From Lacrimispora xylanolytica (GTDB lineage Bacteria > Bacillota > Clostridia > Lachnospirales > Lachnospiraceae), in NCBI RefSeq assembly GCF_026723765.1, contig NZ_CP113524.1, positions 2,589,001 to 2,653,000 on the forward strand: a stretch of DNA of 64,000 nt. Reading direction: 5' to 3'. The translations under genes were made by a program, and so were the position numbers. Below the pieces are notes generated by a model. It was not told the origin of the DNA and made no database searches. It saw only the letters and a list, made by a program, of their open reading frames with translations. Below are positions 1 through 64,000 of this stretch, piece by piece; the first letter of the stretch is position 1; each line of letters opens with the position of its first letter.

Positions 1-169
1 ATTTTGCTTAAATAATTTCTTCCAAAACATATATTAACCTTTCTGCTGTTTTCGTTCCGTCCCCTGAATATCGCAGCAATAGAAACAAATCGCTTCCTAA
101 TTAATGTTATACACATAATATCGTTTTTAAAACTTATATCCTTGATTTGTTTCCTCACGCCTTATCTTA

Positions 170-830
170 ACACTCATAAAGTAAAACTTCATATGCTAGC
201 CAATCCACCGACCTCCCTAAATAAGTAATCGATGCTGCATATTGTTCCACAATTGTATAAGAGTTTTCAATGTATTCATGGGTATTAAAACAAATTGTTT
301 CATCACCCTGAACATTGCACTGTAAGGAATTACATATAAATGTAAAAATGAGATAATATCAAAACCCAAAATATCAGAGTCAATACACTGCCCCCGTGGA
401 ACCTCATTTCCCAGATGCTTCAAGTGATTTTGTATAATCGGAAGATATTATTCTGCCAGAGAAACTTCTAGAATCAAGAATGAGCCATCTGCAAAATAAT
501 TTTTATAAACACGTTGGGCATCTGCCAAGCATAAAAATCGGTCATATGTATCCAATAGATTTCGTTCAAATAAATTGCTTACTTCCATTAACAACTTTGT
601 AAAAGCTATATCATCCAAATTCCATCGTTTCCGATACTACTTTTTTCTCCCTCATGCCCCAGCAAAAAAGCAGCCAATAAAATCTTGATGTTGCTTGTTA
701 ATACAAGGACTAACCGAATACATCTGTTTAGAGAGTCCTTGAAGAAAATCTAGTGTAACAACTCTCTCATAAAGATTACATCCAATAACTTAAATGAAAC
801 ACTCACCTTTCAAATCAAAACTATTGTTGT
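170..830 (-). pseudogene. Decayed protein-coding gene, function unknown
   Basis: No intact gene is present, but the minus strand shows protein-like reading that jumps between frames. One stretch around 660-800 reads NLYERVVTLDFLQGLSKQMY. A second, around 446-620, reads as a continuous chain containing LFERNLLDTYDRFLCLADAQ. A third, around 173-315, contains NTHEYIENSYTIVEQYAAS and ends at a stop. The segments follow each other in order but are separated by frameshifts and stops, which is what a decayed gene of about 200 codons looks like. I do not recognise the family. It lies at the outer side of the accessory island. The boundaries are approximate and the claim that the pieces once formed one gene is an inference. 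Confidence 0.4.
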
Positions 831-1031
831 TACATTTACAATTGCTTTCTATCATACAAAAAAATATCGTAATCAATATAACAGATTTAATATAAGTAAA
901 AACATTATATTTCTTAATATTTTAAGAAGGATACGATTTCTAACATATTCCACTTCGATTCTTATTAACTCTACGATTTCTTATTTCCACTTTTATCAAT
1001 CAATTTGCAAAACAATTGCTCTTGTAAACTA

Positions 1032-2054
1032 TTATTTATGTTTATAATTTCTAATGAACTTACATTTTTTCTCGTCATAACATTTAGAAATATCGCTTGT
1101 TGTTCCATACTTAATATCTTCTTCCATAGCCTTTGCTAAGGCAATTCTTTCATGAGCAAAATTATCTTTCGCGCCTTTTTCAATAATTAAAGAAAGAAAT
1201 TCTCTATCAATATCTCTATACCCTTCTTTAAAAATTTCAATATGCTCTTTTAACATCTCTAATTGTAATTCCAAAGAATCATAAAATACATCAAAATGAC
1301 CCTTTATATTTTCAATGTCCTCCCCCTTTGCCAGTACTATATTTTCATATAATTTTGTAAAAACAAATAAAGTACATATTAATGCCCAAAAAGGCCCATT
1401 CACTTTTTCAGTAGAAAAACTCATGTTTTCACTCTCGAAATAACAATACATAATATCAAAGCTACAATGACTGTACTTACATAAAAAATCATACAATGGC
1501 CTAAAGTATGTCTGTTCGCTTTCGCCAACATATTTGGAAGGGCCTGATACTAATTGCCCCAAAAATTCATCTTTATCATTTATAATTACATACTTACCTT
1601 TTAGCTTGCCTTTTTTAGCATGCCCCATCGCCATTTCATATGGGTTCATAATGAAATCTACAATTGCTTTCTCCATTTTTTCAACATCTTTTGAGCGGAT
1701 TGATGTACGGATATATTGACTCATTATATAATTTTCCAAAAGACTCCTTACCAAAATAAGAACATCTTCATTCATAGGTAAATTATTATTATTTAACAGT
1801 TTCCTAATTGCCTTTAAGGTTTTTGTACTTTTAGTCATTACAAAATAATCAAATTCATATATGTATGTATACTTTGATGCACGACTTCCCCGCCCTCTAT
1901 CCAAACAATTCAAATATTCAATCAGACCATCCGGGGTGGCTAGGTTTTCACAAAATCGTTTCGAATATAGTATTAATCTATTAATTATTTTATATACTCT
2001 TGTGTAGAGATACTCTATTTTTTTTAAACGTTCTTTCTCTTCAATATTTTTCAA
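1032..2054 (-). CDS. DUF5677-like hypothetical protein
   Basis: An intact 340-codon gene of unknown biochemical role. The start is a TTG preceded by GAGGTG at a spacing of about 8 bases; no ATG nearby fits as well. The protein is helical, without signal peptide or membrane segments. The centre has a motif like ILVRSLLENYIMSQYI (about residues 100-115), followed by a segment with FLCKYSHCSFD (about 190-200). This pattern resembles DUF5677 proteins, which are often found in defence or accessory islands, but I judged it from pattern alone. It lies downstream of the RADAR genes on the same strand, separated by about 780 bases that contain a terminator, so it is probably a separate transcription unit. 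It could be an unrelated defence gene or cargo. Confidence 0.6.
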   Translation of the reverse strand: MKNIEEKERLKKIEYLYTRVYKIINRLILYSKRFCENLATPDGLIEYLNCLDRGRGSRASKYTYIYEFDYFVMTKSTKTLKAIRKLLNNNNLPMNEDVLILVRSLLENYIMSQYIRTSIRSKDVEKMEKAIVDFIMNPYEMAMGHAKKGKLKGKYVIINDKDEFLGQLVSGPSKYVGESEQTYFRPLYDFLCKYSHCSFDIMYCYFESENMSFSTEKVNGPFWALICTLFVFTKLYENIVLAKGEDIENIKGHFDVFYDSLELQLEMLKEHIEIFKEGYRDIDREFLSLIIEKGAKDNFAHERIALAKAMEEDIKYGTTSDISKCYDEKKCKFIRNYKHK

Positions 2055-2833
2055 TACTATTTCACCTCAATTTTATTTTGGAATTATCAATTCTATATAC
2101 TGATATCTAATCTTTCAATAATGGCTCATTTATAACTACATCACCGACTTGATCAAATTAATGTAAAGTTTTATATTATGTAAAATACGGTTAATTATTC
2201 TAGTATTTTATGCTTCATAAATATATATTCTTGATTACCCTTGTACAACAAAGATGAAAATTTCACAATTAAAAACAAGGCACATATTATTATTACTGCC
2301 CTTGTTTTATAAGACCGATTCATACACAATTAGGGGCAACTCATGATACTTTTTCAATTTAATTCGACAACCATTTTCACATTCCTTGTTGTTGTAATTC
2401 AAATGAAAGTATAGCCCAATACACCCTAGCGCTAAGATATGTTTATTATAAATAGCTACACTAATTATAACATAATAAATCTTGCTTTTTATATCTATTT
2501 ACTACCTATCATACCTATATAAAACCGTTATAAAGTAGCTTGAATAACTCTATTATAGCAGAATGGTTATTTTCATATAGCAAACAACGTTATTTACGAA
2601 TAAGGAATAATTGATATTTAGTACGCTATCTCTGATAGCACATTGGGCTCTATATAATTTCTACTAAAATTTTATTTCATATTATTTTTGTCCAACATAA
2701 TTGCCTAGCAAAAAGGCGATTATACTATGCATGTGTTCTTCAATTTCCTCAAAATTACATCACACTCATAGTACTAAAAAAATTGGTACCTATTTAACAC
2801 TGGTTCAATTAACTTTTAAAGATGGCGAATACT
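2055..2833. other. AT-rich intergenic region, no supported gene
   Basis: No convincing gene is seen in these roughly 780 bases. They are very AT-rich and contain scattered stops in all frames. A short minus-strand reading near 2695-2770 (EEIEEHMHSIIAFLLG) has no start or ribosome site and may be the last trace of a lost gene. The only structured element is a hairpin at 2271-2309, listed separately. Confidence 0.5.
2271..2309 (-). terminator. Intrinsic terminator-like hairpin
   Basis: The arms AAAACAAGG and CCTTGTTTT are complementary with a loop of about 19 bases. Read on the minus strand the hairpin is followed by a T-rich run. It would end transcripts coming from the membrane-protein gene about 520 bases upstream, before the DUF5677-like gene. 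The loop is long, so the call is moderate. Confidence 0.5.
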
Positions 2834-3511
2834 TTATATCAAGTCATCTTCAAGTATTTCGAAGTCACGATCTAATAAATCTTGTAATCTTATAACTATA
2901 TTTTTTTTCTTTTCTAATCTATTTCCATCAATTATTTCCATCAATTCTCTTGCCTGTAAAAATAAAAACATAAATAAACTAATAAAAGACAAAATATATA
3001 ATGCCATTATTATTATATCTTGAGCAGCAATTCCAGAAGTAATCCTTCCTACTGAAAATCCAACTACTGGTAAAATATATGTATTTAAAAATTTGATATT
3101 TCTCTCACCCCTGCGTTCACTTTCCCTTTCTATTTTTTCTATGGATTGATTATATCTCCGAATAAGTTGTTTTATTTTGTATTTTTCATATAAGTCATAT
3201 TTTTCTAATTTTAAAATATTTTTAAGAACGTCTAATGAATCAATATACTTATCCAAATTAATATTCCAATTCTTTCTATTAGAATGCTCCACAAGACTCA
3301 TTAAAACGTATACTATAAAAACGTACAAAAATAGTCCAATCAAAAAAATACTTTGGTACTTGAAATGAACATAAAGAGGTAACAATGAGAGACCCGAAAA
3401 AATAAATATCAATGTGATTTTATTCAATAAATTAGCTTGTGTTATATTTTTAACAAAATGATCTTTTTCATCTAATTTTGTTATATAAGTATTGAGTAAA
3501 TTTTCTATCAT
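2834..3511 (-). CDS. Putative RADAR accessory membrane protein (SLATT- or Csx27-like)
   Basis: A 225-residue membrane protein. The start at 3511 is chosen because GGAGG lies 5 bases upstream; an ATG four codons earlier has no ribosome site. It has two hydrophobic helices near residues 30-50 and 54-75, then about 65 charged, helix-forming residues rich in Lys and Glu (KLEKYDLYEKYKIKQLIRR), and a second hydrophobic pair near residues 145-185. It ends in an acidic tail. Some RADAR operons are known to carry a membrane protein of SLATT type or a Csx27-like protein next to rdrA and rdrB. Position, strand and architecture fit such a role. Four helices favour Csx27-like, while the helical cytoplasmic stretch after the first pair recalls SLATT; sequence reading alone cannot decide. 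A 275-base gap separates it from rdrB, so it may have its own promoter. Confidence 0.6.
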   Translation of the reverse strand: MIENLLNTYITKLDEKDHFVKNITQANLLNKITLIFIFSGLSLLPLYVHFKYQSIFLIGLFLYVFIVYVLMSLVEHSNRKNWNINLDKYIDSLDVLKNILKLEKYDLYEKYKIKQLIRRYNQSIEKIERESERRGERNIKFLNTYILPVVGFSVGRITSGIAAQDIIIMALYILSFISLFMFLFLQARELMEIIDGNRLEKKKNIVIRLQDLLDRDFEILEDDLI

Positions 3512-3786
3512 TGATTCCTCCATTGATTAATTTTTTGCCTTAAGTATTATTAGTATCTACTGCATCTTTTAATCTTACAATTCTTATAAGAATAGAATCC
3601 ACATTTTTTTACTTATCCTTAAATTGCATTTTCTAAATAATAATTCCTCTCCGAAAAAAATTCCTTTAAAACTCTTTTTTAACAAGCATTATATTGACAA
3701 AGAAGAAAATGCAGTTTTTAAGATAATTCTTTAAAATATCAAAATAAATCAATTATCATTTCCCTGCTTAGTATGAAGGTATTCTC

Positions 3787-6414
3787 TCAATCAGGATTCT
3801 TTGAAAAGTGGAACACTTGTTGTCTTCCAAAATCACTAATATCTTTTATCCACTGCTGTATGGCCTCTTTTGAATATCGTAGCAAGCCTTGTTCATCTCT
3901 ACTTTTTATAAGGGCTGTATACATAACAGCATATTCCATCTCTAGAGATGTATGAAAAATACCCTGATCATCTGTATTAATTGAAACATTCAGCCGTGAA
4001 GACGGGTGCATTGAAAGATTTTTCCCATACATACGCAATATCGGATGTTCTTCATATTTCTGAAAGGGCCCAATTAATTGATTAGAAGAAGGGTTACATT
4101 CCACCGCAATTTCTTTTATAGTGAGTATAAGTCGCAGTTCTTCTTGGATTTTGGTTATAAGTGGATAATAAAGTTCATTCACTTTCCAAATCTCGATCTC
4201 TGACCCCTTATCTCTCACCTCTTGATTAAAATGATAATCTCGATAATAATTACGGCATGCCTCTTCCATACGAATGTTTGTCATTTCCTCTCCTTCCAGA
4301 TAACAACATTCATTCATAGCATCTATTCCCACATAAAATTCATCCTTTAGGTATTCTTCAGGTCTATCGCCTCGCAGTTTCCATGCATTATAATAAACAA
4401 GAAATTCCAAGGATTCCTCCTCATACGTTGGCGCTGCTTCGCACTGAGCTTTCCGTACCTCTTCTGGCTGTTGCTGTTTTCTTTCCCGCATATATATTTC
4501 TTCCGAATACAATAGAAAACAGTTTCTCAGTTCATCCCTAACATCCTTATCAATCACAATACTATGTTCATAGCAAAATCCCAATACCCAGGTAACGTTA
4601 TCTAAGATTTCCAATTTTTCTAATACAGATCTGTTCTTTTTCAAACTATAGTAACTTTTCGCATCAATTCCTAATGCCATTCCATGCCCAATTCTACTAT
4701 GCTTTGGCAGATTGCAAAATCGAAGCGTTTCATCAATTGCACGCAAGCCACTGAAAATATCTAAGAAGTCTTCACCAACGTGATAAGTAAACTGTACCTG
4801 AGTTAAGCCACTCTTCTTATTATATTGCTGAAGTTGTCTGTAAAACTGGCCAAACACCTCGGGCCGACAGCCTATCTCACCTGCACAGGTATCATACCCT
4901 CGTACTCTCGGAATCTTACCATGATATTGATAATTAGACAGTTCTACTTTTAACAGAGCATAAGCTTCTCTTATTTGTTGATCTAAATAGTCACGAAGTT
5001 CATAATTTCTCGGTTTCAAATCAGCAAAGTCAGTATCTCTTCTTTTCGGAAAATGCAAAACATAAAAGAAATCCAACTGGCTGTCTTCCATTCTTCCATC
5101 ATAATATTCTATCCGTTTTAGTGTTTCAATATAATCTTTTGGAGTGATACGAAGTTCCATTGAAGAAATCGATTGTAATCTACTCAGTGACTTAACAGCT
5201 AAGTTCATAATTTGTTCTTGGTAGCAAGGATAATCCTCTATAAAATCCTCCTTGCGATCTTGATATTCTGCAAAATTTGAAAATCCTCTCTTCCCGTTTA
5301 CCTGTATCATCTCTGCTCTTATCCTCAAGCAAATAACCAAATAACGATAAAATATATTTTTTTCTAAATCCTCGAATTTATTATCAAATATAGCCTTAAA
5401 GCAACAGTATAGAAAATAACGCTCACCTATAACAGCAATCTGTTCCTTAAGAATTGGCCTTTGTTCACATTTTTTCTTGTATTCAGCCCATTCATCTCCC
5501 TTTGTGATAACATTATTCCATTCGTCACCAATTGCATAATCAAGACATTCTATTATTTCATATGAGTTCATAAACTTTTCATGCTCTGCACGACAAGCAT
5601 TAATCTGGTCTTGTAGTTCATTCAAATTCTCTTCTTCTAACTCCATTGTATTATAAATAGGCGAATTTAGAAAGATCTTATTCTGATGCAGTATATTATA
5701 GAGGTATAATCGATAAAATGCTGCTTGAAGGCAGTTATCCATAAGCAATAAATGATTCTGTTGTTTTTCTTCATAGAGATACTGTGGATCTAAAAACCTA
5801 TCAAAATGCTGAAAAAAAGTCTTATTAATATCTCCTATATGGTTCATCAAACAAACCCAGTTTAATGTGAATACTGGAATTGAGCCTTTTAAATGGAAAT
5901 GATTCTCCGCCATGTCAATCATTCCCACCTTTTTTTTATAAGTACTATCAAATGTGGGGAATGGTGTACATAGCCATTCTGATAATTCTTTCTTTTCAAT
6001 CGATGATTTGGCAAGAAGCGCAGCCATAAAAATCTCGTTTCCCATGCTTACTGAAAGTTCTCTCCAGCGCAATAGCTGTAAGTTATGTATTTCTTTTTTC
6101 TCCCCTGCATACTCTCTACAATAAAATTTAAACTCTTTCATTTCCAAAAAACACTCGGCAATATCAACAATAAAAGTAAATATACCATGTACAGCTTCTT
6201 TTCTTTTTTCTCCTTTTAGTCGGTATTGAAGCCATAGGTATATCTGTGTAATTTCATCACCGGAATAATGATTTAATACAGTTTTAGCAATTTCTAAAAA
6301 TCGTTTTTCGCTTATACTATTATAAGAAATATCTTTTTGACCCTTAATCAATTCAATTTCTGTATAGTTGACTCTTCGTAATAATAATTCTAAACATATT
6401 CTTTCTGTATCCAT
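3787..6414 (-). CDS. rdrB: RdrB, RADAR adenosine deaminase
   Basis: An 875-residue protein, far larger than metabolic adenosine deaminases (about 350 residues) but the size of RdrB. It carries the full set of deaminase metal and catalytic motifs, widely spaced: HFH at 172-174 (zinc), HVGED at 545-549 (catalytic Glu548), RIGHG at 574-578, and NTDD at 813-816 (zinc and catalytic Asp). ECNPSSN at 772-778 matches the conserved E-x-x-x-x-S-N signature before the final Asp motif. The roughly 370 residues between the first two motifs form a large insertion. In RADAR, RdrB forms large assemblies with RdrA, and phage infection triggers adenosine-to-inosine conversion in RNA or nucleotide pools, stopping growth. 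Only 3 bases separate it from the rdrA stop codon; it has a weak ribosome site of its own, so translational coupling is likely. No signal peptide: cytoplasmic. Confidence 0.88.
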   Translation of the reverse strand: MDTERICLELLLRRVNYTEIELIKGQKDISYNSISEKRFLEIAKTVLNHYSGDEITQIYLWLQYRLKGEKRKEAVHGIFTFIVDIAECFLEMKEFKFYCREYAGEKKEIHNLQLLRWRELSVSMGNEIFMAALLAKSSIEKKELSEWLCTPFPTFDSTYKKKVGMIDMAENHFHLKGSIPVFTLNWVCLMNHIGDINKTFFQHFDRFLDPQYLYEEKQQNHLLLMDNCLQAAFYRLYLYNILHQNKIFLNSPIYNTMELEEENLNELQDQINACRAEHEKFMNSYEIIECLDYAIGDEWNNVITKGDEWAEYKKKCEQRPILKEQIAVIGERYFLYCCFKAIFDNKFEDLEKNIFYRYLVICLRIRAEMIQVNGKRGFSNFAEYQDRKEDFIEDYPCYQEQIMNLAVKSLSRLQSISSMELRITPKDYIETLKRIEYYDGRMEDSQLDFFYVLHFPKRRDTDFADLKPRNYELRDYLDQQIREAYALLKVELSNYQYHGKIPRVRGYDTCAGEIGCRPEVFGQFYRQLQQYNKKSGLTQVQFTYHVGEDFLDIFSGLRAIDETLRFCNLPKHSRIGHGMALGIDAKSYYSLKKNRSVLEKLEILDNVTWVLGFCYEHSIVIDKDVRDELRNCFLLYSEEIYMRERKQQQPEEVRKAQCEAAPTYEEESLEFLVYYNAWKLRGDRPEEYLKDEFYVGIDAMNECCYLEGEEMTNIRMEEACRNYYRDYHFNQEVRDKGSEIEIWKVNELYYPLITKIQEELRLILTIKEIAVECNPSSNQLIGPFQKYEEHPILRMYGKNLSMHPSSRLNVSINTDDQGIFHTSLEMEYAVMYTALIKSRDEQGLLRYSKEAIQQWIKDISDFGRQQVFHFSKNPD

Positions 6415-6417
6415 CTC

Positions 6418-9066
6418 TTATATTGTTACAGACATTAAAGATCTGCGAATTGTATTATAATTTTTCGATAAAGATTCGTTAATCACATCAGAACTTTCAT
6501 AATTCTTTATATAATTATTTAGCTCAATGTTTAAATTAGTAAAACTATCACTTAAAAATGCTTGCTCCATAACAGTATAATCCCCCTTGTTATTTTCATA
6601 ATAATTCCTTAATTTATTTAATTTATTTTTATAATTTTGTACAGTACTATCTTTTCTAACAAATGATGGTATATTAGAAATTAACTTATCAAATGAGTCA
6701 CCAATCTCTGTCACATCATCTATTTTTACTTGTTCTAAATCATCTAAAATCGGAATCATAAGTTCCTCATCAATTTGCTCTTGCTTAGTCCGTTTTATGC
6801 TTTCCCAAAAGTAAGCTAATTCATTTACTAACTGACTATAATCTCCCTCAGGCTTGGGATTTATAATCCAAGCTATTTTTAAATCTATATAACTATTAAT
6901 CTGCAATAATCCCTCTATTAAACTCTTGAAAAAATGATTGTAGTAAACCTTAATATCATTATTTGTTCTGTCTTTAATATCTCGTGTACTTTCCAGATAT
7001 TGAGCTATATAATAGATTGCTTCCATATTACAAATCAAAATATTACAAAGTTCTATAAAATTTTTCCAATATGCAGATAACTCCTGCTCTAATTCTTCAG
7101 TAGCTTTTATCCCCCACTTTTCAGCACTAATATTATTAAAAACAATTTTACTATCAAGTTGTCTAATGAACAAATTGTTCAAGGAAAAATCTGCTTTTGT
7201 TGCCACCATATTATTATCAGATACCATCCCTATTGTAGCTGAATCTTTTGTCCATTTGAAGGTTGATACACACCCAATCGTATACAAATGTTTTTTTAAA
7301 TGCATCTCGCCATTATCAAATCTATTGAAATAGTTTCGTACTGCCGATACATTAATATTGGCAATATCTATTAAACCTGACTTTTCACCTCCTATCTTTT
7401 CAATAGATCTCTTCCAATACTCTGCAACATCGTATTTATAATGAAGCCTTGATTTATTATAAAAATTTCCTGTCTCCTCTCTAATCAGCTGGCAAATACC
7501 AAACATATCTTCACCAACAAATTCCTGTAATTTCCCTTTGGCGTTATCATAATTCAATTTAAGCATAATTATTGAAATATAGGTATTTATAGCAAAGAGT
7601 AAATTATTTAAATCATATCCCCTTACCCTATAGCACAAGCGAATACAGTTTATAATATCTCCATTATTAGGTCTCCTCCTTTCTTTCATCACTAATTCAA
7701 ACTCTTTCTGTACACTACTTTCTAGAATATCCATATGAATTGATGTATCTAAGAACCCATTATTAGAAAGCCACTTACATAAATAAATGAAAATAATAGC
7801 CTGAACATCTTTCAGCCCTATCTGCCTAAGGGATACAAACCATTGTCTTTCCTTTTCTTCCAAATGATTTTCAGCCCAGGAGTCAAATAAATAATCTTCA
7901 AACAAATCTATATTTCTTTTCTTATCCCTCTCTCCCATATTACCAATTACCGAAACCATACCGACAAGCTCGCGGAGCGTATTAGGGATAAGAGGATGAA
8001 CTTCGTCTTCTTTAGCAATCAAAACCAACCCTGTCTTCTTGTATAATACATTCATAAGCCCTTTTTCAATTCCCAACTTATGAGAGTCAAAAATAATTTT
8101 TTTACCATTTCGATAAAGAATATTAACTACACTAGTTCCATCGCTTGCAATTGTTCTGATATCTGGAAGCATAATTCTTCTTGTCTGAGGAAGTAGTTTT
8201 TCCAAATATTTATTTGCCATATTTTTTGCTTCCAAATTGATATCCCAACGGGAAGATTGCTCTAATCCTTCCATATCCAGCAAAAATTGCCTTTCTACAC
8301 AAAAGGTCAACTGCTTAATATTCACTGCCATAACAATAATCAGTTCTGGGATTATCATATATTTCCGAATTTGCTCCATCATTTTATATGCTGAACTGAT
8401 GTTTAAATCCAAGTCATCAAGGCAAACCATTAATATTTTTTTATTTCGATATTTCAGATATTCTCTTACTAACACTTGAACATCATTCTTTAAATTCATA
8501 CTGTCAGCAATATCTACTAGATTTTGTATAGATCCGTTATAAATATATTCGTCTTTGATAAACCTTTCCGAATTTTTCAACACTGCAAGATTCTTATGTA
8601 CCTTTTGAAATAATGTCGACATTTTAAACAATTGATCGCGATTTTGATTAACAACATTTTCACCAAATGATTGACTATTGTTCTGATTCATTGCTTTATC
8701 TATCCTATATTGCTCAAATATCCTTGATATAACAATATCTAAAATATCATGTACCGTCTCCATGGCTGTTGGGTCTATTGTTTCCAATACCTCTATATTG
8801 TCATCATTTTTCAAATTATATGTAAAATGAATCATGGCACTACTCTTTCCCTGTCCACGCTCTCCGCAAAATGCAATTATATTATTAAGATGCTCCCATA
8901 TATTCTTTTTAGAATTATCCGCTTCTATTTTTTTATAATATGTTACCAAGCTATCTTTAATCTCATTTGCCATTTTATATTGATCCCAAAATATATCTTC
9001 ACTTATCTCAGTTTGACTATCATAAATTTTAAATTCATTTCCTTGTTCAATAATTATTCTTCTCAT
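6418..9066 (-). CDS. rdrA: RdrA, RADAR KAP-family P-loop ATPase
   Basis: An 882-residue ATPase. The Walker A motif GERGQGKSS lies at residues 68-76, and a Walker B-like ILMVCLDDLDLN at about 211-222, with the DDxD pattern typical of KAP NTPases. The remainder is helical without recognisable enzymatic motifs and without clear membrane segments. KAP-type RdrA partners with RdrB in RADAR defence; RdrA is the proposed sensor and scaffold. The protein length and the tight gene order rdrA-rdrB match characterised systems. The start has AGGG about 7 bases upstream and GAGG slightly further. About 255 AT-rich bases without a gene lie upstream and should hold the promoter. Alternative: a generic KAP ATPase defence protein, but the adjoining deaminase makes RADAR far more likely. 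Confidence 0.88.
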   Translation of the reverse strand: MRRIIIEQGNEFKIYDSQTEISEDIFWDQYKMANEIKDSLVTYYKKIEADNSKKNIWEHLNNIIAFCGERGQGKSSAMIHFTYNLKNDDNIEVLETIDPTAMETVHDILDIVISRIFEQYRIDKAMNQNNSQSFGENVVNQNRDQLFKMSTLFQKVHKNLAVLKNSERFIKDEYIYNGSIQNLVDIADSMNLKNDVQVLVREYLKYRNKKILMVCLDDLDLNISSAYKMMEQIRKYMIIPELIIVMAVNIKQLTFCVERQFLLDMEGLEQSSRWDINLEAKNMANKYLEKLLPQTRRIMLPDIRTIASDGTSVVNILYRNGKKIIFDSHKLGIEKGLMNVLYKKTGLVLIAKEDEVHPLIPNTLRELVGMVSVIGNMGERDKKRNIDLFEDYLFDSWAENHLEEKERQWFVSLRQIGLKDVQAIIFIYLCKWLSNNGFLDTSIHMDILESSVQKEFELVMKERRRPNNGDIINCIRLCYRVRGYDLNNLLFAINTYISIIMLKLNYDNAKGKLQEFVGEDMFGICQLIREETGNFYNKSRLHYKYDVAEYWKRSIEKIGGEKSGLIDIANINVSAVRNYFNRFDNGEMHLKKHLYTIGCVSTFKWTKDSATIGMVSDNNMVATKADFSLNNLFIRQLDSKIVFNNISAEKWGIKATEELEQELSAYWKNFIELCNILICNMEAIYYIAQYLESTRDIKDRTNNDIKVYYNHFFKSLIEGLLQINSYIDLKIAWIINPKPEGDYSQLVNELAYFWESIKRTKQEQIDEELMIPILDDLEQVKIDDVTEIGDSFDKLISNIPSFVRKDSTVQNYKNKLNKLRNYYENNKGDYTVMEQAFLSDSFTNLNIELNNYIKNYESSDVINESLSKNYNTIRRSLMSVTI

Positions 9067-9321
9067 ACTTAATCCCTACCTCAATATCCTTTATATATTT
9101 AAACACTACGAATTATTGAAAAATTTATTTTTATTCTTTAGATTAAATTTATTAGTAACTATAAGTAATAATTCCTACGCTATAGATTACATATAAAATA
9201 TAATACTAGTAAAGATAATACTCTTTTTCCTTTACTAATCAGTGTTTTGATGCCTTAATAACTATGCTTTTTCAATATTTTAAAATTAGTTCTCTTTAAA
9301 TAAGTCCATCACATAATATAT

Positions 9322-9612
9322 TTAATAAAAAATGTCACAAATTCTGTTGGCTGTTTCCTTGTCAAATCCAGCTTCATCAACCGAAATAGAAATTTCGAAA
9401 TATATGCCTTTTTCATCATCTTGTATCTTCTTTGACTTTTTGTGATTTTGATAATATGTATATGCTTTTTCATAGACTGGATCTAATTTATTTATCAATA
9501 TCCACTTAGGTTTATCCCAAGCCCGCAAGGAAGCGGCAATTGAATCAAATCTCGGTTCTACCAAACTAATATCAATTTGTTGATTTAAAAACTCCTCCCT
9601 CACCACTCTCAC
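9322..9612 (-). CDS. Small hypothetical protein or fragment of a broken ATPase gene
   Basis: A 96-codon reading frame with a GTG start. It is soluble and charged; recognisable stretches are FDSIAASLRAWDKPKW and DEKGIYFEISISVDEAGFD. I do not recognise the family. Upstream on the same strand is a broken AAA ATPase fragment whose last readable segment (ANYAQFDIYLEEVPRKLVEI) runs into the start of this frame. It is therefore likely that this ORF is the next part of the same decayed gene after a frameshift rather than an independent gene. An AGGAG lies just upstream of the GTG, so independent translation cannot be excluded. It sits between rdrA and the recombinase relic. Confidence 0.35.
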   Translation of the reverse strand: MRVVREEFLNQQIDISLVEPRFDSIAASLRAWDKPKWILINKLDPVYEKAYTYYQNHKKSKKIQDDEKGIYFEISISVDEAGFDKETANRICDIFY

Positions 9613-9895
9613 TCCTGGGATTCCAAATTTCTACCAACTTCCGCGGAACTTCCTCCAAATATATATCAAATTGAGCATAATTTGCTACCCCCCATCTTTA
9701 CTAACATGAAAATCCGACTTTGAAAAAAATATATCCTTTCTGTATGTCACAGTTGTATAAACAATCCTAAGCACATCTATTACAAAAGATTTTCCAGAGT
9801 TATTTTCACCAATTATTGCATATACACCTTTATTAAAGATTAGTGATATGTCGTCTTCTTTTATAATATTTTTTTATATACATACAATTCTCCCC
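9613..9895 (-). pseudogene. Broken AAA ATPase N-terminus (OLD/RecF-like)
   Basis: The minus strand encodes a clear ATPase start: DISLIFNKGVYAIIGENNSGKS, in which GENNSGKS is a Walker A motif of the type seen in OLD-family nucleases, RecF-like and related AAA proteins. It continues FVIDVLRIVYTTVTYRKD and then hits a stop near 9690. The reading resumes in another frame as FDIYLEEVPRKLVEIWNPR. No start codon with a ribosome site fits. The gene is thus frameshifted and lacks its C-terminal half. Such ATPases are common in defence islands (OLD, Gabija-like, retron-associated). Which one this was cannot be told from about 90 codons. Confidence 0.6.
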
Positions 9896-10285
9896 CTCAT
9901 TTATAAATATTTTCAAAGAATTTATCTATCTTGCAATTGCCCGTTTATATTTATCCACCGATTCTTTCTTCATCGATTTTTATCTTAAAAAATCTTTCTA
10001 TCAGTTGTTTCTATATATTTGATTATATATGCAAAATCATTATATCTCAACATAATAATTCAACAATATATATGAGTCAGAAAATACATTAACTTCTGTC
10101 TGACATATAAAAACATATATCAATATTTCTTGCTTCACCTAGATTCCATAAATCCAAGTAACTACATTCGTACTAATGATTTAAATATATTCGAGGTTAA
10201 AAGAAATTAGTTTATATTATAATAAAAGAATTTTCTACTCAAATAAATATCTTTTTCATACATATTTAAAGCCACACTTGAATTT
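9896..10285. other. AT-rich region, nothing recognised
   Basis: About 390 bases of very AT-rich sequence between two pseudogenes. Both strands are broken by frequent stops. I see no RNA gene, strong hairpin or promoter that I can defend. Confidence 0.5.
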
Positions 10286-11160
10286 TTTAACATATATCTC
10301 TATTCAGATACCTCAAATCTATAGTTTACAAATGTAATATTGTTCTGAGCCAGATACGTAAATGATAATTTGCTTTCCATATACATCTATTCTCTTTACT
10401 TAATCTTTCTAAATTGATTCTTTGTAGGAATTTCCCTACACTGTATCATCAATAGAATACTCTTAATTTCATCATCTTTTAAAGTATTTGAATCTCCACG
10501 AACTTCTGTCCCTTCCTTTATTTCAGTCCCACATCTCTATACGATTTATCCACGTTGCGTTCGACGACAATAACTTCCACCACAGTTTTCTCACTTAGAT
10601 AGATTACCTAATAAATATTTACTACTATATCCATTTCCAGTGCAAATCCGTTCTCCATCTTCATCTAAAACCACCCGCCCCCTTCGAAATATGTCATCCT
10701 GAACCTGGTGAAAACATTAAGGAATATAATTCCTTCATTATTCCCCGTAACATAACACTTCTGCGCCCACAATTAACTTTCATCTTTCCGGTAAGATAAT
10801 ATAAGTTTTTTAAATCATAACATCTCTCTTATACTCTTCACAATTTAAATTTTTCCAAGTTACAGTATTTGCCCAAGTTGTCCAGCACGTTTCTCAAAAC
10901 CCGACTGATAGACTTAGTCAATATGCTATTGATATGACCAGCTCGTACGATGGTCATCAAATCATTTAATACACTACACTTTGATTTTCTCAGACAAATC
11001 TCGCAGTTGAAAAAATGCCTGCGAATTCCCACTCTGAATTATTCAAAATCATACTCATTTGCATTTCTAAACTGTTATATTGTTCTTCAAATTTCATGCT
11101 GATATGGCAATAGGCCACAACCCATTTTTATAGTTTACACTGCTTTACAAATCTCTTACT
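10286..11160 (-). pseudogene. Decayed large serine recombinase
   Basis: Ordered fragments of a serine recombinase can be read on the minus strand in shifting frames. Near 11120-11030: VAYCHISMKFEEQYNSLEMQ followed by NNSEWEFAGIF, matching the N-terminal catalytic block (AYCRVST...EEQLNSLEAQ) and keeping the Ser. Near 11010-10850: RAGHINSILTKSISRVLRN, matching the GKID-ITKSISRFARNT block. Near 10740-10640: remnants resembling the NNHEAII...VQ region and a DDIFRRGRVVLDEDG segment. Near 10590-10470: ENCGGSYCRRTQRG, RCGTEIKEGTEV and DSNTLKDDEIKS, matching the zinc-ribbon domain (one of the usual cysteines is lost). The whole is about 870 bases, against 1500 or more for an intact gene, so it has frameshifts and internal deletion. 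It lies immediately past the rRNA methyltransferase 3' end and so probably was the integrase of the element carrying the island. Confidence 0.75.
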
Positions 11161-11192
11161 GGTAATTTTATAACCTTTTTCATATGTTTTTC

Positions 11193-11247
11193 TTGATACA
11201 TAAACAGCGTGAAAATTTGAATAACTTTCACGCTGTTTGTGTATCAA
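11193..11247. terminator. Strong bidirectional terminator after the rRNA methyltransferase gene
   Basis: A near-perfect inverted repeat: the left arm starts TTGATACA and the right arm ends GTATCAA, with a GC-richer core around ACAGCGTGAAA/TTTCACGCTGT. It lies 12 bases past the stop of the minus-strand methyltransferase gene and between it and the recombinase relic. T-rich stretches flank both sides. Confidence 0.85.
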
Positions 11248-11259
11248 ATATTCAATTTT

Positions 11260-12621
11260 CTAATTTACCACCCGCTGCAACAGAACGCAACATTCTGTAT
11301 TCGCTGTTGAAGGAAACATGTCCACACAACAAACCTTCTCCACCTTATAACCTCTCTCCTGTAACACCACCAAATCCCTCACAAGGCTGGTAGGCTTACA
11401 AGAAACATAAACCAGCTTATCCACTCCAAAATCAATAATCTTGCCTAATGCTTTTGGATGTATCCCATCTCTAGGAGGATCAAGCACAATCAAGTCAGGC
11501 TTGTCCTGTAACTCATCAATAATCTTTAATACATCACCAGCAATGAATTCACAGTTCTCAAGCCCGTTACGCTTCGCATTCTCCCTTGCTGCCTCTACAG
11601 CCTCTTCAACAATCTCAACACCCACTACCTTTTTAGCTACAGGAGCCAGAATCTGAGCAATGGTACCAGTTCCGCTGTATAAGTCAAATACCACCTTATC
11701 CTTTGTCTCCCCAACGTAGCCTCTTGTAGTTTCATACAATACTTCTGCACCTAGAGAATTCGTCTGGAAGAAGGAAAACGGTGAAATTTTAAATTTCAGT
11801 CCCAAAAGCTCCTCAAAAAAGAAATCCTGTCCATATAAAATATCAGTCCGGTCATTCTTTACCACATCAGCAAGACTATCATTAAATGTATGAAGAATTC
11901 CAACAATTGTACCATTTAAAGACAAACCAAGCAAAAGATCCGTTAATGGCTGTAAGTCCATCTCTTCCTGACTTGTCGTTACCAGGTCAATTAAAATCTC
12001 GCCCGTCTTAATGGCACGTCGCACCAGAAGGTGGCGTAAATATCCGGTATGCTGCATTTTCTTATAAAATCCAGTTCCTTTTTCCTCAAAATATCCCTTT
12101 ACAGCCTTTAAAATATCCGTAAAATCAGAATTAACGATCTGGCAGTTACCTGTTGTTACCACATCGTAAAAGCTTCCCCTCTTATGCATGCCAAGGGCCA
12201 AAGGACCATCCTTAAACTCATCTCCAAAGGAAAACTCCATCTTATTCCGATATCCATCTTCTATAGGACTGCCCTTGATTCCTTCAAATACATAATCCTC
12301 ACAAACACTGTCAATCAGATCTTTAACCTGTTTCTCTTTAATCTTCAACTGCTCCTCATAAGGAAGTGTCTGGTACGTACATCCGCCGCATATCCCAAAA
12401 TGAGGACAAGGATTCTCTGCGGTCTCAAGCTTAGAAGGCTCTAAAACTTCAAGAACCCGGCCCTCTACCTTTCCACCTCGTTTTTTATTGATCATCACAC
12501 GAACCTTTTGTCCTGGCAATGTGTGCTTTATTCCTATTTTACCTTCCGGCAGTTCTATATAACCCTTATCCGGGAAATCGAACCGGCCTATGATACCTTC
12601 GTATATCTCACCCTTTTTCAC
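11260..12621 (-). CDS. rlmD: 23S rRNA (uracil-5-)-methyltransferase
   Basis: A 453-residue enzyme that methylates C5 of a uridine in 23S rRNA using S-adenosylmethionine; Gram-positive members may modify two positions (RlmCD type). An N-terminal TRAM-like RNA-binding segment (about 1-60) is followed by the iron-sulfur motif CPHFGICGGC (about residues 72-81). The methyltransferase fold is at the C-terminus: DLYSGTGT (SAM binding), LDPPRDGIHPKAL, and YVSCKPTSLVRDL with the nucleophilic Cys. It starts with GTG, chosen because AGGAG lies 8 bases upstream. The gene is monocistronic, with terminators on both sides. The rum gene family is a known integration site for streptococcal mobile elements, which fits the recombinase relic found just past its 3' end. 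Confidence 0.92.
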   Translation of the reverse strand: MKKGEIYEGIIGRFDFPDKGYIELPEGKIGIKHTLPGQKVRVMINKKRGGKVEGRVLEVLEPSKLETAENPCPHFGICGGCTYQTLPYEEQLKIKEKQVKDLIDSVCEDYVFEGIKGSPIEDGYRNKMEFSFGDEFKDGPLALGMHKRGSFYDVVTTGNCQIVNSDFTDILKAVKGYFEEKGTGFYKKMQHTGYLRHLLVRRAIKTGEILIDLVTTSQEEMDLQPLTDLLLGLSLNGTIVGILHTFNDSLADVVKNDRTDILYGQDFFFEELLGLKFKISPFSFFQTNSLGAEVLYETTRGYVGETKDKVVFDLYSGTGTIAQILAPVAKKVVGVEIVEEAVEAARENAKRNGLENCEFIAGDVLKIIDELQDKPDLIVLDPPRDGIHPKALGKIIDFGVDKLVYVSCKPTSLVRDLVVLQERGYKVEKVCCVDMFPSTANTECCVLLQRVVN

Positions 12622-12661
12622 TCTTCTGACTCCTATCCTTTTTTATTCCTGACCGAGCAAA

Positions 12662-12689
12662 AAGCGTGTCTCACTGACTGAGGCACGCT
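12662..12689 (-). terminator. Intrinsic terminator
   Basis: AAGCGTGTCTCA pairs with TGAGGCACGCT around a short loop. On the minus strand it is followed by TTTTTGC. It ends the transcript of the small membrane protein gene and insulates the methyltransferase gene. Confidence 0.85.
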
Positions 12690-12712
12690 CCTTCTCTATA
12701 ATAATGCCAATC

Positions 12713-13006
12713 TTATTGTTCCGTAGCTTCGACAGCCTGATCGTCTTCAAAAAAATCATCGTCGAAATCATCATCAAAATCATCTTCAAAATCTTCCAGA
12801 TAATCCGGTGTGAAGAAGCGGTAAACGGTATAGGCGATGCCTGCCACCGCTGCCACAGCTCCTACTATAGCCAGTATCCAGAGAATACAATTTTTCTTCT
12901 TTTCTTCCTGTTCTCTTTTATGAAGCAATTCATTCACTCTGCTTGAGTTCATAAGATCTTCCAGTTTGCTCATAGCCTCTTTGCTCATTGCATCAAATCT
13001 GTTCAT
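12713..13006 (-). CDS. Small membrane protein with acidic C-terminal tail
   Basis: A 97-residue protein of unknown function. I place the start at 13006 (MNRFDAMSKEAM), where AAGGA is about 9 bases upstream; the longer reading starts with TTG and has no ribosome site. Residues 1-35 are charged and helical, residues about 38-60 form one membrane helix (CILWILAIVGAVAAVAGIAYTV is its core), and the tail is extremely acidic (runs of DD, ED and FEDDF). Such single-pass proteins with acidic tails are common in Lachnospiraceae next to housekeeping genes. It is about 145 bases downstream of pcrA on the same strand and ends at a strong terminator. Confidence 0.75.
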   Translation of the reverse strand: MNRFDAMSKEAMSKLEDLMNSSRVNELLHKREQEEKKKNCILWILAIVGAVAAVAGIAYTVYRFFTPDYLEDFEDDFDDDFDDDFFEDDQAVEATEQ

Positions 13007-13151
13007 GTCTCCACGTCCTTTCTGAGAGCCTTGCTTTTTAAATCCTGGCAAAGGTTTGTCTCTCTGCCTATCGCAGTTATTATACCATTATATTGGGTCT
13101 TTTACTATCATTTTCACAATTTTTTTGAATTTTATGTATTGATTATTGTTT

Positions 13152-15428
13152 TTATAAAAGTTTTAGTTTTGCGAAGGATGCAAACATCTTTTTAACCCCT
13201 GCTTTATCAAACTGGACTGTGACCTCAAAGTCTCTTCCGCCGTCCTTAATTTCCATGACAAGTCCTTCTCCAAACTTGATGTGGCTGACCCTGTCGCCTT
13301 CCTTATAGCTTAAGGAAGATGGTTTTTCTACAGTAAATGCTTTTCCAAAGCCAGGAGATGAGGCGGGTTTTGCAGTTTTAGATGCATATGCATTGTTTCC
13401 AGGCCCAAAGCTACTGACACCGGCAGACCGCCCTGCCTTTCCCCATGGTAGTGCACTGTCATCAAAATCAGCTCCCGTGCGGATTTTTGAGATTCTTGGC
13501 TCCAGCCTGCTGGAATCCAGAAGGTGATCCGGAATCTCTTCAATAAAGCGGCTTACCTTACTGTACCTGGTCTCTCCATTTACCATACGCTGTCTTGCTG
13601 AAGTCATCATTAAAAAGTTCTGGGCTCTTGTGATTCCCACATAACAAAGTCTCCGCTCTTCTTCCACCTCTTCCTTATCATCGGAGGAAATAGACATCAT
13701 GCTTGGGAAGAGACCATCTTCCATTCCGGTTAAATACACCCGGGGGAATTCAAGTCCTTTGGCGCTGTGAAGCGTCATGAGAGTCACTCTGTTTTCCGAG
13801 TCATCCATACGGTCTACATCAGCCACCAGAGCCACTTCTTCCAGGAATTCATTAAGATCCGGATGCTCATGGTCTCCTTCAAAGCTTACGGCCTTGTTAA
13901 TCAACTCCTCGATATTTTCAAGACGGGTCTGGTACTCGATTTCCCCTTCTGCTTCCAGCTCTTTTAAGTATCCAGTCTCATCAAGTACATCTTCAATCAG
14001 TTCGTGAATGGTGTAAGCCTCTTCTGACATTCTATTACGGAAGTCTTCAATCAGCTCAGTAAATACAAGGACCTTATCAGCTGCCTTTCCAAGTCCCGGG
14101 ACCGCTTTTGCCCGGCAAAAGGCATCGTAAATGTCAAAGCCGCGTTCTGATGCAAACGCCTGAATCTTACCAAGGCTGGTGGCACCGATTCCACGCTTGG
14201 GGACATTGATAACTCTTAAGGCGGAAAGGTCATCCTTACCATTGGCAATGGTCTTTAAATAAGCCAGGATATCCTTGATTTCTCTTCTCTGATAGAAATT
14301 GACGCCTCCTACCATACGATAGGGAACATTGTGCTGAAGACATTTTTCTTCAATGAGACGGGACTGAGCATTGGTCCGATAAAGTACGGCACAATCCTGA
14401 TAATCGGACGGGCTGTTTAAAATATCCCGGACAATGGCATCCGCTTCCTCAGAAGCATTATCAAACTGCTTAAACTGCACCAGAGGGCCTTCGTCATTGG
14501 CTGTCCAAAGGGTTTTGTCCTTACGGCCTCTGTTGTGGCGTATGACCTCATTGGCTGCATTTAAGATGCTCTGGCTGGAACGGTAATTTTGCTCCAGCTT
14601 AATGACCACGGCTCCTGGGTATGATTTTTCAAAGTTCAATATATTTTCAATGTTTGCGCCTCGAAACTTATAGATGGACTGGTCATCATCACCTACTACG
14701 CACAGATTTTTATATTTCCCAGCCAACAGACTGACAAGCTTAAACTGGGCTGTATTGGTATCCTGGTACTCATCCACCAATATGTATTTAAAGCGCTCCT
14801 GGTAATAATTTAAGATCTCCGGGCTGCCTTCAAAAAGCTGCACTGTTTTCATGATAAGATCATCAAAATCAAGGGCATTGTTCTTTTTCAACTGGCTTTG
14901 GTACTCTTTATAGACCTGAGCCACCTTTTTTTGCCTGAAATCACCGGAGGCGTTCAGTTCAAACTCTACAGCTGAAATCAGCTCATTTTTGGCGGTGGAG
15001 ATTACAGATAGCATGGCACGATCCTTATAAAGCTTTGGATCCATTTCCAGGCTTTTTAAGACGTTGCGCATGAGAGTTTTCTGATCATCCGTATCATATA
15101 TGGTGAAATTTGTGGTATATCCCAGGCTTTCTATGTGTCTTCTTAAAATACGTACACAAGAGGAATGAAAGGTAGAAACCCATATGCTGTCGGCTCCAAA
15201 GCCCACCAGCTTGTCCACACGTTCCCTCATCTCTCCTGCTGCCTTATTGGTAAAGGTAATAGCAAGAATGTTCCACGGGTTGATTCCCTTTTCTTCTATA
15301 AGATAGGCAATTCGGTGTGTAAGTACTCTGGTCTTTCCTGACCCGGCTCCTGCCAGCACAAGAAGCGGTCCCTCCGTATGGAGAACCGCCTCCTTCTGCA
15401 TTGGATTTAATGTATCGTAAATACTCAT
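13152..15428 (-). CDS. pcrA: ATP-dependent DNA helicase PcrA/UvrD
   Basis: A 758-residue superfamily 1A 3'-5' helicase, the normal length for PcrA. Motif I is LAGAGSGKT (about residues 26-34), motif Ia ITFTNKAAGEMRER, motif II VDEYQDTN, motif III VGDDDQSIYKFRGA, motif IV EQNYRSSQ, and motifs V-VI TLHSAKGLEF and ERRLCYVGITRAQ. The last 60 residues (YKEGDRVSHIKFGEG) form the Tudor-like tail that contacts RNA polymerase in PcrA. It acts in nucleotide excision repair, plasmid replication and removal of stalled polymerases. Its start is 3 bases after the stop of the patatin-like gene, so the two are likely co-transcribed. Confidence 0.95.
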   Translation of the reverse strand: MSIYDTLNPMQKEAVLHTEGPLLVLAGAGSGKTRVLTHRIAYLIEEKGINPWNILAITFTNKAAGEMRERVDKLVGFGADSIWVSTFHSSCVRILRRHIESLGYTTNFTIYDTDDQKTLMRNVLKSLEMDPKLYKDRAMLSVISTAKNELISAVEFELNASGDFRQKKVAQVYKEYQSQLKKNNALDFDDLIMKTVQLFEGSPEILNYYQERFKYILVDEYQDTNTAQFKLVSLLAGKYKNLCVVGDDDQSIYKFRGANIENILNFEKSYPGAVVIKLEQNYRSSQSILNAANEVIRHNRGRKDKTLWTANDEGPLVQFKQFDNASEEADAIVRDILNSPSDYQDCAVLYRTNAQSRLIEEKCLQHNVPYRMVGGVNFYQRREIKDILAYLKTIANGKDDLSALRVINVPKRGIGATSLGKIQAFASERGFDIYDAFCRAKAVPGLGKAADKVLVFTELIEDFRNRMSEEAYTIHELIEDVLDETGYLKELEAEGEIEYQTRLENIEELINKAVSFEGDHEHPDLNEFLEEVALVADVDRMDDSENRVTLMTLHSAKGLEFPRVYLTGMEDGLFPSMMSISSDDKEEVEEERRLCYVGITRAQNFLMMTSARQRMVNGETRYSKVSRFIEEIPDHLLDSSRLEPRISKIRTGADFDDSALPWGKAGRSAGVSSFGPGNNAYASKTAKPASSPGFGKAFTVEKPSSLSYKEGDRVSHIKFGEGLVMEIKDGGRDFEVTVQFDKAGVKKMFASFAKLKLL

Positions 15429-15431
15429 AAA

Positions 15432-16313
15432 TTATACCGTCTCTTCCTTTCCTTCCTCTTCTATCCCCAAATACCGCTTCAAATCATCTAAATTGGCCTC
15501 AGCAAGCCTTCTTCCGTCTTCATAGAGGGATTCCAGCTTCCGCTTATCCTGTTCCGTTCTTTGCACGGTTACATGCTTATCCGGGCGTATGACAAATATC
15601 CGGCCTTCTGCCTCCAGCTGATCAATCTCTTCCTGCATCCGGTTATACCGTTCTGGCACATCCTGAAGAGCCTTTAAAAGCTTTGGCAGCGGTCCAAAAT
15701 ACCGCTCATATCCCTTTTTCGTCCATTTATCAAGAAGAGGCTTCCGATACCCCTTCTCTCTGGTAAGAATCACCACAACCTTTTCATATCCAAGGTCTAT
15801 GGCTCTTTGATAGGCTACTGGCATAGAACAGCCTCCATCCAGATACTTCTTCCCATTCACAGAAATCATACTGGACAGAACCGGAATACTGCTTGAAGCT
15901 TTTACGGCACTGATAAAATCCTCACTGGTGCTTTTTTCAAAGTACTCCGGCTTTCCAGTCTTACATCTGGTGGCGACCACCTCAAAAATCTGCCTGGAAT
16001 TGTTAAATGTATCATAATCAAAGGGAACCAGGGTATCGCTTAATTCCCCGAATAAAAAGTCAAAGTTAAATATGGAACGGTTTCTTACCATGTTGCGGAA
16101 GCTTAAAAACCGTTTGTCTCTCACGTAATCCAGATTGACTCTGATGGTCCGGCCCGATTGTTTGCTGATGTAGCTCATACCCGACATGGAGCCGGCAGAA
16201 ACGCCGTTTACATAGGATAATTCTATCTCCTGTTCAATTAATACGTCTAAGACTCCGGCTGTAAAAACGCCGCGAAGGGATCCTCCCTCCAAAACCAATG
16301 CTCCTTCTGTCAT
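15432..16313 (-). CDS. Patatin-like phospholipase
   Basis: A 293-residue patatin-fold esterase of the RssA type. The oxyanion-hole motif GGSLRG is at residues 10-15, the nucleophile elbow GVSAG at 37-41 (Ser39), and the catalytic Asp lies in LDGG near residue 165. It has no signal peptide, so it acts in the cytoplasm or at the inner membrane face on lipid esters; the substrate is unknown. The start follows GAGGTGATAAAAG. It is the first gene of a pair with pcrA (3-base gap) and lies about 60 bases downstream of the ABC exporter genes on the same strand, so read-through from them is possible. Confidence 0.88.
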   Translation of the reverse strand: MTEGALVLEGGSLRGVFTAGVLDVLIEQEIELSYVNGVSAGSMSGMSYISKQSGRTIRVNLDYVRDKRFLSFRNMVRNRSIFNFDFLFGELSDTLVPFDYDTFNNSRQIFEVVATRCKTGKPEYFEKSTSEDFISAVKASSSIPVLSSMISVNGKKYLDGGCSMPVAYQRAIDLGYEKVVVILTREKGYRKPLLDKWTKKGYERYFGPLPKLLKALQDVPERYNRMQEEIDQLEAEGRIFVIRPDKHVTVQRTEQDKRKLESLYEDGRRLAEANLDDLKRYLGIEEEGKEETV

Positions 16314-16375
16314 CTTTTATCACCTCGACTTCTATTCTATTGCATTTCTCCCATCCGGTCAATCCCTTTTAAAGT

Positions 16376-18151
16376 CTAGGCAAACTGACTCTGGTACAGA
16401 TTGTAGTAAGCACCCTTTAAGGCTAAAAGCTCTTCATGGCTTCCTGCCTCCATAATATTTCCCTGGTCAATGACAAAAATCCGGTCTGCTTTCCGTATGG
16501 TTGATAAGCGATGTGCGATGATAAAGGAAGTTCTACCTTTCAGTAATGCATCGATTCCCTTCTGTACCAAAAGCTCGGTATGAGTATCAATGCTTGAGGT
16601 CGCCTCATCAAGAATCAGGATTCCCGGCTTTGAGACCATGGTTCTTGCAAATGCAAGAAGCTGCCTCTGGCCGATGGAAAGACCTGCCCCTCTTTCGCTG
16701 ATGACCGTATCATATCCCTCATCAAGCTTCATGATAAATTCATGGGCACTGACTGCCTTGGCTGCCTCAATAATTTCTTCTTCCGCAGCATCAAGACGGC
16801 CATACCGGATATTATCGCGGATGGTACCGGAAAAGAGAAAATTATCCTGGGTCATGATGCCCATCTGGCTTCGTAAGCTGTTTAAGGTCACATCCTTAAT
16901 CTCATGACCGTCAATGAGGATTCTCCCTTCTGTGGCTTCGTAAAAGCGGCTGATTAAGTTAACAATCGTAGTTTTACCCGCTCCTGTAGGCCCTACCAGT
17001 GCAATGGTTTCCCCTGGTTTTATAAGGAAATTCACATCGCTTAATATCAGACGGTCAGGCTCATCGCTGTATGCGAAGGAAACGTTTTTAAATTCTACTT
17101 CTCCATTTAACTCCGGAAGCTCTTTCGCCCCCTCCTGGTCTACGATTTCTGCCTCTGTATCAATGATATCAAAGATGCGTTCTGCCGCAGTGATGTTGGT
17201 GGTCAGCTTATTGTAAAAGTTGGCCAGATTACGGATAGGACTCCAGAACATGGCTATATAGGTGGAGAATGCAAGAAAGGTACCGATTCCCACTTGTTCC
17301 ACGCCGATGATCTTAATTCCGATGAAGTAAAGCAGGAAGCCACCAAGTCCCCAGGTGATTTCTACCAGAGGCCCAAAAGCATCTGCTACAAGTACCGCAT
17401 CCATAAAAGATTTGTAGTGCTGGTTCACCAGATCATGGAACACATTTTTTGTTTCCTTCTCCGCTGCATAGCTTTGTATAATGCGGATTCCAGACAGATC
17501 TTCATGAACGTATGCATTTAAGTTAGACGTCTTTTTTCGATAAATCTGCCATCTCCTATGTACGGTTGTTTGAATCAGAAATAGTCCGATTGCAAGGATT
17601 GGAAGCGTAAGAAGGGCAGCCATAGCCAGCCGGTAATTCTTAATCAGCATGATAACTGCTACGCAGATGACTGTTAATAAATCAGGTATGAGCTGAGTCA
17701 CACTGTCTGATAATACATCCTTTAAGGAATTCACATCCCCAATGATTCTTGCCAGTATTTTTCCGGTCGGGCGGCTGTCGAAAAAGCCGAATCCAAGGGT
17801 CTGGATATGCTGGTATAACTCTTCCCTGATCGTTAAAAGCACTTTATTGGATACTTCTGCCATAAGACGCATCCGGATCTTGGTTCCTGCAAGAAACAAT
17901 AGGAACAAAATCAGTGCTCCACCTCCAAGCCTTAAAAGCCCTTTCATATCCTTTTGGGCTACACAGACATTGATGGCATATTCCATAATCAGGGGGGCCA
18001 TCATGCTTATGGCAATGGTTCCTGCCATAATAAATAAAACGATGGTAATCTGCTTTTTATAATCCAGTAAATACTTAAACATCCGAAGCATGGTGTCTTT
18101 TTTTAGGACTGCCTTCTGTTCTTCATCTATTCTGCTGGAATTGACTGCCAT
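16376..18151 (-). CDS. Heterodimeric ABC multidrug exporter, canonical subunit (BmrD/LmrD type)
   Basis: A 591-residue half-transporter: a six-helix transmembrane domain (about 30-320) and a nucleotide-binding domain (about 345-585). It shows Walker A GPTGAGKTT, Q-loop MTQDN, signature LSIGQRQ (Ile in place of the usual Gly), Walker B ILILDEATSS with the catalytic Glu, and the H-loop IAHRLSTIRKADR. It overlaps the preceding exporter gene by 25 bases, so the two are translated together. The partner has a degenerate ATPase site, so this subunit would supply the active site, as in BmrCD, LmrCD and TM287/288. These pumps export lipophilic drugs or peptides. The actual substrate is not visible from sequence. 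Confidence 0.88.
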   Translation of the reverse strand: MAVNSSRIDEEQKAVLKKDTMLRMFKYLLDYKKQITIVLFIMAGTIAISMMAPLIMEYAINVCVAQKDMKGLLRLGGGALILFLLFLAGTKIRMRLMAEVSNKVLLTIREELYQHIQTLGFGFFDSRPTGKILARIIGDVNSLKDVLSDSVTQLIPDLLTVICVAVIMLIKNYRLAMAALLTLPILAIGLFLIQTTVHRRWQIYRKKTSNLNAYVHEDLSGIRIIQSYAAEKETKNVFHDLVNQHYKSFMDAVLVADAFGPLVEITWGLGGFLLYFIGIKIIGVEQVGIGTFLAFSTYIAMFWSPIRNLANFYNKLTTNITAAERIFDIIDTEAEIVDQEGAKELPELNGEVEFKNVSFAYSDEPDRLILSDVNFLIKPGETIALVGPTGAGKTTIVNLISRFYEATEGRILIDGHEIKDVTLNSLRSQMGIMTQDNFLFSGTIRDNIRYGRLDAAEEEIIEAAKAVSAHEFIMKLDEGYDTVISERGAGLSIGQRQLLAFARTMVSKPGILILDEATSSIDTHTELLVQKGIDALLKGRTSFIIAHRLSTIRKADRIFVIDQGNIMEAGSHEELLALKGAYYNLYQSQFA

Positions 18152-19869
18152 GTTACTTCCTCCTCTCCGTATTGAACCTGATATGTTTTATAATACTGTC
18201 CCCTCATGTTCATCAGCTCTTCATGGGTTCCTCGCTCTATAATCCTTCCTTCAGAAAGAATCAGGATTTCATCTGCATTCCGTACTGCAGAAATCCGGTG
18301 AGCAATGATAATTTTAGAGCTTTTATTCAGCTTTGACAGATGAGCTTCAATCTCTCTCTCTGTTTCCATATCAAGAGCTGAGGTGGAGTCATCAAGAATC
18401 AGCAGAGGACTTTTCTTTGCAATTGCCCTTGCAATGCTGATACGCTGCTTCTGGCCTCCGGAAAGGCCTACTCCTCGTTCTCCAATTACGGTATCATACT
18501 GCTCCGAAAGCTTAGATATAAAGTTGTGGGCTTCTGCTGATATGGAAGCCTGCTGGACAATCTCCCATTCCGTGGCATCCTTATTTCCTGTTTTAATGTT
18601 TTCCGTAATGCTGTCGGAAAAGAGAAATACATCCTGCATAACCACAGAAATCTGACCTCTCAACAGGGACAGAGGCAGCTCCCTCACATCCACTCCGTCA
18701 AGCAATATCTTACCGTCCGTAACATCGTAAAACCGCTGAATCAGATTGACGATGGAGCTTTTTCCAGAACCGGTAACTCCCATGATTCCAAGAGTCTTTC
18801 TCTTGGTTAAAGAAAAGGCAATATCCTCAAGAATTTTCTTTCCATCAAGTTCAAAGCTTACATGGTCAAAAACAAGATCACCATTAATATGTTCCGGCCA
18901 CACGGGCTCTTCGGCATCCTTGATTACCGGCTTTTCATCCATGATTGCCTTGATCTTTTTGTTGGAGGCCATGGCTGCGGCTAAATCGTTGCTCAGCCAG
19001 CCTACCATTTCCATGGGCCAGATAATGTTATTGGCATATTCGGAAAATGCACCTAATTCACCGATGGTCATTTTCTCATAAATAACAAGGATTCCTCCGA
19101 TTACAATTACCGATATCATAAGGATTTTAGACAAAAATGAGATATTCGGCTGATAGCGAATGAGAAGCTTTGCCTGTTTCATGTTTAAGTCATAATATTT
19201 CTTATTGTGCTTTCTAAACTTGCCGATTTCATATTCTTCTCTGGCAAAAGCCTTTACCGTACGAATCCCAGCAAGATTTTCCTGAGCTACGGTATTTAAT
19301 TCTGCCGTCTGTTCACTGATCTTATCATACACTTCTCCAAGACCGTTCTCCATCTTAATGGCATACCAGGCTATGAGCGGCATGATAGCCAATGGTACTA
19401 ATGTAAGCACCGGACTGATGCGATACATGCAGACAAGCACAATAATCGTATGTATGGTACATTCCAGAACCAGCATTCCTACGAAACCGAATGCGTTCCA
19501 GATTCGTTCTGCGTCATCTTTGATTCTTGCCATCAATTCCCCGGTGTTGTGGCCATCAAAGTAATCCATAGATAAGGTCTGTATATGATCGAATAAATCC
19601 TTTCTCAGACCGCTTCCTATCCCCGCCGCAGCATAGTCAAAAATAAATTCCTTGGTGTACTGGAAAATCGCTCTTCCAAATCCGATTCCGATAAGTCCTA
19701 ACAGCAGGTTCATCAGAATCTGCATATTACCGCCCACGATTACATCATCAATAATATGCTTCGTGATCTGGGGAGACATTGCATCGAGAAAAACGCTGAT
19801 GAACATCGCGGTGATTGCAAGGACATACAGGAAACAATACTTCTTTAAATACTTCCACAGATTTTTCAT
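18127..19869 (-). CDS. Heterodimeric ABC multidrug exporter, degenerate-site subunit (BmrC/LmrC type)
   Basis: A 580-residue half-transporter starting at MKNLWKYLKK (19869), where AAAGGAGGAAGT precedes the ATG; the frame is open 40 codons further upstream, but that part runs through two terminators. Six membrane helices are followed by a nucleotide-binding domain with Walker A GVTGSGKSS, signature LSGGQKQRI and Walker B LLILDDSTSALD. The residue after the Walker B Asp is Asp instead of the catalytic Glu, the mark of the non-hydrolysing subunit of heterodimeric exporters. Gene order (degenerate subunit first) is the same as Bacillus subtilis bmrCD, which is controlled by ribosome-mediated attenuation through a short leader gene. 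A comparable leader arrangement lies directly upstream here. Confidence 0.88.
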   Translation of the reverse strand: MKNLWKYLKKYCFLYVLAITAMFISVFLDAMSPQITKHIIDDVIVGGNMQILMNLLLGLIGIGFGRAIFQYTKEFIFDYAAAGIGSGLRKDLFDHIQTLSMDYFDGHNTGELMARIKDDAERIWNAFGFVGMLVLECTIHTIIVLVCMYRISPVLTLVPLAIMPLIAWYAIKMENGLGEVYDKISEQTAELNTVAQENLAGIRTVKAFAREEYEIGKFRKHNKKYYDLNMKQAKLLIRYQPNISFLSKILMISVIVIGGILVIYEKMTIGELGAFSEYANNIIWPMEMVGWLSNDLAAAMASNKKIKAIMDEKPVIKDAEEPVWPEHINGDLVFDHVSFELDGKKILEDIAFSLTKRKTLGIMGVTGSGKSSIVNLIQRFYDVTDGKILLDGVDVRELPLSLLRGQISVVMQDVFLFSDSITENIKTGNKDATEWEIVQQASISAEAHNFISKLSEQYDTVIGERGVGLSGGQKQRISIARAIAKKSPLLILDDSTSALDMETEREIEAHLSKLNKSSKIIIAHRISAVRNADEILILSEGRIIERGTHEELMNMRGQYYKTYQVQYGEEEVTWQSIPAE

Positions 19870-19919
19870 ACTTCCTCCTTTAAACATTTTTAAACTTGTT
19901 AATTTCTGCCCAAATATAG

Positions 19920-19960
19920 AAAAAAACCGAAAAAAACAGCGCAAAGCGGTCTTTTTCGGT
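19920..19960 (-). terminator. Second terminator-like hairpin in the exporter leader
   Basis: On the minus strand ACCGAAAAA pairs with the later TTTTTCGGT, with an inner CGC-TTT-GCG stem, and the hairpin is followed by seven T. It lies 50 bases before the exporter start codon and directly after the first terminator. Two such structures in series in front of a gene suggest a transcription checkpoint rather than an ordinary gene end. Confidence 0.7.
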
Positions 19961-19966
19961 AAATTC

Positions 19967-20011
19967 TCAAAAAAATAACCGCAGCCCATACAGACTGCGG
20001 TTCATACACAT
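19967..20011 (-). CDS. 14-codon ORF overlapping the attenuator hairpin
   Basis: ATG at 20011 is preceded by AGGAG at a spacing of about 9 bases. It reads MCMNRSLYGLRLFF and stops at TGA just after the terminator stem. A ribosome translating it would cover and melt the stem at 19977-20002, which would let RNA polymerase pass. This is a proposal from the layout: no coding-bias test is possible on so few codons. It could also be chance that AGGAG and ATG are so placed. Confidence 0.35.
   Translation of the reverse strand: MCMNRSLYGLRLFF
19969..20002 (-). terminator. Intrinsic terminator / candidate attenuator before the ABC exporter
   Basis: Arms AACCGCAG and CTGCGGTT form a perfect 8-bp stem with a 10-base loop, followed on the minus strand by ATTTTTTT. 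It lies between the 35-codon leader ORF and the exporter genes. An upstream AGTCT (20030-20034) can pair with AGACT (19992-19996) in the loop and 5' arm, one possible alternative fold. Confidence 0.8.
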
Positions 20012-20049
20012 AAAGATACTCCTGTTAAGAGTCTATGATCCCTTGCTTA

Positions 20050-20157
20050 TTACATGCAGAGATCTTCTATGTTCGATGAGGCAGACTGAATGAATTTCAT
20101 ATTAACTACAACATTGCCGATTCCTTTAAATTTAATTCCGTTGTTCATGTTTCTCAT
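20050..20157 (-). CDS. 35-residue leader peptide ORF upstream of the ABC exporter
   Basis: A short ORF with a perfect AGGAGG exactly 8 bases before its ATG, as good as any in the window. It reads MRNMNNGIKFKGIG, then NVVVNMKFIQ, and ends EDLCM before TAA. There is no membrane helix or cleavable signal and only one Cys, so a bacteriocin is not obvious. It is followed within about 50 bases by an intrinsic terminator and then the heterodimeric ABC exporter. Bacillus subtilis bmrB is a comparable leader ORF placed before bmrCD, where drugs that stall ribosomes relieve termination. By analogy this would be a regulatory leader. The alternative is a small peptide exported by the pump. Confidence 0.65.
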   Translation of the reverse strand: MRNMNNGIKFKGIGNVVVNMKFIQSASSNIEDLCM

Positions 20158-20260
20158 AGCTTCTGCCTCCTTTTCTTAATTTAATAAATATTATCAATCA
20201 CTAGAATACTGCCAATATTTTCATTTGTCAAGTTATTTATGAACATTTAGATAATTTAAT

Positions 20261-20956
20261 CTAAACCAGATACAGTTTCTTCTTTGCCCTTATGGCTTCC
20301 TTCCATTTGAAGCAATCATTGATATGAAGCATCATATGGCGTGTGGGAGGCATTAAAAGGAGTCCGGCCACATCTTTACCGCCCCAGTAGTCAAGAAGCC
20401 ACTTTGAGTCCTCTTCATCCGTTACTCCGCCCTCCAGCCTTATTTTTTCTATAGCCTGAGGGGTGACCTTCCTAACCATATCTCCTGGTCGTAAGTCTGA
20501 TACAATCTGTCTCGTTCTCATTCCAACAGCTGACCGATAACGTAGTAATTCTTCTATTACCAGGCTTTTGCTTAGATTCATGATACCGTTATCATCTAAG
20601 GCGTTACCAGAGTCTGTAATGGGAGCTTTCATTCTTTGCTTCCAATCCTCGTTAAACAGCTGTTCTCCTTCTGCCACCAGGATTCCCATGGTCAGATCTT
20701 CAATTCTTGCAATATGCCAGACCACCCATGCTATGGTTTCATCCTTGCTGGTAGGCATTACAGAATATTCCCATGTCTCTAAATCAGCGAACAATTGGTC
20801 GACTTCATTTCCCCCTTCTTTTGATATATTCGAAAGGTGCAGCTTTTTATGTATGTCCAGGAAAAGAGTTTTTGCCTCCTCTATCTTGTCCTTCTTTCGA
20901 ATGATAGAATTTAATTCCTTATGACTTTCACTCAAACCTTCTCCAAAATACTTCAT
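20261..20956 (-). CDS. DinB-like superfamily protein
   Basis: A 231-residue soluble protein with the four-helix DinB/YfiT-like pattern: a conserved WVVWHIARIEDLTMG segment (about 90-104) with His and Glu, and a C-terminal TRHMMLHINDCFKW segment with two His. These give the metal-binding triad common in the family. Members include thiol-S-transferases and many proteins of unknown role; no specific substrate can be assigned. The start follows GAGGAGCT. It is 14 bases downstream of the cupin gene on the same strand, so they probably form an operon. Confidence 0.75.
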   Translation of the reverse strand: MKYFGEGLSESHKELNSIIRKKDKIEEAKTLFLDIHKKLHLSNISKEGGNEVDQLFADLETWEYSVMPTSKDETIAWVVWHIARIEDLTMGILVAEGEQLFNEDWKQRMKAPITDSGNALDDNGIMNLSKSLVIEELLRYRSAVGMRTRQIVSDLRPGDMVRKVTPQAIEKIRLEGGVTDEEDSKWLLDYWGGKDVAGLLLMPPTRHMMLHINDCFKWKEAIRAKKKLYLV

Positions 20957-20970
20957 AAGCTCCTCCTCAA

Positions 20971-21300
20971 TTACTGCACTGGAACAACTGCAAAAAATAT
21001 AAGGTCCTTATCACCAGTATTAATTAAGCTGTGGGTATGTCCCTTAGGGCAATAGTGGCAAACCCCTGGAGATACAGCTTCCTCTCCCCCGTCATATATA
21101 ACGGTTCCTTCTCCTTCCAGTATGTAAAAAATCTCACTGCTGGTATCGTGGGTATGCATTCCAATGGATGCACCCGGGACCAGTCTACCCTTTTGTATCT
21201 TGTTAAGCTCATCCAAATACATCCTGGTGTTGAATTCTTTTTCTCCCCCGTTAAAATGAGGAAGTACTTTTTCTTCTGTCTCATCAAAATGAATGATCAT
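20971..21300 (-). CDS. Small cupin-domain protein
   Basis: A 109-residue single-domain cupin. Motif 1 is seen as GASIGMHTHDTSSEIFYILEG without its ends (His-x-His, then Glu), and motif 2 as CHYCPKGHTHSLIN (His). These are the usual metal ligands of the beta-barrel. Such short cupins bind a metal and either act on small molecules or sense them; no specific reaction can be named. The start has GAGGAGAAGGC upstream. It is the first gene of a pair with the DinB-like gene. Confidence 0.85.
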   Translation of the reverse strand: MIIHFDETEEKVLPHFNGGEKEFNTRMYLDELNKIQKGRLVPGASIGMHTHDTSSEIFYILEGEGTVIYDGGEEAVSPGVCHYCPKGHTHSLINTGDKDLIFFAVVPVQ

Positions 21301-21419
21301 GCCTTCTCCTCGCTCTCTCCTTGTATCCCGTGCTTGCCGGGTGATAGCATATTTCTTCTATCAAATTACCACGCAGGCAAAAGAAAAACAACCCCTTCAC
21401 AGGATTTTTAATAAAAGAA

Positions 21420-21458
21420 AGCAGGCAAAGTGTTTTTTGTAAAACAACATTGCCTGCC
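21420..21458 (-). terminator. Terminator of the glycan operon
   Basis: GCAGGCAA pairs with TTGCCTGC and the stem is extended by GTTTT/AAAAC-like pairing, followed on the minus strand by a T-rich run. It lies 10 bases after the beta-galactosidase stop codon and closes the seven-gene operon. Confidence 0.85.
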
Positions 21459-21467
21459 CATTCATAG

Positions 21468-24400
21468 TTATCTTTTTTCGATGATAAATTCTGTAATAAG
21501 TTCTTCTTCACCGCTGATGCAGTATTCTGGATGAACTGGTGCTCCCCAGCTGTCATCACCGCCTACACCTCTCATGGCACCTAAGATGTTTACCACGGTA
21601 TAACGCACTGCCGGAAGGTCTTCTCTGTGAGTCGCTGATTCCAATTCTTCCGCCGTATATGGCAGAACAGAGACATCAAAAGGCTTATTTACTGCCCGGA
21701 AGCCAATGGAATGGCCTTCCATATCGGATACCTTCAGCCAGCGGACCTCCGTTCTGTTGCCGCATTCCTGGGGCACCAGATACCGGGATATATTGTTTTC
21801 CGGAGTATCCTTATAGATTCCAAGCCTTGCGCCCCTGTTACGGTCACTGTAATTTTCCTCCGGTCCTTTGCCGTACCAGGCAAATTTCTTTACTGCTTCC
21901 GGAGTAATCAGTCTCAAACCAAAGGCAGGAAGCTGAGGAAGCCCTTTTTGTCCCTGGTATACGGCCTTAACCTGAATGGCACCGCTTCCATCTACGAGAT
22001 AAGTGACCTTTGTCGAGGATTTGGGAACAGTGGATAATTCATAGAGATAAGATACTTTTATGAAACCATCTCCCTCCTCCACTTCACAGTTCTTATTATC
22101 GTAGCGATAAAACCGTCCTGCGCCATACCAAACAGAACTGTTTACAGAGAATTTATTGCCTTTATCATTGTCCGTAGTAGCTCTCCAGTATACCGGCATC
22201 ACAGGTCTTCCAACCCATTCCTTACCATCATAGACCAGGGAAACAATGCTTCCTTCCTGTCTGGAGAATAATACCCGAAAGCCTTCTCCAAAGACTCCGA
22301 TGTTGACGTCACCATAAATCACCTTCAATGGCTCTTTGAAAGAGTTTTCTGTCTTCCCTTCTACCAGATAAACATTCTCTCCAAAGGAAATCTCAAATCC
22401 GGCATCAGCCCATAAGGTATCCTGTTTTAACAGGGCGGAGACCTGACGTACATATTCTCCTGGCTCTGTAAACTCCGGAACTTCCACATAAATCAATTGT
22501 GTTTGCAGGGGATCGACTTCTGCAAAGAAGCTCTTCTGGAATACAAGCTCTCCATCCTTTAACACGGTGTATACAAACTCCAAATCAGAAGTGTCTGTAA
22601 ACATTCTTCTGTTTTCTATGGTTGCGCCCTTAGGATCAGGAGTGAGGCGGATATCCTGATACAGATATTTAACCTCCTGGGCCTTGGGTGATTCGGTTCG
22701 GTCTGCATATACAATACCATTGCCACAGAAGCTGTAATCCGTGGGCCGGTCTCCAAAATCGCCGCCGTATGTCATGTGCTCTTTTCCATAGGCGTCCTTC
22801 TTCATCAGAGACTGATCCATGTAATCCCAGATAAAGCCGCCCTGGTACATGTCATACTGATCTTCTAATTCTGTATACTTGTGCATTCCGCCCAGAGAAT
22901 TTCCCATGGCATGCATATATTCACAAAGAATAAATGGCTTTTCCGGATCGCCTTTTAAGTATTCTGAGACGTCAGATGCGGTTGCATACATACGACTTTC
23001 CATATCACTGATCCTGTCATATTCCCGGTTGTGGAAAACGCCTTCATAGTGAACCAGTCTTCCCGGATCCCGCTCTCTAAAGAAATCAGCCATTGCAAGA
23101 ATGTCTTCTCCCGCATAGGACTCATTTCCACATGACCAGATCAGTACGCTTGGGTGGTTCTTATCCCGTTCCAGCACGGACTTTGCACGGTCCACAACGC
23201 ATTCCTTCCATTCCGGAAGATTGCCCGGTACATTCCAGGAAGGTTCCACAGCACCCATCTTCTGCCAGGAGCCGTGACTTTCTAAATTCGCTTCATCAAT
23301 GAGATAGATTCCATATTCATCACAGAGCTCATACCATAGACTCTGATCAGGATAGTGGCATGTACGCACGGCGTTGATATTGTGGCGTTTTAAGAAGCGG
23401 ATATCCCACATCATATCTTCTTTGGTAATGCTCCGCCCTCTTCTCACATTAAACTCATGACGGTTGATGCCTCTAAATACGATTCGTTTTCCGTTTAGAT
23501 GCATGATACGGTCTTTCATCTCGAAGCGCCGGAACCCTATTTTCTGAGGGATGACTTCCCTTACGCTGCCCTGATCGTCGGTAAGCACGAATGTCAGTTC
23601 ATAACGATAAGGATCTTCTCCGGACCATAAACGGGCTTTTTTCACGCAGGTAGTAAATTCTACGTCCCTTTTTGCCGGGACAGCGTCCCATTTGGTAACT
23701 TCTACCCCTTCCCCATCCCTCAAAATGGCAGAAATGGTTCCGCTTATTCCTCCAGTGAGCTTAAGCTCTGCCCGTAACAGGCCATCCTCGTAATCATCGG
23801 AAACATCTCCGTGAATAAAGATATCTTCTACATGGCATTCCGGTATTGCATACACATAAACATCACGGAAAATACCGGAAAACCGGAAGAAGTCCTGATC
23901 CTCAATCCAACTGGCGCTGCTTCTTTTATATACCTCCACGGCAAGACGGTTGGTACCTTCTTTTAATGCATGTGTAATTTCAAACTCAGATGGGGTGAAG
24001 GAATCTTCTCCATAACCGATAAAGATTCCGTTTAGCCATACATAAAAAGCGGTCTCTACTCCCTGAAAGGATATAAACTGACGTTTTCCCTTAAGTGGCG
24101 CTTCCAGCTCAAAATCTCTTAGATAACTGCCCACCGGGTTGTTGCTTTTATCTGTAAACGGCGGACGGATATCTGCCAGTCCATCCCATGGGTACATGGT
24201 GTTAATATACTGGCATTGACCGTATCCGTTTAATTCTATATGACCTGGCACCTCAATGGTACCAAATTGGTCCGCTGAAAAATCGGCTTTATAAAAGTGT
24301 TCTACCCTCTCTCCTGGATTGTCTGCATAGGAAAATTTCCATATGCCATTTAACGACTGACGAAGCCTCATTTCCCCAAATTCCGCTTCTTCTGCAGATT

Positions 24401-24494
24401 CATAATAACAATGATCGGAATGGGCCTGGATACGATTTACCGCAAAAACCTGCGGATCCTCCAGCCATTCCAGCTTTGCTGTTTTCAGTTCCAT
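21468..24494 (-). CDS. lacZ: Beta-galactosidase, GH2 (LacZ type)
   Basis: A 1008-residue GH2 enzyme of full LacZ length. I start it at MELKTAKLEW (24494), preceded by AAAGGAGGGG. Domains in order: sugar-binding jelly roll, immunoglobulin-like domain, TIM barrel, and the C-terminal beta-sandwich. Seen are GINRHEFNVRRGR, AVRTCHYPDQSLWYELCDEYG, the acid/base WSCGNES, and the nucleophile region FILCEYMHAMGNSLGG. No signal peptide: intracellular. It is the last gene of the uronate-glycan operon, so its natural substrate is probably a beta-galactoside unit in that glycan rather than lactose. The LacZ family is certain; the exact substrate is inferred from context. Confidence 0.9.
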   Translation of the reverse strand: MELKTAKLEWLEDPQVFAVNRIQAHSDHCYYESAEEAEFGEMRLRQSLNGIWKFSYADNPGERVEHFYKADFSADQFGTIEVPGHIELNGYGQCQYINTMYPWDGLADIRPPFTDKSNNPVGSYLRDFELEAPLKGKRQFISFQGVETAFYVWLNGIFIGYGEDSFTPSEFEITHALKEGTNRLAVEVYKRSSASWIEDQDFFRFSGIFRDVYVYAIPECHVEDIFIHGDVSDDYEDGLLRAELKLTGGISGTISAILRDGEGVEVTKWDAVPAKRDVEFTTCVKKARLWSGEDPYRYELTFVLTDDQGSVREVIPQKIGFRRFEMKDRIMHLNGKRIVFRGINRHEFNVRRGRSITKEDMMWDIRFLKRHNINAVRTCHYPDQSLWYELCDEYGIYLIDEANLESHGSWQKMGAVEPSWNVPGNLPEWKECVVDRAKSVLERDKNHPSVLIWSCGNESYAGEDILAMADFFRERDPGRLVHYEGVFHNREYDRISDMESRMYATASDVSEYLKGDPEKPFILCEYMHAMGNSLGGMHKYTELEDQYDMYQGGFIWDYMDQSLMKKDAYGKEHMTYGGDFGDRPTDYSFCGNGIVYADRTESPKAQEVKYLYQDIRLTPDPKGATIENRRMFTDTSDLEFVYTVLKDGELVFQKSFFAEVDPLQTQLIYVEVPEFTEPGEYVRQVSALLKQDTLWADAGFEISFGENVYLVEGKTENSFKEPLKVIYGDVNIGVFGEGFRVLFSRQEGSIVSLVYDGKEWVGRPVMPVYWRATTDNDKGNKFSVNSSVWYGAGRFYRYDNKNCEVEEGDGFIKVSYLYELSTVPKSSTKVTYLVDGSGAIQVKAVYQGQKGLPQLPAFGLRLITPEAVKKFAWYGKGPEENYSDRNRGARLGIYKDTPENNISRYLVPQECGNRTEVRWLKVSDMEGHSIGFRAVNKPFDVSVLPYTAEELESATHREDLPAVRYTVVNILGAMRGVGGDDSWGAPVHPEYCISGEEELITEFIIEKR

Positions 24495-24592
24495 AAAGAA
24501 CCCCTCCTTTGATTCAAACTGTGGTTCCATTATAATCCACATAAGGAAAAGACGCTACCTTATTTTCAAATTTAAGTGTACCGATTCATGGA

Positions 24593-26290
24593 TTACATAT
24601 AGGTTTCTACTCTGGTCTCCAGACGTATGGGTTCCCCTTTTTTTATCCGGTAAACCACTGCCGGAATGGACGCGTTAGGATAAAGCACATTGGTGTTTGG
24701 ATCTGCTTCAATGACAATGCCTTTTGCCTCCGGACCTTTCCCGGAAACGTGGCAGCCCTGCTTGTTATAAGACACAGAGGATTTCGTTCCTTCTGCCCTT
24801 TGCTCATAGCCTTCCGTGAACTTTTCAACGGAAAAGCCACAGTCATATGCCATGCAATCGTACTGGCTTTCTATCTCATGGATTCTTTCATGACCATATT
24901 CTTTGGGAACAATGGTGGTCGTTACTGTTATGCCCGGAAACGGATGCCAGCGACTGATTACACGATCTTCCAATACCTCATAGGAATCACTATATTTTCT
25001 CACAAAAACATAATCATCTCCGTCAATGACAAAGGCAAGGGATGAATCCGGTGCATTTTCATGAAGTATGATCTGGCTTCTTGCAACAGAGAATCCAAAT
25101 CTGGTGGAATAGGCAAATTTAGAGTATTTTTCTGGTACATGACCGTGTCCGTACTTCTCACAAACGCCTGCCGGATAGGAAATAACATCACTGCCGTGAC
25201 GATGCATCAGCATATCCGCCTGCTTTAACAGCTTTATTTCAGAAAGGGGAGGAAGTTCCTTTGCTTCAGCCTTCCAGAAGGGGTGATCATCAGGAAGGGC
25301 GAGACATAAGAGTATCTTCATTCCCCAGTAGGGAGAACCTGGCGCATTGTACCGTTCCGCCATTATAAGGTTTGGGTAGCTGTAGCCAATGGTTAAGACT
25401 CCATCCCGGTCAAACATCTTTTGATCCATCCACCAGCTTATATGGCGGCTGATGATTCCTTTTACAACACCTAAGGGAATATCATCAAGTCCTGCAAATA
25501 CGTAGGCCGACCAGAAAGCTGCTTCCCCAAAACGATAGGAAAGACTTCTTCCGTATGGAAGCGCGGCACCATTTTTATCAAACCAGTAAAGGAAGTCTCT
25601 GGCAAATAAAACAGCCCGTTCTTTAAAACGAAGACACCGGTCAGGGTCATCCTCTTCCATGGCCTTAGCATAAATCAGCCCATAGTAATGAAGGGCAAAG
25701 GAAATATAATAATCCTTTTGACTGGAACCGCCATCCCGGTACCAGCCTTCTCCAGTATAATAGCTTTCTATTTTCGAAAGGCCAGACTCCAGCCGTTCCT
25801 CGTTATAGCGGCGGCCAAGTTTCTTTAAGGCTACATTGACTAATATCATGAAAAACTGCCAGTTGCAGTCTGGGATTATATGTTCATTGATTCCGTAAAG
25901 CCAGTTTGCCAGGTTTTCTTTACCCGTTTCACCCAAAGGCTCCCATACTTTTTCAGGGGTAAAGATAAGACCGCATGCAATAGCCGCCATCTCCACAAAT
26001 CTCTGGTCATAATCCCCGAATCCTCCCCAATATTCCGGATGATCTGGGTCTGTACCATTCTTAAGTCCTTTTTGGTATATCTCTTCAAATCCCGTTCCTC
26101 CACCAAACCAGAAAGGCACCAATGCCCATAAGGGACGGGAAAATGCTTCCATCTCTATACTGGTCTTTGGATAGGTAACACCGCTGTCTCCCAGGTGAAG
26201 CCTTGCACAGCCACGGCTGTACAATGGCTTCAATGGGTTTAAGACCTGGAACATCCACTGAGAAAACTCCTGCTTTGTATCAAGTTTCAT
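24593..26290 (-). CDS. DUF2264 family protein, probable glycan-active enzyme
   Basis: A 565-residue soluble protein. The N-terminal half (about 1-350) reads as an alpha/alpha barrel with blocks typical of DUF2264, such as SIEMEAFSRPLWALVPFWFGG, and FMILVNVALKKLG. The C-terminal part looks like a beta-sandwich (VISRWHPFPGITVTTTIVP). DUF2264 proteins occur in polysaccharide loci of gut and soil bacteria; some members are classed as glycoside hydrolases acting on glucuronides, but I cannot confirm this for this sequence. The start at 26290 has GAGGCG 8 bases upstream and is preferred over an ATG two codons earlier. There is no signal peptide. It lies between GH88 and LacZ in the operon. Confidence 0.8.
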   Translation of the reverse strand: MKLDTKQEFSQWMFQVLNPLKPLYSRGCARLHLGDSGVTYPKTSIEMEAFSRPLWALVPFWFGGGTGFEEIYQKGLKNGTDPDHPEYWGGFGDYDQRFVEMAAIACGLIFTPEKVWEPLGETGKENLANWLYGINEHIIPDCNWQFFMILVNVALKKLGRRYNEERLESGLSKIESYYTGEGWYRDGGSSQKDYYISFALHYYGLIYAKAMEEDDPDRCLRFKERAVLFARDFLYWFDKNGAALPYGRSLSYRFGEAAFWSAYVFAGLDDIPLGVVKGIISRHISWWMDQKMFDRDGVLTIGYSYPNLIMAERYNAPGSPYWGMKILLCLALPDDHPFWKAEAKELPPLSEIKLLKQADMLMHRHGSDVISYPAGVCEKYGHGHVPEKYSKFAYSTRFGFSVARSQIILHENAPDSSLAFVIDGDDYVFVRKYSDSYEVLEDRVISRWHPFPGITVTTTIVPKEYGHERIHEIESQYDCMAYDCGFSVEKFTEGYEQRAEGTKSSVSYNKQGCHVSGKGPEAKGIVIEADPNTNVLYPNASIPAVVYRIKKGEPIRLETRVETYM

Positions 26291-26323
26291 ATACATTCGC
26301 CTCTTTTCAGATTATTTTGATTA

Positions 26324-27505
26324 TTACCAATATGGATTCCAGTCTCCAGACAGCCGGGTAAGAGCTTCCATATAAAAGTAATCGCCCCAGATATTACACT
26401 CATCAACGCCTTCCGGTGTGCAGGTATTGTACGGAGACTTTTTGGAATAGGTGCTGTGAAGAACAAGGCCATTGGATTCTTTAAGATCTTTAACTGCATA
26501 ATTTTTTACCACAGATGCCATTATCTTTCTAGCCAAAGAGGTGTAGGTAGCAGCATCCTTCTCATCTAAATATTTTGCCATCTCAAGCATTCCACAGGCA
26601 GCGATGGAGGCGGAAGAAGAATCCCTTGGCTCCTTTGAACCTTCGCCAAATTCCAGATCCCAGTAAGGAACCAGATCAGACGGAAGGTGTTCCAGGAAAT
26701 AATCGGTCACATGCTTAAAATCTTCAATGTATTCCGGACGCTTCGTATAGCGGTATGCCATGGCACAGCCGTAAACTCCCCATGCCTGGCCTCTTGCCCA
26801 GGCAGAACCATCCCGGTATCCCTGGCAGGTCGCGCCATGACTTGGTTCTCCTGTTTCCATGTTCATGAAAAAGGTATGCCAGGTAGAGTAATCCTCTCTA
26901 ATGACATTGGCAATGGCTGTGTGAATATGCTTTTCAGCAATTTCCCGGTATTTCTCATCACCCGTCTCCTCGGTTGCCCAGTATAAGAGAGGCAGGTTTA
27001 ACAGACAGTCAATAATAAAACGGTAATTTTCCGGCTGGTTCATGGGACCCCAGGCCTGGATAAATCCGCCCACTGGTTGAAAGCGGCTGATAAGCTGATC
27101 CGCTGCCTTAATAGCTGCTTCTTTTCCCTTTTCATCTCCAGCCAGCTTATATCCTGCAACACAGGATGGGGAATACAAAAATCCCATATCGTGATGGTCA
27201 ACCTCTATCTTCTGGTCGATCCGGTCTAAAAAGCTTTCAATCTGTATCTTTCCAGCCTTTTCAAACGCCTCATCCTTGCTCCATTCATAGGCAAGCCAGA
27301 TCTGTCCGGTCCAGAAGCCGGTAGTCCAGTTTACATTGGCAGTCGGCTGATAAAAGCCATCCTCGCTGAATGCTCTCTTAAAGGAATGGGTAAATTCCTT
27401 TAAGTTCTCTCTTACCTGCAAGATAGCAAAATCCATTGCTTTGGTGCATTCCATTTCCGTAAGTTCTGCTTTATTTCCAAATAAGGTTTCAATCTCTTTG
27501 CTCAT
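26324..27505 (-). CDS. ugl: Unsaturated glucuronyl hydrolase, GH88
   Basis: A 393-residue alpha/alpha barrel enzyme that removes the 4,5-unsaturated uronic acid left at the non-reducing end after a polysaccharide lyase has cut. The two key acidic residues of the family are in place: Asp106 in HHDMGFL and Asp166 in FIIDCLLNLPLLYWA. Other family blocks are NWTTGFWTGQIWLAYE and SAWARGQAWGVYG. No signal peptide. The start overlaps the end of the beta-glucuronidase gene by 17 bases and has AGGAGG upstream. Its presence together with a heparinase-like lyase in the divergent operon shows that the locus handles lyase products of a uronate-containing glycan. Confidence 0.92.
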   Translation of the reverse strand: MSKEIETLFGNKAELTEMECTKAMDFAILQVRENLKEFTHSFKRAFSEDGFYQPTANVNWTTGFWTGQIWLAYEWSKDEAFEKAGKIQIESFLDRIDQKIEVDHHDMGFLYSPSCVAGYKLAGDEKGKEAAIKAADQLISRFQPVGGFIQAWGPMNQPENYRFIIDCLLNLPLLYWATEETGDEKYREIAEKHIHTAIANVIREDYSTWHTFFMNMETGEPSHGATCQGYRDGSAWARGQAWGVYGCAMAYRYTKRPEYIEDFKHVTDYFLEHLPSDLVPYWDLEFGEGSKEPRDSSSASIAACGMLEMAKYLDEKDAATYTSLARKIMASVVKNYAVKDLKESNGLVLHSTYSKKSPYNTCTPEGVDECNIWGDYFYMEALTRLSGDWNPYW

Positions 27506-29300
27506 TCTTTCTTACCTCCTCATAGAATTTTTTCATGACTGTAAACGCAGGCTTTTCCCTTTTCCGGTCAGCCGTTACCAGTCCTTTGATGTTGTACCCC
27601 TTCTGATAGGCTCCCAGGCGCTTTGGTGTCCGGTAATCGAATAAGATCCATGGCACGGTTCCTTGAATATAACTGGTCTTTTTAAAGAGTTCTACCTGCA
27701 TCTCATAAATTTCTTTCTGCTCCTCTTCTGAGCCTCTTACCTTATTCATATTTTCACTGGTAGACGCAAACCCATCGGCACCAAATTCGCTGATAACCAC
27801 TGGCTTTTCCGGCTTGGATTCTTCCAGTATGGTAATCAGTTTTTGATAATCCGGATCATACCAGCCATAATATTCATTAAACCCAATGATATCAAGGTGC
27901 TCTTCCAGCCGGTCCGATATCTTTAAGTTCACTGCATCCACCAGGCATGCAGCTGAAATCAAACGGCTTTTATCCAATTCCCTTGCTGTCTCTGCCAGTT
28001 CACGCATAAAATGATATCTTTCGTCCGTATCTGGATTTTCATTGCCAACAGACCAGATTATGACGCTGGCCCTGTTATAATCCCTCTTAATCAGCTCTGT
28101 CAGCTGGTTCTTTGCATCTGCAAGGGTCTTTGGATTGGAGAAATCAATCCACCAGTATACTGGTATCTCCTCCCATAGCAGGAGGCCTTCTTCATCTGCC
28201 AGTTGGGATACCCATTCGGTATGGGGATAATGGGCAAGACGCAGGAAATTGCAGTTCATTTCTTTTGCCTTTATAAAGGCATTGCGAATGTCTTCTTTGG
28301 TTACTGCCTTTCCGTTCTCTTCTGTCTCTTCATGAAGACAAACACCTCTTAAAAAGACAGGCTTACCGTTTAATATAATTTCATTTCCCCTTGTCTCTAT
28401 AGTCCTGAAACCAATCCGGTCTCTGACCATATCTATTACCGTTCCCTCTTTTAAGTATGACAGCTGAACGTCATAAAGCTTTGGACTTTCTACACTCCAT
28501 AGGGAAAGCGCCTCTGCCACAAATGTTAATTCTGCCGTTCCACCAGGTCCCAGTGAAATGGATTCTTTAATCTGAAGCTCTGGTATGGAAAAAACAGCCT
28601 CTCCCCCTTCATAATGGCTTGCGCCACCTAAGGATACGGAAACAGAGACTTGTTTTTCTCTCCAGCCCTCTAAATGTACATTCATACTTTTAATATAAGT
28701 ATCAGGTACAGAAAAAAGGGATACCCCTCGGTAAATCCCTCCATATAAGAACCAGTCTGTGTTCTCACTGGGTATCTGGTCTTGACGTCTGGTGTTATCT
28801 GCCACTACTATGAGACGGTTTTCCTCTTTTAAATATGAGGTGACTTCCACACAAAAAGGTGTGGAACCACCAAGATGAAGTCCAAGAAATTCACCATTTA
28901 AGAAAACCCTTGCTTCATAGGCTGCTGCACCAAATCGAAGAAACACATGCCCCTCTGTTTTCCCGTCAAAAAGAAACCGGCGGCTATATACCGCCGGTCC
29001 CTCATAATAAAAATATTCCGGTTTCACAAGGTTCCATACTGCTGGTACCGGGATCTCTTCCCAGTCATCAAATCCGTAATCCAGAGGGACCTTTCGCCCC
29101 TCTGAATTGGTTTCTTCCTCCAGGAACCATTTGGCCCTCAGACAATTATCGTACATATCTACAGAGAAATTCCAGGAGCCGTCTAAGGACACTTCCCTTC
29201 TACCGCCTGTAAACACATAAGATTCTGCATCCAGGACAGGAGCGAGATAATAATCCTTATAAGCTTCGTTATGGATATTGTCCACGAAATTTTTTATCAT
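27489..29300 (-). CDS. uidA: Beta-glucuronidase-like GH2 enzyme
   Basis: A 603-residue GH2 enzyme, the normal size for bacterial beta-glucuronidase (much shorter than LacZ). It has the sugar-binding domain (about 20-185), an immunoglobulin-like domain, and the catalytic barrel. Seen are FLRGVCLHEETEENGK, NFLRLAHYPHTEW, the acid/base IIWSVGNENPDTDE and the nucleophile VVISEFGADGF. The SEFGADG block is characteristic of beta-glucuronidases. There is no signal peptide, so it acts on imported glycans. The start has AAGGAT 6 bases upstream and lies 10 bases after the permease gene. A beta-galactosidase of the same family with unusual specificity is the main alternative. Confidence 0.85.
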   Translation of the reverse strand: MIKNFVDNIHNEAYKDYYLAPVLDAESYVFTGGRREVSLDGSWNFSVDMYDNCLRAKWFLEEETNSEGRKVPLDYGFDDWEEIPVPAVWNLVKPEYFYYEGPAVYSRRFLFDGKTEGHVFLRFGAAAYEARVFLNGEFLGLHLGGSTPFCVEVTSYLKEENRLIVVADNTRRQDQIPSENTDWFLYGGIYRGVSLFSVPDTYIKSMNVHLEGWREKQVSVSVSLGGASHYEGGEAVFSIPELQIKESISLGPGGTAELTFVAEALSLWSVESPKLYDVQLSYLKEGTVIDMVRDRIGFRTIETRGNEIILNGKPVFLRGVCLHEETEENGKAVTKEDIRNAFIKAKEMNCNFLRLAHYPHTEWVSQLADEEGLLLWEEIPVYWWIDFSNPKTLADAKNQLTELIKRDYNRASVIIWSVGNENPDTDERYHFMRELAETARELDKSRLISAACLVDAVNLKISDRLEEHLDIIGFNEYYGWYDPDYQKLITILEESKPEKPVVISEFGADGFASTSENMNKVRGSEEEQKEIYEMQVELFKKTSYIQGTVPWILFDYRTPKRLGAYQKGYNIKGLVTADRKREKPAFTVMKKFYEEVRKNEQRD

Positions 29301-29310
29301 TTTTATATCC

Positions 29311-30147
29311 TTACCCTTTCACACCGGTTGCAGCAACACCCTCAACGAAATGCTTTTGCAGAGATAGGAACACGATAAGTACCGGAATTAAGGAAAGAAC
29401 CGAAGCTGCCATAATGAGTCCATACTCTGAACTATACTGACTGATAAACATTTTAAGTCCTAACTGCAATGTCTTTTTCGCTTCTGTCTTTAAATAAATG
29501 AGTGGTCCTAAGAAGTCATTCCAGGTATTTACAAAGGTAAATATGGTGAGCGTGGATAGTGCCGGCTTTGACAGGGGCAGCATGATTCTTGCATAAATCT
29601 GGTACTCATTCATACCATCAATTCTAGCTGCTTCACAAAGCTCATCGGGAATTCCCTGATAGAACTGGCGCATCATGAACACACCAAAGGCAGAGAATGC
29701 CTGAAGGAAAATTATGGCTAAGTGGGAATCATTTAACCCGAAATTTCTCATCATCATGAACTGAGGCACCATATATACCTGCCATGGAACCGCAATGGTA
29801 GCGATGTAGGCCATAAATAAAGTATCTTTATACCTGAATTTTAATTTTGCAAATGCGTAAGCCGCAAAGCTGCTGGTGAGGAGCTGTAAAAAAGTTACGA
29901 TTAGAGTGATTTTCACCGTATTCGTTACAAAGGTGAGAAGTGGAATCTTGGTCCAGATATCCAGATAATTCTGCCACCTGGGGTTTTCAGGAATCCAGCG
30001 GATCGGAAAGATAAATACGTCTTTATCCAGTTTTAAGGAAGCAGAGAGCATCCATACAAAGGGTACCAGCATAGCAGCGGTCAGAAGGAGCAAAACCACA
30101 TACAGGAGGCATCTGCTGATTTTATAATTTGTGCTTTTTACTTTCAT
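29311..30147 (-). CDS. ABC sugar permease, MalG/CUT1 type
   Basis: A 278-residue inner-membrane permease with six predicted helices. The conserved EAA loop reads LCEAARIDGMNEYQIYARIMLPLSKPAL (shown in full it is the coupling helix that docks on the ATPase). The C-terminus ends in FVEGVAATGVKG, typical of MalG-like CUT1 permeases. Start preceded by AAAAGGAGGATTC. It works with the other permease and the binding lipoprotein to import oligosaccharides. No ATPase gene is in the operon, which is usual for clostridial CUT1 systems that share one MsmK/UgpC-type ATPase encoded elsewhere. Confidence 0.93.
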   Translation of the reverse strand: MKVKSTNYKISRCLLYVVLLLLTAAMLVPFVWMLSASLKLDKDVFIFPIRWIPENPRWQNYLDIWTKIPLLTFVTNTVKITLIVTFLQLLTSSFAAYAFAKLKFRYKDTLFMAYIATIAVPWQVYMVPQFMMMRNFGLNDSHLAIIFLQAFSAFGVFMMRQFYQGIPDELCEAARIDGMNEYQIYARIMLPLSKPALSTLTIFTFVNTWNDFLGPLIYLKTEAKKTLQLGLKMFISQYSSEYGLIMAASVLSLIPVLIVFLSLQKHFVEGVAATGVKG

Positions 30148-30165
30148 TTTAGAATCCTCCTTTTC

Positions 30166-31233
30166 TTAGTTTGCATATTTCTTCTCACCACGGAACTGAA
30201 CCAGTGTGATGACAAGTACCATTAAGAACAATATCATAGCAACTGCGCTTGCATAACCAAGATTCCAGTTACGGAACGCTTCTTCATAGATGTGGTAAAC
30301 CAGGACCATGGCCTGGGAGCTTACAATACCATTGGAACCTCCTGCCAGCATGTATACGATGTCATAAACCTTAAAGCAGTTAATAGTCAGGATAATGGTT
30401 ACGAAGAAGGTAGTAGGTTGAAGCTGAGGCCAGGTAATATAGCGGAATCTCTGCCATGCATTACAGCCATCAAGTCCTGCTGCCTCATAAAGCTCTCCGT
30501 TGATTCCCTGAAGGCCGGCAAGATAGATAACCATGTAATAGCCCATATTTTTCCAAACGCTGAATAAAACGATGGTAAACATAACCCAATGAGGATCCGC
30601 AGACCACTTGGGAAGGCTTTTTGCATGAACGCCCAGGTTATAAAGAATCATATTGACAGGGCCGCTCTTCATGGGGCTAAAGAGCATATTCCATACAGCG
30701 GCTACTGCTACTAAGGAAGCTACGTAAGGGAAGAAGCCAACGGTACGGAAGAAGTTTCTTCCTTTGATCTTCTGGTTTAAGACGACCGCAAGACCAAGGG
30801 CACTGGCCAGTGTTAAGGGCACCGTTGCCAGACAGTAGACAATGGTATTTACAAAGGACGCCCGGAATCTGGCATTGGCAAACATATCTATAAAATTCTT
30901 CAGTCCTGTAAACTGCATGGGACTGTTCCCATCCCATTTCATAAATGCCAGGACAAAAGCAAAAATAATCGGTCCCAGGGTGAAAACAGCAAAGCCGATA
31001 AAATTAGGAGCAATAAAGGAATATGCAATCAGATTCCTCTTTTCCTGCCTTGTAAACCGCTCTCCTGTCCTTACTTTTTTAATCTGTTCATCTATTTTTT
31101 CGATTTTCGCAATCAGCCCATCACGTTTTCCTGCACCGTCGGCACTTCTAAGCTTAAGACTTAGAGCATCCCGTTTTTTTTGCAAAGCTGTGATTTTTTC
31201 CTGCTTTTGCGACTCTGTTGTTGTCTTTGCCAT
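30166..31233 (-). CDS. ABC sugar permease, MalF/CUT1 type
   Basis: A 355-residue permease. The start at 31233 (MAKTTTESQ) is chosen for AAAAGGAGGAGA just upstream; the ATG 11 codons earlier lies before that ribosome site. Residues 1-65 form an unusual charged, helical cytoplasmic extension, followed by six membrane helices. The EAA loop reads ELYEAAGLDGCNAWQRF. It forms the heterodimeric channel with the MalG-type protein encoded 18 bases downstream. The long N-terminal extension before the first helix is a feature of some MalF/UgpA-like proteins; here it looks like a coiled coil. Confidence 0.92.
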   Translation of the reverse strand: MAKTTTESQKQEKITALQKKRDALSLKLRSADGAGKRDGLIAKIEKIDEQIKKVRTGERFTRQEKRNLIAYSFIAPNFIGFAVFTLGPIIFAFVLAFMKWDGNSPMQFTGLKNFIDMFANARFRASFVNTIVYCLATVPLTLASALGLAVVLNQKIKGRNFFRTVGFFPYVASLVAVAAVWNMLFSPMKSGPVNMILYNLGVHAKSLPKWSADPHWVMFTIVLFSVWKNMGYYMVIYLAGLQGINGELYEAAGLDGCNAWQRFRYITWPQLQPTTFFVTIILTINCFKVYDIVYMLAGGSNGIVSSQAMVLVYHIYEEAFRNWNLGYASAVAMILFLMVLVITLVQFRGEKKYAN

Positions 31234-31287
31234 ATATGGGTCTCCTCCTTTTATTTCTATCATCAAATCAGAAGTTTTCTTTAAATG

Positions 31288-31314
31288 AGGCGGGCTTTTA
31301 TCGCCCGCCTCTCT
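31288..31314 (-). terminator. Intercistronic hairpin after the binding-protein gene
   Basis: GAGGCGGGC pairs with GCCCGCCTC around a short loop between the binding-protein and first permease genes. On the minus strand the T run after it is weak. Such hairpins often allow partial read-through and give more binding protein than permease. Confidence 0.6.
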
Positions 31315-31328
31315 TTGTATCTTAGAAT

Positions 31329-32675
31329 TTACTTGCCTAAAATCGCACCAATTTTTTCATTCATCTGAGCAATACCGTCATCTACGGACATGCTGCCTGT
31401 CATGATTGCATCATGAGCTTCATTTAAAACTGTTTCAATTTCAGAACTCTTCTCGTTAACTGGCATTTCAAGATAGAGCTTAGAGGTATTAAGAGCGTCT
31501 ACGCTTGTTGTATCATCCTTAGGGAAGCCTTCTGTTCCGGAAACAAGATCAGCAACTGTACTGTTCATAACTGCCGGGATGGTTCCTGTAGATGCAAGAA
31601 TCTCTGCGCCGTCTTTGCCGCTTACAAAATTAATGAATTCCCATGCAAGATCCTTATGAGGTGCATTTGCTGGAATTGCAAGGGATGTGATAGTTGCAAG
31701 AGTAGAACCTGGCTCTACACCTTCTGCGTGAGGATATTTTGCAATTCCCCAATTGGTAACGTCGGTATATTCACCTGTACGGATTTTCTCCATTAAAGTA
31801 GAAATAAACCATGTACCCATGTTCATCATAGCTACGTTACCCTGTGCAAATGCGCCGGAGTAATGAAGTCCACTTGTCTTTAAGGTTGCATAATCCTGAG
31901 CAATGCCATCTTCCTGCTCTTTTAATACCATCTCATAATATGGTTTTAAGAATTCATATTTGCCGTCTAAAATAGTATGCTTTCCATCAAGTACACCGAA
32001 AAGCTGTACTGCGGATCTCCAGGTATGGTAATGAGCACCATATACTTCCTGTCCTGGTGTGTCAACTGCAAGACTTCTTGCAAGAGCATCGTACTGTTCA
32101 AATGTCATATCATTGGTTGGATAAGATACGCCTGCTTTGTCAAAGATATCTTTGTTATAGAACACTACCCAGAAATCGTTACGGAAAGGAAGTTCATATA
32201 ACTTTTTATCAACGGTAATCTGATCGGTAAGACCCTTATACTGAGTTAAATCAACATTAGAGGACTGGATATAGCTGTCCAGAGGCTCTAATACGCCTTT
32301 GTTTACCAGTGTCATATAACCTGGTACGTCTTTAACGGTTACTACGTCAAAATTAGAACCGCTTCCTGTTAATTCTGTTGCAAGAACGGTCTGATAGTCT
32401 GTAGATCCTAAGTCTACCATCTCGATCTTCACGTCTGGATGAGCCTTCTCAAATGCATCAATAAGAGGCTGATAGTAAGTGGTTGAGCTGATATCCCAAA
32501 CGGACCATTTTAATGTAGTCTTACCATCTGCTGTTTTTGTTGCCTCTGACTGTTTGGTCTCTGCTGCGCTTTCGGAAGAAGCCTTTGTGGCATCTTTTGG
32601 TTCACCGGCACATCCAGCAAGGCTGGCTGCCACCATTGCACAGGCAAGAGTAATGCTAAGCATTCTTTTTTTCAT
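31329..32675 (-). CDS. Extracellular sugar-binding lipoprotein (ABC importer)
   Basis: A 448-residue lipoprotein: a signal peptide with lipobox ending LAGC (Cys at residue 22), a Ser/Thr/Lys-rich linker, then a family 1 solute-binding domain (KWSVWDISSTTYYQPLIDAF, DVVTVKDVPGYMTLV, and a C-terminal LAWEFINFVSGKDGAE block). It captures oligosaccharides outside the membrane and delivers them to the two permeases. It is the first gene of the operon, with GGAGGG before its ATG. After its stop, around 31290-31312, GAGGCGGGC and GCCCGCCTC form a hairpin that could reduce downstream transcription or stabilise this mRNA. Confidence 0.93.
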   Translation of the reverse strand: MKKRMLSITLACAMVAASLAGCAGEPKDATKASSESAAETKQSEATKTADGKTTLKWSVWDISSTTYYQPLIDAFEKAHPDVKIEMVDLGSTDYQTVLATELTGSGSNFDVVTVKDVPGYMTLVNKGVLEPLDSYIQSSNVDLTQYKGLTDQITVDKKLYELPFRNDFWVVFYNKDIFDKAGVSYPTNDMTFEQYDALARSLAVDTPGQEVYGAHYHTWRSAVQLFGVLDGKHTILDGKYEFLKPYYEMVLKEQEDGIAQDYATLKTSGLHYSGAFAQGNVAMMNMGTWFISTLMEKIRTGEYTDVTNWGIAKYPHAEGVEPGSTLATITSLAIPANAPHKDLAWEFINFVSGKDGAEILASTGTIPAVMNSTVADLVSGTEGFPKDDTTSVDALNTSKLYLEMPVNEKSSEIETVLNEAHDAIMTGSMSVDDGIAQMNEKIGAILGK

Positions 32676-33000
32676 TGTATACCCTCCTGATTTGAATAAT
32701 TAAACAGCAACTTCTTAATCCTAAGAATTTACCATACCTGAATTATATATGAATGTTCCCTTTTTAAGAATGGAAATTCTTTAAGAAAAGATTCACTATT
32801 TATGCCAGAACTTTTAAAATATCAATGAAACATGCAATATTTTATGATTAGCAGTAATATTTCTCTTTTGCATACATATTGACCTGTTTCCTTAAAAAAC
32901 AGGCCGGGTTTTTCATTGACATTTTACAAAAAATACGCTAACTTTGTAGATGTTACCGTAAGACAACACTGCAAAAACAGAGAGGAGACACCGTTTTATT
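32676..33000. promoter_or_regulatory. Divergent regulatory region of the glycan locus
   Basis: This 325-base region separates the importer operon (minus) from the kinase operon (plus). On the plus strand TTGACA (32916-32921) and TAACTT (32939-32944), 17 bases apart, make a likely promoter for the kinase gene. On the minus strand a TATAAT-like -10 lies near 32740 without a good -35, which fits a promoter needing an activator. Two direct repeats of TTTAAGAA (32763-32770 and 32780-32787) lie just upstream of it, a layout suitable for the AraC-type response regulator. The promoters are read by eye; regulator binding is inferred. Confidence 0.5.
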
Positions 33001-34887
33001 ATGTGGAAAAAGCTCATTCCCAAAACTATACGCGGAAAGCTCATGACACTTACCGCCTCTGTCACCCTGCTTATTACCCTCCTGACGACTTCGGTCTGCT
33101 TTTCGGTTTTTCAGTCTTTTTTAAGAAAGAACCAGATTCAGTCAGCCGAATTCAGCTTACAGGTCGTAAACAACAATATAGCAGCTGATATGAAGGACAT
33201 TATATATTTCAGTAAATGGTGCTGCTCCAATGGTGCTATTTTAGATTATCTGGAAGCCTTAAAGGGCCAGCCAAAGCTTCCTACGGCACAAAAAGACATG
33301 GCAAACCTGCGGCCGCTTGCTCTCTCTACACACAACCGGTTAAAGGAAGAATACTATAACACCCGTTCCAACGAATATATGTCACGGGTCATCGTTTCCT
33401 CCATCGACGAGAACAATTTTCTTCAGATGGCTGCTTCTGCTAATTACACCTCCTCTTATGCCGCCATGATTATCCGGAAGCAAAGCTTTTTTAAAACGCT
33501 GTATGAATCTCCGGACTTTCGTTGGATTGGCCTTGTAAAGGATCCTTTTTCAGATATTAGCCAGGAAACCTTCCTTCCAATCGTCCGGCCCGTTTACAAT
33601 GAATTCAATTCAGAGATCCTTGGCTGGACCTATGTGGAAATTTCCTCACGCATTTTTACAGATTATCTTTCCTCATATCCTTTGCCTGAAGACAGCAATC
33701 TATTCTTGTCTATAGGAGAAAAAAATTATGTATTTAACAAGGGTAACTGGAAGGAAACAAATTATCCTTTTAAAGAGAAAGAGCGGCTGTCAGAATCCGA
33801 CTCCTTGTCCCAGGGAACACAGGTGCTTTCTGTCACCACGGATGGAGGAGAAAAACGGATAGTCGTGGAGCGCCCCATTGAAGGCATTGAAGGAATCGAA
33901 GATTTCCGTTTATACCAGGTGCTGTCAGAGCAGCAGTTTAAGCAGCAGAAGAACCTCTACATGCTGATTCTTCTTGGTATCTGCCTCTTCATTCTGTCTC
34001 TTGGAATCTTATTGATATTTTTCTTAAACAGGATTATTATGGACCCCATTCGTAAAGTGAGCAGTAAAATATCAAGAATTTCTGACGGGGATTTCTCCAA
34101 AGACCCTGCCATTGAATGGGACCACGAGCTTGGACAGGTTGGCAGAGGAATTAACAGCATGTCAGAAAATATTATGACACTGCTCGATAAAAAGGTTTCC
34201 GATGAAAAGCAGAAAAAAGATCTGGAATATCAGATCCTTCAAAGCCAGATCAATCCCCACTTTTTATACAACACTCTTAATTCGATTAAATGGATGGCCA
34301 CCATACAGAATGCAAACGGCATCGCCGATATGACAACAGCTCTTGCAAGGCTGTTAAAGAACGTTTCCAAAGGAACCGCTTCCTTTATCACCTTAAAGGA
34401 AGAATTGGACCTGGTAAAGGATTATTTTCTCATTCAGCAGTACCGTTATGGAGGCAGCGTAACCATTGATTATCAAATTGAGTCTGAAGATCTCTATCAA
34501 TGCCGGATTCACCGTTTTTCCCTTCAGCCAATCATAGAAAATGCCTTGTTCCATGGAATTGAACCAGCTAAAACAACGGGTCATATCATTGTCTCCGCCC
34601 AGACAGAGCTTGAGGAGGATAAAAAGATTCTAAAAATCGATATCACTGACAACGGAATTGGCATGACTCAGGAGATGATAAATAAGGTGATGCAAAATGA
34701 TACGGACGGCGTTAACAACACCGAGTTCTTCCGTCATATCGGCATCAGCAATGTAAACAAACGGATACAGCACGATTTTGGCCCGGAATATGGAATCACC
34801 ATCACCAGTGAGCCTTTAGAATTTACTACCATGAGCATACGAATCCCCTACCAACTTTTCGGGGACAACCAGGGAGCAGAAAGGTAA
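33001..34887 (+). CDS. Sensor histidine kinase, YesM family
   Basis: A 628-residue membrane kinase. A first helix (about 18-38) and a second (about 320-340) flank a large extracellular sensor domain, followed by a HAMP segment (FLNRIIMDPIRKVSSKIS), the His_kinase block LQSQINPHFLYNTLNSIKW with the phosphorylated His420, and an ATPase domain with an N box (FSLQPIIENALFHGIEP) and DNGIGMTQEM. This is the YesM/LytS-like class found with sugar ABC importers. It probably senses the glycan or its binding protein outside the cell and phosphorylates the response regulator encoded 4 bases downstream. The start ATG lies after AGAGAGGAG at a slightly long spacing. Confidence 0.93.
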   Translation: MWKKLIPKTIRGKLMTLTASVTLLITLLTTSVCFSVFQSFLRKNQIQSAEFSLQVVNNNIAADMKDIIYFSKWCCSNGAILDYLEALKGQPKLPTAQKDMANLRPLALSTHNRLKEEYYNTRSNEYMSRVIVSSIDENNFLQMAASANYTSSYAAMIIRKQSFFKTLYESPDFRWIGLVKDPFSDISQETFLPIVRPVYNEFNSEILGWTYVEISSRIFTDYLSSYPLPEDSNLFLSIGEKNYVFNKGNWKETNYPFKEKERLSESDSLSQGTQVLSVTTDGGEKRIVVERPIEGIEGIEDFRLYQVLSEQQFKQQKNLYMLILLGICLFILSLGILLIFFLNRIIMDPIRKVSSKISRISDGDFSKDPAIEWDHELGQVGRGINSMSENIMTLLDKKVSDEKQKKDLEYQILQSQINPHFLYNTLNSIKWMATIQNANGIADMTTALARLLKNVSKGTASFITLKEELDLVKDYFLIQQYRYGGSVTIDYQIESEDLYQCRIHRFSLQPIIENALFHGIEPAKTTGHIIVSAQTELEEDKKILKIDITDNGIGMTQEMINKVMQNDTDGVNNTEFFRHIGISNVNKRIQHDFGPEYGITITSEPLEFTTMSIRIPYQLFGDNQGAER

Positions 34888-34891
34888 GATT

Positions 34892-36508
34892 ATGAAGAAA
34901 TTATTGATTGCAGACGACGAACCTTTGGTTCAAATTGGAATAAAATCCATGTTAAACTGGGCGGATTATGGAATTGAAATCTGCGGCACTGCTGTGAACG
35001 GGCAAAATGCCCTTGAGATGATTGAAGAATACTCTCCCGAAATTGTTATATCTGACATCCGTATGCCAATCATGAACGGCTTGGAGCTGGCTAAAGCAAG
35101 CCGGGAGACTTATGGAAGAATTCCTCTTTTTATCTTTCTTACCAGCTACGAGGAATTTCAGCTGATTAAAGAAGCCATGTCATATGAAGCCATCGATTAT
35201 CTCATTAAACTGGAGTTAAATGCCGACTCCCTTTCAGAAGCCGTAAAAAAGGCCCTCTCCCGCCTGGATACCCTACAGGTCTCTATGGAATACAAGGAAT
35301 CGGGCCGTCCCCTGCTCCAGAGTTATTATGAAAAATTCTTTATGAGACTTCTTCATAATCTCTTTGACAGCGAGGAGCAATTTTTGCTTCAGGCCAAAGA
35401 TCTGAAACTGGATTTTGAAGAAAAATGCTATTTCGCGGCTTTTTGCGAAATCAGGGAAGATAGTCATAAGGATATGGATTATACAAAACTAATGAACCTG
35501 TATAACAGCACCCTCCAGATGGCAAAGGAAATCATATGTAAGCATCTTCCTGCTTATGTGTTTTCCCTGGATATGAAACACTTTGCTGTGGTATTTCATC
35601 TTCCTGGGACCGATGACTTTAAAGAAAGTGTGGTCTCACAATGCTTTATCCATACGGCGGAAATGGTAAATAACTATTTTAACGTCTCCCTGTTTACCGG
35701 AGTGGGGACCCCTGTAAGCCATCCTTTAAAAATCAGCGAATCTTATCAGGAGGCCCGTCAGGCTTTTGTAAGGTCCTCTGAGACTGAACCAGCCGTTATT
35801 TTCACATTATCGGATACTGCCTCCATGCGAAATGCCTTTAATATTTCTGTATTTAAAAGCGAAATAACAAAAGCGTTTAATGAGTTTGATACGGATGTGC
35901 TTTATAAGACATTGACAGAAATCATTGAACTGTTTGAATCCCACCCCATGCGATTTTCCCAGGCGGCAGACGGAGCCTGCAACATTCTTTATCTGGCACT
36001 CTCCCTGCTCCCAGATGGAGAAACGAACATGGCTGAAATTTTTTCTTCCTATCGTGATGGCTACCGTTCTATCTACCGTTTTACCTCAGTGACACAGGTC
36101 TCAGAATGGATGGTAACCTTCAGGGATGGCTTATGCGAAGTCCTTAGATCTAAGAGAAAAACTTACAAAGCTCATGTGATCACAAATGTACAAAAGTATA
36201 TCAACAATCATATTACAGAGAAGCTGAGCTTAAATGAAGTTGCAGGAATCTTTGGCTTAAGTCCCAACTATCTAAGTATATTATTTAAGAAGAACTGCCA
36301 GCTGGGTTTTTCAGAATATATTGCCCAGGCTAAGATAAACAAAGCCAAATCCCTTCTTCTTGAACAGGATATGAAGATCTACGAGGCAGCTGACCAGCTG
36401 GGCTTTGAGAGCGCTTTCTATTTCAGTAAAGTATTTAAGAAGGTAACAGGCTTGTCACCAAGAGAATTTATCCAGCAAAATACCATACGTGAATACGATG
36501 AAGAATAA
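34892..36508 (+). CDS. AraC-type response regulator, YesN family
   Basis: A 538-residue regulator. Residues 1-120 are a receiver domain with acidic pocket DDE (8-10) and phospho-acceptor Asp55 in ISDIRMP. A long middle region (about 130-420) of the YesN type follows. The C-terminal 100 residues hold two helix-turn-helix motifs of AraC type (LSLNEVAGIFGLSPNYLSILFKK without ends, and KIYEAADQLGFESAFYFSK). It lies 4 bases after the kinase gene and is its partner. It probably activates the divergent importer/hydrolase operon, and possibly its own. Confidence 0.93.
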   Translation: MKKLLIADDEPLVQIGIKSMLNWADYGIEICGTAVNGQNALEMIEEYSPEIVISDIRMPIMNGLELAKASRETYGRIPLFIFLTSYEEFQLIKEAMSYEAIDYLIKLELNADSLSEAVKKALSRLDTLQVSMEYKESGRPLLQSYYEKFFMRLLHNLFDSEEQFLLQAKDLKLDFEEKCYFAAFCEIREDSHKDMDYTKLMNLYNSTLQMAKEIICKHLPAYVFSLDMKHFAVVFHLPGTDDFKESVVSQCFIHTAEMVNNYFNVSLFTGVGTPVSHPLKISESYQEARQAFVRSSETEPAVIFTLSDTASMRNAFNISVFKSEITKAFNEFDTDVLYKTLTEIIELFESHPMRFSQAADGACNILYLALSLLPDGETNMAEIFSSYRDGYRSIYRFTSVTQVSEWMVTFRDGLCEVLRSKRKTYKAHVITNVQKYINNHITEKLSLNEVAGIFGLSPNYLSILFKKNCQLGFSEYIAQAKINKAKSLLLEQDMKIYEAADQLGFESAFYFSKVFKKVTGLSPREFIQQNTIREYDEE

Positions 36509-36520
36509 GGAGAAGGAATT

Positions 36521-38329
36521 GTGATTGCTGAGCTTATAAAAAACATAAAAAAACCATTATCCTGTTTTCAACCATATCCCCAGGCTTCCAAACGAGACCA
36601 GTGGGAGGCACTTCCTGAAGATATCAAAGAGCAGCTTATAAGAAACGGGGAAGCTTATCTAAATTTTGATTACCCCGCTCTCACTGCCGTGGATTTTATG
36701 GAGTTCACCAGGACCGGGAACCGAAGCCGTTATGAAGACAAGCAGTTCTTAAGACGGAATGCTCTGGACAATCTGGTCTTGGCGGAATGCGTGGAGCATA
36801 AGGGACGCTTTCTTGACGATATCATCAATGGCATATATGTGATATGCGAAGAACATGCATGGCAGCTGCCTGCACATAATTCCTATATCCGTGACACGCC
36901 TCAGTTGATTCTTCCCGATATCACACGGCCTGTCATTGATCTTTTTTCCGCAGAGACTGCTTCCGTTCTCTCTATGGCAGAATATCTGTTACGACAGGAG
37001 CTTAAAAACGTAAGTCCCTTTTTGTCAGTTATGATCAATAAAAACCTGGAAGAACGTATTTTCATTCCCTATTTGAAGGAACATTTTTGGTGGATGGGGG
37101 ATGGTGAGAGCCAGATGAACAACTGGACCATCTGGTGTACTCAGAATATCCTTCTCTCTGCATTCAGCCGTGATTTGCCAGAAATACAAAAGGAAGAGAT
37201 TTTAAAGAAAGCAGTGAAAAGCATGGACTATTTTCTTCAAGAATACGGAGAAGACGGTTGCTGTGACGAAGGAGCTCAGTACTTCCGTCATGCCGGACTA
37301 TGTCTATTCAACTGTCTGTTCTTATTAAATGAGATAACCGAAGACGCATTTTCCTCTGCTTATGAATGGGATAAAATAAAAAACATAGCGTCCTATATTT
37401 TAAATGTACACATCAATGATATTTATTACGTAAATTTTGCAGACTGCTCTCCCGTTGCTGGGCGATGCGGGGCGAGGGAATTTCTCTTTGGCAAAATGAC
37501 AAAAAACAAGGAGCTTATGGCCTTTGCCGCCTCTGATTACCAAAGCAGCGAAGATCCCTTGACTTTGGAAGAACATAATCTTTTCTACCGATTACAAACC
37601 ATTTTTACTCATAAGGAAATGATGTCCTGGGATAAGACCCTTAACATTACTCATAAAGACATCTGGTATGAAAGCGTGGGAATCTTCCTATCAAGAGACG
37701 AGCATTATTGTCTTGCAGTAAAGGCTGGGGATAATAATGACAGCCACAACCACAACGATACAGGAAGCTTTACCATATACAAAGATGGATTTCCTCTCCT
37801 GATTGATGTAGGAGTAGAAACCTATAGTAAGAAAACCTTTTCTCCTGAACGATATGAGATATGGACTATGCAGTCCTGTTATCACAACCTTCCTACCTTC
37901 TTTGATGGCGGAATGCCGATTCTTCAAAAAGATGGGGAAGTATATCGGGCAACGGAGGTATCCTACCAGTTTGGTCCAGCCGAAAACCGGATATCCCTGG
38001 AGCTTAAGTCTGCTTATCCTGATGAACGAATACGCTCCTATATACGCAGTGCTGTTCATAAAAAAGGAAAGGAAATTGTGATTGAGGACCATTACGAGGG
38101 CAGCCTTATGTCTCCGGTCCTGTCCCTGATGTTTTATGAAGAACCCACGGTTACGGGGGATGTTATATCCATCGGTAATCTTGGAAAATTGTCTGTAACA
38201 GGTGCAGCAAACATTAAGAAGGAACGAATTCCTATTACAGATTTACGCTTAAAGACTGCCTGGAAACACGATATCTATCGGCTTCTAATCACGATGGATC
38301 ATCAGGATATAAAACTGATTATTCAATAA
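36521..38329 (+). CDS. Heparinase II/III-like polysaccharide lyase, cytoplasmic
   Basis: A 602-residue protein starting with GTG after AAGGAGAAGG. Residues about 60-360 form the alpha/alpha toroid and about 380-600 the beta-sandwich of heparinase II/III-like lyases. The motif GDNNDSHNHNDTGSF, with His409 and His411, is the conserved catalytic/metal block of the family; LLIDVGVETYS follows as usual. Family members cleave uronate-containing glycans by beta-elimination and give unsaturated ends, exactly the substrate of the GH88 enzyme in the divergent operon. Unlike classical heparinases it has no signal peptide, so it should act on imported oligosaccharides. The target (heparin-like, alginate-like, ulvan-like or other) is not readable from the sequence. 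Confidence 0.85.
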   Translation: MIAELIKNIKKPLSCFQPYPQASKRDQWEALPEDIKEQLIRNGEAYLNFDYPALTAVDFMEFTRTGNRSRYEDKQFLRRNALDNLVLAECVEHKGRFLDDIINGIYVICEEHAWQLPAHNSYIRDTPQLILPDITRPVIDLFSAETASVLSMAEYLLRQELKNVSPFLSVMINKNLEERIFIPYLKEHFWWMGDGESQMNNWTIWCTQNILLSAFSRDLPEIQKEEILKKAVKSMDYFLQEYGEDGCCDEGAQYFRHAGLCLFNCLFLLNEITEDAFSSAYEWDKIKNIASYILNVHINDIYYVNFADCSPVAGRCGAREFLFGKMTKNKELMAFAASDYQSSEDPLTLEEHNLFYRLQTIFTHKEMMSWDKTLNITHKDIWYESVGIFLSRDEHYCLAVKAGDNNDSHNHNDTGSFTIYKDGFPLLIDVGVETYSKKTFSPERYEIWTMQSCYHNLPTFFDGGMPILQKDGEVYRATEVSYQFGPAENRISLELKSAYPDERIRSYIRSAVHKKGKEIVIEDHYEGSLMSPVLSLMFYEEPTVTGDVISIGNLGKLSVTGAANIKKERIPITDLRLKTAWKHDIYRLLITMDHQDIKLIIQ

Positions 38330-39918
<1,589 letters not shown>

Positions 39919-39933
39919 TGATATACCAATAAA

Positions 39934-39967
39934 AAATGCGTCGGAAGTTATACTTCCGGCGCATTTT
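39934..39967. terminator. Bidirectional terminator between collagen-like and cardiolipin synthase genes
   Basis: AAATGCG-CGGAAGT pairs with ACTTCCG-CGCATTT around a three-base loop, flanked by A and T runs. It serves the two convergent genes. Confidence 0.9.
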
Positions 39968-39979
39968 CCGTTAAAGGGG

Positions 39980-41530
39980 CTACATCAAAGGGGCGAACAA
40001 CCTAAGAGCACGGCCTGCGAACCTCTCATACCAGGGGTCTTTATTTAAGTCTTCCATGCTGACACTTCTGCACTGTGCTAAGGTTTCCTTAAAATCCCTG
40101 TCAATATCCCTTATTACCTCATTACAATAAAGGTAAGCGGCGCATTCAAAATGAAGATAAAGACTCCTAAAGTCCATGTTAATGGTACCCACCACCGCTT
40201 TTATGCCATCACTGCTGAATACCTTGGCATGAATAAAGCCCGGCTTGTATTCAAATATCTGAACACCTGCCCCGATTAATTCTTTATAATGGGATCTGGC
40301 AAGAAGAAATGCATACTTTTTATCCGGTATTCTAGGCATGATAATAATCGTCTCAACGCCACGTTTGGCCGCAAAAGTAAGAGCTCTTACCATTTCATAA
40401 TCCAGAATCAAATAAGGCGTCATGATCTGTACATACTGCCTGGCAGAATTAATGATATCCAGATATACCTGCTTTCCAACGGTTTCCCCATCCAAAGGAC
40501 TGTCCCCATATGGGATCACAAATCCTTCCCGGCTAAGCTCCAAGGGGTAGAAATATTCCGGATCCCTTAGATATCTGCCGTATTCTTCCGGTTCCTTTTC
40601 AGAAATGTTCCACATTTCCAGAAACATCATGGTAAAGCTGGTTGCTGCATCCCCCTTTAACATGATTCCAGTGTCCTTCCAGTGGCCAAACCTAACCCGA
40701 CGGTTGATGTATTCGTCCGCCAGATTGACACCGCCTGTAAATGCAGTATGTCCATCCACTACAAGAATCTTCCGGTGATCCCGGTTATTCTGATAGGTGG
40801 TTAGTACAGGCTTTATGGGGGAAAACTCCTTAGCATTGATCCCTTTTTCCTTTAGCTCCTCAACATAGCCGCTTGGCAAAAGAGCAATGGTACACATTCC
40901 GTCGTACATGAAACGGATTTCTACACCTTCTTTTGCTTTTCTCTCTAGAATTTCAAGGATTTCATCCCACATTTCCCCACGCTCAACAATAAAAAATTCC
41001 ATAAAGATAAATCTTTTCGCGGCTTCCAGCTCCTTTTTCATAGCCGCAAACATCGTCTCACCCACAGAATAATACTGAACATTGGTATTACCATAGGCAG
41101 GATAATGACCTGTATTTTTAATGTATCTGGCGAGATTTGCATCCTGCTTACTAATTCTTGCCAGCTGGTCCATCACCTTTTGATTTTGCACCAGATATGG
41201 TTCCGTCTGTTTCATATTGTCACGCAGCTTTTTATCCATCAGTTTTCCAATGATTTGAAGCTCTGCAAACAAATAAAACAGGATTCCAAAAACCGGAACC
41301 GCAGCAATAGGAATCATCCAGGATAGCTTAAAGCTGGGGTTCTCCTCTTTATTGAGTATGTAAATAATGACCAATGCACTTAACAGTGTAAAACCGCCAT
41401 AAAAATAGACGATATAACGGCTCAAAAAGCGGTAAATCCAAAAAAATATGGCTACCTGAGCTATAAGAGACACAACTCCAAATGTAGTCCGGCCAAAAAT
41501 GACCCTCAGCATTCCCCTGATTTGTTTCAT
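39980..41530 (-). CDS. cls: Cardiolipin synthase
   Basis: A 516-residue membrane enzyme that joins two phosphatidylglycerol molecules into cardiolipin and glycerol. Two or three N-terminal membrane helices (about 10-85) are followed by two phospholipase D domains with HKD motifs: HRKILVVDGHTAFTGG and HAKVFSSDGIKAVVGTIN. I start it at MKQIRGMLR (41530) because GGAGG lies 8 bases upstream; the ATG five codons earlier has no ribosome site. It is monocistronic, convergent with the collagen-like gene and divergent from the DUF362 gene. Confidence 0.93.
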   Translation of the reverse strand: MKQIRGMLRVIFGRTTFGVVSLIAQVAIFFWIYRFLSRYIVYFYGGFTLLSALVIIYILNKEENPSFKLSWMIPIAAVPVFGILFYLFAELQIIGKLMDKKLRDNMKQTEPYLVQNQKVMDQLARISKQDANLARYIKNTGHYPAYGNTNVQYYSVGETMFAAMKKELEAAKRFIFMEFFIVERGEMWDEILEILERKAKEGVEIRFMYDGMCTIALLPSGYVEELKEKGINAKEFSPIKPVLTTYQNNRDHRKILVVDGHTAFTGGVNLADEYINRRVRFGHWKDTGIMLKGDAATSFTMMFLEMWNISEKEPEEYGRYLRDPEYFYPLELSREGFVIPYGDSPLDGETVGKQVYLDIINSARQYVQIMTPYLILDYEMVRALTFAAKRGVETIIIMPRIPDKKYAFLLARSHYKELIGAGVQIFEYKPGFIHAKVFSSDGIKAVVGTINMDFRSLYLHFECAAYLYCNEVIRDIDRDFKETLAQCRSVSMEDLNKDPWYERFAGRALRLFAPLM

Positions 41531-41688
41531 CCTCTTAACCTCCATATGCCAGTCCCGATAACTTTAATATGATTCTCCTAGTTTATCACAAATGCAATTG
41601 GAAATAAAGTACCAAATCAATTCTTGAATTCCCTATCCATCTACAGTATAATGAAAAGATAATAAAATTTATCAAAAGGAGACCGGTC

Positions 41689-42795
41689 ATGGAGAAATCA
41701 AAGGTTTATTACACAAACTTTCATACCACGTTTCGAGAGAACCTGCCACAAAAGCTCAAGCGACTGATAACAAAGGCTGGAATGATGGAGCAGATTGATT
41801 TCCATAACAAATATACAGCAGTCAAGATCCATTTTGGAGAGCTGGGTAATCTGTCCTATCTGCGCCCCAATTACGCAAAGGTAGTTATTGATCTGATCAA
41901 AGATCAGGGCGGCAGACCATTTTTAACGGACTGCAATACTTTATATGTAGGAAGCCGGAAGAATGCTTTGGATCATCTGGATACTGCATACGAGAATGGC
42001 TTCTCTCCTTTTTCAACGGGGTGTCACGTAATCATTGCGGACGGTTTAAAGGGAACGGATGAAAGCCTGGTTCCCATCAATGGAGAATACATAAAGGAAG
42101 CTAAAATTGGACGAGCCATTATGGACGCTGATATTTTTATTTCCCTATCTCATTTTAAGGGACACGAAAGCACTGGTTTTGGAGGCGCATTAAAGAACAT
42201 TGGAATGGGCTGTGGATCAAGAGCTGGTAAGATGGAGATGCACAACTCTGGAAAGCCGCATGTAGCGGAAGAACTCTGTATTGGCTGTCATGCCTGCGAG
42301 AAGAACTGTGCCCACAGCGCCATCTCTTTTGAAGAAAAGAAAGCATCTATTGATCATGAATACTGCGTAGGCTGCGGCCGCTGTATCGGTGTCTGTCCTG
42401 TAGATGCGGTAGAAACCAACTTTGATGAATCCAATGATATTTTAAACTATAAGATTGCAGAATACACCCAGGCAGTTTTAAAGGACCGCCCTCATTTTCA
42501 TATCAGCCTGGTAATGGATGTTTCTCCTTACTGTGACTGTCATTCAGAGAATGATATTCCCATCATTCCAGATGTAGGAATGTTCGCCTCCTTTGATCCT
42601 GTCGCCTTAGACATGGCTTGTGCAGATGCGGTAAACCGCCAGCCCGTCATGGCAGGCAGCATTTTAGAAAAGCATGGCAGCCATCACCATGACCATTTTA
42701 AGGATACTCACCCCACTACCAACTGGCAGTCTTCCATTGAGCATGCAGTAAAAATCGGCCTTGGAAGTGACGAATACGAAATCATCACCATCTAA
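41689..42795 (+). CDS. DUF362 / 4Fe-4S ferredoxin domain protein
   Basis: A 368-residue cytoplasmic protein. Residues 1-185 and 260-368 form a DUF362 domain (IHFGELGNLSYLRP, LSHFKGHESTGFGGALKNIG). Inserted is a two-cluster ferredoxin domain: CIGCHACEKNC and CVGCGRCIGVCP. It probably transfers electrons in an anaerobic pathway; the partner is unknown. A His-rich stretch near the C-terminus (HGSHHHDHFKD) might bind metal. The start follows AAAAGGAGACC. Monocistronic; its terminator is shared with the convergent sulfatase gene. Confidence 0.9.
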   Translation: MEKSKVYYTNFHTTFRENLPQKLKRLITKAGMMEQIDFHNKYTAVKIHFGELGNLSYLRPNYAKVVIDLIKDQGGRPFLTDCNTLYVGSRKNALDHLDTAYENGFSPFSTGCHVIIADGLKGTDESLVPINGEYIKEAKIGRAIMDADIFISLSHFKGHESTGFGGALKNIGMGCGSRAGKMEMHNSGKPHVAEELCIGCHACEKNCAHSAISFEEKKASIDHEYCVGCGRCIGVCPVDAVETNFDESNDILNYKIAEYTQAVLKDRPHFHISLVMDVSPYCDCHSENDIPIIPDVGMFASFDPVALDMACADAVNRQPVMAGSILEKHGSHHHDHFKDTHPTTNWQSSIEHAVKIGLGSDEYEIITI

Positions 42796-42799
42796 TGCA

Positions 42800-42840
42800 A
42801 AGAGAGCACCGGATCCATAAAATCCATGTGCTCTCTTTTT
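42800..42840. terminator. Bidirectional terminator
   Basis: AGAGAGCAC pairs with GTGCTCTCT, followed by six T on the plus strand, between the convergent DUF362 and LtaS-type genes. It abuts the stop codon of the minus-strand gene. Confidence 0.88.
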
Positions 42841-44756
42841 TAACTTCCTGTTTGAAAATGATACGTTCCAGCTTCACTTAAAGGAACCTTATCCCTGCCT
42901 ATCTGCCAAACGGATATCTCCGAATCTATGGCCTTACGTTCAGGGATATCTTTTGCTATGATTAACTGAGGCCATACATACGTGGTTTCTGCTGCTTTTC
43001 CGTCAAAGCAGATTTTAGAGTATGGGGTAAAATTATTGCCATAAATCAATACATTGGAATCGTTAAAGACCACCTTATCTATGGTGATGTTATCCACACC
43101 CATCTTTAGGTTTGAACTTTCATAAGGATTCTCTCCTCCATAGACCTCATGGTTTCCATAGAGAATGTCGTATTCCAGTGTTTTCATATCACGAAGATAA
43201 CCTTCACTGTCTGCACTCTTATCATTCAAAAATTTTTGATGGAATCTCATCATGGTTCCTTCATGAATGTTCAGCATATCAAGTACGTGTGCTGCCAGCT
43301 GATACGCCTCTACATCTTTTTTTACCACAGGAAGATTCATGTTATTCCAGATAACATATTCTGTCTGAAAAAGAGAATTATTCTTCATCTCATTTTCCGT
43401 CCAGCTAAACCCAGGCAAATGATCTCCGTACATAACTAAAACCGTAGGCTCTTTCCTTGTCCGAAGGGTGTTTACAAGAGAACGAATAAACTCATCCATC
43501 TCTCCGATCTGCTGACAGTAATATTCAAAGCTCGGATACTTTCCATGCCCCTGTACCGATATGGTATAAATATAATCAGGCCCTGGTGTTGAATCCAGAG
43601 TTTTAATAATCTCACCGGTCAGAATCTTATCCTTGCACCAGCCGGTAGGATTCCGTTCAAAATTGTTCATATACTCTATGGGAGTAAAGGTATCAAAGCC
43701 AAGCTGTGAAAACACACGGTTCCTATCATAAAAGGTTGCCTCATTGTTATGTATCGCATGGGCACTGTAACCTATATTTTTCAAATCAAACGCAACACTT
43801 TCTGCCGACGTTCTCTTTAAAACCGTTTTATATGGATATTCCCCTGGCCCGAAAAAATCCAGATTCATACCGGTTATGGATTCAAATTCTGTATTTGCAG
43901 TACCCGCTCCCACCACCGGAACATTTAAATATCCGCTTGGATAATTCTTTTCCAGCTGGTGGAAAAATGGAATGGGATCGTGTTTTACTGGATTACTTTT
44001 CCATAAGGTGGGATCAAAGAAGGATTCCAATTGAATCATAATAACGTTTGGTTTGGTCCCCTCTGATAAGGCATACGTATTTTCCTGAACTAATTCTTCA
44101 TCCTTTATGGCCTCCATAGCCTTATCGCTATAGCCTTCTGGCTTTGATATCCCTGTATTAAAGATGGAGTTAGAAAAACAGTAAGGAAAGCCATAGGTTC
44201 GAAACCCGTCTCCAATATTACCAAAATGAACGGCTACCAGGCCTGTCCTCATGGATAAACTGGTGGCCCCAAGAACAGTTACTATACAGGCCAATATGGT
44301 AACAGAACCAATTCCATACCTATTTTTCTCACAGGAAACCGGAGCTTTTTTCCATACAAATAAAAGCAGTGTTGCTGCAAACCCAAATCCAATTACCATA
44401 AGTATAATCTGCATCCAGGTAAAGTAGACAGTAGCAAGACTGATGGCATACTTAACCAGCCGGAAATCTGCTGCTGTAAATGGAGTGGTACGGAAAATGA
44501 GAAGAATTCCGTTTGTTATTCCCATAAAGAGCCACATGACGGATACAGCAATACAGCAAAAAACCTTCCTTCTTGTAATAAATACCAACGTAAAAGGCAG
44601 CAGAATGATTATGGTATTGAGCAGATAAATCAAAAATCCATCCCGCATATAGGTATAAAGGCCTGTCAGAGATTTTCTGGCCGCCAGTTCGATCAATATA
44701 TTGATAAGGGCGGAAAGGAAAATAAGCTTTCCCAGCCACCTGACATTTGCTTTCAT
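42840..44756 (-). CDS. LtaS-type membrane sulfatase / phosphoglycerol transferase
   Basis: A 638-residue membrane enzyme. Five hydrophobic helices fill about residues 10-200, and a sulfatase-fold domain follows outside the membrane: MIQLESFFDPTLW (metal site), VPVVGAGTANTEFESITGM with the nucleophilic Thr of the LtaS family, SVQGHGKYPS, and LVMYGDHLPGF (metal site). Such enzymes move glycerol phosphate from phosphatidylglycerol to teichoic acid or glycans. The C-terminal 100 residues (after about 540) are an additional beta-rich domain. The start at 44756 is chosen for AGAGG 6 bases upstream. Whether it makes a lipoteichoic acid or modifies another polymer cannot be told. Confidence 0.88.
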   Translation of the reverse strand: MKANVRWLGKLIFLSALINILIELAARKSLTGLYTYMRDGFLIYLLNTIIILLPFTLVFITRRKVFCCIAVSVMWLFMGITNGILLIFRTTPFTAADFRLVKYAISLATVYFTWMQIILMVIGFGFAATLLLFVWKKAPVSCEKNRYGIGSVTILACIVTVLGATSLSMRTGLVAVHFGNIGDGFRTYGFPYCFSNSIFNTGISKPEGYSDKAMEAIKDEELVQENTYALSEGTKPNVIMIQLESFFDPTLWKSNPVKHDPIPFFHQLEKNYPSGYLNVPVVGAGTANTEFESITGMNLDFFGPGEYPYKTVLKRTSAESVAFDLKNIGYSAHAIHNNEATFYDRNRVFSQLGFDTFTPIEYMNNFERNPTGWCKDKILTGEIIKTLDSTPGPDYIYTISVQGHGKYPSFEYYCQQIGEMDEFIRSLVNTLRTRKEPTVLVMYGDHLPGFSWTENEMKNNSLFQTEYVIWNNMNLPVVKKDVEAYQLAAHVLDMLNIHEGTMMRFHQKFLNDKSADSEGYLRDMKTLEYDILYGNHEVYGGENPYESSNLKMGVDNITIDKVVFNDSNVLIYGNNFTPYSKICFDGKAAETTYVWPQLIIAKDIPERKAIDSEISVWQIGRDKVPLSEAGTYHFQTGS

Positions 44757-44860
44757 ATTATACCTCTTTGTATCTTCAATCATTTGTGAGTCGGCTCTAG
44801 TCTATCACATTTTACCGAAAATTTACATACCTTTTTTGAAAAAGCAAAAATTGACAAAAA

Positions 44861-44888
44861 CAGGGACCGGCCATATTGCCGATCCCTG
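44861..44888 (-). terminator. Terminator of the zinc-ribbon gene
   Basis: CAGGGA-CGGC and GCCG-TCCCTG pair around a short loop; on the minus strand it is followed by TTTTTGTC. It lies just after the zinc-ribbon gene stop. Confidence 0.85.
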
Positions 44889-44893
44889 TATCA

Positions 44894-45382
44894 TTAATCC
44901 TGTTCTTCTGTAGGCTCAAAAGCCTCTTCACTCACTTTATTGATCCCAGAAGCCGTAGTTTCATCCTCCTGTAATGGAGCTTCTTCTGGTTCCTCAATTA
45001 TCTCTTCATTTGTTACCGGACTTTGGGCGGCTTCCTTTACATGTGCACCGCACTTTCCGCAATAAATGGAATCCTTTAAAATCTTTGCACCGCACTCTGC
45101 ACAAATACGGGTTCCCTCGCTTTGGGTCAGTTCAATCTCCAGAGCGGCAATTCTTTCCCGGCTGGCCCTGATGGCTTCGTATGCCTTTGCATACGCTTCC
45201 TCTGGTTCTCTATTCGCTTCATAGAATTGTTTACCGATGACTGCATAAGCTTCCTCCAGCTTCGTTTTTTCAGCACTGATCTGTGTCTTTAACTGAATGG
45301 TCTCAGTCAACGCTTTTGCCTTGGTAGCGACTTCTTTGCCGGTGTCGCTGAGTGTCTTTCCCAGCTCTTCAAAAAATGCCAT
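44894..45382 (-). CDS. Zinc-ribbon protein with coiled coil
   Basis: A 162-residue soluble protein. Residues about 1-88 are helical and charged (TKAKALTETIQLKTQISAEK), probably a coiled coil. A zinc ribbon follows: CAECGAKILKDSIYCGKCG with two CxxC pairs (about 94-112). The tail of about 45 residues is acidic and disordered (EEIIEEPEEAPLQEDE). Common in Lachnospiraceae, function unknown; it may bind nucleic acid or another protein. Start after AGGAGGAGTC. Monocistronic. Confidence 0.85.
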   Translation of the reverse strand: MAFFEELGKTLSDTGKEVATKAKALTETIQLKTQISAEKTKLEEAYAVIGKQFYEANREPEEAYAKAYEAIRASRERIAALEIELTQSEGTRICAECGAKILKDSIYCGKCGAHVKEAAQSPVTNEEIIEEPEEAPLQEDETTASGINKVSEEAFEPTEEQD

Positions 45383-45454
45383 CCGTGACTCCTCCTTTGA
45401 CTTATACTTCTCCTATTTTAACTTTATTGGAAGAAAAAGTCAATGAAAGACTGT

Positions 45455-47647
45455 TTACCGATCGTTAATTATGCTTTGAAACTCATTTTTCAGAAAATCC
45501 GGTAGTTTGTTTCTTGGAATCGAGTATGAAATCTCAATTCTGCTTCCTCCGTAAGAAGTAACAGCAGAAAAGATGATCGAAGCATACTCGGAGTCAGTAA
45601 ATGGATTCATACTGGAGTACTCTTCCAGGGTAGCAACATTCATAATTTGCTTGATTTCGTCGGGATCAGTGATCGTCATATACGGGGCTTCCAACTCTTC
45701 CGTTGTCATCTCATCGCTATTAAACTGAATTTTATCAATATTAATTTCTTTGATCTGACTTAAGTCATTCCAGCTGTCTACATCTATATTATATTCTCGT
45801 AATAGATCAAGAGTCTTTACAAAGGATGGATAAATAGGATAATACCCTTTTTCAATGATATAATTGTATTCCCATTTGTTATTGGTATCTGACTTTAATT
45901 TTGTCAATTCAGCCTGCTGCTTTGTTATAAACTGAATGGAAGCAATTGGATTTTCTTTTTGCATGGTATCGACCTTCAGATTCATAAGCTCTTCCTGATA
46001 GGTCAGCAGTAATTTATCAGTCATCGCCTTATCTGTACCGTTTCTGTCCAGGCTTACTATGCTCATTTGACCACCTCTGCCAACTTTAACGCCAGCAGTG
46101 TTATCGATTGTCTGAGTCAGTATGGGATAAACGGCCTGACGGAATTCAGGATTCTCATATATTTGTACAACTTCCTGACTTAATAAAGCTCTCGGTATAT
46201 CATAAGTACGATAGATCGTCTTTCCATTCTTCAAAGTATACTTGACCGAAAAGCTATAAAATCTTGTATATTGCCCTCCATCTTCCATGGGCTGTAATTC
46301 ACGGTCGAAACGAGGATTCTCTTTCATTGCCTTTATTGATTCTTCCACCAGCGTAAGAACCGGTTCAATATCCTTAAGCTCCATGTGGTTAAAGAGATAA
46401 TCATCAGAGGACATGTATTTCCACTCAAAATCACTCAAATCATCCTCAGGTGCTATTATCTCTCCGTAGTTGATCCAGTCATTGGTGTTTCTAAAGGATA
46501 TACCAACATGCTTTATAGAGTCTTTTGCCGGAACGTAACGATCATAACCAAAAATATCATAGCGGAAACTTGAAAATACAGCGGCCGCCAGAACTCCGCA
46601 TAGTATCATCTGCTTCCAATTACAAAAGAGCTTACGGAAATCAAAATGATAAATGATCTCTATGGCGCAATGGGACAGTAAAAGTCCGCAGATAAGTCCA
46701 AACACTGCCCAGCCCAGTGTAGAATGAACCAGCCAGAAAAACAGGCTTCCGCTAAGTGATGCAAGAATTACAATGGGAATCCGTATGATTGGCATGCTTA
46801 TGTGAAAAGCCATAGCCTTTCCAGCCGCTTCTGATCCTCTCTTTTTATAGAGCAAGAAAGAAAGAAGAGCCAAAATCACCGTAATGACACAAACGACTAC
46901 AATTCGAAGAGCGACCCCTTCTACAGATCTTCCAGGTCTCATTTCCTCTACATTTGCCATAAAAAGAAATAAAGGTGATGTTTTATTAAGCATCAACGTG
47001 AATAAGGATTTGCTTCCACTGTAGCTGGTATTGAAAAAATGCTGATAACATAATTCCAAAACAGCAAAGACACTGCTTCCGTAGAATTCAAATACAAGGG
47101 TTCCAAGAATTCCAACCAGAATATTTCCTGTCAACATCATTGCAACCACTGTTACCGTATACAGAAGGAAATAATGGAGCATAAAAAGACAAAAACTTTT
47201 AATTCCAATTCCTGCGATTTCTGGTGTCAGAATTCCATTGACAGCTGCAACTCCATAGGAAAATATTAAATTGATTGCATAAGATGCTATCACAATAAAA
47301 ATGCCGTTGAAATAATTAGCCCAGAACAAATTCTTTCTATTGACTGGTATACTGTGGTAAAAATCAACTTTTTGTCTGGAATGAAGATAGGAAAAGCTGG
47401 TCACTGCCATAATCAAAGACAAAAGTATAATAATTGCTACCAGATAGCCGTTCTGAAAGCTCATCCATTTCTCAACACTTGCCAATAGATTCCTTCTGCT
47501 CAGCTCATCGTTGAATTTATCTCCCACCGTTAAGGCTACTCCTACCGGTAACGCAAAGAAAAATAATATGAAAGTAAGAGCTACAGACCAAAGGCGCTGT
47601 TTTACATCCTCTTTTAACAAATTAAAAAATAAGCTTCTTGATGTCAT
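45455..47647 (-). CDS. ABC transporter membrane subunit (ABC-2 type, large)
   Basis: A 730-residue membrane protein. I place the start at MTSRSLFFN (47647), where GGAGG lies 9 bases upstream; the upstream GTG alternative has nothing. It has about six N-terminal helices (25-330, e.g. VALTFILFFFALPVGVAL), then one further helix near 345-360, and a large C-terminal domain outside the membrane (about 370-730) without known motif. It overlaps the ATPase gene by 26 bases and forms with it an exporter or sensor of the YtrA-regulated kind, often involved in envelope stress. Substrate unknown. Confidence 0.8.
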   Translation of the reverse strand: MTSRSLFFNLLKEDVKQRLWSVALTFILFFFALPVGVALTVGDKFNDELSRRNLLASVEKWMSFQNGYLVAIIILLSLIMAVTSFSYLHSRQKVDFYHSIPVNRKNLFWANYFNGIFIVIASYAINLIFSYGVAAVNGILTPEIAGIGIKSFCLFMLHYFLLYTVTVVAMMLTGNILVGILGTLVFEFYGSSVFAVLELCYQHFFNTSYSGSKSLFTLMLNKTSPLFLFMANVEEMRPGRSVEGVALRIVVVCVITVILALLSFLLYKKRGSEAAGKAMAFHISMPIIRIPIVILASLSGSLFFWLVHSTLGWAVFGLICGLLLSHCAIEIIYHFDFRKLFCNWKQMILCGVLAAAVFSSFRYDIFGYDRYVPAKDSIKHVGISFRNTNDWINYGEIIAPEDDLSDFEWKYMSSDDYLFNHMELKDIEPVLTLVEESIKAMKENPRFDRELQPMEDGGQYTRFYSFSVKYTLKNGKTIYRTYDIPRALLSQEVVQIYENPEFRQAVYPILTQTIDNTAGVKVGRGGQMSIVSLDRNGTDKAMTDKLLLTYQEELMNLKVDTMQKENPIASIQFITKQQAELTKLKSDTNNKWEYNYIIEKGYYPIYPSFVKTLDLLREYNIDVDSWNDLSQIKEINIDKIQFNSDEMTTEELEAPYMTITDPDEIKQIMNVATLEEYSSMNPFTDSEYASIIFSAVTSYGGSRIEISYSIPRNKLPDFLKNEFQSIINDR

Positions 47648-48521
47648 AACCGGCCACCTCCGTTTCACTAATAAATATTTCTTCCAAAGATAATGGAATC
47701 ATCTCATAGAATATTGGCTGATAGGATTCCACCAATCCTTCTATCTCTTCTTTGCTCCCCCGTACAGTTATGGTGTAGAGCTTTCCTCTTTTTTCTGTCT
47801 TGATGCGGTTTAGAGCAGTGAGATCGCTTTCTTCCATTCCCTCTTTTAACACACATTGTACTTTATGGATATTAAGCTTCATATCATCTAAATCTCTGGA
47901 TAGCAGGATTCCGCCCCTGTGGAGAAGGCCCACGTGGTCACAGATATCCTCAAGCTCTCTTAGGTTATGGGAGGCGATAATGGGTGTTAAATTCCGTTCT
48001 GCCATGTCATTGGCAAAAAGGCTTTTTACTGCCTGTCGCATCACCGGATCCAGGCCATCAAAGGTCTCATCACAGAAAAGATAATCTGTATTGGCACAGA
48101 TTCCGCATATGACGGAAAGCTGTTTCTTCATTCCTTTAGAGAAGGTCTGAATCTTTCGTCTGGTATCCAGGCCAAATTTCTCCATGAGGCTTTGAAAACG
48201 TGCCTTATCAAATGCCGGATAGACTTTCGCGTAAAACGACATCATATCGGCTGGTGTTGCATTATTAAAATAATATTGGTCGTCAGAAATATAAAAGAAA
48301 CGCTCTTTTACTGCCTCATTTTCAAATACCGGCTTTCCATCAATGGTTACATTTCCTTCATCGGGCTTTAATATCCCGCTGAGCATCCGAAGAAATGTAC
48401 TCTTTCCTGCACCATTAGTACCAATCAGACCAAATACGCTTCCATCCCGTATCTCAGCGCTTACGTGATCAACGGCAACAATCGTATCAAACTTTTTTGT
48501 AAGGTTCTCCGCTTTAATCAT
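47622..48521 (-). CDS. ABC transporter ATP-binding subunit (YtrB-like)
   Basis: A 299-residue ATPase starting at MIKAENLTKKF (48521) after AGGGGAGGAGAG; the frame is open further upstream but there it overlaps the regulator gene. Walker A GTNGAGKST, signature FSKGMKKQLSV, Walker B YLFCDETFDGLDP and the switch His IIASHNLRELED are all present. The C-terminal 80 residues are the accessory domain usual in this class. It lies 1 base downstream of the GntR regulator stop and overlaps the membrane subunit gene. Confidence 0.92.
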   Translation of the reverse strand: MIKAENLTKKFDTIVAVDHVSAEIRDGSVFGLIGTNGAGKSTFLRMLSGILKPDEGNVTIDGKPVFENEAVKERFFYISDDQYYFNNATPADMMSFYAKVYPAFDKARFQSLMEKFGLDTRRKIQTFSKGMKKQLSVICGICANTDYLFCDETFDGLDPVMRQAVKSLFANDMAERNLTPIIASHNLRELEDICDHVGLLHRGGILLSRDLDDMKLNIHKVQCVLKEGMEESDLTALNRIKTEKRGKLYTITVRGSKEEIEGLVESYQPIFYEMIPLSLEEIFISETEVAGYDIKKLIF

Positions 48522-48522
48522 T

Positions 48523-48912
48523 CTATCTCTCCTCCCCTTGCAGAAATTCTTGTTTAATCCACCCTTCTGCGATCCAGGTGTGGGCTTTATCTTCTGTAAG
48601 ACCTGATCTTTTTGCCTCATCAATCCAGTTTCCAAGCTTAATCCTAAGCTCACCGTTCTTTAATGCCTGTATGGAACTGGTATCCGCTACAAAGCTTCCT
48701 CTTCCTTTTACGGAATAGATGAATCCTCTTCGCTCCAGCTCCGCGTATGCTCTTTGAATGGTATTGGGATTGATAGATAAGTCAGTGGCCAGGGTCCGGA
48801 CGGACGGTAGCTGGCTATCCTGTTCCAGTACACCACATATCATTAAGTCTTTTAATTTTTCTACAATCTGTTCGTATATCGGCCTGCGGTCTTTGTAGTC
48901 TAACAATATCAT
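48523..48912 (-). CDS. GntR-family repressor, YtrA subfamily
   Basis: A 129-residue regulator: a winged helix of the GntR type (LPSVRTLATDLSINPNTIQRA) over residues 10-80 and a short C-terminal dimerisation part of about 50 residues, the YtrA layout. It is the first gene of an operon with the two ABC genes and very probably represses this operon. A palindrome with half-sites GTGTATTA and TAATACA lies between its promoter and start codon. Confidence 0.9.
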   Translation of the reverse strand: MILLDYKDRRPIYEQIVEKLKDLMICGVLEQDSQLPSVRTLATDLSINPNTIQRAYAELERRGFIYSVKGRGSFVADTSSIQALKNGELRIKLGNWIDEAKRSGLTEDKAHTWIAEGWIKQEFLQGEER

Positions 48913-48929
48913 ATTCCACCTCCTACATC

Positions 48930-48982
48930 TGTATTAATACATCTAATACACTAAGGATAGCAAGAAACCTCTGATTTGTCAA
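48930..48982 (-). promoter_or_regulatory. Promoter and operator of the GntR/ABC operon
   Basis: On the minus strand TTGACA (48977-48982) and TATCCT (48954-48959) are spaced 17 bases, a good vegetative promoter. Immediately downstream, at 48930-48951, half-sites GTGTATTA and TAATACA face each other across 7 bases, overlapping the expected transcription start. This is the position expected of a GntR autoregulatory operator. A hairpin AAACCTCTG/CAGAGGTTT (48966-48994) encloses the -35 and may end the upstream gene. Confidence 0.65.
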
Positions 48983-49009
48983 CCAGAGGTTTCAATTCTT
49001 TTTATTTTT

Positions 49010-49864
49010 TCAATTTCTTCTATCTTCCACAATAAGTATACGAATGGCATTCTGAGTCAGACTCCAGTTAAACACATACATGGTGTAGGAGACATTGCCT
49101 CTGATGTAAATGTTAGACGTCAGGATAAGATTTCCGCTGTACACGCTGCTGCTGGAAACAGAGACCATGTAATAACCGGTCGTAGCATATTGAAAATTGG
49201 TTACCTGCTTATAATCCACATCCCGAAATATAATATTAGCTCCATTTAGCATAACATTAATCTTCCGGTTAGTGATGGAAAGGTTACAGACTCTAAAACA
49301 TCCGGTATTGATTCCACCGTTACATAAATAATCGTCAACTACCATGATATCGAGACCAGAATCTGTGTTATAAAGTGCAATTGTGATTGCACTATTCACA
49401 GGTACCTGCACCTGTTTTTTTAGATACACATAATTATTATCATCTGTAACCGTAATGGTCTGATCCCCGGCAGATACTCTTCCATATTGACTCATATCTC
49501 CATTGTCAAGTCCCTCAACTGCCACCTGATCATTAATGTAAACCCAAAATGGCGGATAGTTTGCCGCAGCATTTAATAGCCGCACAAGGCCCACCTGATC
49601 GGTGTTACAGGAATAGCAGGGAATAATAGGCTTTGGAAACATCGTAATGATCGAACTCCATGTGCCGCTAGCTTCTCCTTCTTCCGGAGAAGGAGGATTA
49701 AGTTCAGGCCATTCAACCTGAGGATTTGGTTCCAATATGTTAGACTGCTCTCCTTCCGGCGAAACAGGACCTGTTTCATTGGATGTATTTTGATTACCAA
49801 CGTCAACGGTTGGCCCGTATTCCCCTGCATTAGAACTATTTTGCATATAGATTATAGTACCCAT
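49010..49864 (-). CDS. Proline-rich protein with DUF4397-like domain
   Basis: A 284-residue protein with the start at 49864 (GAGG 6 bases upstream). There is no signal peptide. Residues about 10-70 are a low-complexity linker rich in Pro, Glu, Asn and Ser. From about residue 85, VGLVRLLNAAANYPPFWVYIN is the typical opening of a DUF4397-like domain, and FRVCNLSITNRKINVMLNG looks like a second repeat of the same type. The C-terminus is beta-rich. Such proteins occur on surfaces and spores of clostridia; the lack of a signal peptide would suit a spore-coat or envelope protein made in the mother cell. Function unknown. Confidence 0.7.
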   Translation of the reverse strand: MGTIIYMQNSSNAGEYGPTVDVGNQNTSNETGPVSPEGEQSNILEPNPQVEWPELNPPSPEEGEASGTWSSIITMFPKPIIPCYSCNTDQVGLVRLLNAAANYPPFWVYINDQVAVEGLDNGDMSQYGRVSAGDQTITVTDDNNYVYLKKQVQVPVNSAITIALYNTDSGLDIMVVDDYLCNGGINTGCFRVCNLSITNRKINVMLNGANIIFRDVDYKQVTNFQYATTGYYMVSVSSSSVYSGNLILTSNIYIRGNVSYTMYVFNWSLTQNAIRILIVEDRRN

Positions 49865-50191
49865 GGAAAACCTCATATATAATCGTTATATAGTAAGTTT
49901 ATTCTAACAATATTAGCCAGTGCCTGGCCAACTGCTTTTGTTTGTCTTAACTTTGTTATATTTCCAGACTTTTATGGGATAAATATAAAATGCTACTGTT
50001 TGTATCCCTATTATTATATTTGACTTAATAGTATATAATAATATACAAATTACAATAAATATCATTATAATATCATTTTTATGTATAATATGACGTTTTT
50101 TAATTAATTTGCATTTTTTTATTTAAATTGACAATATTTTCCTGTATAATGAATATGTATATTACAAAAGAAAGGAAGGTCTCAATTTATT
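49865..50191. other. AT-rich divergent intergenic region
   Basis: About 330 bases between the divergent DUF4397-like and DUF805 genes. They are unusually AT-rich for this part of the window. On the plus strand TTGACA occurs near 50128 and TATAAT follows too closely for a standard pair; a workable promoter probably uses this TATAAT with a weaker -35. No RNA gene recognised. Confidence 0.4.
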
Positions 50192-50533
50192 ATGAATGAA
50201 TATTTATCTATGTGGAAGAATTTCTTCAATTTTAAGGACCGTACTACTGTGAAAGGATATTGGATGGCGATCCTTATCAATGCAATCGCTTTATTTATTT
50301 TAGGTTTTCTTGGCGCGACTGTAGATTTCTTTATGATTATCTATCTGATTTATGTAGTCGCACTCATTATTCCAGGTATTGCCCTTCAAATTCGCCGTAT
50401 GCATGATATCAACAAATCCGGTTTCTGGATCCTGTTACCATTTATTCCGATTGTGGGAACTATAATCTTCATCGTTTTTCTCTGCAAAGGCAGCGTAAAC
50501 GAAGACAATCAGTATGGAACAACACAGGTATAA
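50192..50533 (+). CDS. DUF805 family membrane protein
   Basis: A 113-residue membrane protein with three to four helices. Family marks are the N-terminal YLSMWKNFFNFKDRTTVKGYW, the central RRMHDINKSGFW and the short polar tail ending NQYGTT. DUF805 proteins are small inner-membrane proteins of unknown function. AAGGAAGG lies about 12 bases before the ATG, a longer than usual spacing. Monocistronic with its own terminator. Confidence 0.9.
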   Translation: MNEYLSMWKNFFNFKDRTTVKGYWMAILINAIALFILGFLGATVDFFMIIYLIYVVALIIPGIALQIRRMHDINKSGFWILLPFIPIVGTIIFIVFLCKGSVNEDNQYGTTQV

Positions 50534-50582
50534 TTAGCCAGACCATATTTTTATGCTACATAACAATGAATGAATTAGTAAT

Positions 50583-50638
50583 GCTCCTCTAATAGTGGTC
50601 GTTTTCCTTATACGGCTTGCCAGAAGAGGAGCATTTTT
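50583..50638 (+). terminator. Terminator of the DUF805 gene
   Basis: GCTCCTCT pairs with AGAGGAGC across a long loop that can itself fold, followed by a T run on the plus strand. Confidence 0.7.
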
Positions 50639-50757
50639 ATATTATGAAACAAATTTCATCAATACTCTTTTGCTATCATTGACAGAAATAAAGCTTGGCT
50701 CTGTTAGCCGTTGGGTTTATAATACTATTAATAAATTAGTTTGAAAGGAGAACATTT

Positions 50758-51438
50758 GTGATAGGAACTTTTGTAAATGCCGGCACGATTCTGGCAGGCA
50801 GTGTGGCTGGCAGCTTAATAAAAAAGGGATTAAAAGAAAAATATCAGAACATTCTATATGATGCCATGGGACTGGCCGCAACGGGCCTCGGATTGCATGC
50901 TGTGGTGAAAAATTTATCTGACAGCACGTATCCCGTATTGTTTATTATAAGTCTTTCTTTAGGAGGCATCATAGGTACTGCTATTGATATAGACAGTAGA
51001 TTCCAAAAGCTGGTACAAAGATATTCTAAAACAAACCTGGGACAAGGCTTATCTACTGCAATTTTACTATTCTGCATTGGCACCTTATCCATTCTAGGGC
51101 CAATAGAAAGTGCTCTGAATCATAATAATACATATTTGTTTACCAATGCGACCCTGGACCTGGTCACATCACTTGTATTAGCTTCCAGTTATGGTATTGG
51201 CATAGCCATCTCTGCTTTGATATTGTTTGTCTGGCAAGGGAGTATTTATCTTCTTGCTCATCAGGTCTCCCCTTTTCTAACACCTGAATTCATGACCGAG
51301 ATTTCCATTGTTGGGGGCTTTCTTATTTTAGCTTCCGGGTTATCTATTTTAAAGATTAAAACGTTTCAGACATTAAATTTATTGCCAGCCTTATTGGTAC
51401 CTGTTGTGTGGTTTCTCATTCTTAATATCCGCTTATAG
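50758..51438 (+). CDS. DUF554 family membrane protein
   Basis: A 226-residue membrane protein with about six to seven helices. It starts with GTG (GGAG seven bases upstream). The opening MIGTFVNAGTILAGSVAGSL and the later CIGTLSILGPIESAL are typical of DUF554 (YdfK-like) proteins. They are widespread in Firmicutes; a transport role is presumed but not shown. Monocistronic; shares its terminator with the convergent PFOR gene. Confidence 0.9.
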   Translation: MIGTFVNAGTILAGSVAGSLIKKGLKEKYQNILYDAMGLAATGLGLHAVVKNLSDSTYPVLFIISLSLGGIIGTAIDIDSRFQKLVQRYSKTNLGQGLSTAILLFCIGTLSILGPIESALNHNNTYLFTNATLDLVTSLVLASSYGIGIAISALILFVWQGSIYLLAHQVSPFLTPEFMTEISIVGGFLILASGLSILKIKTFQTLNLLPALLVPVVWFLILNIRL

Positions 51439-51444
51439 CAAAAA

Positions 51445-51471
51445 AACGCCAGTCCCAAAAGGACTGGCGTT
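51445..51471. terminator. Bidirectional terminator
   Basis: AACGCCAGTCC pairs perfectly with GGACTGGCGTT around a five-base loop, with A and T runs on either side, between the convergent DUF554 and PFOR genes. Confidence 0.92.
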
Positions 51472-51516
51472 CTTTATTTACCACTGCTCAAATCGCATAT
51501 CTGGCTTTTACGTCAA

Positions 51517-54500
51517 TTATTCATTTCCGTATAAAGTAACCAGTTTCTGCAGATATTCGTATCTTGCCTTTGCATCTGCTTCATTCTGTTCGAATAATTC
51601 AGCTGCTCTCTCAGGATTCTTCATTGCTAAGGAAGAGTAACGAACCTCACCCTTTAAGAATTCCTGATATCCCTCTAATACAGGAGGCTTACTGTCTAAG
51701 GTGAATCTCTTCTCTGCAGATGGATTGTAACGGAAGTTGTTCCAGTATCCGCATTCTACAGCCAGCTTCTCTTCTGTCTGTGCCTTTGACATACCCTTCT
51801 TGATACCATGGCTGATACATGGAGCATAAGCAATGATCAGAGATGGTCCTGGATAAGCCTCAGCCTCTGTAATGGCCTTAACGGTCTGATTATAGTCAGC
51901 ACCCATAGCGATCTGTGCAACGTATACATAACCGTAGCTCATTGCAATGCTTGCTAAGTCTTTCTTCTTGGTATCCTTACCGCCGGCAGCGAACTGAGCT
52001 ACTGCACCAGTCTTTGTTGCCTTGGAGGACTGACCACCTGTATTGGAATAGATTTCTGTATCAAATACCAGGATGTTGATGTCTTTGCCGCTGGCAAGAA
52101 CGTGGTCAACACCACCGAAACCGATATCATAAGCCCAGCCGTCACCACCGAAGATCCACTGTGATTTTTTGCCGAGGAAATCTTTACTCTTTAAAATATC
52201 TTTGCCTAACTCACAGTCACAGCCTTCTAATGCTGCAATCAATTTGTTAGAAGCAGAACCATTGGTTGCACCAACGGTATAGGTGTCAAGGTATTCCTGG
52301 CATGCTGCCTTTACAGACTCGGAAGCTTTGTCAGAGTTTAAGATCTCTTCAACCTTAGATCTTAATCCGCCTCTGATTGCATTCTGAGCTAAAAGCATAC
52401 CGTAACCGAACTCTGCATTATCTTCGAATAAAGAGTTGGACCATGCCGGACCCTGTCCGTTAGCATTTACAGTATAAGGTGTAGATGGTGAGGAGTTACC
52501 CCAGATGGAAGAACATCCAGTTGCATTGGCAATGTACATTCTGTCACCGTATAACTGAGTCACTAATTTAGCGTAAGGAGTCTCGCCACAACCAGCACAT
52601 GCTCCGGAGTACTCAAGAAGAGGCTTCTTGAACTGGCTTCCCTTAACGGTAGTTTCTTTGAATTTATCAATTACTTCCTGCTTGATTGGAAGTGTCTGAC
52701 CGAAGTCAAATACCTTCTGTGTTACATCGCAGTGAGCTTCCATATTTACCATAGTAAGAGCCTTCTCGCCCTTCTTTCCTGGACATACGTTTGCACAGGA
52801 ACCACAACCAGTACAGTCAAATGCTGATACAGTGATTGCGAACTGATATCCTGGCATACCTGTCATTGGAAGAGTTGTCATCTCTTCTGGTCTGCCAGAA
52901 GCTTCGTCTTCTGTCAGTGCAACCGGACGGATTACAGCGTGAGGACATACATAAGAACAGAAGTTACACTGGATACAGTTTTCTGGGTTCCAGCTAGGAA
53001 TATTAACAGCAATACCACGCTTCTCAAATGCAGAGGAACCAGATGGTGTGGAACCATTGGCATAATCAACAAAAGCGGATACTGGTAATGTATCACCTTC
53101 CTGAGCGCTTACCTTTGTCTGAATGTTATTTACAAAGTCAACAACATCCTGTCTTCCTTCGCTAATTACCTTATAGTCAAGACCTTCATCTGCAGCGTTC
53201 TTCCAGCTTTCCGGTACCTCAACCTTAACAACACCCTTAGCACCTGCATCAATCGCTGCCCAGTTCTTCTGAACAATCTCTTCGCCCTTACGACCGTAAG
53301 TAGCTTTTGCAGCAGCCTTCATCAGTTCATTTGCTTTTTCAGCAGGAATAATTCCTGTCAGTTCAAAGAATGCAGACTGAAGAATGGTGTTAATACGTGT
53401 TGGTCCCATGCCAGTTTCAATACCGATCTTAACACCGTCGATGGTGTAGAACTTAATATTGTGATCTGCAATGAATTTCTTAACCTGTCCTGGTAAATGC
53501 TTCTCAAGACCTTCTGCATCCCATGGGCAGTTTAATAAGAATACACCGCCGTCAACCAGCTCCTGAACCATGTTGTACTTACGTACATAGGAAGGATTGT
53601 GGCATGCTACGAAGTTTGCCTTACGGATTAAATAAGTGGATTTAATCGGCTTATGTCCGAAACGTAAATGGGACATAGTAACACCGCCGGACTTCTTGGA
53701 ATCATAGTCAAAGTAAGCCTGAGCATACATATCGGTGTTATCACCAATGATCTTAATGGAGTTCTTGTTAGCACCAACAGTACCGTCAGCACCAAGACCC
53801 CAGAATTTACAGTTAGTTGTTCCTTCTGGTGTTGTGATGATTGGTGTACCGCTTTCAAGAGAAAGGTGGGTTACATCATCCACAATACCGATTGTAAATG
53901 GAGTTTTTGTCTTGTTCTCATATACAGCTGCGATCTGAGCCGGAGTTGTATCCTTGGAACCTAAACCATAACGGCCAGTTAAGATCTTAATCTGATCAAA
54001 CTTTGAGCCCTTAAGAGCAGCTACAACGTCTAAGTATAATGGCTCGCCTAAAGAACCTGGTTCTTTTGTTCTGTCTAAAACAGAAATTGTCTTAACAGAA
54101 TCTGGAATTGCATCAATCAGTCCCTGTGCTACGAATGGTCTGTAAAGACGAACCTTTACAACACCAACCTTGTGTCCTGCTTTTACCAGATAATCAATGG
54201 TCTCTTCAATGGTTTCATTTACAGAACCCATGGAAATGATTACATGATCTGCATCTGCAGCTCCGTAGTAGTTGAATAATTTATAATCGGTACCGATCTT
54301 AGCATTAACCTTGTCCATGTACTTCTGTACAATGCCTGGAAGAGCATCGTAATATGGATTGCAGGCTTCTCTTGCCTGGAAGAAGATATCAGGGTTCTGG
54401 GCGGAACCTCTAAGGTTTGGATGGTTTGGATTTAAAGCATTGCGACGGAATTCATCAACAGAATCCATGTTTACCATCTCTTTTAAATCCTCGTAATCCC

Positions 54501-55056
54501 ATGTTTCCACCTTCTGAATCTCATGTGAGGTACGGAAACCGTCGAAGAAGTTGATAAATGGTACTTTACCCTCAAGAGCAGCCATATGAGCTACTGGAGT
54601 CAAGTCCATAACTTCCTGTACACTGGATTCACATAACATAGCACAGCCTGTCTGGCGACATGCATATACGTCAGAGTGATCACCAAAGATAGATAATGCA
54701 TGGGTTGCAATCGCACGTGCTGATACATTGATAACGGCTGGCAACTGCTCACCTGCAATTTTATATAAGTTCGGAATCATAAGTAACAGACCCTGGGAAG
54801 CGGTATAGGTAGTAGTCAGTGCACCTGCTGCTAAGGAACCGTGAACTGCACCTGCTGCACCTGCCTCAGACTGCATCTCTGTAATCTGCACTGTCTGACC
54901 GAAGATGTTTGTCCTTCCGTCTGTTGACCACTCATCTGTGGCCTCTGCCATAGGTGAAGATGGGGTAATCGGATAAATAGCCGCAACATCAGTAAATGCG
55001 TAAGACGCATGCGCTGCTGCGTGGTTACCATCCATGGTTTTCATTTTTCTTGCCAT
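51517..55056 (-). CDS. nifJ: Pyruvate:ferredoxin (flavodoxin) oxidoreductase
   Basis: An 1179-residue single-chain PFOR that turns pyruvate and CoA into acetyl-CoA, CO2 and reduced ferredoxin, the central step of clostridial fermentation. Domains in order: pyrimidine-binding domain I (YPITPSSPMAEATDEW), domain II and III (core and CoA-binding), a two-cluster ferredoxin domain (CIQCNFCSYVCPH and CTGCGSCANVCPG), and the thiamine diphosphate domain with CAGCGETPYAKL and GGDGWAYDIGFGG. All cluster cysteines are present. The start has AGGAGG upstream. A TATAAT-like -10 lies near 55120 on the minus strand. The gene stands alone and is probably expressed strongly. Confidence 0.97.
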   Translation of the reverse strand: MARKMKTMDGNHAAAHASYAFTDVAAIYPITPSSPMAEATDEWSTDGRTNIFGQTVQITEMQSEAGAAGAVHGSLAAGALTTTYTASQGLLLMIPNLYKIAGEQLPAVINVSARAIATHALSIFGDHSDVYACRQTGCAMLCESSVQEVMDLTPVAHMAALEGKVPFINFFDGFRTSHEIQKVETWDYEDLKEMVNMDSVDEFRRNALNPNHPNLRGSAQNPDIFFQAREACNPYYDALPGIVQKYMDKVNAKIGTDYKLFNYYGAADADHVIISMGSVNETIEETIDYLVKAGHKVGVVKVRLYRPFVAQGLIDAIPDSVKTISVLDRTKEPGSLGEPLYLDVVAALKGSKFDQIKILTGRYGLGSKDTTPAQIAAVYENKTKTPFTIGIVDDVTHLSLESGTPIITTPEGTTNCKFWGLGADGTVGANKNSIKIIGDNTDMYAQAYFDYDSKKSGGVTMSHLRFGHKPIKSTYLIRKANFVACHNPSYVRKYNMVQELVDGGVFLLNCPWDAEGLEKHLPGQVKKFIADHNIKFYTIDGVKIGIETGMGPTRINTILQSAFFELTGIIPAEKANELMKAAAKATYGRKGEEIVQKNWAAIDAGAKGVVKVEVPESWKNAADEGLDYKVISEGRQDVVDFVNNIQTKVSAQEGDTLPVSAFVDYANGSTPSGSSAFEKRGIAVNIPSWNPENCIQCNFCSYVCPHAVIRPVALTEDEASGRPEEMTTLPMTGMPGYQFAITVSAFDCTGCGSCANVCPGKKGEKALTMVNMEAHCDVTQKVFDFGQTLPIKQEVIDKFKETTVKGSQFKKPLLEYSGACAGCGETPYAKLVTQLYGDRMYIANATGCSSIWGNSSPSTPYTVNANGQGPAWSNSLFEDNAEFGYGMLLAQNAIRGGLRSKVEEILNSDKASESVKAACQEYLDTYTVGATNGSASNKLIAALEGCDCELGKDILKSKDFLGKKSQWIFGGDGWAYDIGFGGVDHVLASGKDINILVFDTEIYSNTGGQSSKATKTGAVAQFAAGGKDTKKKDLASIAMSYGYVYVAQIAMGADYNQTVKAITEAEAYPGPSLIIAYAPCISHGIKKGMSKAQTEEKLAVECGYWNNFRYNPSAEKRFTLDSKPPVLEGYQEFLKGEVRYSSLAMKNPERAAELFEQNEADAKARYEYLQKLVTLYGNE

Positions 55057-55199
55057 TTTAGATTTCCTCCTGCAAATGTGAATATAAATAAATGGTTCCC
55101 TTTTAGGGAAAGTGACCTGACATTATTATAACAATTATTTATCAAAAAGCAAATATTAAAACTGGAAATTTAAGTATTATTTTTGGAACAATCGGAAAA

Positions 55200-55231
55200 C
55201 AGGACCGAACAGCATAAACTGTCCGGTCCTG
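55200..55231 (-). terminator. Terminator of the VanW-like gene
   Basis: CAGGACCG-ACAG pairs with CTGT-CGGTCCTG around a six-base loop, followed by TTTTCC on the minus strand. Confidence 0.88.
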
Positions 55232-55250
55232 TCTGCATTTGTCACCATTA

Positions 55251-56966
55251 TTAATTAAGAGGATTTGGTGGAATAATGTTTTCCGTGGCCGAGGAGGCCT
55301 CTCCCCCATTATCAGCAGGTCCCTGGGCTTTTGTAGGCTGTGTCTCAGGAGTAGTGGGCTTTTCCGGCTGCGTTTCTGTATTCGCTGTGCTTCCAGGTCC
55401 TTCACTTCCATGAGCTGCCGTAGTCTCTCCGCCACTTTGAGAACCTGCACCACCTCCAGTTTCAGATGGATTGGTGGCCGGAACTACAACGCCTGACGTA
55501 TTTCTTTTAATGGTCGCTGGTTTTCCACGATATGTGCTGTTGTGGAAAAATTCATCGCTTGTGACCGTTCCGTTTTTCTTTGTTACCAGATTGGTCACCC
55601 AGCGGCTTCCCTTGGTCTCCGCTTTCACAATCTTCTGCTCATTGGGCTGAAGTGTCTGATCCTCCTCATAAACAGGTGCGGGTGCATCGAGCTCCGCTGT
55701 CTTTTTGGAAGTCATGGAAAGGGTCACGCCTTCTTCTAATATAGGAATGCCAACGATGGATATCTTAAGCTTCTGCTTGGAGAAGCTGGTTCTGATTGCG
55801 ATAGCGCTGGAAGAATTATTTACAAATTTCATATCAGGTCCGCCAAAGCTTACCATGGCATCTTCACCAGGAGTAACATAGGAAGGCTCATAGCTGTGGG
55901 CGTGACGCTCTGTTGTGGTAAGTCCTGAAAAAACAACTGCATTATATAAAGTAGAGGATACCTGGCATACACCACCGCCTGGTTCTTCCACCAATACGCC
56001 GTTTAGATATGCACCTGCCGGGCGATATCCCTTGGCAGAGGATCTTTCTCCTGTTGTTTTATTAAAAGAGAATTCTTCCCCTGGTTTTAGGATCATTCCA
56101 TCCAGTGCCGCAGAGGCCAGTTCTATGTTTTTATTTCTGTCACTGTTTGATGTGGTTGTGGTTGTATAGGTTCCAATCACCTTATAAAGCTGCTTCGCCT
56201 GAGCTTCTGTGATCTTAGGCGCTACTTCCTTGCCAGTGGCAGGAATGTCAGCCTTGAAATTCTTTGTCTTAAGCTGTGTAAGTATGTCAGATGTCAGCTT
56301 ATCCTGATCAATGACAACTCCATTCTGCTCTCCGGCATAGACAAATTCTCCGGTTTTCTTGTCGAATCCGGATATGGAACCGTTTTTCGCCGCTACATCC
56401 CATTTTTCAGCAATGGCCTTAACCTCTGCTTTTACCTCTTCATCCATTCCTTCAAGGCTTAAAGTATAGCTTTCTTTTGGTTCCTTCGTGTATATCTCTT
56501 CCAGCAGAGTTTCAACCTTGCTGTCTAAAAGATTCTTTAATTGATACTCTTCTTCTTTATAAGTAACCTTCATCTGCCACGGATACTTTTTTTCTATAGC
56601 CTCACGAGCCTCTTCCCTGGACATACCGGTGATTGAAATATCATCCACTTTTACGTCCTTTTTCAGTTCCGTTTCAGAAACCGTTGATGAGATTACCTCT
56701 GTATCCTTGGTCTTTTGTCCGACCACCTTAACAGCTGCCATAACCCCCATCACTGAGGCAACCGCAATAATAATCCCCAACAGCACTTTTGTAACGCCGT
56801 ATTGGGGCCCTCTTCTTCTTTTCTTTCCACGTCTCGGCTGATAAGAACTGTTCTGCCGGTAGGACTGACCGGTTCTGCGGCTTGTCCCCTGCGTGTTTCT
56901 TCTGCCTTCGTTTTGGGAGGAACTGGTTCTTCCCCCGCCTCTTTGTCTGTTATCCACCTGACTCAT
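55251..56966 (-). CDS. VanW-like / YoaR-type cell-envelope protein
   Basis: A 571-residue membrane-anchored protein. The start at 56966 has AAGGTG 7 bases upstream. Residues about 1-50 are basic, Arg/Ser/Gln-rich and cytoplasmic, followed by one helix (VLLGIIIAVASVMGVMAAV). Outside are PG-binding-4-like segments (about 90-265), the VanW domain (NIELASAALDGMILKPGEEFSFN without ends, GVCQVSSTLYNAV), a G5-like segment (EQKIVKAETKGSRWV), and a Gly/Thr/Pro-rich tail that is probably disordered in the wall. VanW proteins are named after a vancomycin-resistance cluster, but isolated copies are common in clostridia and do not indicate resistance. The role in the wall is unknown. Confidence 0.88.
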   Translation of the reverse strand: MSQVDNRQRGGGRTSSSQNEGRRNTQGTSRRTGQSYRQNSSYQPRRGKKRRRGPQYGVTKVLLGIIIAVASVMGVMAAVKVVGQKTKDTEVISSTVSETELKKDVKVDDISITGMSREEAREAIEKKYPWQMKVTYKEEEYQLKNLLDSKVETLLEEIYTKEPKESYTLSLEGMDEEVKAEVKAIAEKWDVAAKNGSISGFDKKTGEFVYAGEQNGVVIDQDKLTSDILTQLKTKNFKADIPATGKEVAPKITEAQAKQLYKVIGTYTTTTTSNSDRNKNIELASAALDGMILKPGEEFSFNKTTGERSSAKGYRPAGAYLNGVLVEEPGGGVCQVSSTLYNAVVFSGLTTTERHAHSYEPSYVTPGEDAMVSFGGPDMKFVNNSSSAIAIRTSFSKQKLKISIVGIPILEEGVTLSMTSKKTAELDAPAPVYEEDQTLQPNEQKIVKAETKGSRWVTNLVTKKNGTVTSDEFFHNSTYRGKPATIKRNTSGVVVPATNPSETGGGAGSQSGGETTAAHGSEGPGSTANTETQPEKPTTPETQPTKAQGPADNGGEASSATENIIPPNPLN

Positions 56967-57147
56967 TAATTTCACCTTTTTACATGATTATGTATCTTTA
57001 CATTGAGTAGTATACCATACTTTGTGGGAAATGCTATTACGATTTTATGAATTTTCTTAATTAGTTTTCGTGTTTTTTCTACATTTTACAGAACGTAAAA
57101 AACATGTTACTATAGTGTTACCAAACTATTTCATTTTGGAGGTTTTT

Positions 57148-58005
57148 ATGAATCTTGTCGATTTACACGTTCATTCCAATGCCTCGGATGGCACCCTAAC
57201 TCCCACCGAGGTGGTGTCACTTGCCGTCAAAAAAAAGCTGAGTGCCATCGCTCTCACAGATCACGATACCATTAACGGTCTTTTGGAGGCAATGGAAGCT
57301 TCTCACGGACAGCCTGTTGAGATTATTCCAGGCATCGAGCTTTCCTGCGTCTATAAGGGACAGGAAATTCATATTCTGGGACTTTTTGTAGATTTTTCTG
57401 ATCCAGATTTTACGTTAAAGATTCATGGGCTTAAAAATATCCGGGACAAAAGGAACCAGGAAATGATCCGCCGCTTTCAGGATTCTGATATGATGATCAC
57501 GTTAGAAGAAGTGACCGCCGGGAATCCAGAGACAGTCATAACCCGTGCCCATTTTGCCCGGGTGCTCTATGAAAAAGGATACGTAACATCTATGGATCAG
57601 GCATTTAAAAAATATCTGACCTACGGCAGCCGCTTCTGCCCCAGAAAGGAAGACATCACTCCAGAGCATGCCATGAAGATTTTGACGGATAATCATGCCT
57701 TTCCGGTTCTGGCCCACCCTTACCAATACCATCTGGGAGATAAAAAAACAGAGGAACTGGTAAGCGATTTAAAAAACCTGGGGCTCCTTGGCCTGGAGGT
57801 CTACCACTCTTCCAATAATACCTACGAAAGCAGCAAATTAAAAAAGCTTTCAAAGCAATACGGTCTCTTTCCTACCGGCGGTTCTGATTTTCACGGCACC
57901 AACAAGCCAGACATTGACTTAGGCTGTGGACGTGGAGGACTTCGTATCTCTCACCTTTTGCTGGAAGACATCAAAAAGTACCGTCTGGAGAGCATGGGGC
58001 TTTAA
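57148..58005 (+). CDS. PHP-domain phosphoesterase (RNase AM / TrpH-like)
   Basis: A 285-residue enzyme starting at MNLVDLHVHSNASDG (57148), where TTGGAGG precedes the ATG by about 6 bases. Metal-binding motifs of the PHP fold: DLHVHSNASDG, ALTDHDTINGL, PGIELSCVY, AHPYQYHLG and GGSDFHGTN. Members of this family hydrolyse 3',5'-nucleoside bisphosphates or trim 5' ends of RNA. It is convergent with hemB, the two stop codons being adjacent without a base between them. Confidence 0.9.
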   Translation: MNLVDLHVHSNASDGTLTPTEVVSLAVKKKLSAIALTDHDTINGLLEAMEASHGQPVEIIPGIELSCVYKGQEIHILGLFVDFSDPDFTLKIHGLKNIRDKRNQEMIRRFQDSDMMITLEEVTAGNPETVITRAHFARVLYEKGYVTSMDQAFKKYLTYGSRFCPRKEDITPEHAMKILTDNHAFPVLAHPYQYHLGDKKTEELVSDLKNLGLLGLEVYHSSNNTYESSKLKKLSKQYGLFPTGGSDFHGTNKPDIDLGCGRGGLRISHLLLEDIKKYRLESMGL

Positions 58006-58989
58006 TCAGCCGATTTTTCCTTCTTCCATATAATGAGCCAGCTCCATAGCAAAATAGGTAATTAAAATATCTGCGCCTGCCCGGAAGATGCTGACAGCAG
58101 ATTCACAGATTATCTTTTCTTCGTCAATAAAGCCTGCCTTGGAAGCTGCCTTAATCATGGCATATTCACCGCTGACACTGTAGGCAGCTACTGGTACTTC
58201 ATGACGGTCTGATACTTCTCTTATAATATCCAGGTAAGAAAGGGCTGGCTTTACCATGATAATGTCAGCTCCTTCTGAAACATCAAGATCCGTTTCCCTT
58301 AAGGCTTCTTTCCGGTTATGGTAATCCATCTGGTAGCTCTTCCGGTCTCCAAAGGAGGGAGCCGATCCGGCAGCATCACGGAATGGTCCGTAAAAAGCCG
58401 AAGCGTATTTGGCTGAATAGGCCATGATTGGCACATTGGAAAATCCGGCTTCATCAAGAGCCTCTCTCATGGAACCAATCCTTCCATCCATCATATCCGA
58501 TGGGGCAACCATATGGGCTCCTGCCGCCGCATGAGAGACTGCAATGCGGTTTAAGTACTCCAGAGTCTTATCGTTATCCACACTCTCTCCGCAGAGAATC
58601 CCGCAGTGGCCATGAGACGTATATTCGCACATGCAGACATCCGTAACGATGTATACGGAAGGATAATTATCTCTGATCGCGCGAATCGCTCTCTGGACAA
58701 TTCCCTGATCATCAAACGCCTGGCTTCCGCATGCATCCTTCTTTGCCGGAATACCAAACAGCATCAGCTTTTCCACACCAGCTGAAACCAGCTGATCCAT
58801 AATGAGGGGAAGTTTGTCCACACTATAGCGGAACTGTCCTTCCATAGAGGATATCTCCTCTGCAATTCCTTCACCATCTATCACGAACAGAGGATATATC
58901 AGAGACTGTTTGGAAACTCTGGTTTCCCTGACCATTCTTCTCAAAGTATCAGATGTCCGCAGCCTTCTTGGCCTGTATAATAAATCCAT
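58006..58989 (-). CDS. hemB: Delta-aminolevulinic acid dehydratase (porphobilinogen synthase)
   Basis: A 327-residue enzyme that condenses two 5-aminolevulinate molecules to porphobilinogen. The zinc cysteines are in DVCMCEYTSHGHCGILC, and the two Schiff-base lysines in AYSAKYASAFYGPFRDA and IIMVKPALSYLD. In anaerobic clostridia the product usually feeds cobalamin or sirohaem synthesis rather than haem. No other tetrapyrrole gene is nearby, so the gene is isolated from its pathway in this window. Confidence 0.96.
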   Translation of the reverse strand: MDLLYRPRRLRTSDTLRRMVRETRVSKQSLIYPLFVIDGEGIAEEISSMEGQFRYSVDKLPLIMDQLVSAGVEKLMLFGIPAKKDACGSQAFDDQGIVQRAIRAIRDNYPSVYIVTDVCMCEYTSHGHCGILCGESVDNDKTLEYLNRIAVSHAAAGAHMVAPSDMMDGRIGSMREALDEAGFSNVPIMAYSAKYASAFYGPFRDAAGSAPSFGDRKSYQMDYHNRKEALRETDLDVSEGADIIMVKPALSYLDIIREVSDRHEVPVAAYSVSGEYAMIKAASKAGFIDEEKIICESAVSIFRAGADILITYFAMELAHYMEEGKIG

Positions 58990-59120
58990 TTATCTTACCT
59001 CCCTTTTATTCCTGTCCTATTATACACCCTCTTTTAGAAGATTCAAGTAATTCTTGCAGTCATATGAAAAATTGCTTATAATGGTATTTGTATAATACGA
59101 ATCAGAAATGAGGTACCATT

Positions 59121-59375
59121 ATGGAAGAATTTTATCAGGCGATTGAAGATACGATCCGCATGACAGGTTATAACGGCCCGGTAAACGGGGAAGAGATTTA
59201 CAATGAGATCAGCGATGAAATAGAGGACAAGGAACCTGGCGCTTATGTATTCATGTCCAAAAAAACAGATGATGTGTTTTATGAATACAAAATACAGATA
59301 TTTGAAGACCAGTTCAACTTAAGCGCAGTTGATATTCATACACCCACCCAGGTTTATCACGCAGACTTTGATTAA
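59121..59375 (+). CDS. Conserved small hypothetical protein
   Basis: An 84-residue acidic soluble protein (MEEFYQAIEDTIRMTGY at the start; ends in VYHADFD). GAGGT lies six bases before the ATG. I do not recognise a family; the sequence looks like a folded alpha/beta domain with a conserved NGEEIYNEISDEIEDKEPG block. Its own promoter is expected in the 130 bases after hemB. Monocistronic, followed after about 100 bases by another small gene. Confidence 0.7.
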   Translation: MEEFYQAIEDTIRMTGYNGPVNGEEIYNEISDEIEDKEPGAYVFMSKKTDDVFYEYKIQIFEDQFNLSAVDIHTPTQVYHADFD

Positions 59376-59478
59376 GACCTTTCTAACAGCAACTTCATAT
59401 TGTACTTTTTGGAAAACATTGGTATAATGAAAGCGTAATAACATTAAGATTTTACCCCTAGCCCAAGGAGGGATCTAT

Positions 59479-59715
59479 ATGAAAGTTCATAATATTAAAG
59501 ATGTTGAAAAGTTTTTCAGTGTCATTGAGCAGTGCAAGGGAACAGTAGAATTGGTTTCCGCGGAAGGGGACCGAATCAATTTAAAATCCAAACTAAGCCA
59601 GTATCTTTCTATGGCTACTATTTTTTCCAACGGCTTCATTGATGAGCTTGAACTGGTTGCTCATGAACCTGAGGATGTGGAACGGTTAATTAAATACATG
59701 TATCAAGGAATCTAA
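59479..59715 (+). CDS. Conserved small hypothetical protein
   Basis: A 78-residue soluble protein starting MKVHNIKDVEKFFSVIEQCKG, preceded by AAGGAGGGATC. The fold looks mixed alpha/beta; a SAEGDRINLKSKLSQYLSMA block is notable. Proteins of this sort are conserved in Lachnospiraceae with no known function. It ends at a strong terminator shared with the convergent AI-2E-type gene. Confidence 0.75.
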   Translation: MKVHNIKDVEKFFSVIEQCKGTVELVSAEGDRINLKSKLSQYLSMATIFSNGFIDELELVAHEPEDVERLIKYMYQGI

Positions 59716-59720
59716 CAATA

Positions 59721-59772
59721 AGAATCCCTGGAGCTTTTGAGGCTAAGCCGCCGAAGCTCCAGGGATTCTTTT
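59721..59772. terminator. Bidirectional terminator
   Basis: AGAATCCCTGGAGCTT pairs with AAGCTCCAGGGATTCT, a 16-bp perfect stem with an internal loop, flanked by T and A runs. It overlaps the last bases of the minus-strand transporter gene. Confidence 0.92.
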
Positions 59773-60919
59773 ATGGTTTTATGAGTTTTTTCGTTTTAGC
59801 CTGATTTCCTTTGCTTAATCTGTGATTCACAGCTTCCCGCAAAAGAGTATACACAACAGAAGTTATAGGAATAAATATGAGCATTCCCACGATTCCCATG
59901 GTGCTGCCTCCAATGGTTACTGCGACCAGCACCCAAATAGATGGAAGTCCCACAGAATTTCCCACAACATGAGGATAAATTAAGTTTCCTTCGATCTGTT
60001 GAAGAACGAAAAATATAATGACAAAAACAAGTGCATTGATAGGCTGAACCATCAGCATAAGGAATGCTCCGATTACACAACCAATAAAGGCGCCAAACAT
60101 AGGGATCAGTGCCGTAAATGCAATTAATACGCCAATTAAAAGGGCATATGGAAGCCGGAAAATGGATAATGTCAAAAAGAACATACTTCCAAGAATCACA
60201 GCCTCCAGGCACTGTCCCGCAAAAAAGTTGGCAAAGGTCGTATGAACCAAATCCAAAATTTCCAGGGTACGCACTGTCAATGCTTCCGGCAGATAGGCCT
60301 TCATCAGCTTTTTAAACTGGCGTGATAGATTTTCCTTCTGAAGAAGAATATAAATAGCAAAAACAAAACCAATGAAGAATGTGGTCACACCGCTGATAAT
60401 TGAGATCGCAGCTGAAAAGGTAGAGGACAGAACCGTTCCTGCTCCATTGGACAAGAAACCAACAATTTGTTCTATAAAAGTTTTCCAGTCGATCTGTATA
60501 TTGTTAATGTAATCAGCAATCTGCGGGAACTGTACAAACAGGCTTTCAGCCTCAGTCTTGATACCTGTCAAAAACGATGGCAGGCTATTTTGCAGAATCA
60601 CAAGTGTATCAATCAGCTGCGGCATCACAACAAAGGTAACAAGAACTACGATTCCTACCACAAATACGATTGATATGATGAGACTTAATGGCCTTAAGAG
60701 CTTACTGTCTCTCTTAAGAGGAATTACCCCTTCAATCGTCCGCATGGGAAGGTTAATGATAAACGCCATTACGCCACCCAGTAAAAAAGGTGTGAAAAAC
60801 CGAAAGATTCTGACAGCGAAACTGAAAACGCTCCGATAGTTAAATCCTATGACAACGGCTGCCACTGCAAAAACGATCAGCCAGCGAAGCTTCTTGATAG
60901 TACTATCATTTAATTCCAT
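59771..60919 (-). CDS. AI-2E family transporter
   Basis: A 382-residue membrane protein with about eight helices, arranged as in the AI-2E family (helices at 12-60, 68-95, 160-195, then the C-terminal cluster 225-365). The conserved FRLPYALLIGVLIAFTALIP and GNLIYPHVVGNSVGLPSIW stretches are present. Family members include TqsA and Na+/H+ antiporters; autoinducer-2 transport should not be assumed. The start has AAAAGGAGACAAGG upstream and overlaps the end of the AlaX-type gene by 14 bases, so the two form an operon. Confidence 0.9.
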   Translation of the reverse strand: MELNDSTIKKLRWLIVFAVAAVVIGFNYRSVFSFAVRIFRFFTPFLLGGVMAFIINLPMRTIEGVIPLKRDSKLLRPLSLIISIVFVVGIVVLVTFVVMPQLIDTLVILQNSLPSFLTGIKTEAESLFVQFPQIADYINNIQIDWKTFIEQIVGFLSNGAGTVLSSTFSAAISIISGVTTFFIGFVFAIYILLQKENLSRQFKKLMKAYLPEALTVRTLEILDLVHTTFANFFAGQCLEAVILGSMFFLTLSIFRLPYALLIGVLIAFTALIPMFGAFIGCVIGAFLMLMVQPINALVFVIIFFVLQQIEGNLIYPHVVGNSVGLPSIWVLVAVTIGGSTMGIVGMLIFIPITSVVYTLLREAVNHRLSKGNQAKTKKLIKP

Positions 60920-62084
60920 CCTTGTCTCCTTTTAATTCATTCTCAAATATTTCCCGGATGTCAGCAAGGGAGGCCTGAAAGGTCCCCTGGGCCATAAGTG
61001 CATTTCCTCCACCCCGTCCGTTGCATTTATGATTCATTGCTTTTGAAAGGGAGCGCATATCCCTGCAGCTGCTTCCTGCTGCATACTGATATGCATCATC
61101 GTCTCCAGAACACAAAAGAACTACACTTCCTTTTTTCTCTTCATACAGCATGGTACATAGCTGCCTGAGCTGAATCGGGGTCAAGCCCTTTTCATAAACA
61201 AAAAGCGGCTCATCAGATTCCGGGTACTCCAACACCTTCTTTTCAAAAAGCTCTTTAAAGAGGCGGCCGATGGTACCCTCCTTTTTCATGCTCTCTTCTT
61301 TCAGCTTGTCCACAGCTTCTATAATTTCATCAGGCTTAGTGGATAAAAGAACAGAGATACCGGATACGGATTTCATTTTATTACGGTAATCAAGAAGAGC
61401 CAGCTTTCCGCATCGCAGTGTCATTCTTACTCCGCCTTTGTAATTCATAAGACCTGTCACCTTAATGACCCCGATCTCTCCTGTGTACATAACATGAGTT
61501 CCACAGCAGGCACAAACATCTCCCTCTTTTATTTCTATGATACGAACCTGACCGCTTAATTCTTTTTTACTGCGGTAATCCAAAGAGGCCAGCTCATCCT
61601 TTGATGGACAGGTTTCCACCACTGGTATGTTTCTCCAGATTAAGTCATTGGCTTCCTCTTCTATGGCTTCTGCCTGTTCCCAGGTAAGGACTCCGTTAAA
61701 ATCTACGGTTATCTCATCCTTCCCCATATGGAATCCTACATTATCATAGCCATAATGCTTATGTACAATGCCGGACAGGATATGCTCCCCGGTATGATTC
61801 TGCATATGGCAGAATCTCCGCTCCCAGTCTATGGTTCCTGTTACGTCACTTCCCGGTAATAACTGCATATCTGTAATATGAACGATACCTTCCGCTCTCT
61901 CCCGTACATCAAGCACCTTTGCCTCACCAAGTGTTCCTGTATCCGCTGGCTGTCCGCCGCCTTCCGGATAGAAGGCTGTCCGGTTCAGTACTATTTCATA
62001 CGTTTTGTCCTTTCCTGGTTTACAGTCCAGGACTCTGGCTTCAAATATCTTTACATATGGGGTTTCATAAAACAATTTTTCCAT
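60906..62084 (-). CDS. Alanyl-tRNA editing protein, AlaX-L type
   Basis: A 392-residue protein that hydrolyses mischarged Ser-tRNA(Ala) or Gly-tRNA(Ala), related to the editing domain of alanyl-tRNA synthetase. I start it at MEKLFYETPY (62084) with GAGG 8 bases upstream. Seen are the N-terminal FYPEGGGQPADTG, the zinc motif HTGEHILSG (HxxxH), CCGTHVMYTGEIG (CxxxH), and a C-terminal DHHA1-like part with GGGNALMAQG. The C-terminal domain makes it the long AlaX form. First gene of a two-gene operon with the AI-2E-type transporter. Confidence 0.9.
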   Translation of the reverse strand: MEKLFYETPYVKIFEARVLDCKPGKDKTYEIVLNRTAFYPEGGGQPADTGTLGEAKVLDVRERAEGIVHITDMQLLPGSDVTGTIDWERRFCHMQNHTGEHILSGIVHKHYGYDNVGFHMGKDEITVDFNGVLTWEQAEAIEEEANDLIWRNIPVVETCPSKDELASLDYRSKKELSGQVRIIEIKEGDVCACCGTHVMYTGEIGVIKVTGLMNYKGGVRMTLRCGKLALLDYRNKMKSVSGISVLLSTKPDEIIEAVDKLKEESMKKEGTIGRLFKELFEKKVLEYPESDEPLFVYEKGLTPIQLRQLCTMLYEEKKGSVVLLCSGDDDAYQYAAGSSCRDMRSLSKAMNHKCNGRGGGNALMAQGTFQASLADIREIFENELKGDKDGIK

Positions 62085-62238
62085 CTTCTGCACCTCATTT
62101 TCCTGTTGTTACTAATTATACACAACAATGGGATAAGTTCAATCATATGAAATATAAATTTTTTCGAAAAATGTGGAAACAGTGGCAAGCTAATATTCAT
62201 ACACTTACATTGTAAACAAAATATTTGGAGGAACCAAT

Positions 62239-62478
62239 ATGAGTGATCTGGCAGCAACTAACTGTGGATGCGGATGCGACAACGGAGGATGTAATAGTGG
62301 ATGTGGCTTTAATATTATTTGGCTTATCCTGATCCTTTGCTGCTGCGGCGGCAACAACAACGGTTGTGGTAATGGTTGCGGTGGTAACGATGGATGTGGT
62401 AGTTGGATTTGGATCATCCTTCTCCTTTGCTGCTGCGGCGGTAATGGTTTTGGTGGCGGCAATAACTTCTGCTGCTAA
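62239..62478 (+). CDS. Cys/Gly-rich small hydrophobic protein
   Basis: A 79-residue protein with 19 or so Cys. It contains two copies of one unit: a hydrophobic stretch (FNIIWLILILCCCGG; WIWIILLLCCCGG) followed by a Gly/Asn/Cys-rich stretch (NNNGCGNGCGGN). GGAGG lies upstream of the ATG. Proteins of this sort are found in spore-forming clostridia and may be cross-linked in a spore coat; that is an inference. The codons are well used in frame and the gene ends at a strong terminator, so it is real despite its odd composition. Confidence 0.75.
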   Translation: MSDLAATNCGCGCDNGGCNSGCGFNIIWLILILCCCGGNNNGCGNGCGGNDGCGSWIWIILLLCCCGGNGFGGGNNFCC

Positions 62479-62495
62479 AAACGAACATAAAACAT

Positions 62496-62528
62496 GGGCC
62501 CGATTCTTTATGGATCGGGCCCTGTTTT
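62496..62528 (+). terminator. Terminator of the Cys-rich gene
   Basis: GGGCCCGAT pairs with ATCGGGCCC around a nine-base loop, followed by TGTTTT on the plus strand. It lies seven bases before the stop codon of the convergent small gene and may serve both. Confidence 0.9.
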
Positions 62529-62534
62529 CATCCT

Positions 62535-62684
62535 TTAGCGGCTTTGGCTGTTTTCCTGGCCTGGCCTCATATACGGGCCCTGGTTGCCGCTTCCCTTTAC
62601 GGGATTACGTGTCTGTTTTCTCTTCATACACTCATCATCAATTTCGTATACCGAATTACCATCTATAATTAATCGGCTTCTCAT
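62535..62684 (-). CDS. 49-residue hypothetical protein
   Basis: A small basic protein starting MRSRLIIDGNSVYEIDDEC (62684); the longer frame upstream lies in the promoter. AGGAG precedes the ATG at about 12 bases, rather far. After about residue 20 it becomes Gly/Pro/Asn/Gln/Arg-rich and probably disordered. I know no function. It is transcribed divergently from the gene at 62761, with a palindrome between them. Confidence 0.55.
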   Translation of the reverse strand: MRSRLIIDGNSVYEIDDECMKRKQTRNPVKGSGNQGPYMRPGQENSQSR

Positions 62685-62709
62685 ATCTACATCACTCTCC
62701 TGTAATACT

Positions 62710-62736
62710 AATATATGCAGCTGCATATATTGTCAA
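62710..62736 (-). promoter_or_regulatory. Palindromic operator inside a promoter
   Basis: A perfect 22-base palindrome with half-sites AATATATGCAG and CTGCATATATT lies at 62710-62731. TTGACA on the minus strand (62731-62736) abuts it, and a TATATT or TATTAG -10 lies at its far end, so the palindrome fills the spacer of the promoter of the 49-residue gene. It is also 30 bases upstream of the divergent gene at 62761. Confidence 0.55.
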
Positions 62737-62760
62737 CAAGAAAATCAAGGATCTTATGCT

Positions 62761-63321
62761 ATGAACAACGAACAAAATATGCGCGCTAATGATCTGGACT
62801 CCCGCATCGAAAATAATCATCTTCAAATGATGAAGGCTGCCCTTCCTTTCATGAATGTTCCACAACAGCGTTTCATCTCTTACTTTGTTAAATTTAATGA
62901 GCTGCAGCGTACCATTAACTTATTTGAAGATGAGGAAGTCGCTACCATGGGAATCTGCTCTGCAGGAGACCGTCAATCACCGGACTCTCCCATTGAAATG
63001 TTAAATACGATAAAGCCCTTTGCAAGCCAGAGTGAGCAAGACCAAATTGACCTGATCTTAAACTTTTTCCAGGGATTTCGAATTGCAGGGGCTTACCAGG
63101 ATTTTGTCCCCACTTCCAGCGTCCCGGTACAGGCACAGGCGCAGTCACAGACACCGAACCAATCCGATGGACAAAACAAGAACCAGAATCCCAGACGACA
63201 GAACAACAATCCATTAGGCAGAATGTCTTTCGATCAGCTAAAGAATTTTATTCCTCCAGAACAGCAATCCAGGTTTGAAACCATGCAGCTGATGATGTCC
63301 GCCATGCAGCAGATGAATTAA
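62761..63321 (+). CDS. Conserved hypothetical protein, Gln/Asn-rich
   Basis: A 186-residue soluble protein. The start at 62761 (MNNEQNMRANDLDSR) is chosen because the open frame further upstream is antisense to the 49-residue gene. The N-terminal 110 residues are helical (LQMMKAALPFMNVPQQRFIS). A Gln/Asn/Pro-rich linker lies at about 120-155, and a final helical part (RFETMQLMMSAMQQMN) ends the protein. The same closing pattern recurs in the next gene (MTPNERSRMETLRMLSK), so the two may be related. Function unknown. It forms an operon with that gene, about 40 bases apart. Confidence 0.7.
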   Translation: MNNEQNMRANDLDSRIENNHLQMMKAALPFMNVPQQRFISYFVKFNELQRTINLFEDEEVATMGICSAGDRQSPDSPIEMLNTIKPFASQSEQDQIDLILNFFQGFRIAGAYQDFVPTSSVPVQAQAQSQTPNQSDGQNKNQNPRRQNNNPLGRMSFDQLKNFIPPEQQSRFETMQLMMSAMQQMN

Positions 63322-63362
63322 CCGTTACCAGATAAACCGATATATCCACACAGAAAGGAAGA

Positions 63363-63659
63363 ATGCAATCCATGAACGCAAACTGGAAACAGGACCCAAG
63401 GCTTAAAAAGATGAATCCCCAGAAAATTGCTTTACTAAATGAATTTGCCAACCGGGTAGAAAAAACTCCAAAAGACCAGCTTATGACAACCCTTCTGTCA
63501 TTGAATGCAGAAGCCAGCCAGAGAGGCATTCAGTTTAATGATGAGGAGACAGATCTTCTTATCTCTATTATGAGTGCCAACATGACCCCCAATGAACGGA
63601 GCCGCATGGAAACTCTGCGCATGCTTTCAAAAAATTTAATGAACCGGAATAAAAAATAA
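63363..63659 (+). CDS. Conserved small hypothetical protein
   Basis: A 98-residue helical protein. Two starts are possible: 63363 (ATG directly after AAGGAAGA) and 63375 (MNANWKQDPRL, AAGGAAG about 10 bases upstream); the second has the better spacing. A KTPKDQLMTTLLSLNAEAS block and the closing MTPNERSRMETLRMLSK are notable. It is downstream of the Gln/Asn-rich gene and ends at a terminator. Function unknown. Confidence 0.7.
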   Translation: MQSMNANWKQDPRLKKMNPQKIALLNEFANRVEKTPKDQLMTTLLSLNAEASQRGIQFNDEETDLLISIMSANMTPNERSRMETLRMLSKNLMNRNKK

Positions 63660-63663
63660 AACA

Positions 63664-63705
63664 AAGGACATTATGCATGATTATAACCTCAGGCATGATG
63701 TCCTT
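63664..63705. terminator. Bidirectional terminator
   Basis: AAGGACAT-ATGC pairs with GCAT-ATGTCCTT across a loop of about 17 bases, between the convergent small gene and the DedA-family gene, with T-rich sequence on the plus-strand side. Confidence 0.8.
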
Positions 63706-63713
63706 AATTTCCT

Positions 63714-64000
63714 TTATTCTTCTACCTTCGTCTCTTTGATCCGTTTTTTTAGGAACAGAAGGAATGCCGCTCCGCATACACAAAGTACACCTGCACCAAT
63801 GATAGAGGTCGCAAATCCCAGTTTATGTACGATTGCTTCCCAGTTGTTTCCTGCCGCCGCTCCCAGATTTACCAAAATCAGATTCCAGATGAGGGAACCT
63901 ATGAAGGTAAATGCAATGAATACTGGCAGGTTCATTTTAGATGTACCGGCTGGCAGTGAGATCAGGCATCTTAAGACCGGAACGCATCTGCAAAACAACA
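63714..64000 (-). CDS. DedA-family membrane protein, C-terminal part (cut by window edge)
   Basis: The last 95 residues of a DedA/VTT-domain membrane protein; the 5' part lies beyond the window. The typical block CRCVPVLRCLISLPAG-S-MN is present, followed by FIAFTFIGSLIWNLILVNLG and a final helix with a basic tail (LKKRIKETK). The usual Arg-Phe in GRFIPVVR reads Arg-Cys here. DedA proteins are lipid or ion transport proteins (undecaprenyl phosphate and phospholipid flipping) important for envelope homeostasis. Family clear, substrate not. Confidence 0.85.
   Translation of the reverse strand, partial: LFCRCVPVLRCLISLPAGTSKMNLPVFIAFTFIGSLIWNLILVNLGAAAGNNWEAIVHKLGFATSIIGAGVLCVCGAAFLLFLKKRIKETKVEE

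Follow-up and report, generated by a model that had tools for sequence, protein, structure and literature searches.

RADAR is described in PMC9994260 as a heptameric RdrA and a dodecameric RdrB, the latter converting ATP to ITP, and the same source counts 270 genomes with it among about 38,000, spread over 75 genera and 7 phyla. Small membrane proteins, either Csx27 (rdrC) or SLATT (rdrD), are reported in known subtypes (PMC7699616, PMC11676413). The literature is divided over whether RADAR acts mainly on RNA or on free nucleotides: a commentary presents RADAR as RNA editing (PMC7699616), and titles of other PDB entries mention an 'RNA-loading state', whereas the mononucleotide view comes from PMC9994260. 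RADAR of Streptococcus suis shields E. coli from T2, T4 and T6 (PMC9994260). Since that system has been tested, the family spans 7 phyla (PMC9994260) and the S. suis RdrA structure 8fnu is in the PDB, the novelty that the original prediction attached to RADAR outside Gram-negative hosts does not hold, and the pair analysed here is a new member of an already known system.

In the 64,000-nucleotide stretch of Lacrimispora xylanolytica DNA analysed here (the window), rdrA (6418 to 9066, 882 aa) lies upstream of rdrB (3787 to 6414, 875 aa) on the same minus strand with a gap of 3 bases, and a gene for a 229-aa membrane protein (2834 to 3523, minus strand) begins 263 bases after rdrB. All three open reading frames start with ATG; their positions, the 3-base gap and the motifs that had been named were confirmed in the ORF list and the sequence. 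We read rdrA and rdrB as a RADAR of two genes, complete and intact, from a divergent lineage of clostridia, with a defence function assigned by analogy, and give this reading a probability of roughly 93%.

RdrA is the AAA+ ATPase of the pair and carries both nucleotide-binding motifs: a Walker A, GERGQGKSS (residues 68-76; 8839 to 8865, minus strand), in which G71, G73 and K74 are invariant among 44 aligned sequences, and a Walker B, DDLD (residues 217-220; 8407 to 8418, minus strand), in which D217, D218 and D220 are invariant in the same alignment. The profile search against the RdrA and RdrB families that had been proposed as a check gave a PADLOC RdrA match at 1.1e-13, and the top NCBIfam match was RdrA NF041743 at 76.1 bits, under the equivalog cut-off of 600. 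The RdrA family profile matched the S. suis protein 8fnu at positions 65-854 of 858, and when the RdrA model was searched with Foldseek, all 20 matches at E <= 0.001 were RdrA, the best being 8fnu_A (E 4.5e-14). The original label of 'KAP-type ATPase' stood in part: Pfam KAP gave no match, the best Pfam family being AAA_22 (E 0.016, 16 bits versus a cut-off of 27), although 8fnu itself is named 'KAP NTPase domain-containing protein' in the PDB.

RdrB, the adenosine deaminase, matched PADLOC RdrB as its top family at 5.5e-26, and its top NCBIfam match was RdrB NF041744 at 141.6 bits; the equivalog cut-off of 800 was not reached, and the lineage is therefore divergent. Four deaminase motifs, all on the minus strand, are present in it. 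HFH (residues 172-174; 5893 to 5901) holds zinc histidines H172 and H174, which fall on H152 and H154 of E. coli RdrB in a weak first block of 14 bits; HVGED (545-549; 4768 to 4782) holds zinc histidine H545 and catalytic E548, on H498 and E501; RIGHG (574-578; 4681 to 4695) holds zinc histidine H577, on H530; and NTDD (813-816; 3967 to 3978) is invariant and lies within a Pfam A_deaminase match (5.6e-11 over 758-852). The E. coli numbering is that given in PMC9994260. H172, H174, H545, E548, H577, D815 and D816 are invariant in an alignment of 25 sequences, made up of the window's RdrB and 24 relatives taken from the best 120 of 252 homologs; these relatives are 31-76% identical to the window protein, which excludes a chance match. 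With the single RdrB sequence, E. coli RdrB in the PDB was found at 1.1e-20, in two blocks only, and with the 25-sequence profile at 1e-53, the four zinc histidines and the catalytic glutamate being in register. On the RdrB tree the window lineage belongs to a well separated clostridial RADAR branch of four rows (support 100), and a search of viral contigs returned 6 RdrB loci at 27-38% identity.

Gene order was surveyed at the best 80 loci among 402 RdrB relatives detected in genome contigs. In 71 of these 80 other loci, rdrB had an RdrA ORF, either entire or fragmentary, directly upstream on the same strand. Among the nine without that order, the gene caller gave no RdrB ORF in two (L016, L054), rdrA or rdrB appeared as more than one ORF in four (L034, L037, L038, L040), and no RdrA ORF was found in three (L044, L049, L051). 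This linkage bears on whether the window merely pairs a large adenosine deaminase of metabolic type with the gene of an unrelated ATPase, without RADAR function. Pfam, which gives A_deaminase and otherwise only sub-threshold ATPase families, would allow such an arrangement, but the metabolic deaminase models of NCBIfam score at most 36.5 bits on RdrB against 141.6 for the RdrB model, and together with the Foldseek matches, the profile matches and the 71/80 linkage this rules it out, leaving it a negligible probability. The identification of the pair as RADAR was thus upheld by PADLOC, NCBIfam, PDB profile and Foldseek matches specific to RdrA and RdrB. A decayed, non-functional RADAR inside a decaying island is improbable as well: the island holds a probable recombinase relic and rdrA of Lacrimispora celerecrescens is split into two ORFs, but both window ORFs are full length and keep their catalytic residues.

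The oligomers, substrate, trigger and defence role of this intact RADAR pair are taken over from published work on the E. coli, Citrobacter and S. suis systems. By that analogy, RdrA would assemble into an AAA+ ring, respond to phage infection and dock on a shell of RdrB, and RdrB would deaminate adenine nucleotides, turning ATP into ITP and dATP into dITP, which would poison the infected cell and stop the phage. As the target we favour nucleotides over RNA, for the window pair again by analogy. A divergent Gram-positive RdrAB pair should be a useful test of the RdrB features behind the ATP preference.

In the same survey, two protein families were observed directly upstream of rdrA in other genomes. 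In 11 of 80 loci this position was taken by family c1 (594-723 aa; gaps -68 to 231) and in 9 of 80 by c2, a TPR-like family of 406-478 aa (gaps -44 to 75) with a second copy in one locus (L047). In the 76-row RdrB tree, a branch of 15 (support 99) contained 10 c1 rows and a branch of 10 (support 100) contained 9 c2 rows, unlabelled rows on those branches not being counted. A c1 search of 15 genomes gave exactly one match in 12 and none in 3, with 11 of the 12 having supplied rows of the profile. For three members of each family there was neither a PADLOC match nor a Pfam match over cut-off, and a PDB profile search with c1 returned one match, at 0.064, to an unrelated protein. By eye, a motif in c1 resembles that of a phosphoribosyltransferase; we found no report of RADAR with a phosphoribosyltransferase or TPR partner among open-licence papers. 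Both families look like unlisted RADAR partners, which suggests that some RADAR clades carry upstream partner genes unnamed by Pfam and PADLOC models, and the novelty of this side finding may exceed that of the window pair.

The RADAR genes reside in a region that differs between related genomes. The right edge of this variable region lies at 11300 to 11310, in the 3'-terminal part of a gene of the rRNA-methyltransferase type (11260-12621), the flank matches of three relatives starting at 11299-11300; near the 3' end of this gene the window diverges from all three immediately after the FPSTAN codons, and the relatives also diverge from each other within a short distance. No RdrB match was found in a same-species genome (G321), which also lacks most of the island: its left-hand homology, about 99% but 91% over the final 0.6 kb, reaches to a point 5.7 kb outside the window, the homology begins again at 11300, and about 0.85 kb separates the two homologous flanks. 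In another relative (G397), the interval from -1289 to 11299 is occupied by 6.6 kb of other genes. Within the genus, RdrB was found in 2 of 25 genomes, the window's own included, the other (G402) being taken as L. celerecrescens. A probable recombinase relic (10405 to 10848, minus strand) is 36% identical by blastx, across 157 aa, to a partial ORF in the L. celerecrescens hotspot that by eye resembles a recombinase, and the small ORF next to the relic (10838-11032) gave a PHROG 95 integrase match at E 0.0015. Because the relatives diverge at the edge of the rRNA-methyltransferase-type gene and a probable recombinase relic is present, we read the RADAR-bearing region, from its sequence, as an integration hotspot holding a variable island. 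GC content is 26-35% over 1-12000 and 37-48% in the remaining window. Repeats are present in 1-12000; promoter-like sites occur at chance level (71 found, 69.4 expected); Rfam gave no match over gathering scores in 1-20000, and the window contains no tRNA. A further island neighbour (1032 to 2054, minus strand) encodes a 340-aa DUF5677 protein (Pfam 32.3 bits, cut-off 27.1) with no PADLOC match.

The 229-aa protein encoded after rdrB is hydrophobic, with three hydrophobic stretches by a simple hydropathy count, and its AlphaFold2 model, built from 11 sequences, is all-helical at low confidence (mean pLDDT 66.2); Foldseek found nothing for this model in the PDB at E <= 0.001. Weak similarity to KwaA was seen at 9.1e-5 in PADLOC and 1.3e-4 in NCBIfam (21.8 bits, cut-off 100), and to 8xMP at 2.6e-4 (21.3 bits, cut-off 30). 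A KwaA family search of the genome found the gene at 5.5e-4, an 8xMP family search of the same genome did not, and hhalign of the 229-aa family against three KwaA proteins gave a probability of 27.5% over 38 columns. PADLOC returned no Csx27 match up to E 0.1, the same library finding Csx27 beside RADAR in another locus (L069), and no SLATT-named match appeared up to E 0.1 in PADLOC, Pfam or NCBIfam. For one homolog (P0006) a DUF4231 match was seen at 18.5 bits, under the cut-off of 24.7; we take DUF4231 to be SLATT-like. Assignment of the protein to Csx27, SLATT or KwaA is thus not supported, there being no Csx27 or SLATT-named match in these libraries and the KwaA score lying far under its cut-off. 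Among the open-licence papers listed we found no report of KwaA together with RADAR and none of the 8xMP membrane family.

Relatives of this protein are few. Three of the 13 listed are the protein itself or 100% identical copies, and the other ten are 32-45% identical. The family had no match in plasmids and phages, and 121 pattern matches in viral contigs yielded 0 confirmed members. In overlapping genome samples its profile was found in 4 of 397 genomes of the family, 1 of 295 of the order and 2 of 391 of the class, the window's own genome included each time, with matches beyond that genome at 20.8-34.9 bits. Two of the three distant relatives in the 397 family genomes adjoin a DUF6414-type protein (L083 by Pfam, L084 by eye), and the third adjoins HNH- and methyltransferase-like ORFs (by eye).

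The original prediction made this gene RADAR's own accessory, and one could place its product, as a new membrane component such as a membrane sensor or second effector, where Csx27 (rdrC) or SLATT (rdrD) stands in the known subtypes with small membrane proteins (PMC7699616, PMC11676413). The gene comes next after rdrB on the same strand, none of the 5 terminator-like sites in 1-12000 falls between the two, and the product is small, hydrophobic and helical with a weak similarity to KwaA of Kiwa; a near-identical strain, moreover, probably has a copy (P0003) along with a 99% identical RdrB (P0014), the longest contigs for both being 10189. Against this stand the 263-base gap and the neighbours of the three distant relatives, and by eye the longest contigs of the 32-45% identical homologs match in length none of those given for 120 listed RdrB relatives. 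An 11-row profile of the family, furthermore, found it in 0 of the 80 other RdrB loci, several of them truncated at a contig end, and beside the L. celerecrescens RADAR, whose RdrB is 76% identical, DNA similarity to the window breaks off at 3804, where rdrB ends, with no 229-aa gene following. The gene is thus not a recurrent RADAR component, and we consider the membrane-component explanation unlikely. A rare, undescribed accessory, not Csx27, with no SLATT-named match and distantly KwaA-like, that would couple RADAR to a membrane signal in one lineage, is doubtful too. The accessory claim is therefore not supported, and the 229-aa membrane gene, a neighbour of the pair, is most likely a separate cargo gene of the island. 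These results settle which genes are supported as RADAR parts in this genome and add to RADAR an intact member of a clostridial branch that stands well apart.

Compared with known systems, the locus resembles Kiwa only in the weak KwaA-like stretch of the 229-aa protein, and no kwaB match was found among the neighbours tested. Like the RADAR subtypes associated with Csx27 or SLATT, it has a gene for a small membrane protein close to rdrAB, but this protein gave no match named for either family in PADLOC, Pfam or NCBIfam. E. coli RADAR has an RdrB active site in register with that of the window protein, whereas its RdrA is matched by the window RdrA profile in the ATPase part only and its RdrB, by single sequence, in two blocks. 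S. suis SS993 RADAR, also from a Gram-positive host, has an RdrA (8fnu) that the profile matches along most of the protein at E 1.7e-23 and that is the best Foldseek match, although identity in the structure alignments is 15-17% and the comparison covers RdrA alone. L. celerecrescens 152B RADAR differs in its split rdrA, its other cargo genes and the lack of the 229-aa membrane gene, but it lies in the same hotspot, on the same side of the same rRNA-methyltransferase-type gene, and its RADAR DNA is 76% identical to that of the window, a divergence similar to that of the flanking genes (77-88%).

Among the 80 best RdrB loci, kept from 402 RdrB relatives, rdrA is directly preceded in 11 by a gene of one protein family, c1 (L039:3134-5032, L064:3005-4789, L066:3308-5131, L068:3193-5037, L079:535-2370 and six other loci), whose members are 594 to 723 aa long. 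A profile search with c1 returned a single match per genome in 12 of 15 genomes, 11 of these 12 having themselves supplied rows of the profile, and three members run against Pfam and PADLOC gave no PADLOC match and none above the Pfam cut-off. We regard c1 as a possible undescribed RADAR partner.

The position directly upstream of rdrA is occupied in nine of the same 80 loci by a second family, c2, of TPR-like proteins of 406 to 478 aa (L030:4252-5490, L035:4101-5537, L048:4019-5290, L069:2475-3872, L078:3840-5270 and four others). Nine of the 10 rows in one branch of the RdrB tree are c2 loci. Further genes lie beside RADAR in two c2 loci: a Csx27 homolog 3' of rdrB in L069 (9206-9847; PADLOC, 4.2e-11) and, directly 3' of RADAR in L078 (10519-12534), a protein with Thoeris-type SIR2, STALD and TIR domains.

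When the window was compared with three relatives, the sequences parted directly after the same codons, within 11260-11310, and this 3' end of an rRNA-methyltransferase-type gene is probably an integration hotspot. In the RADAR locus of Lacrimispora celerecrescens, rdrA (L002:5330-7997) is present as two ORFs of 812 and 87 aa.

Two loci from genomes of the bacterial family to which the window belongs, L083 (532-2121) and L084 (1405-2982), encode a DUF6414 protein, assigned by Pfam match in the former and by eye in the latter, followed by a 225- to 228-aa membrane protein distantly akin to that encoded next to rdrB in the window; the two genes appear to form a unit.
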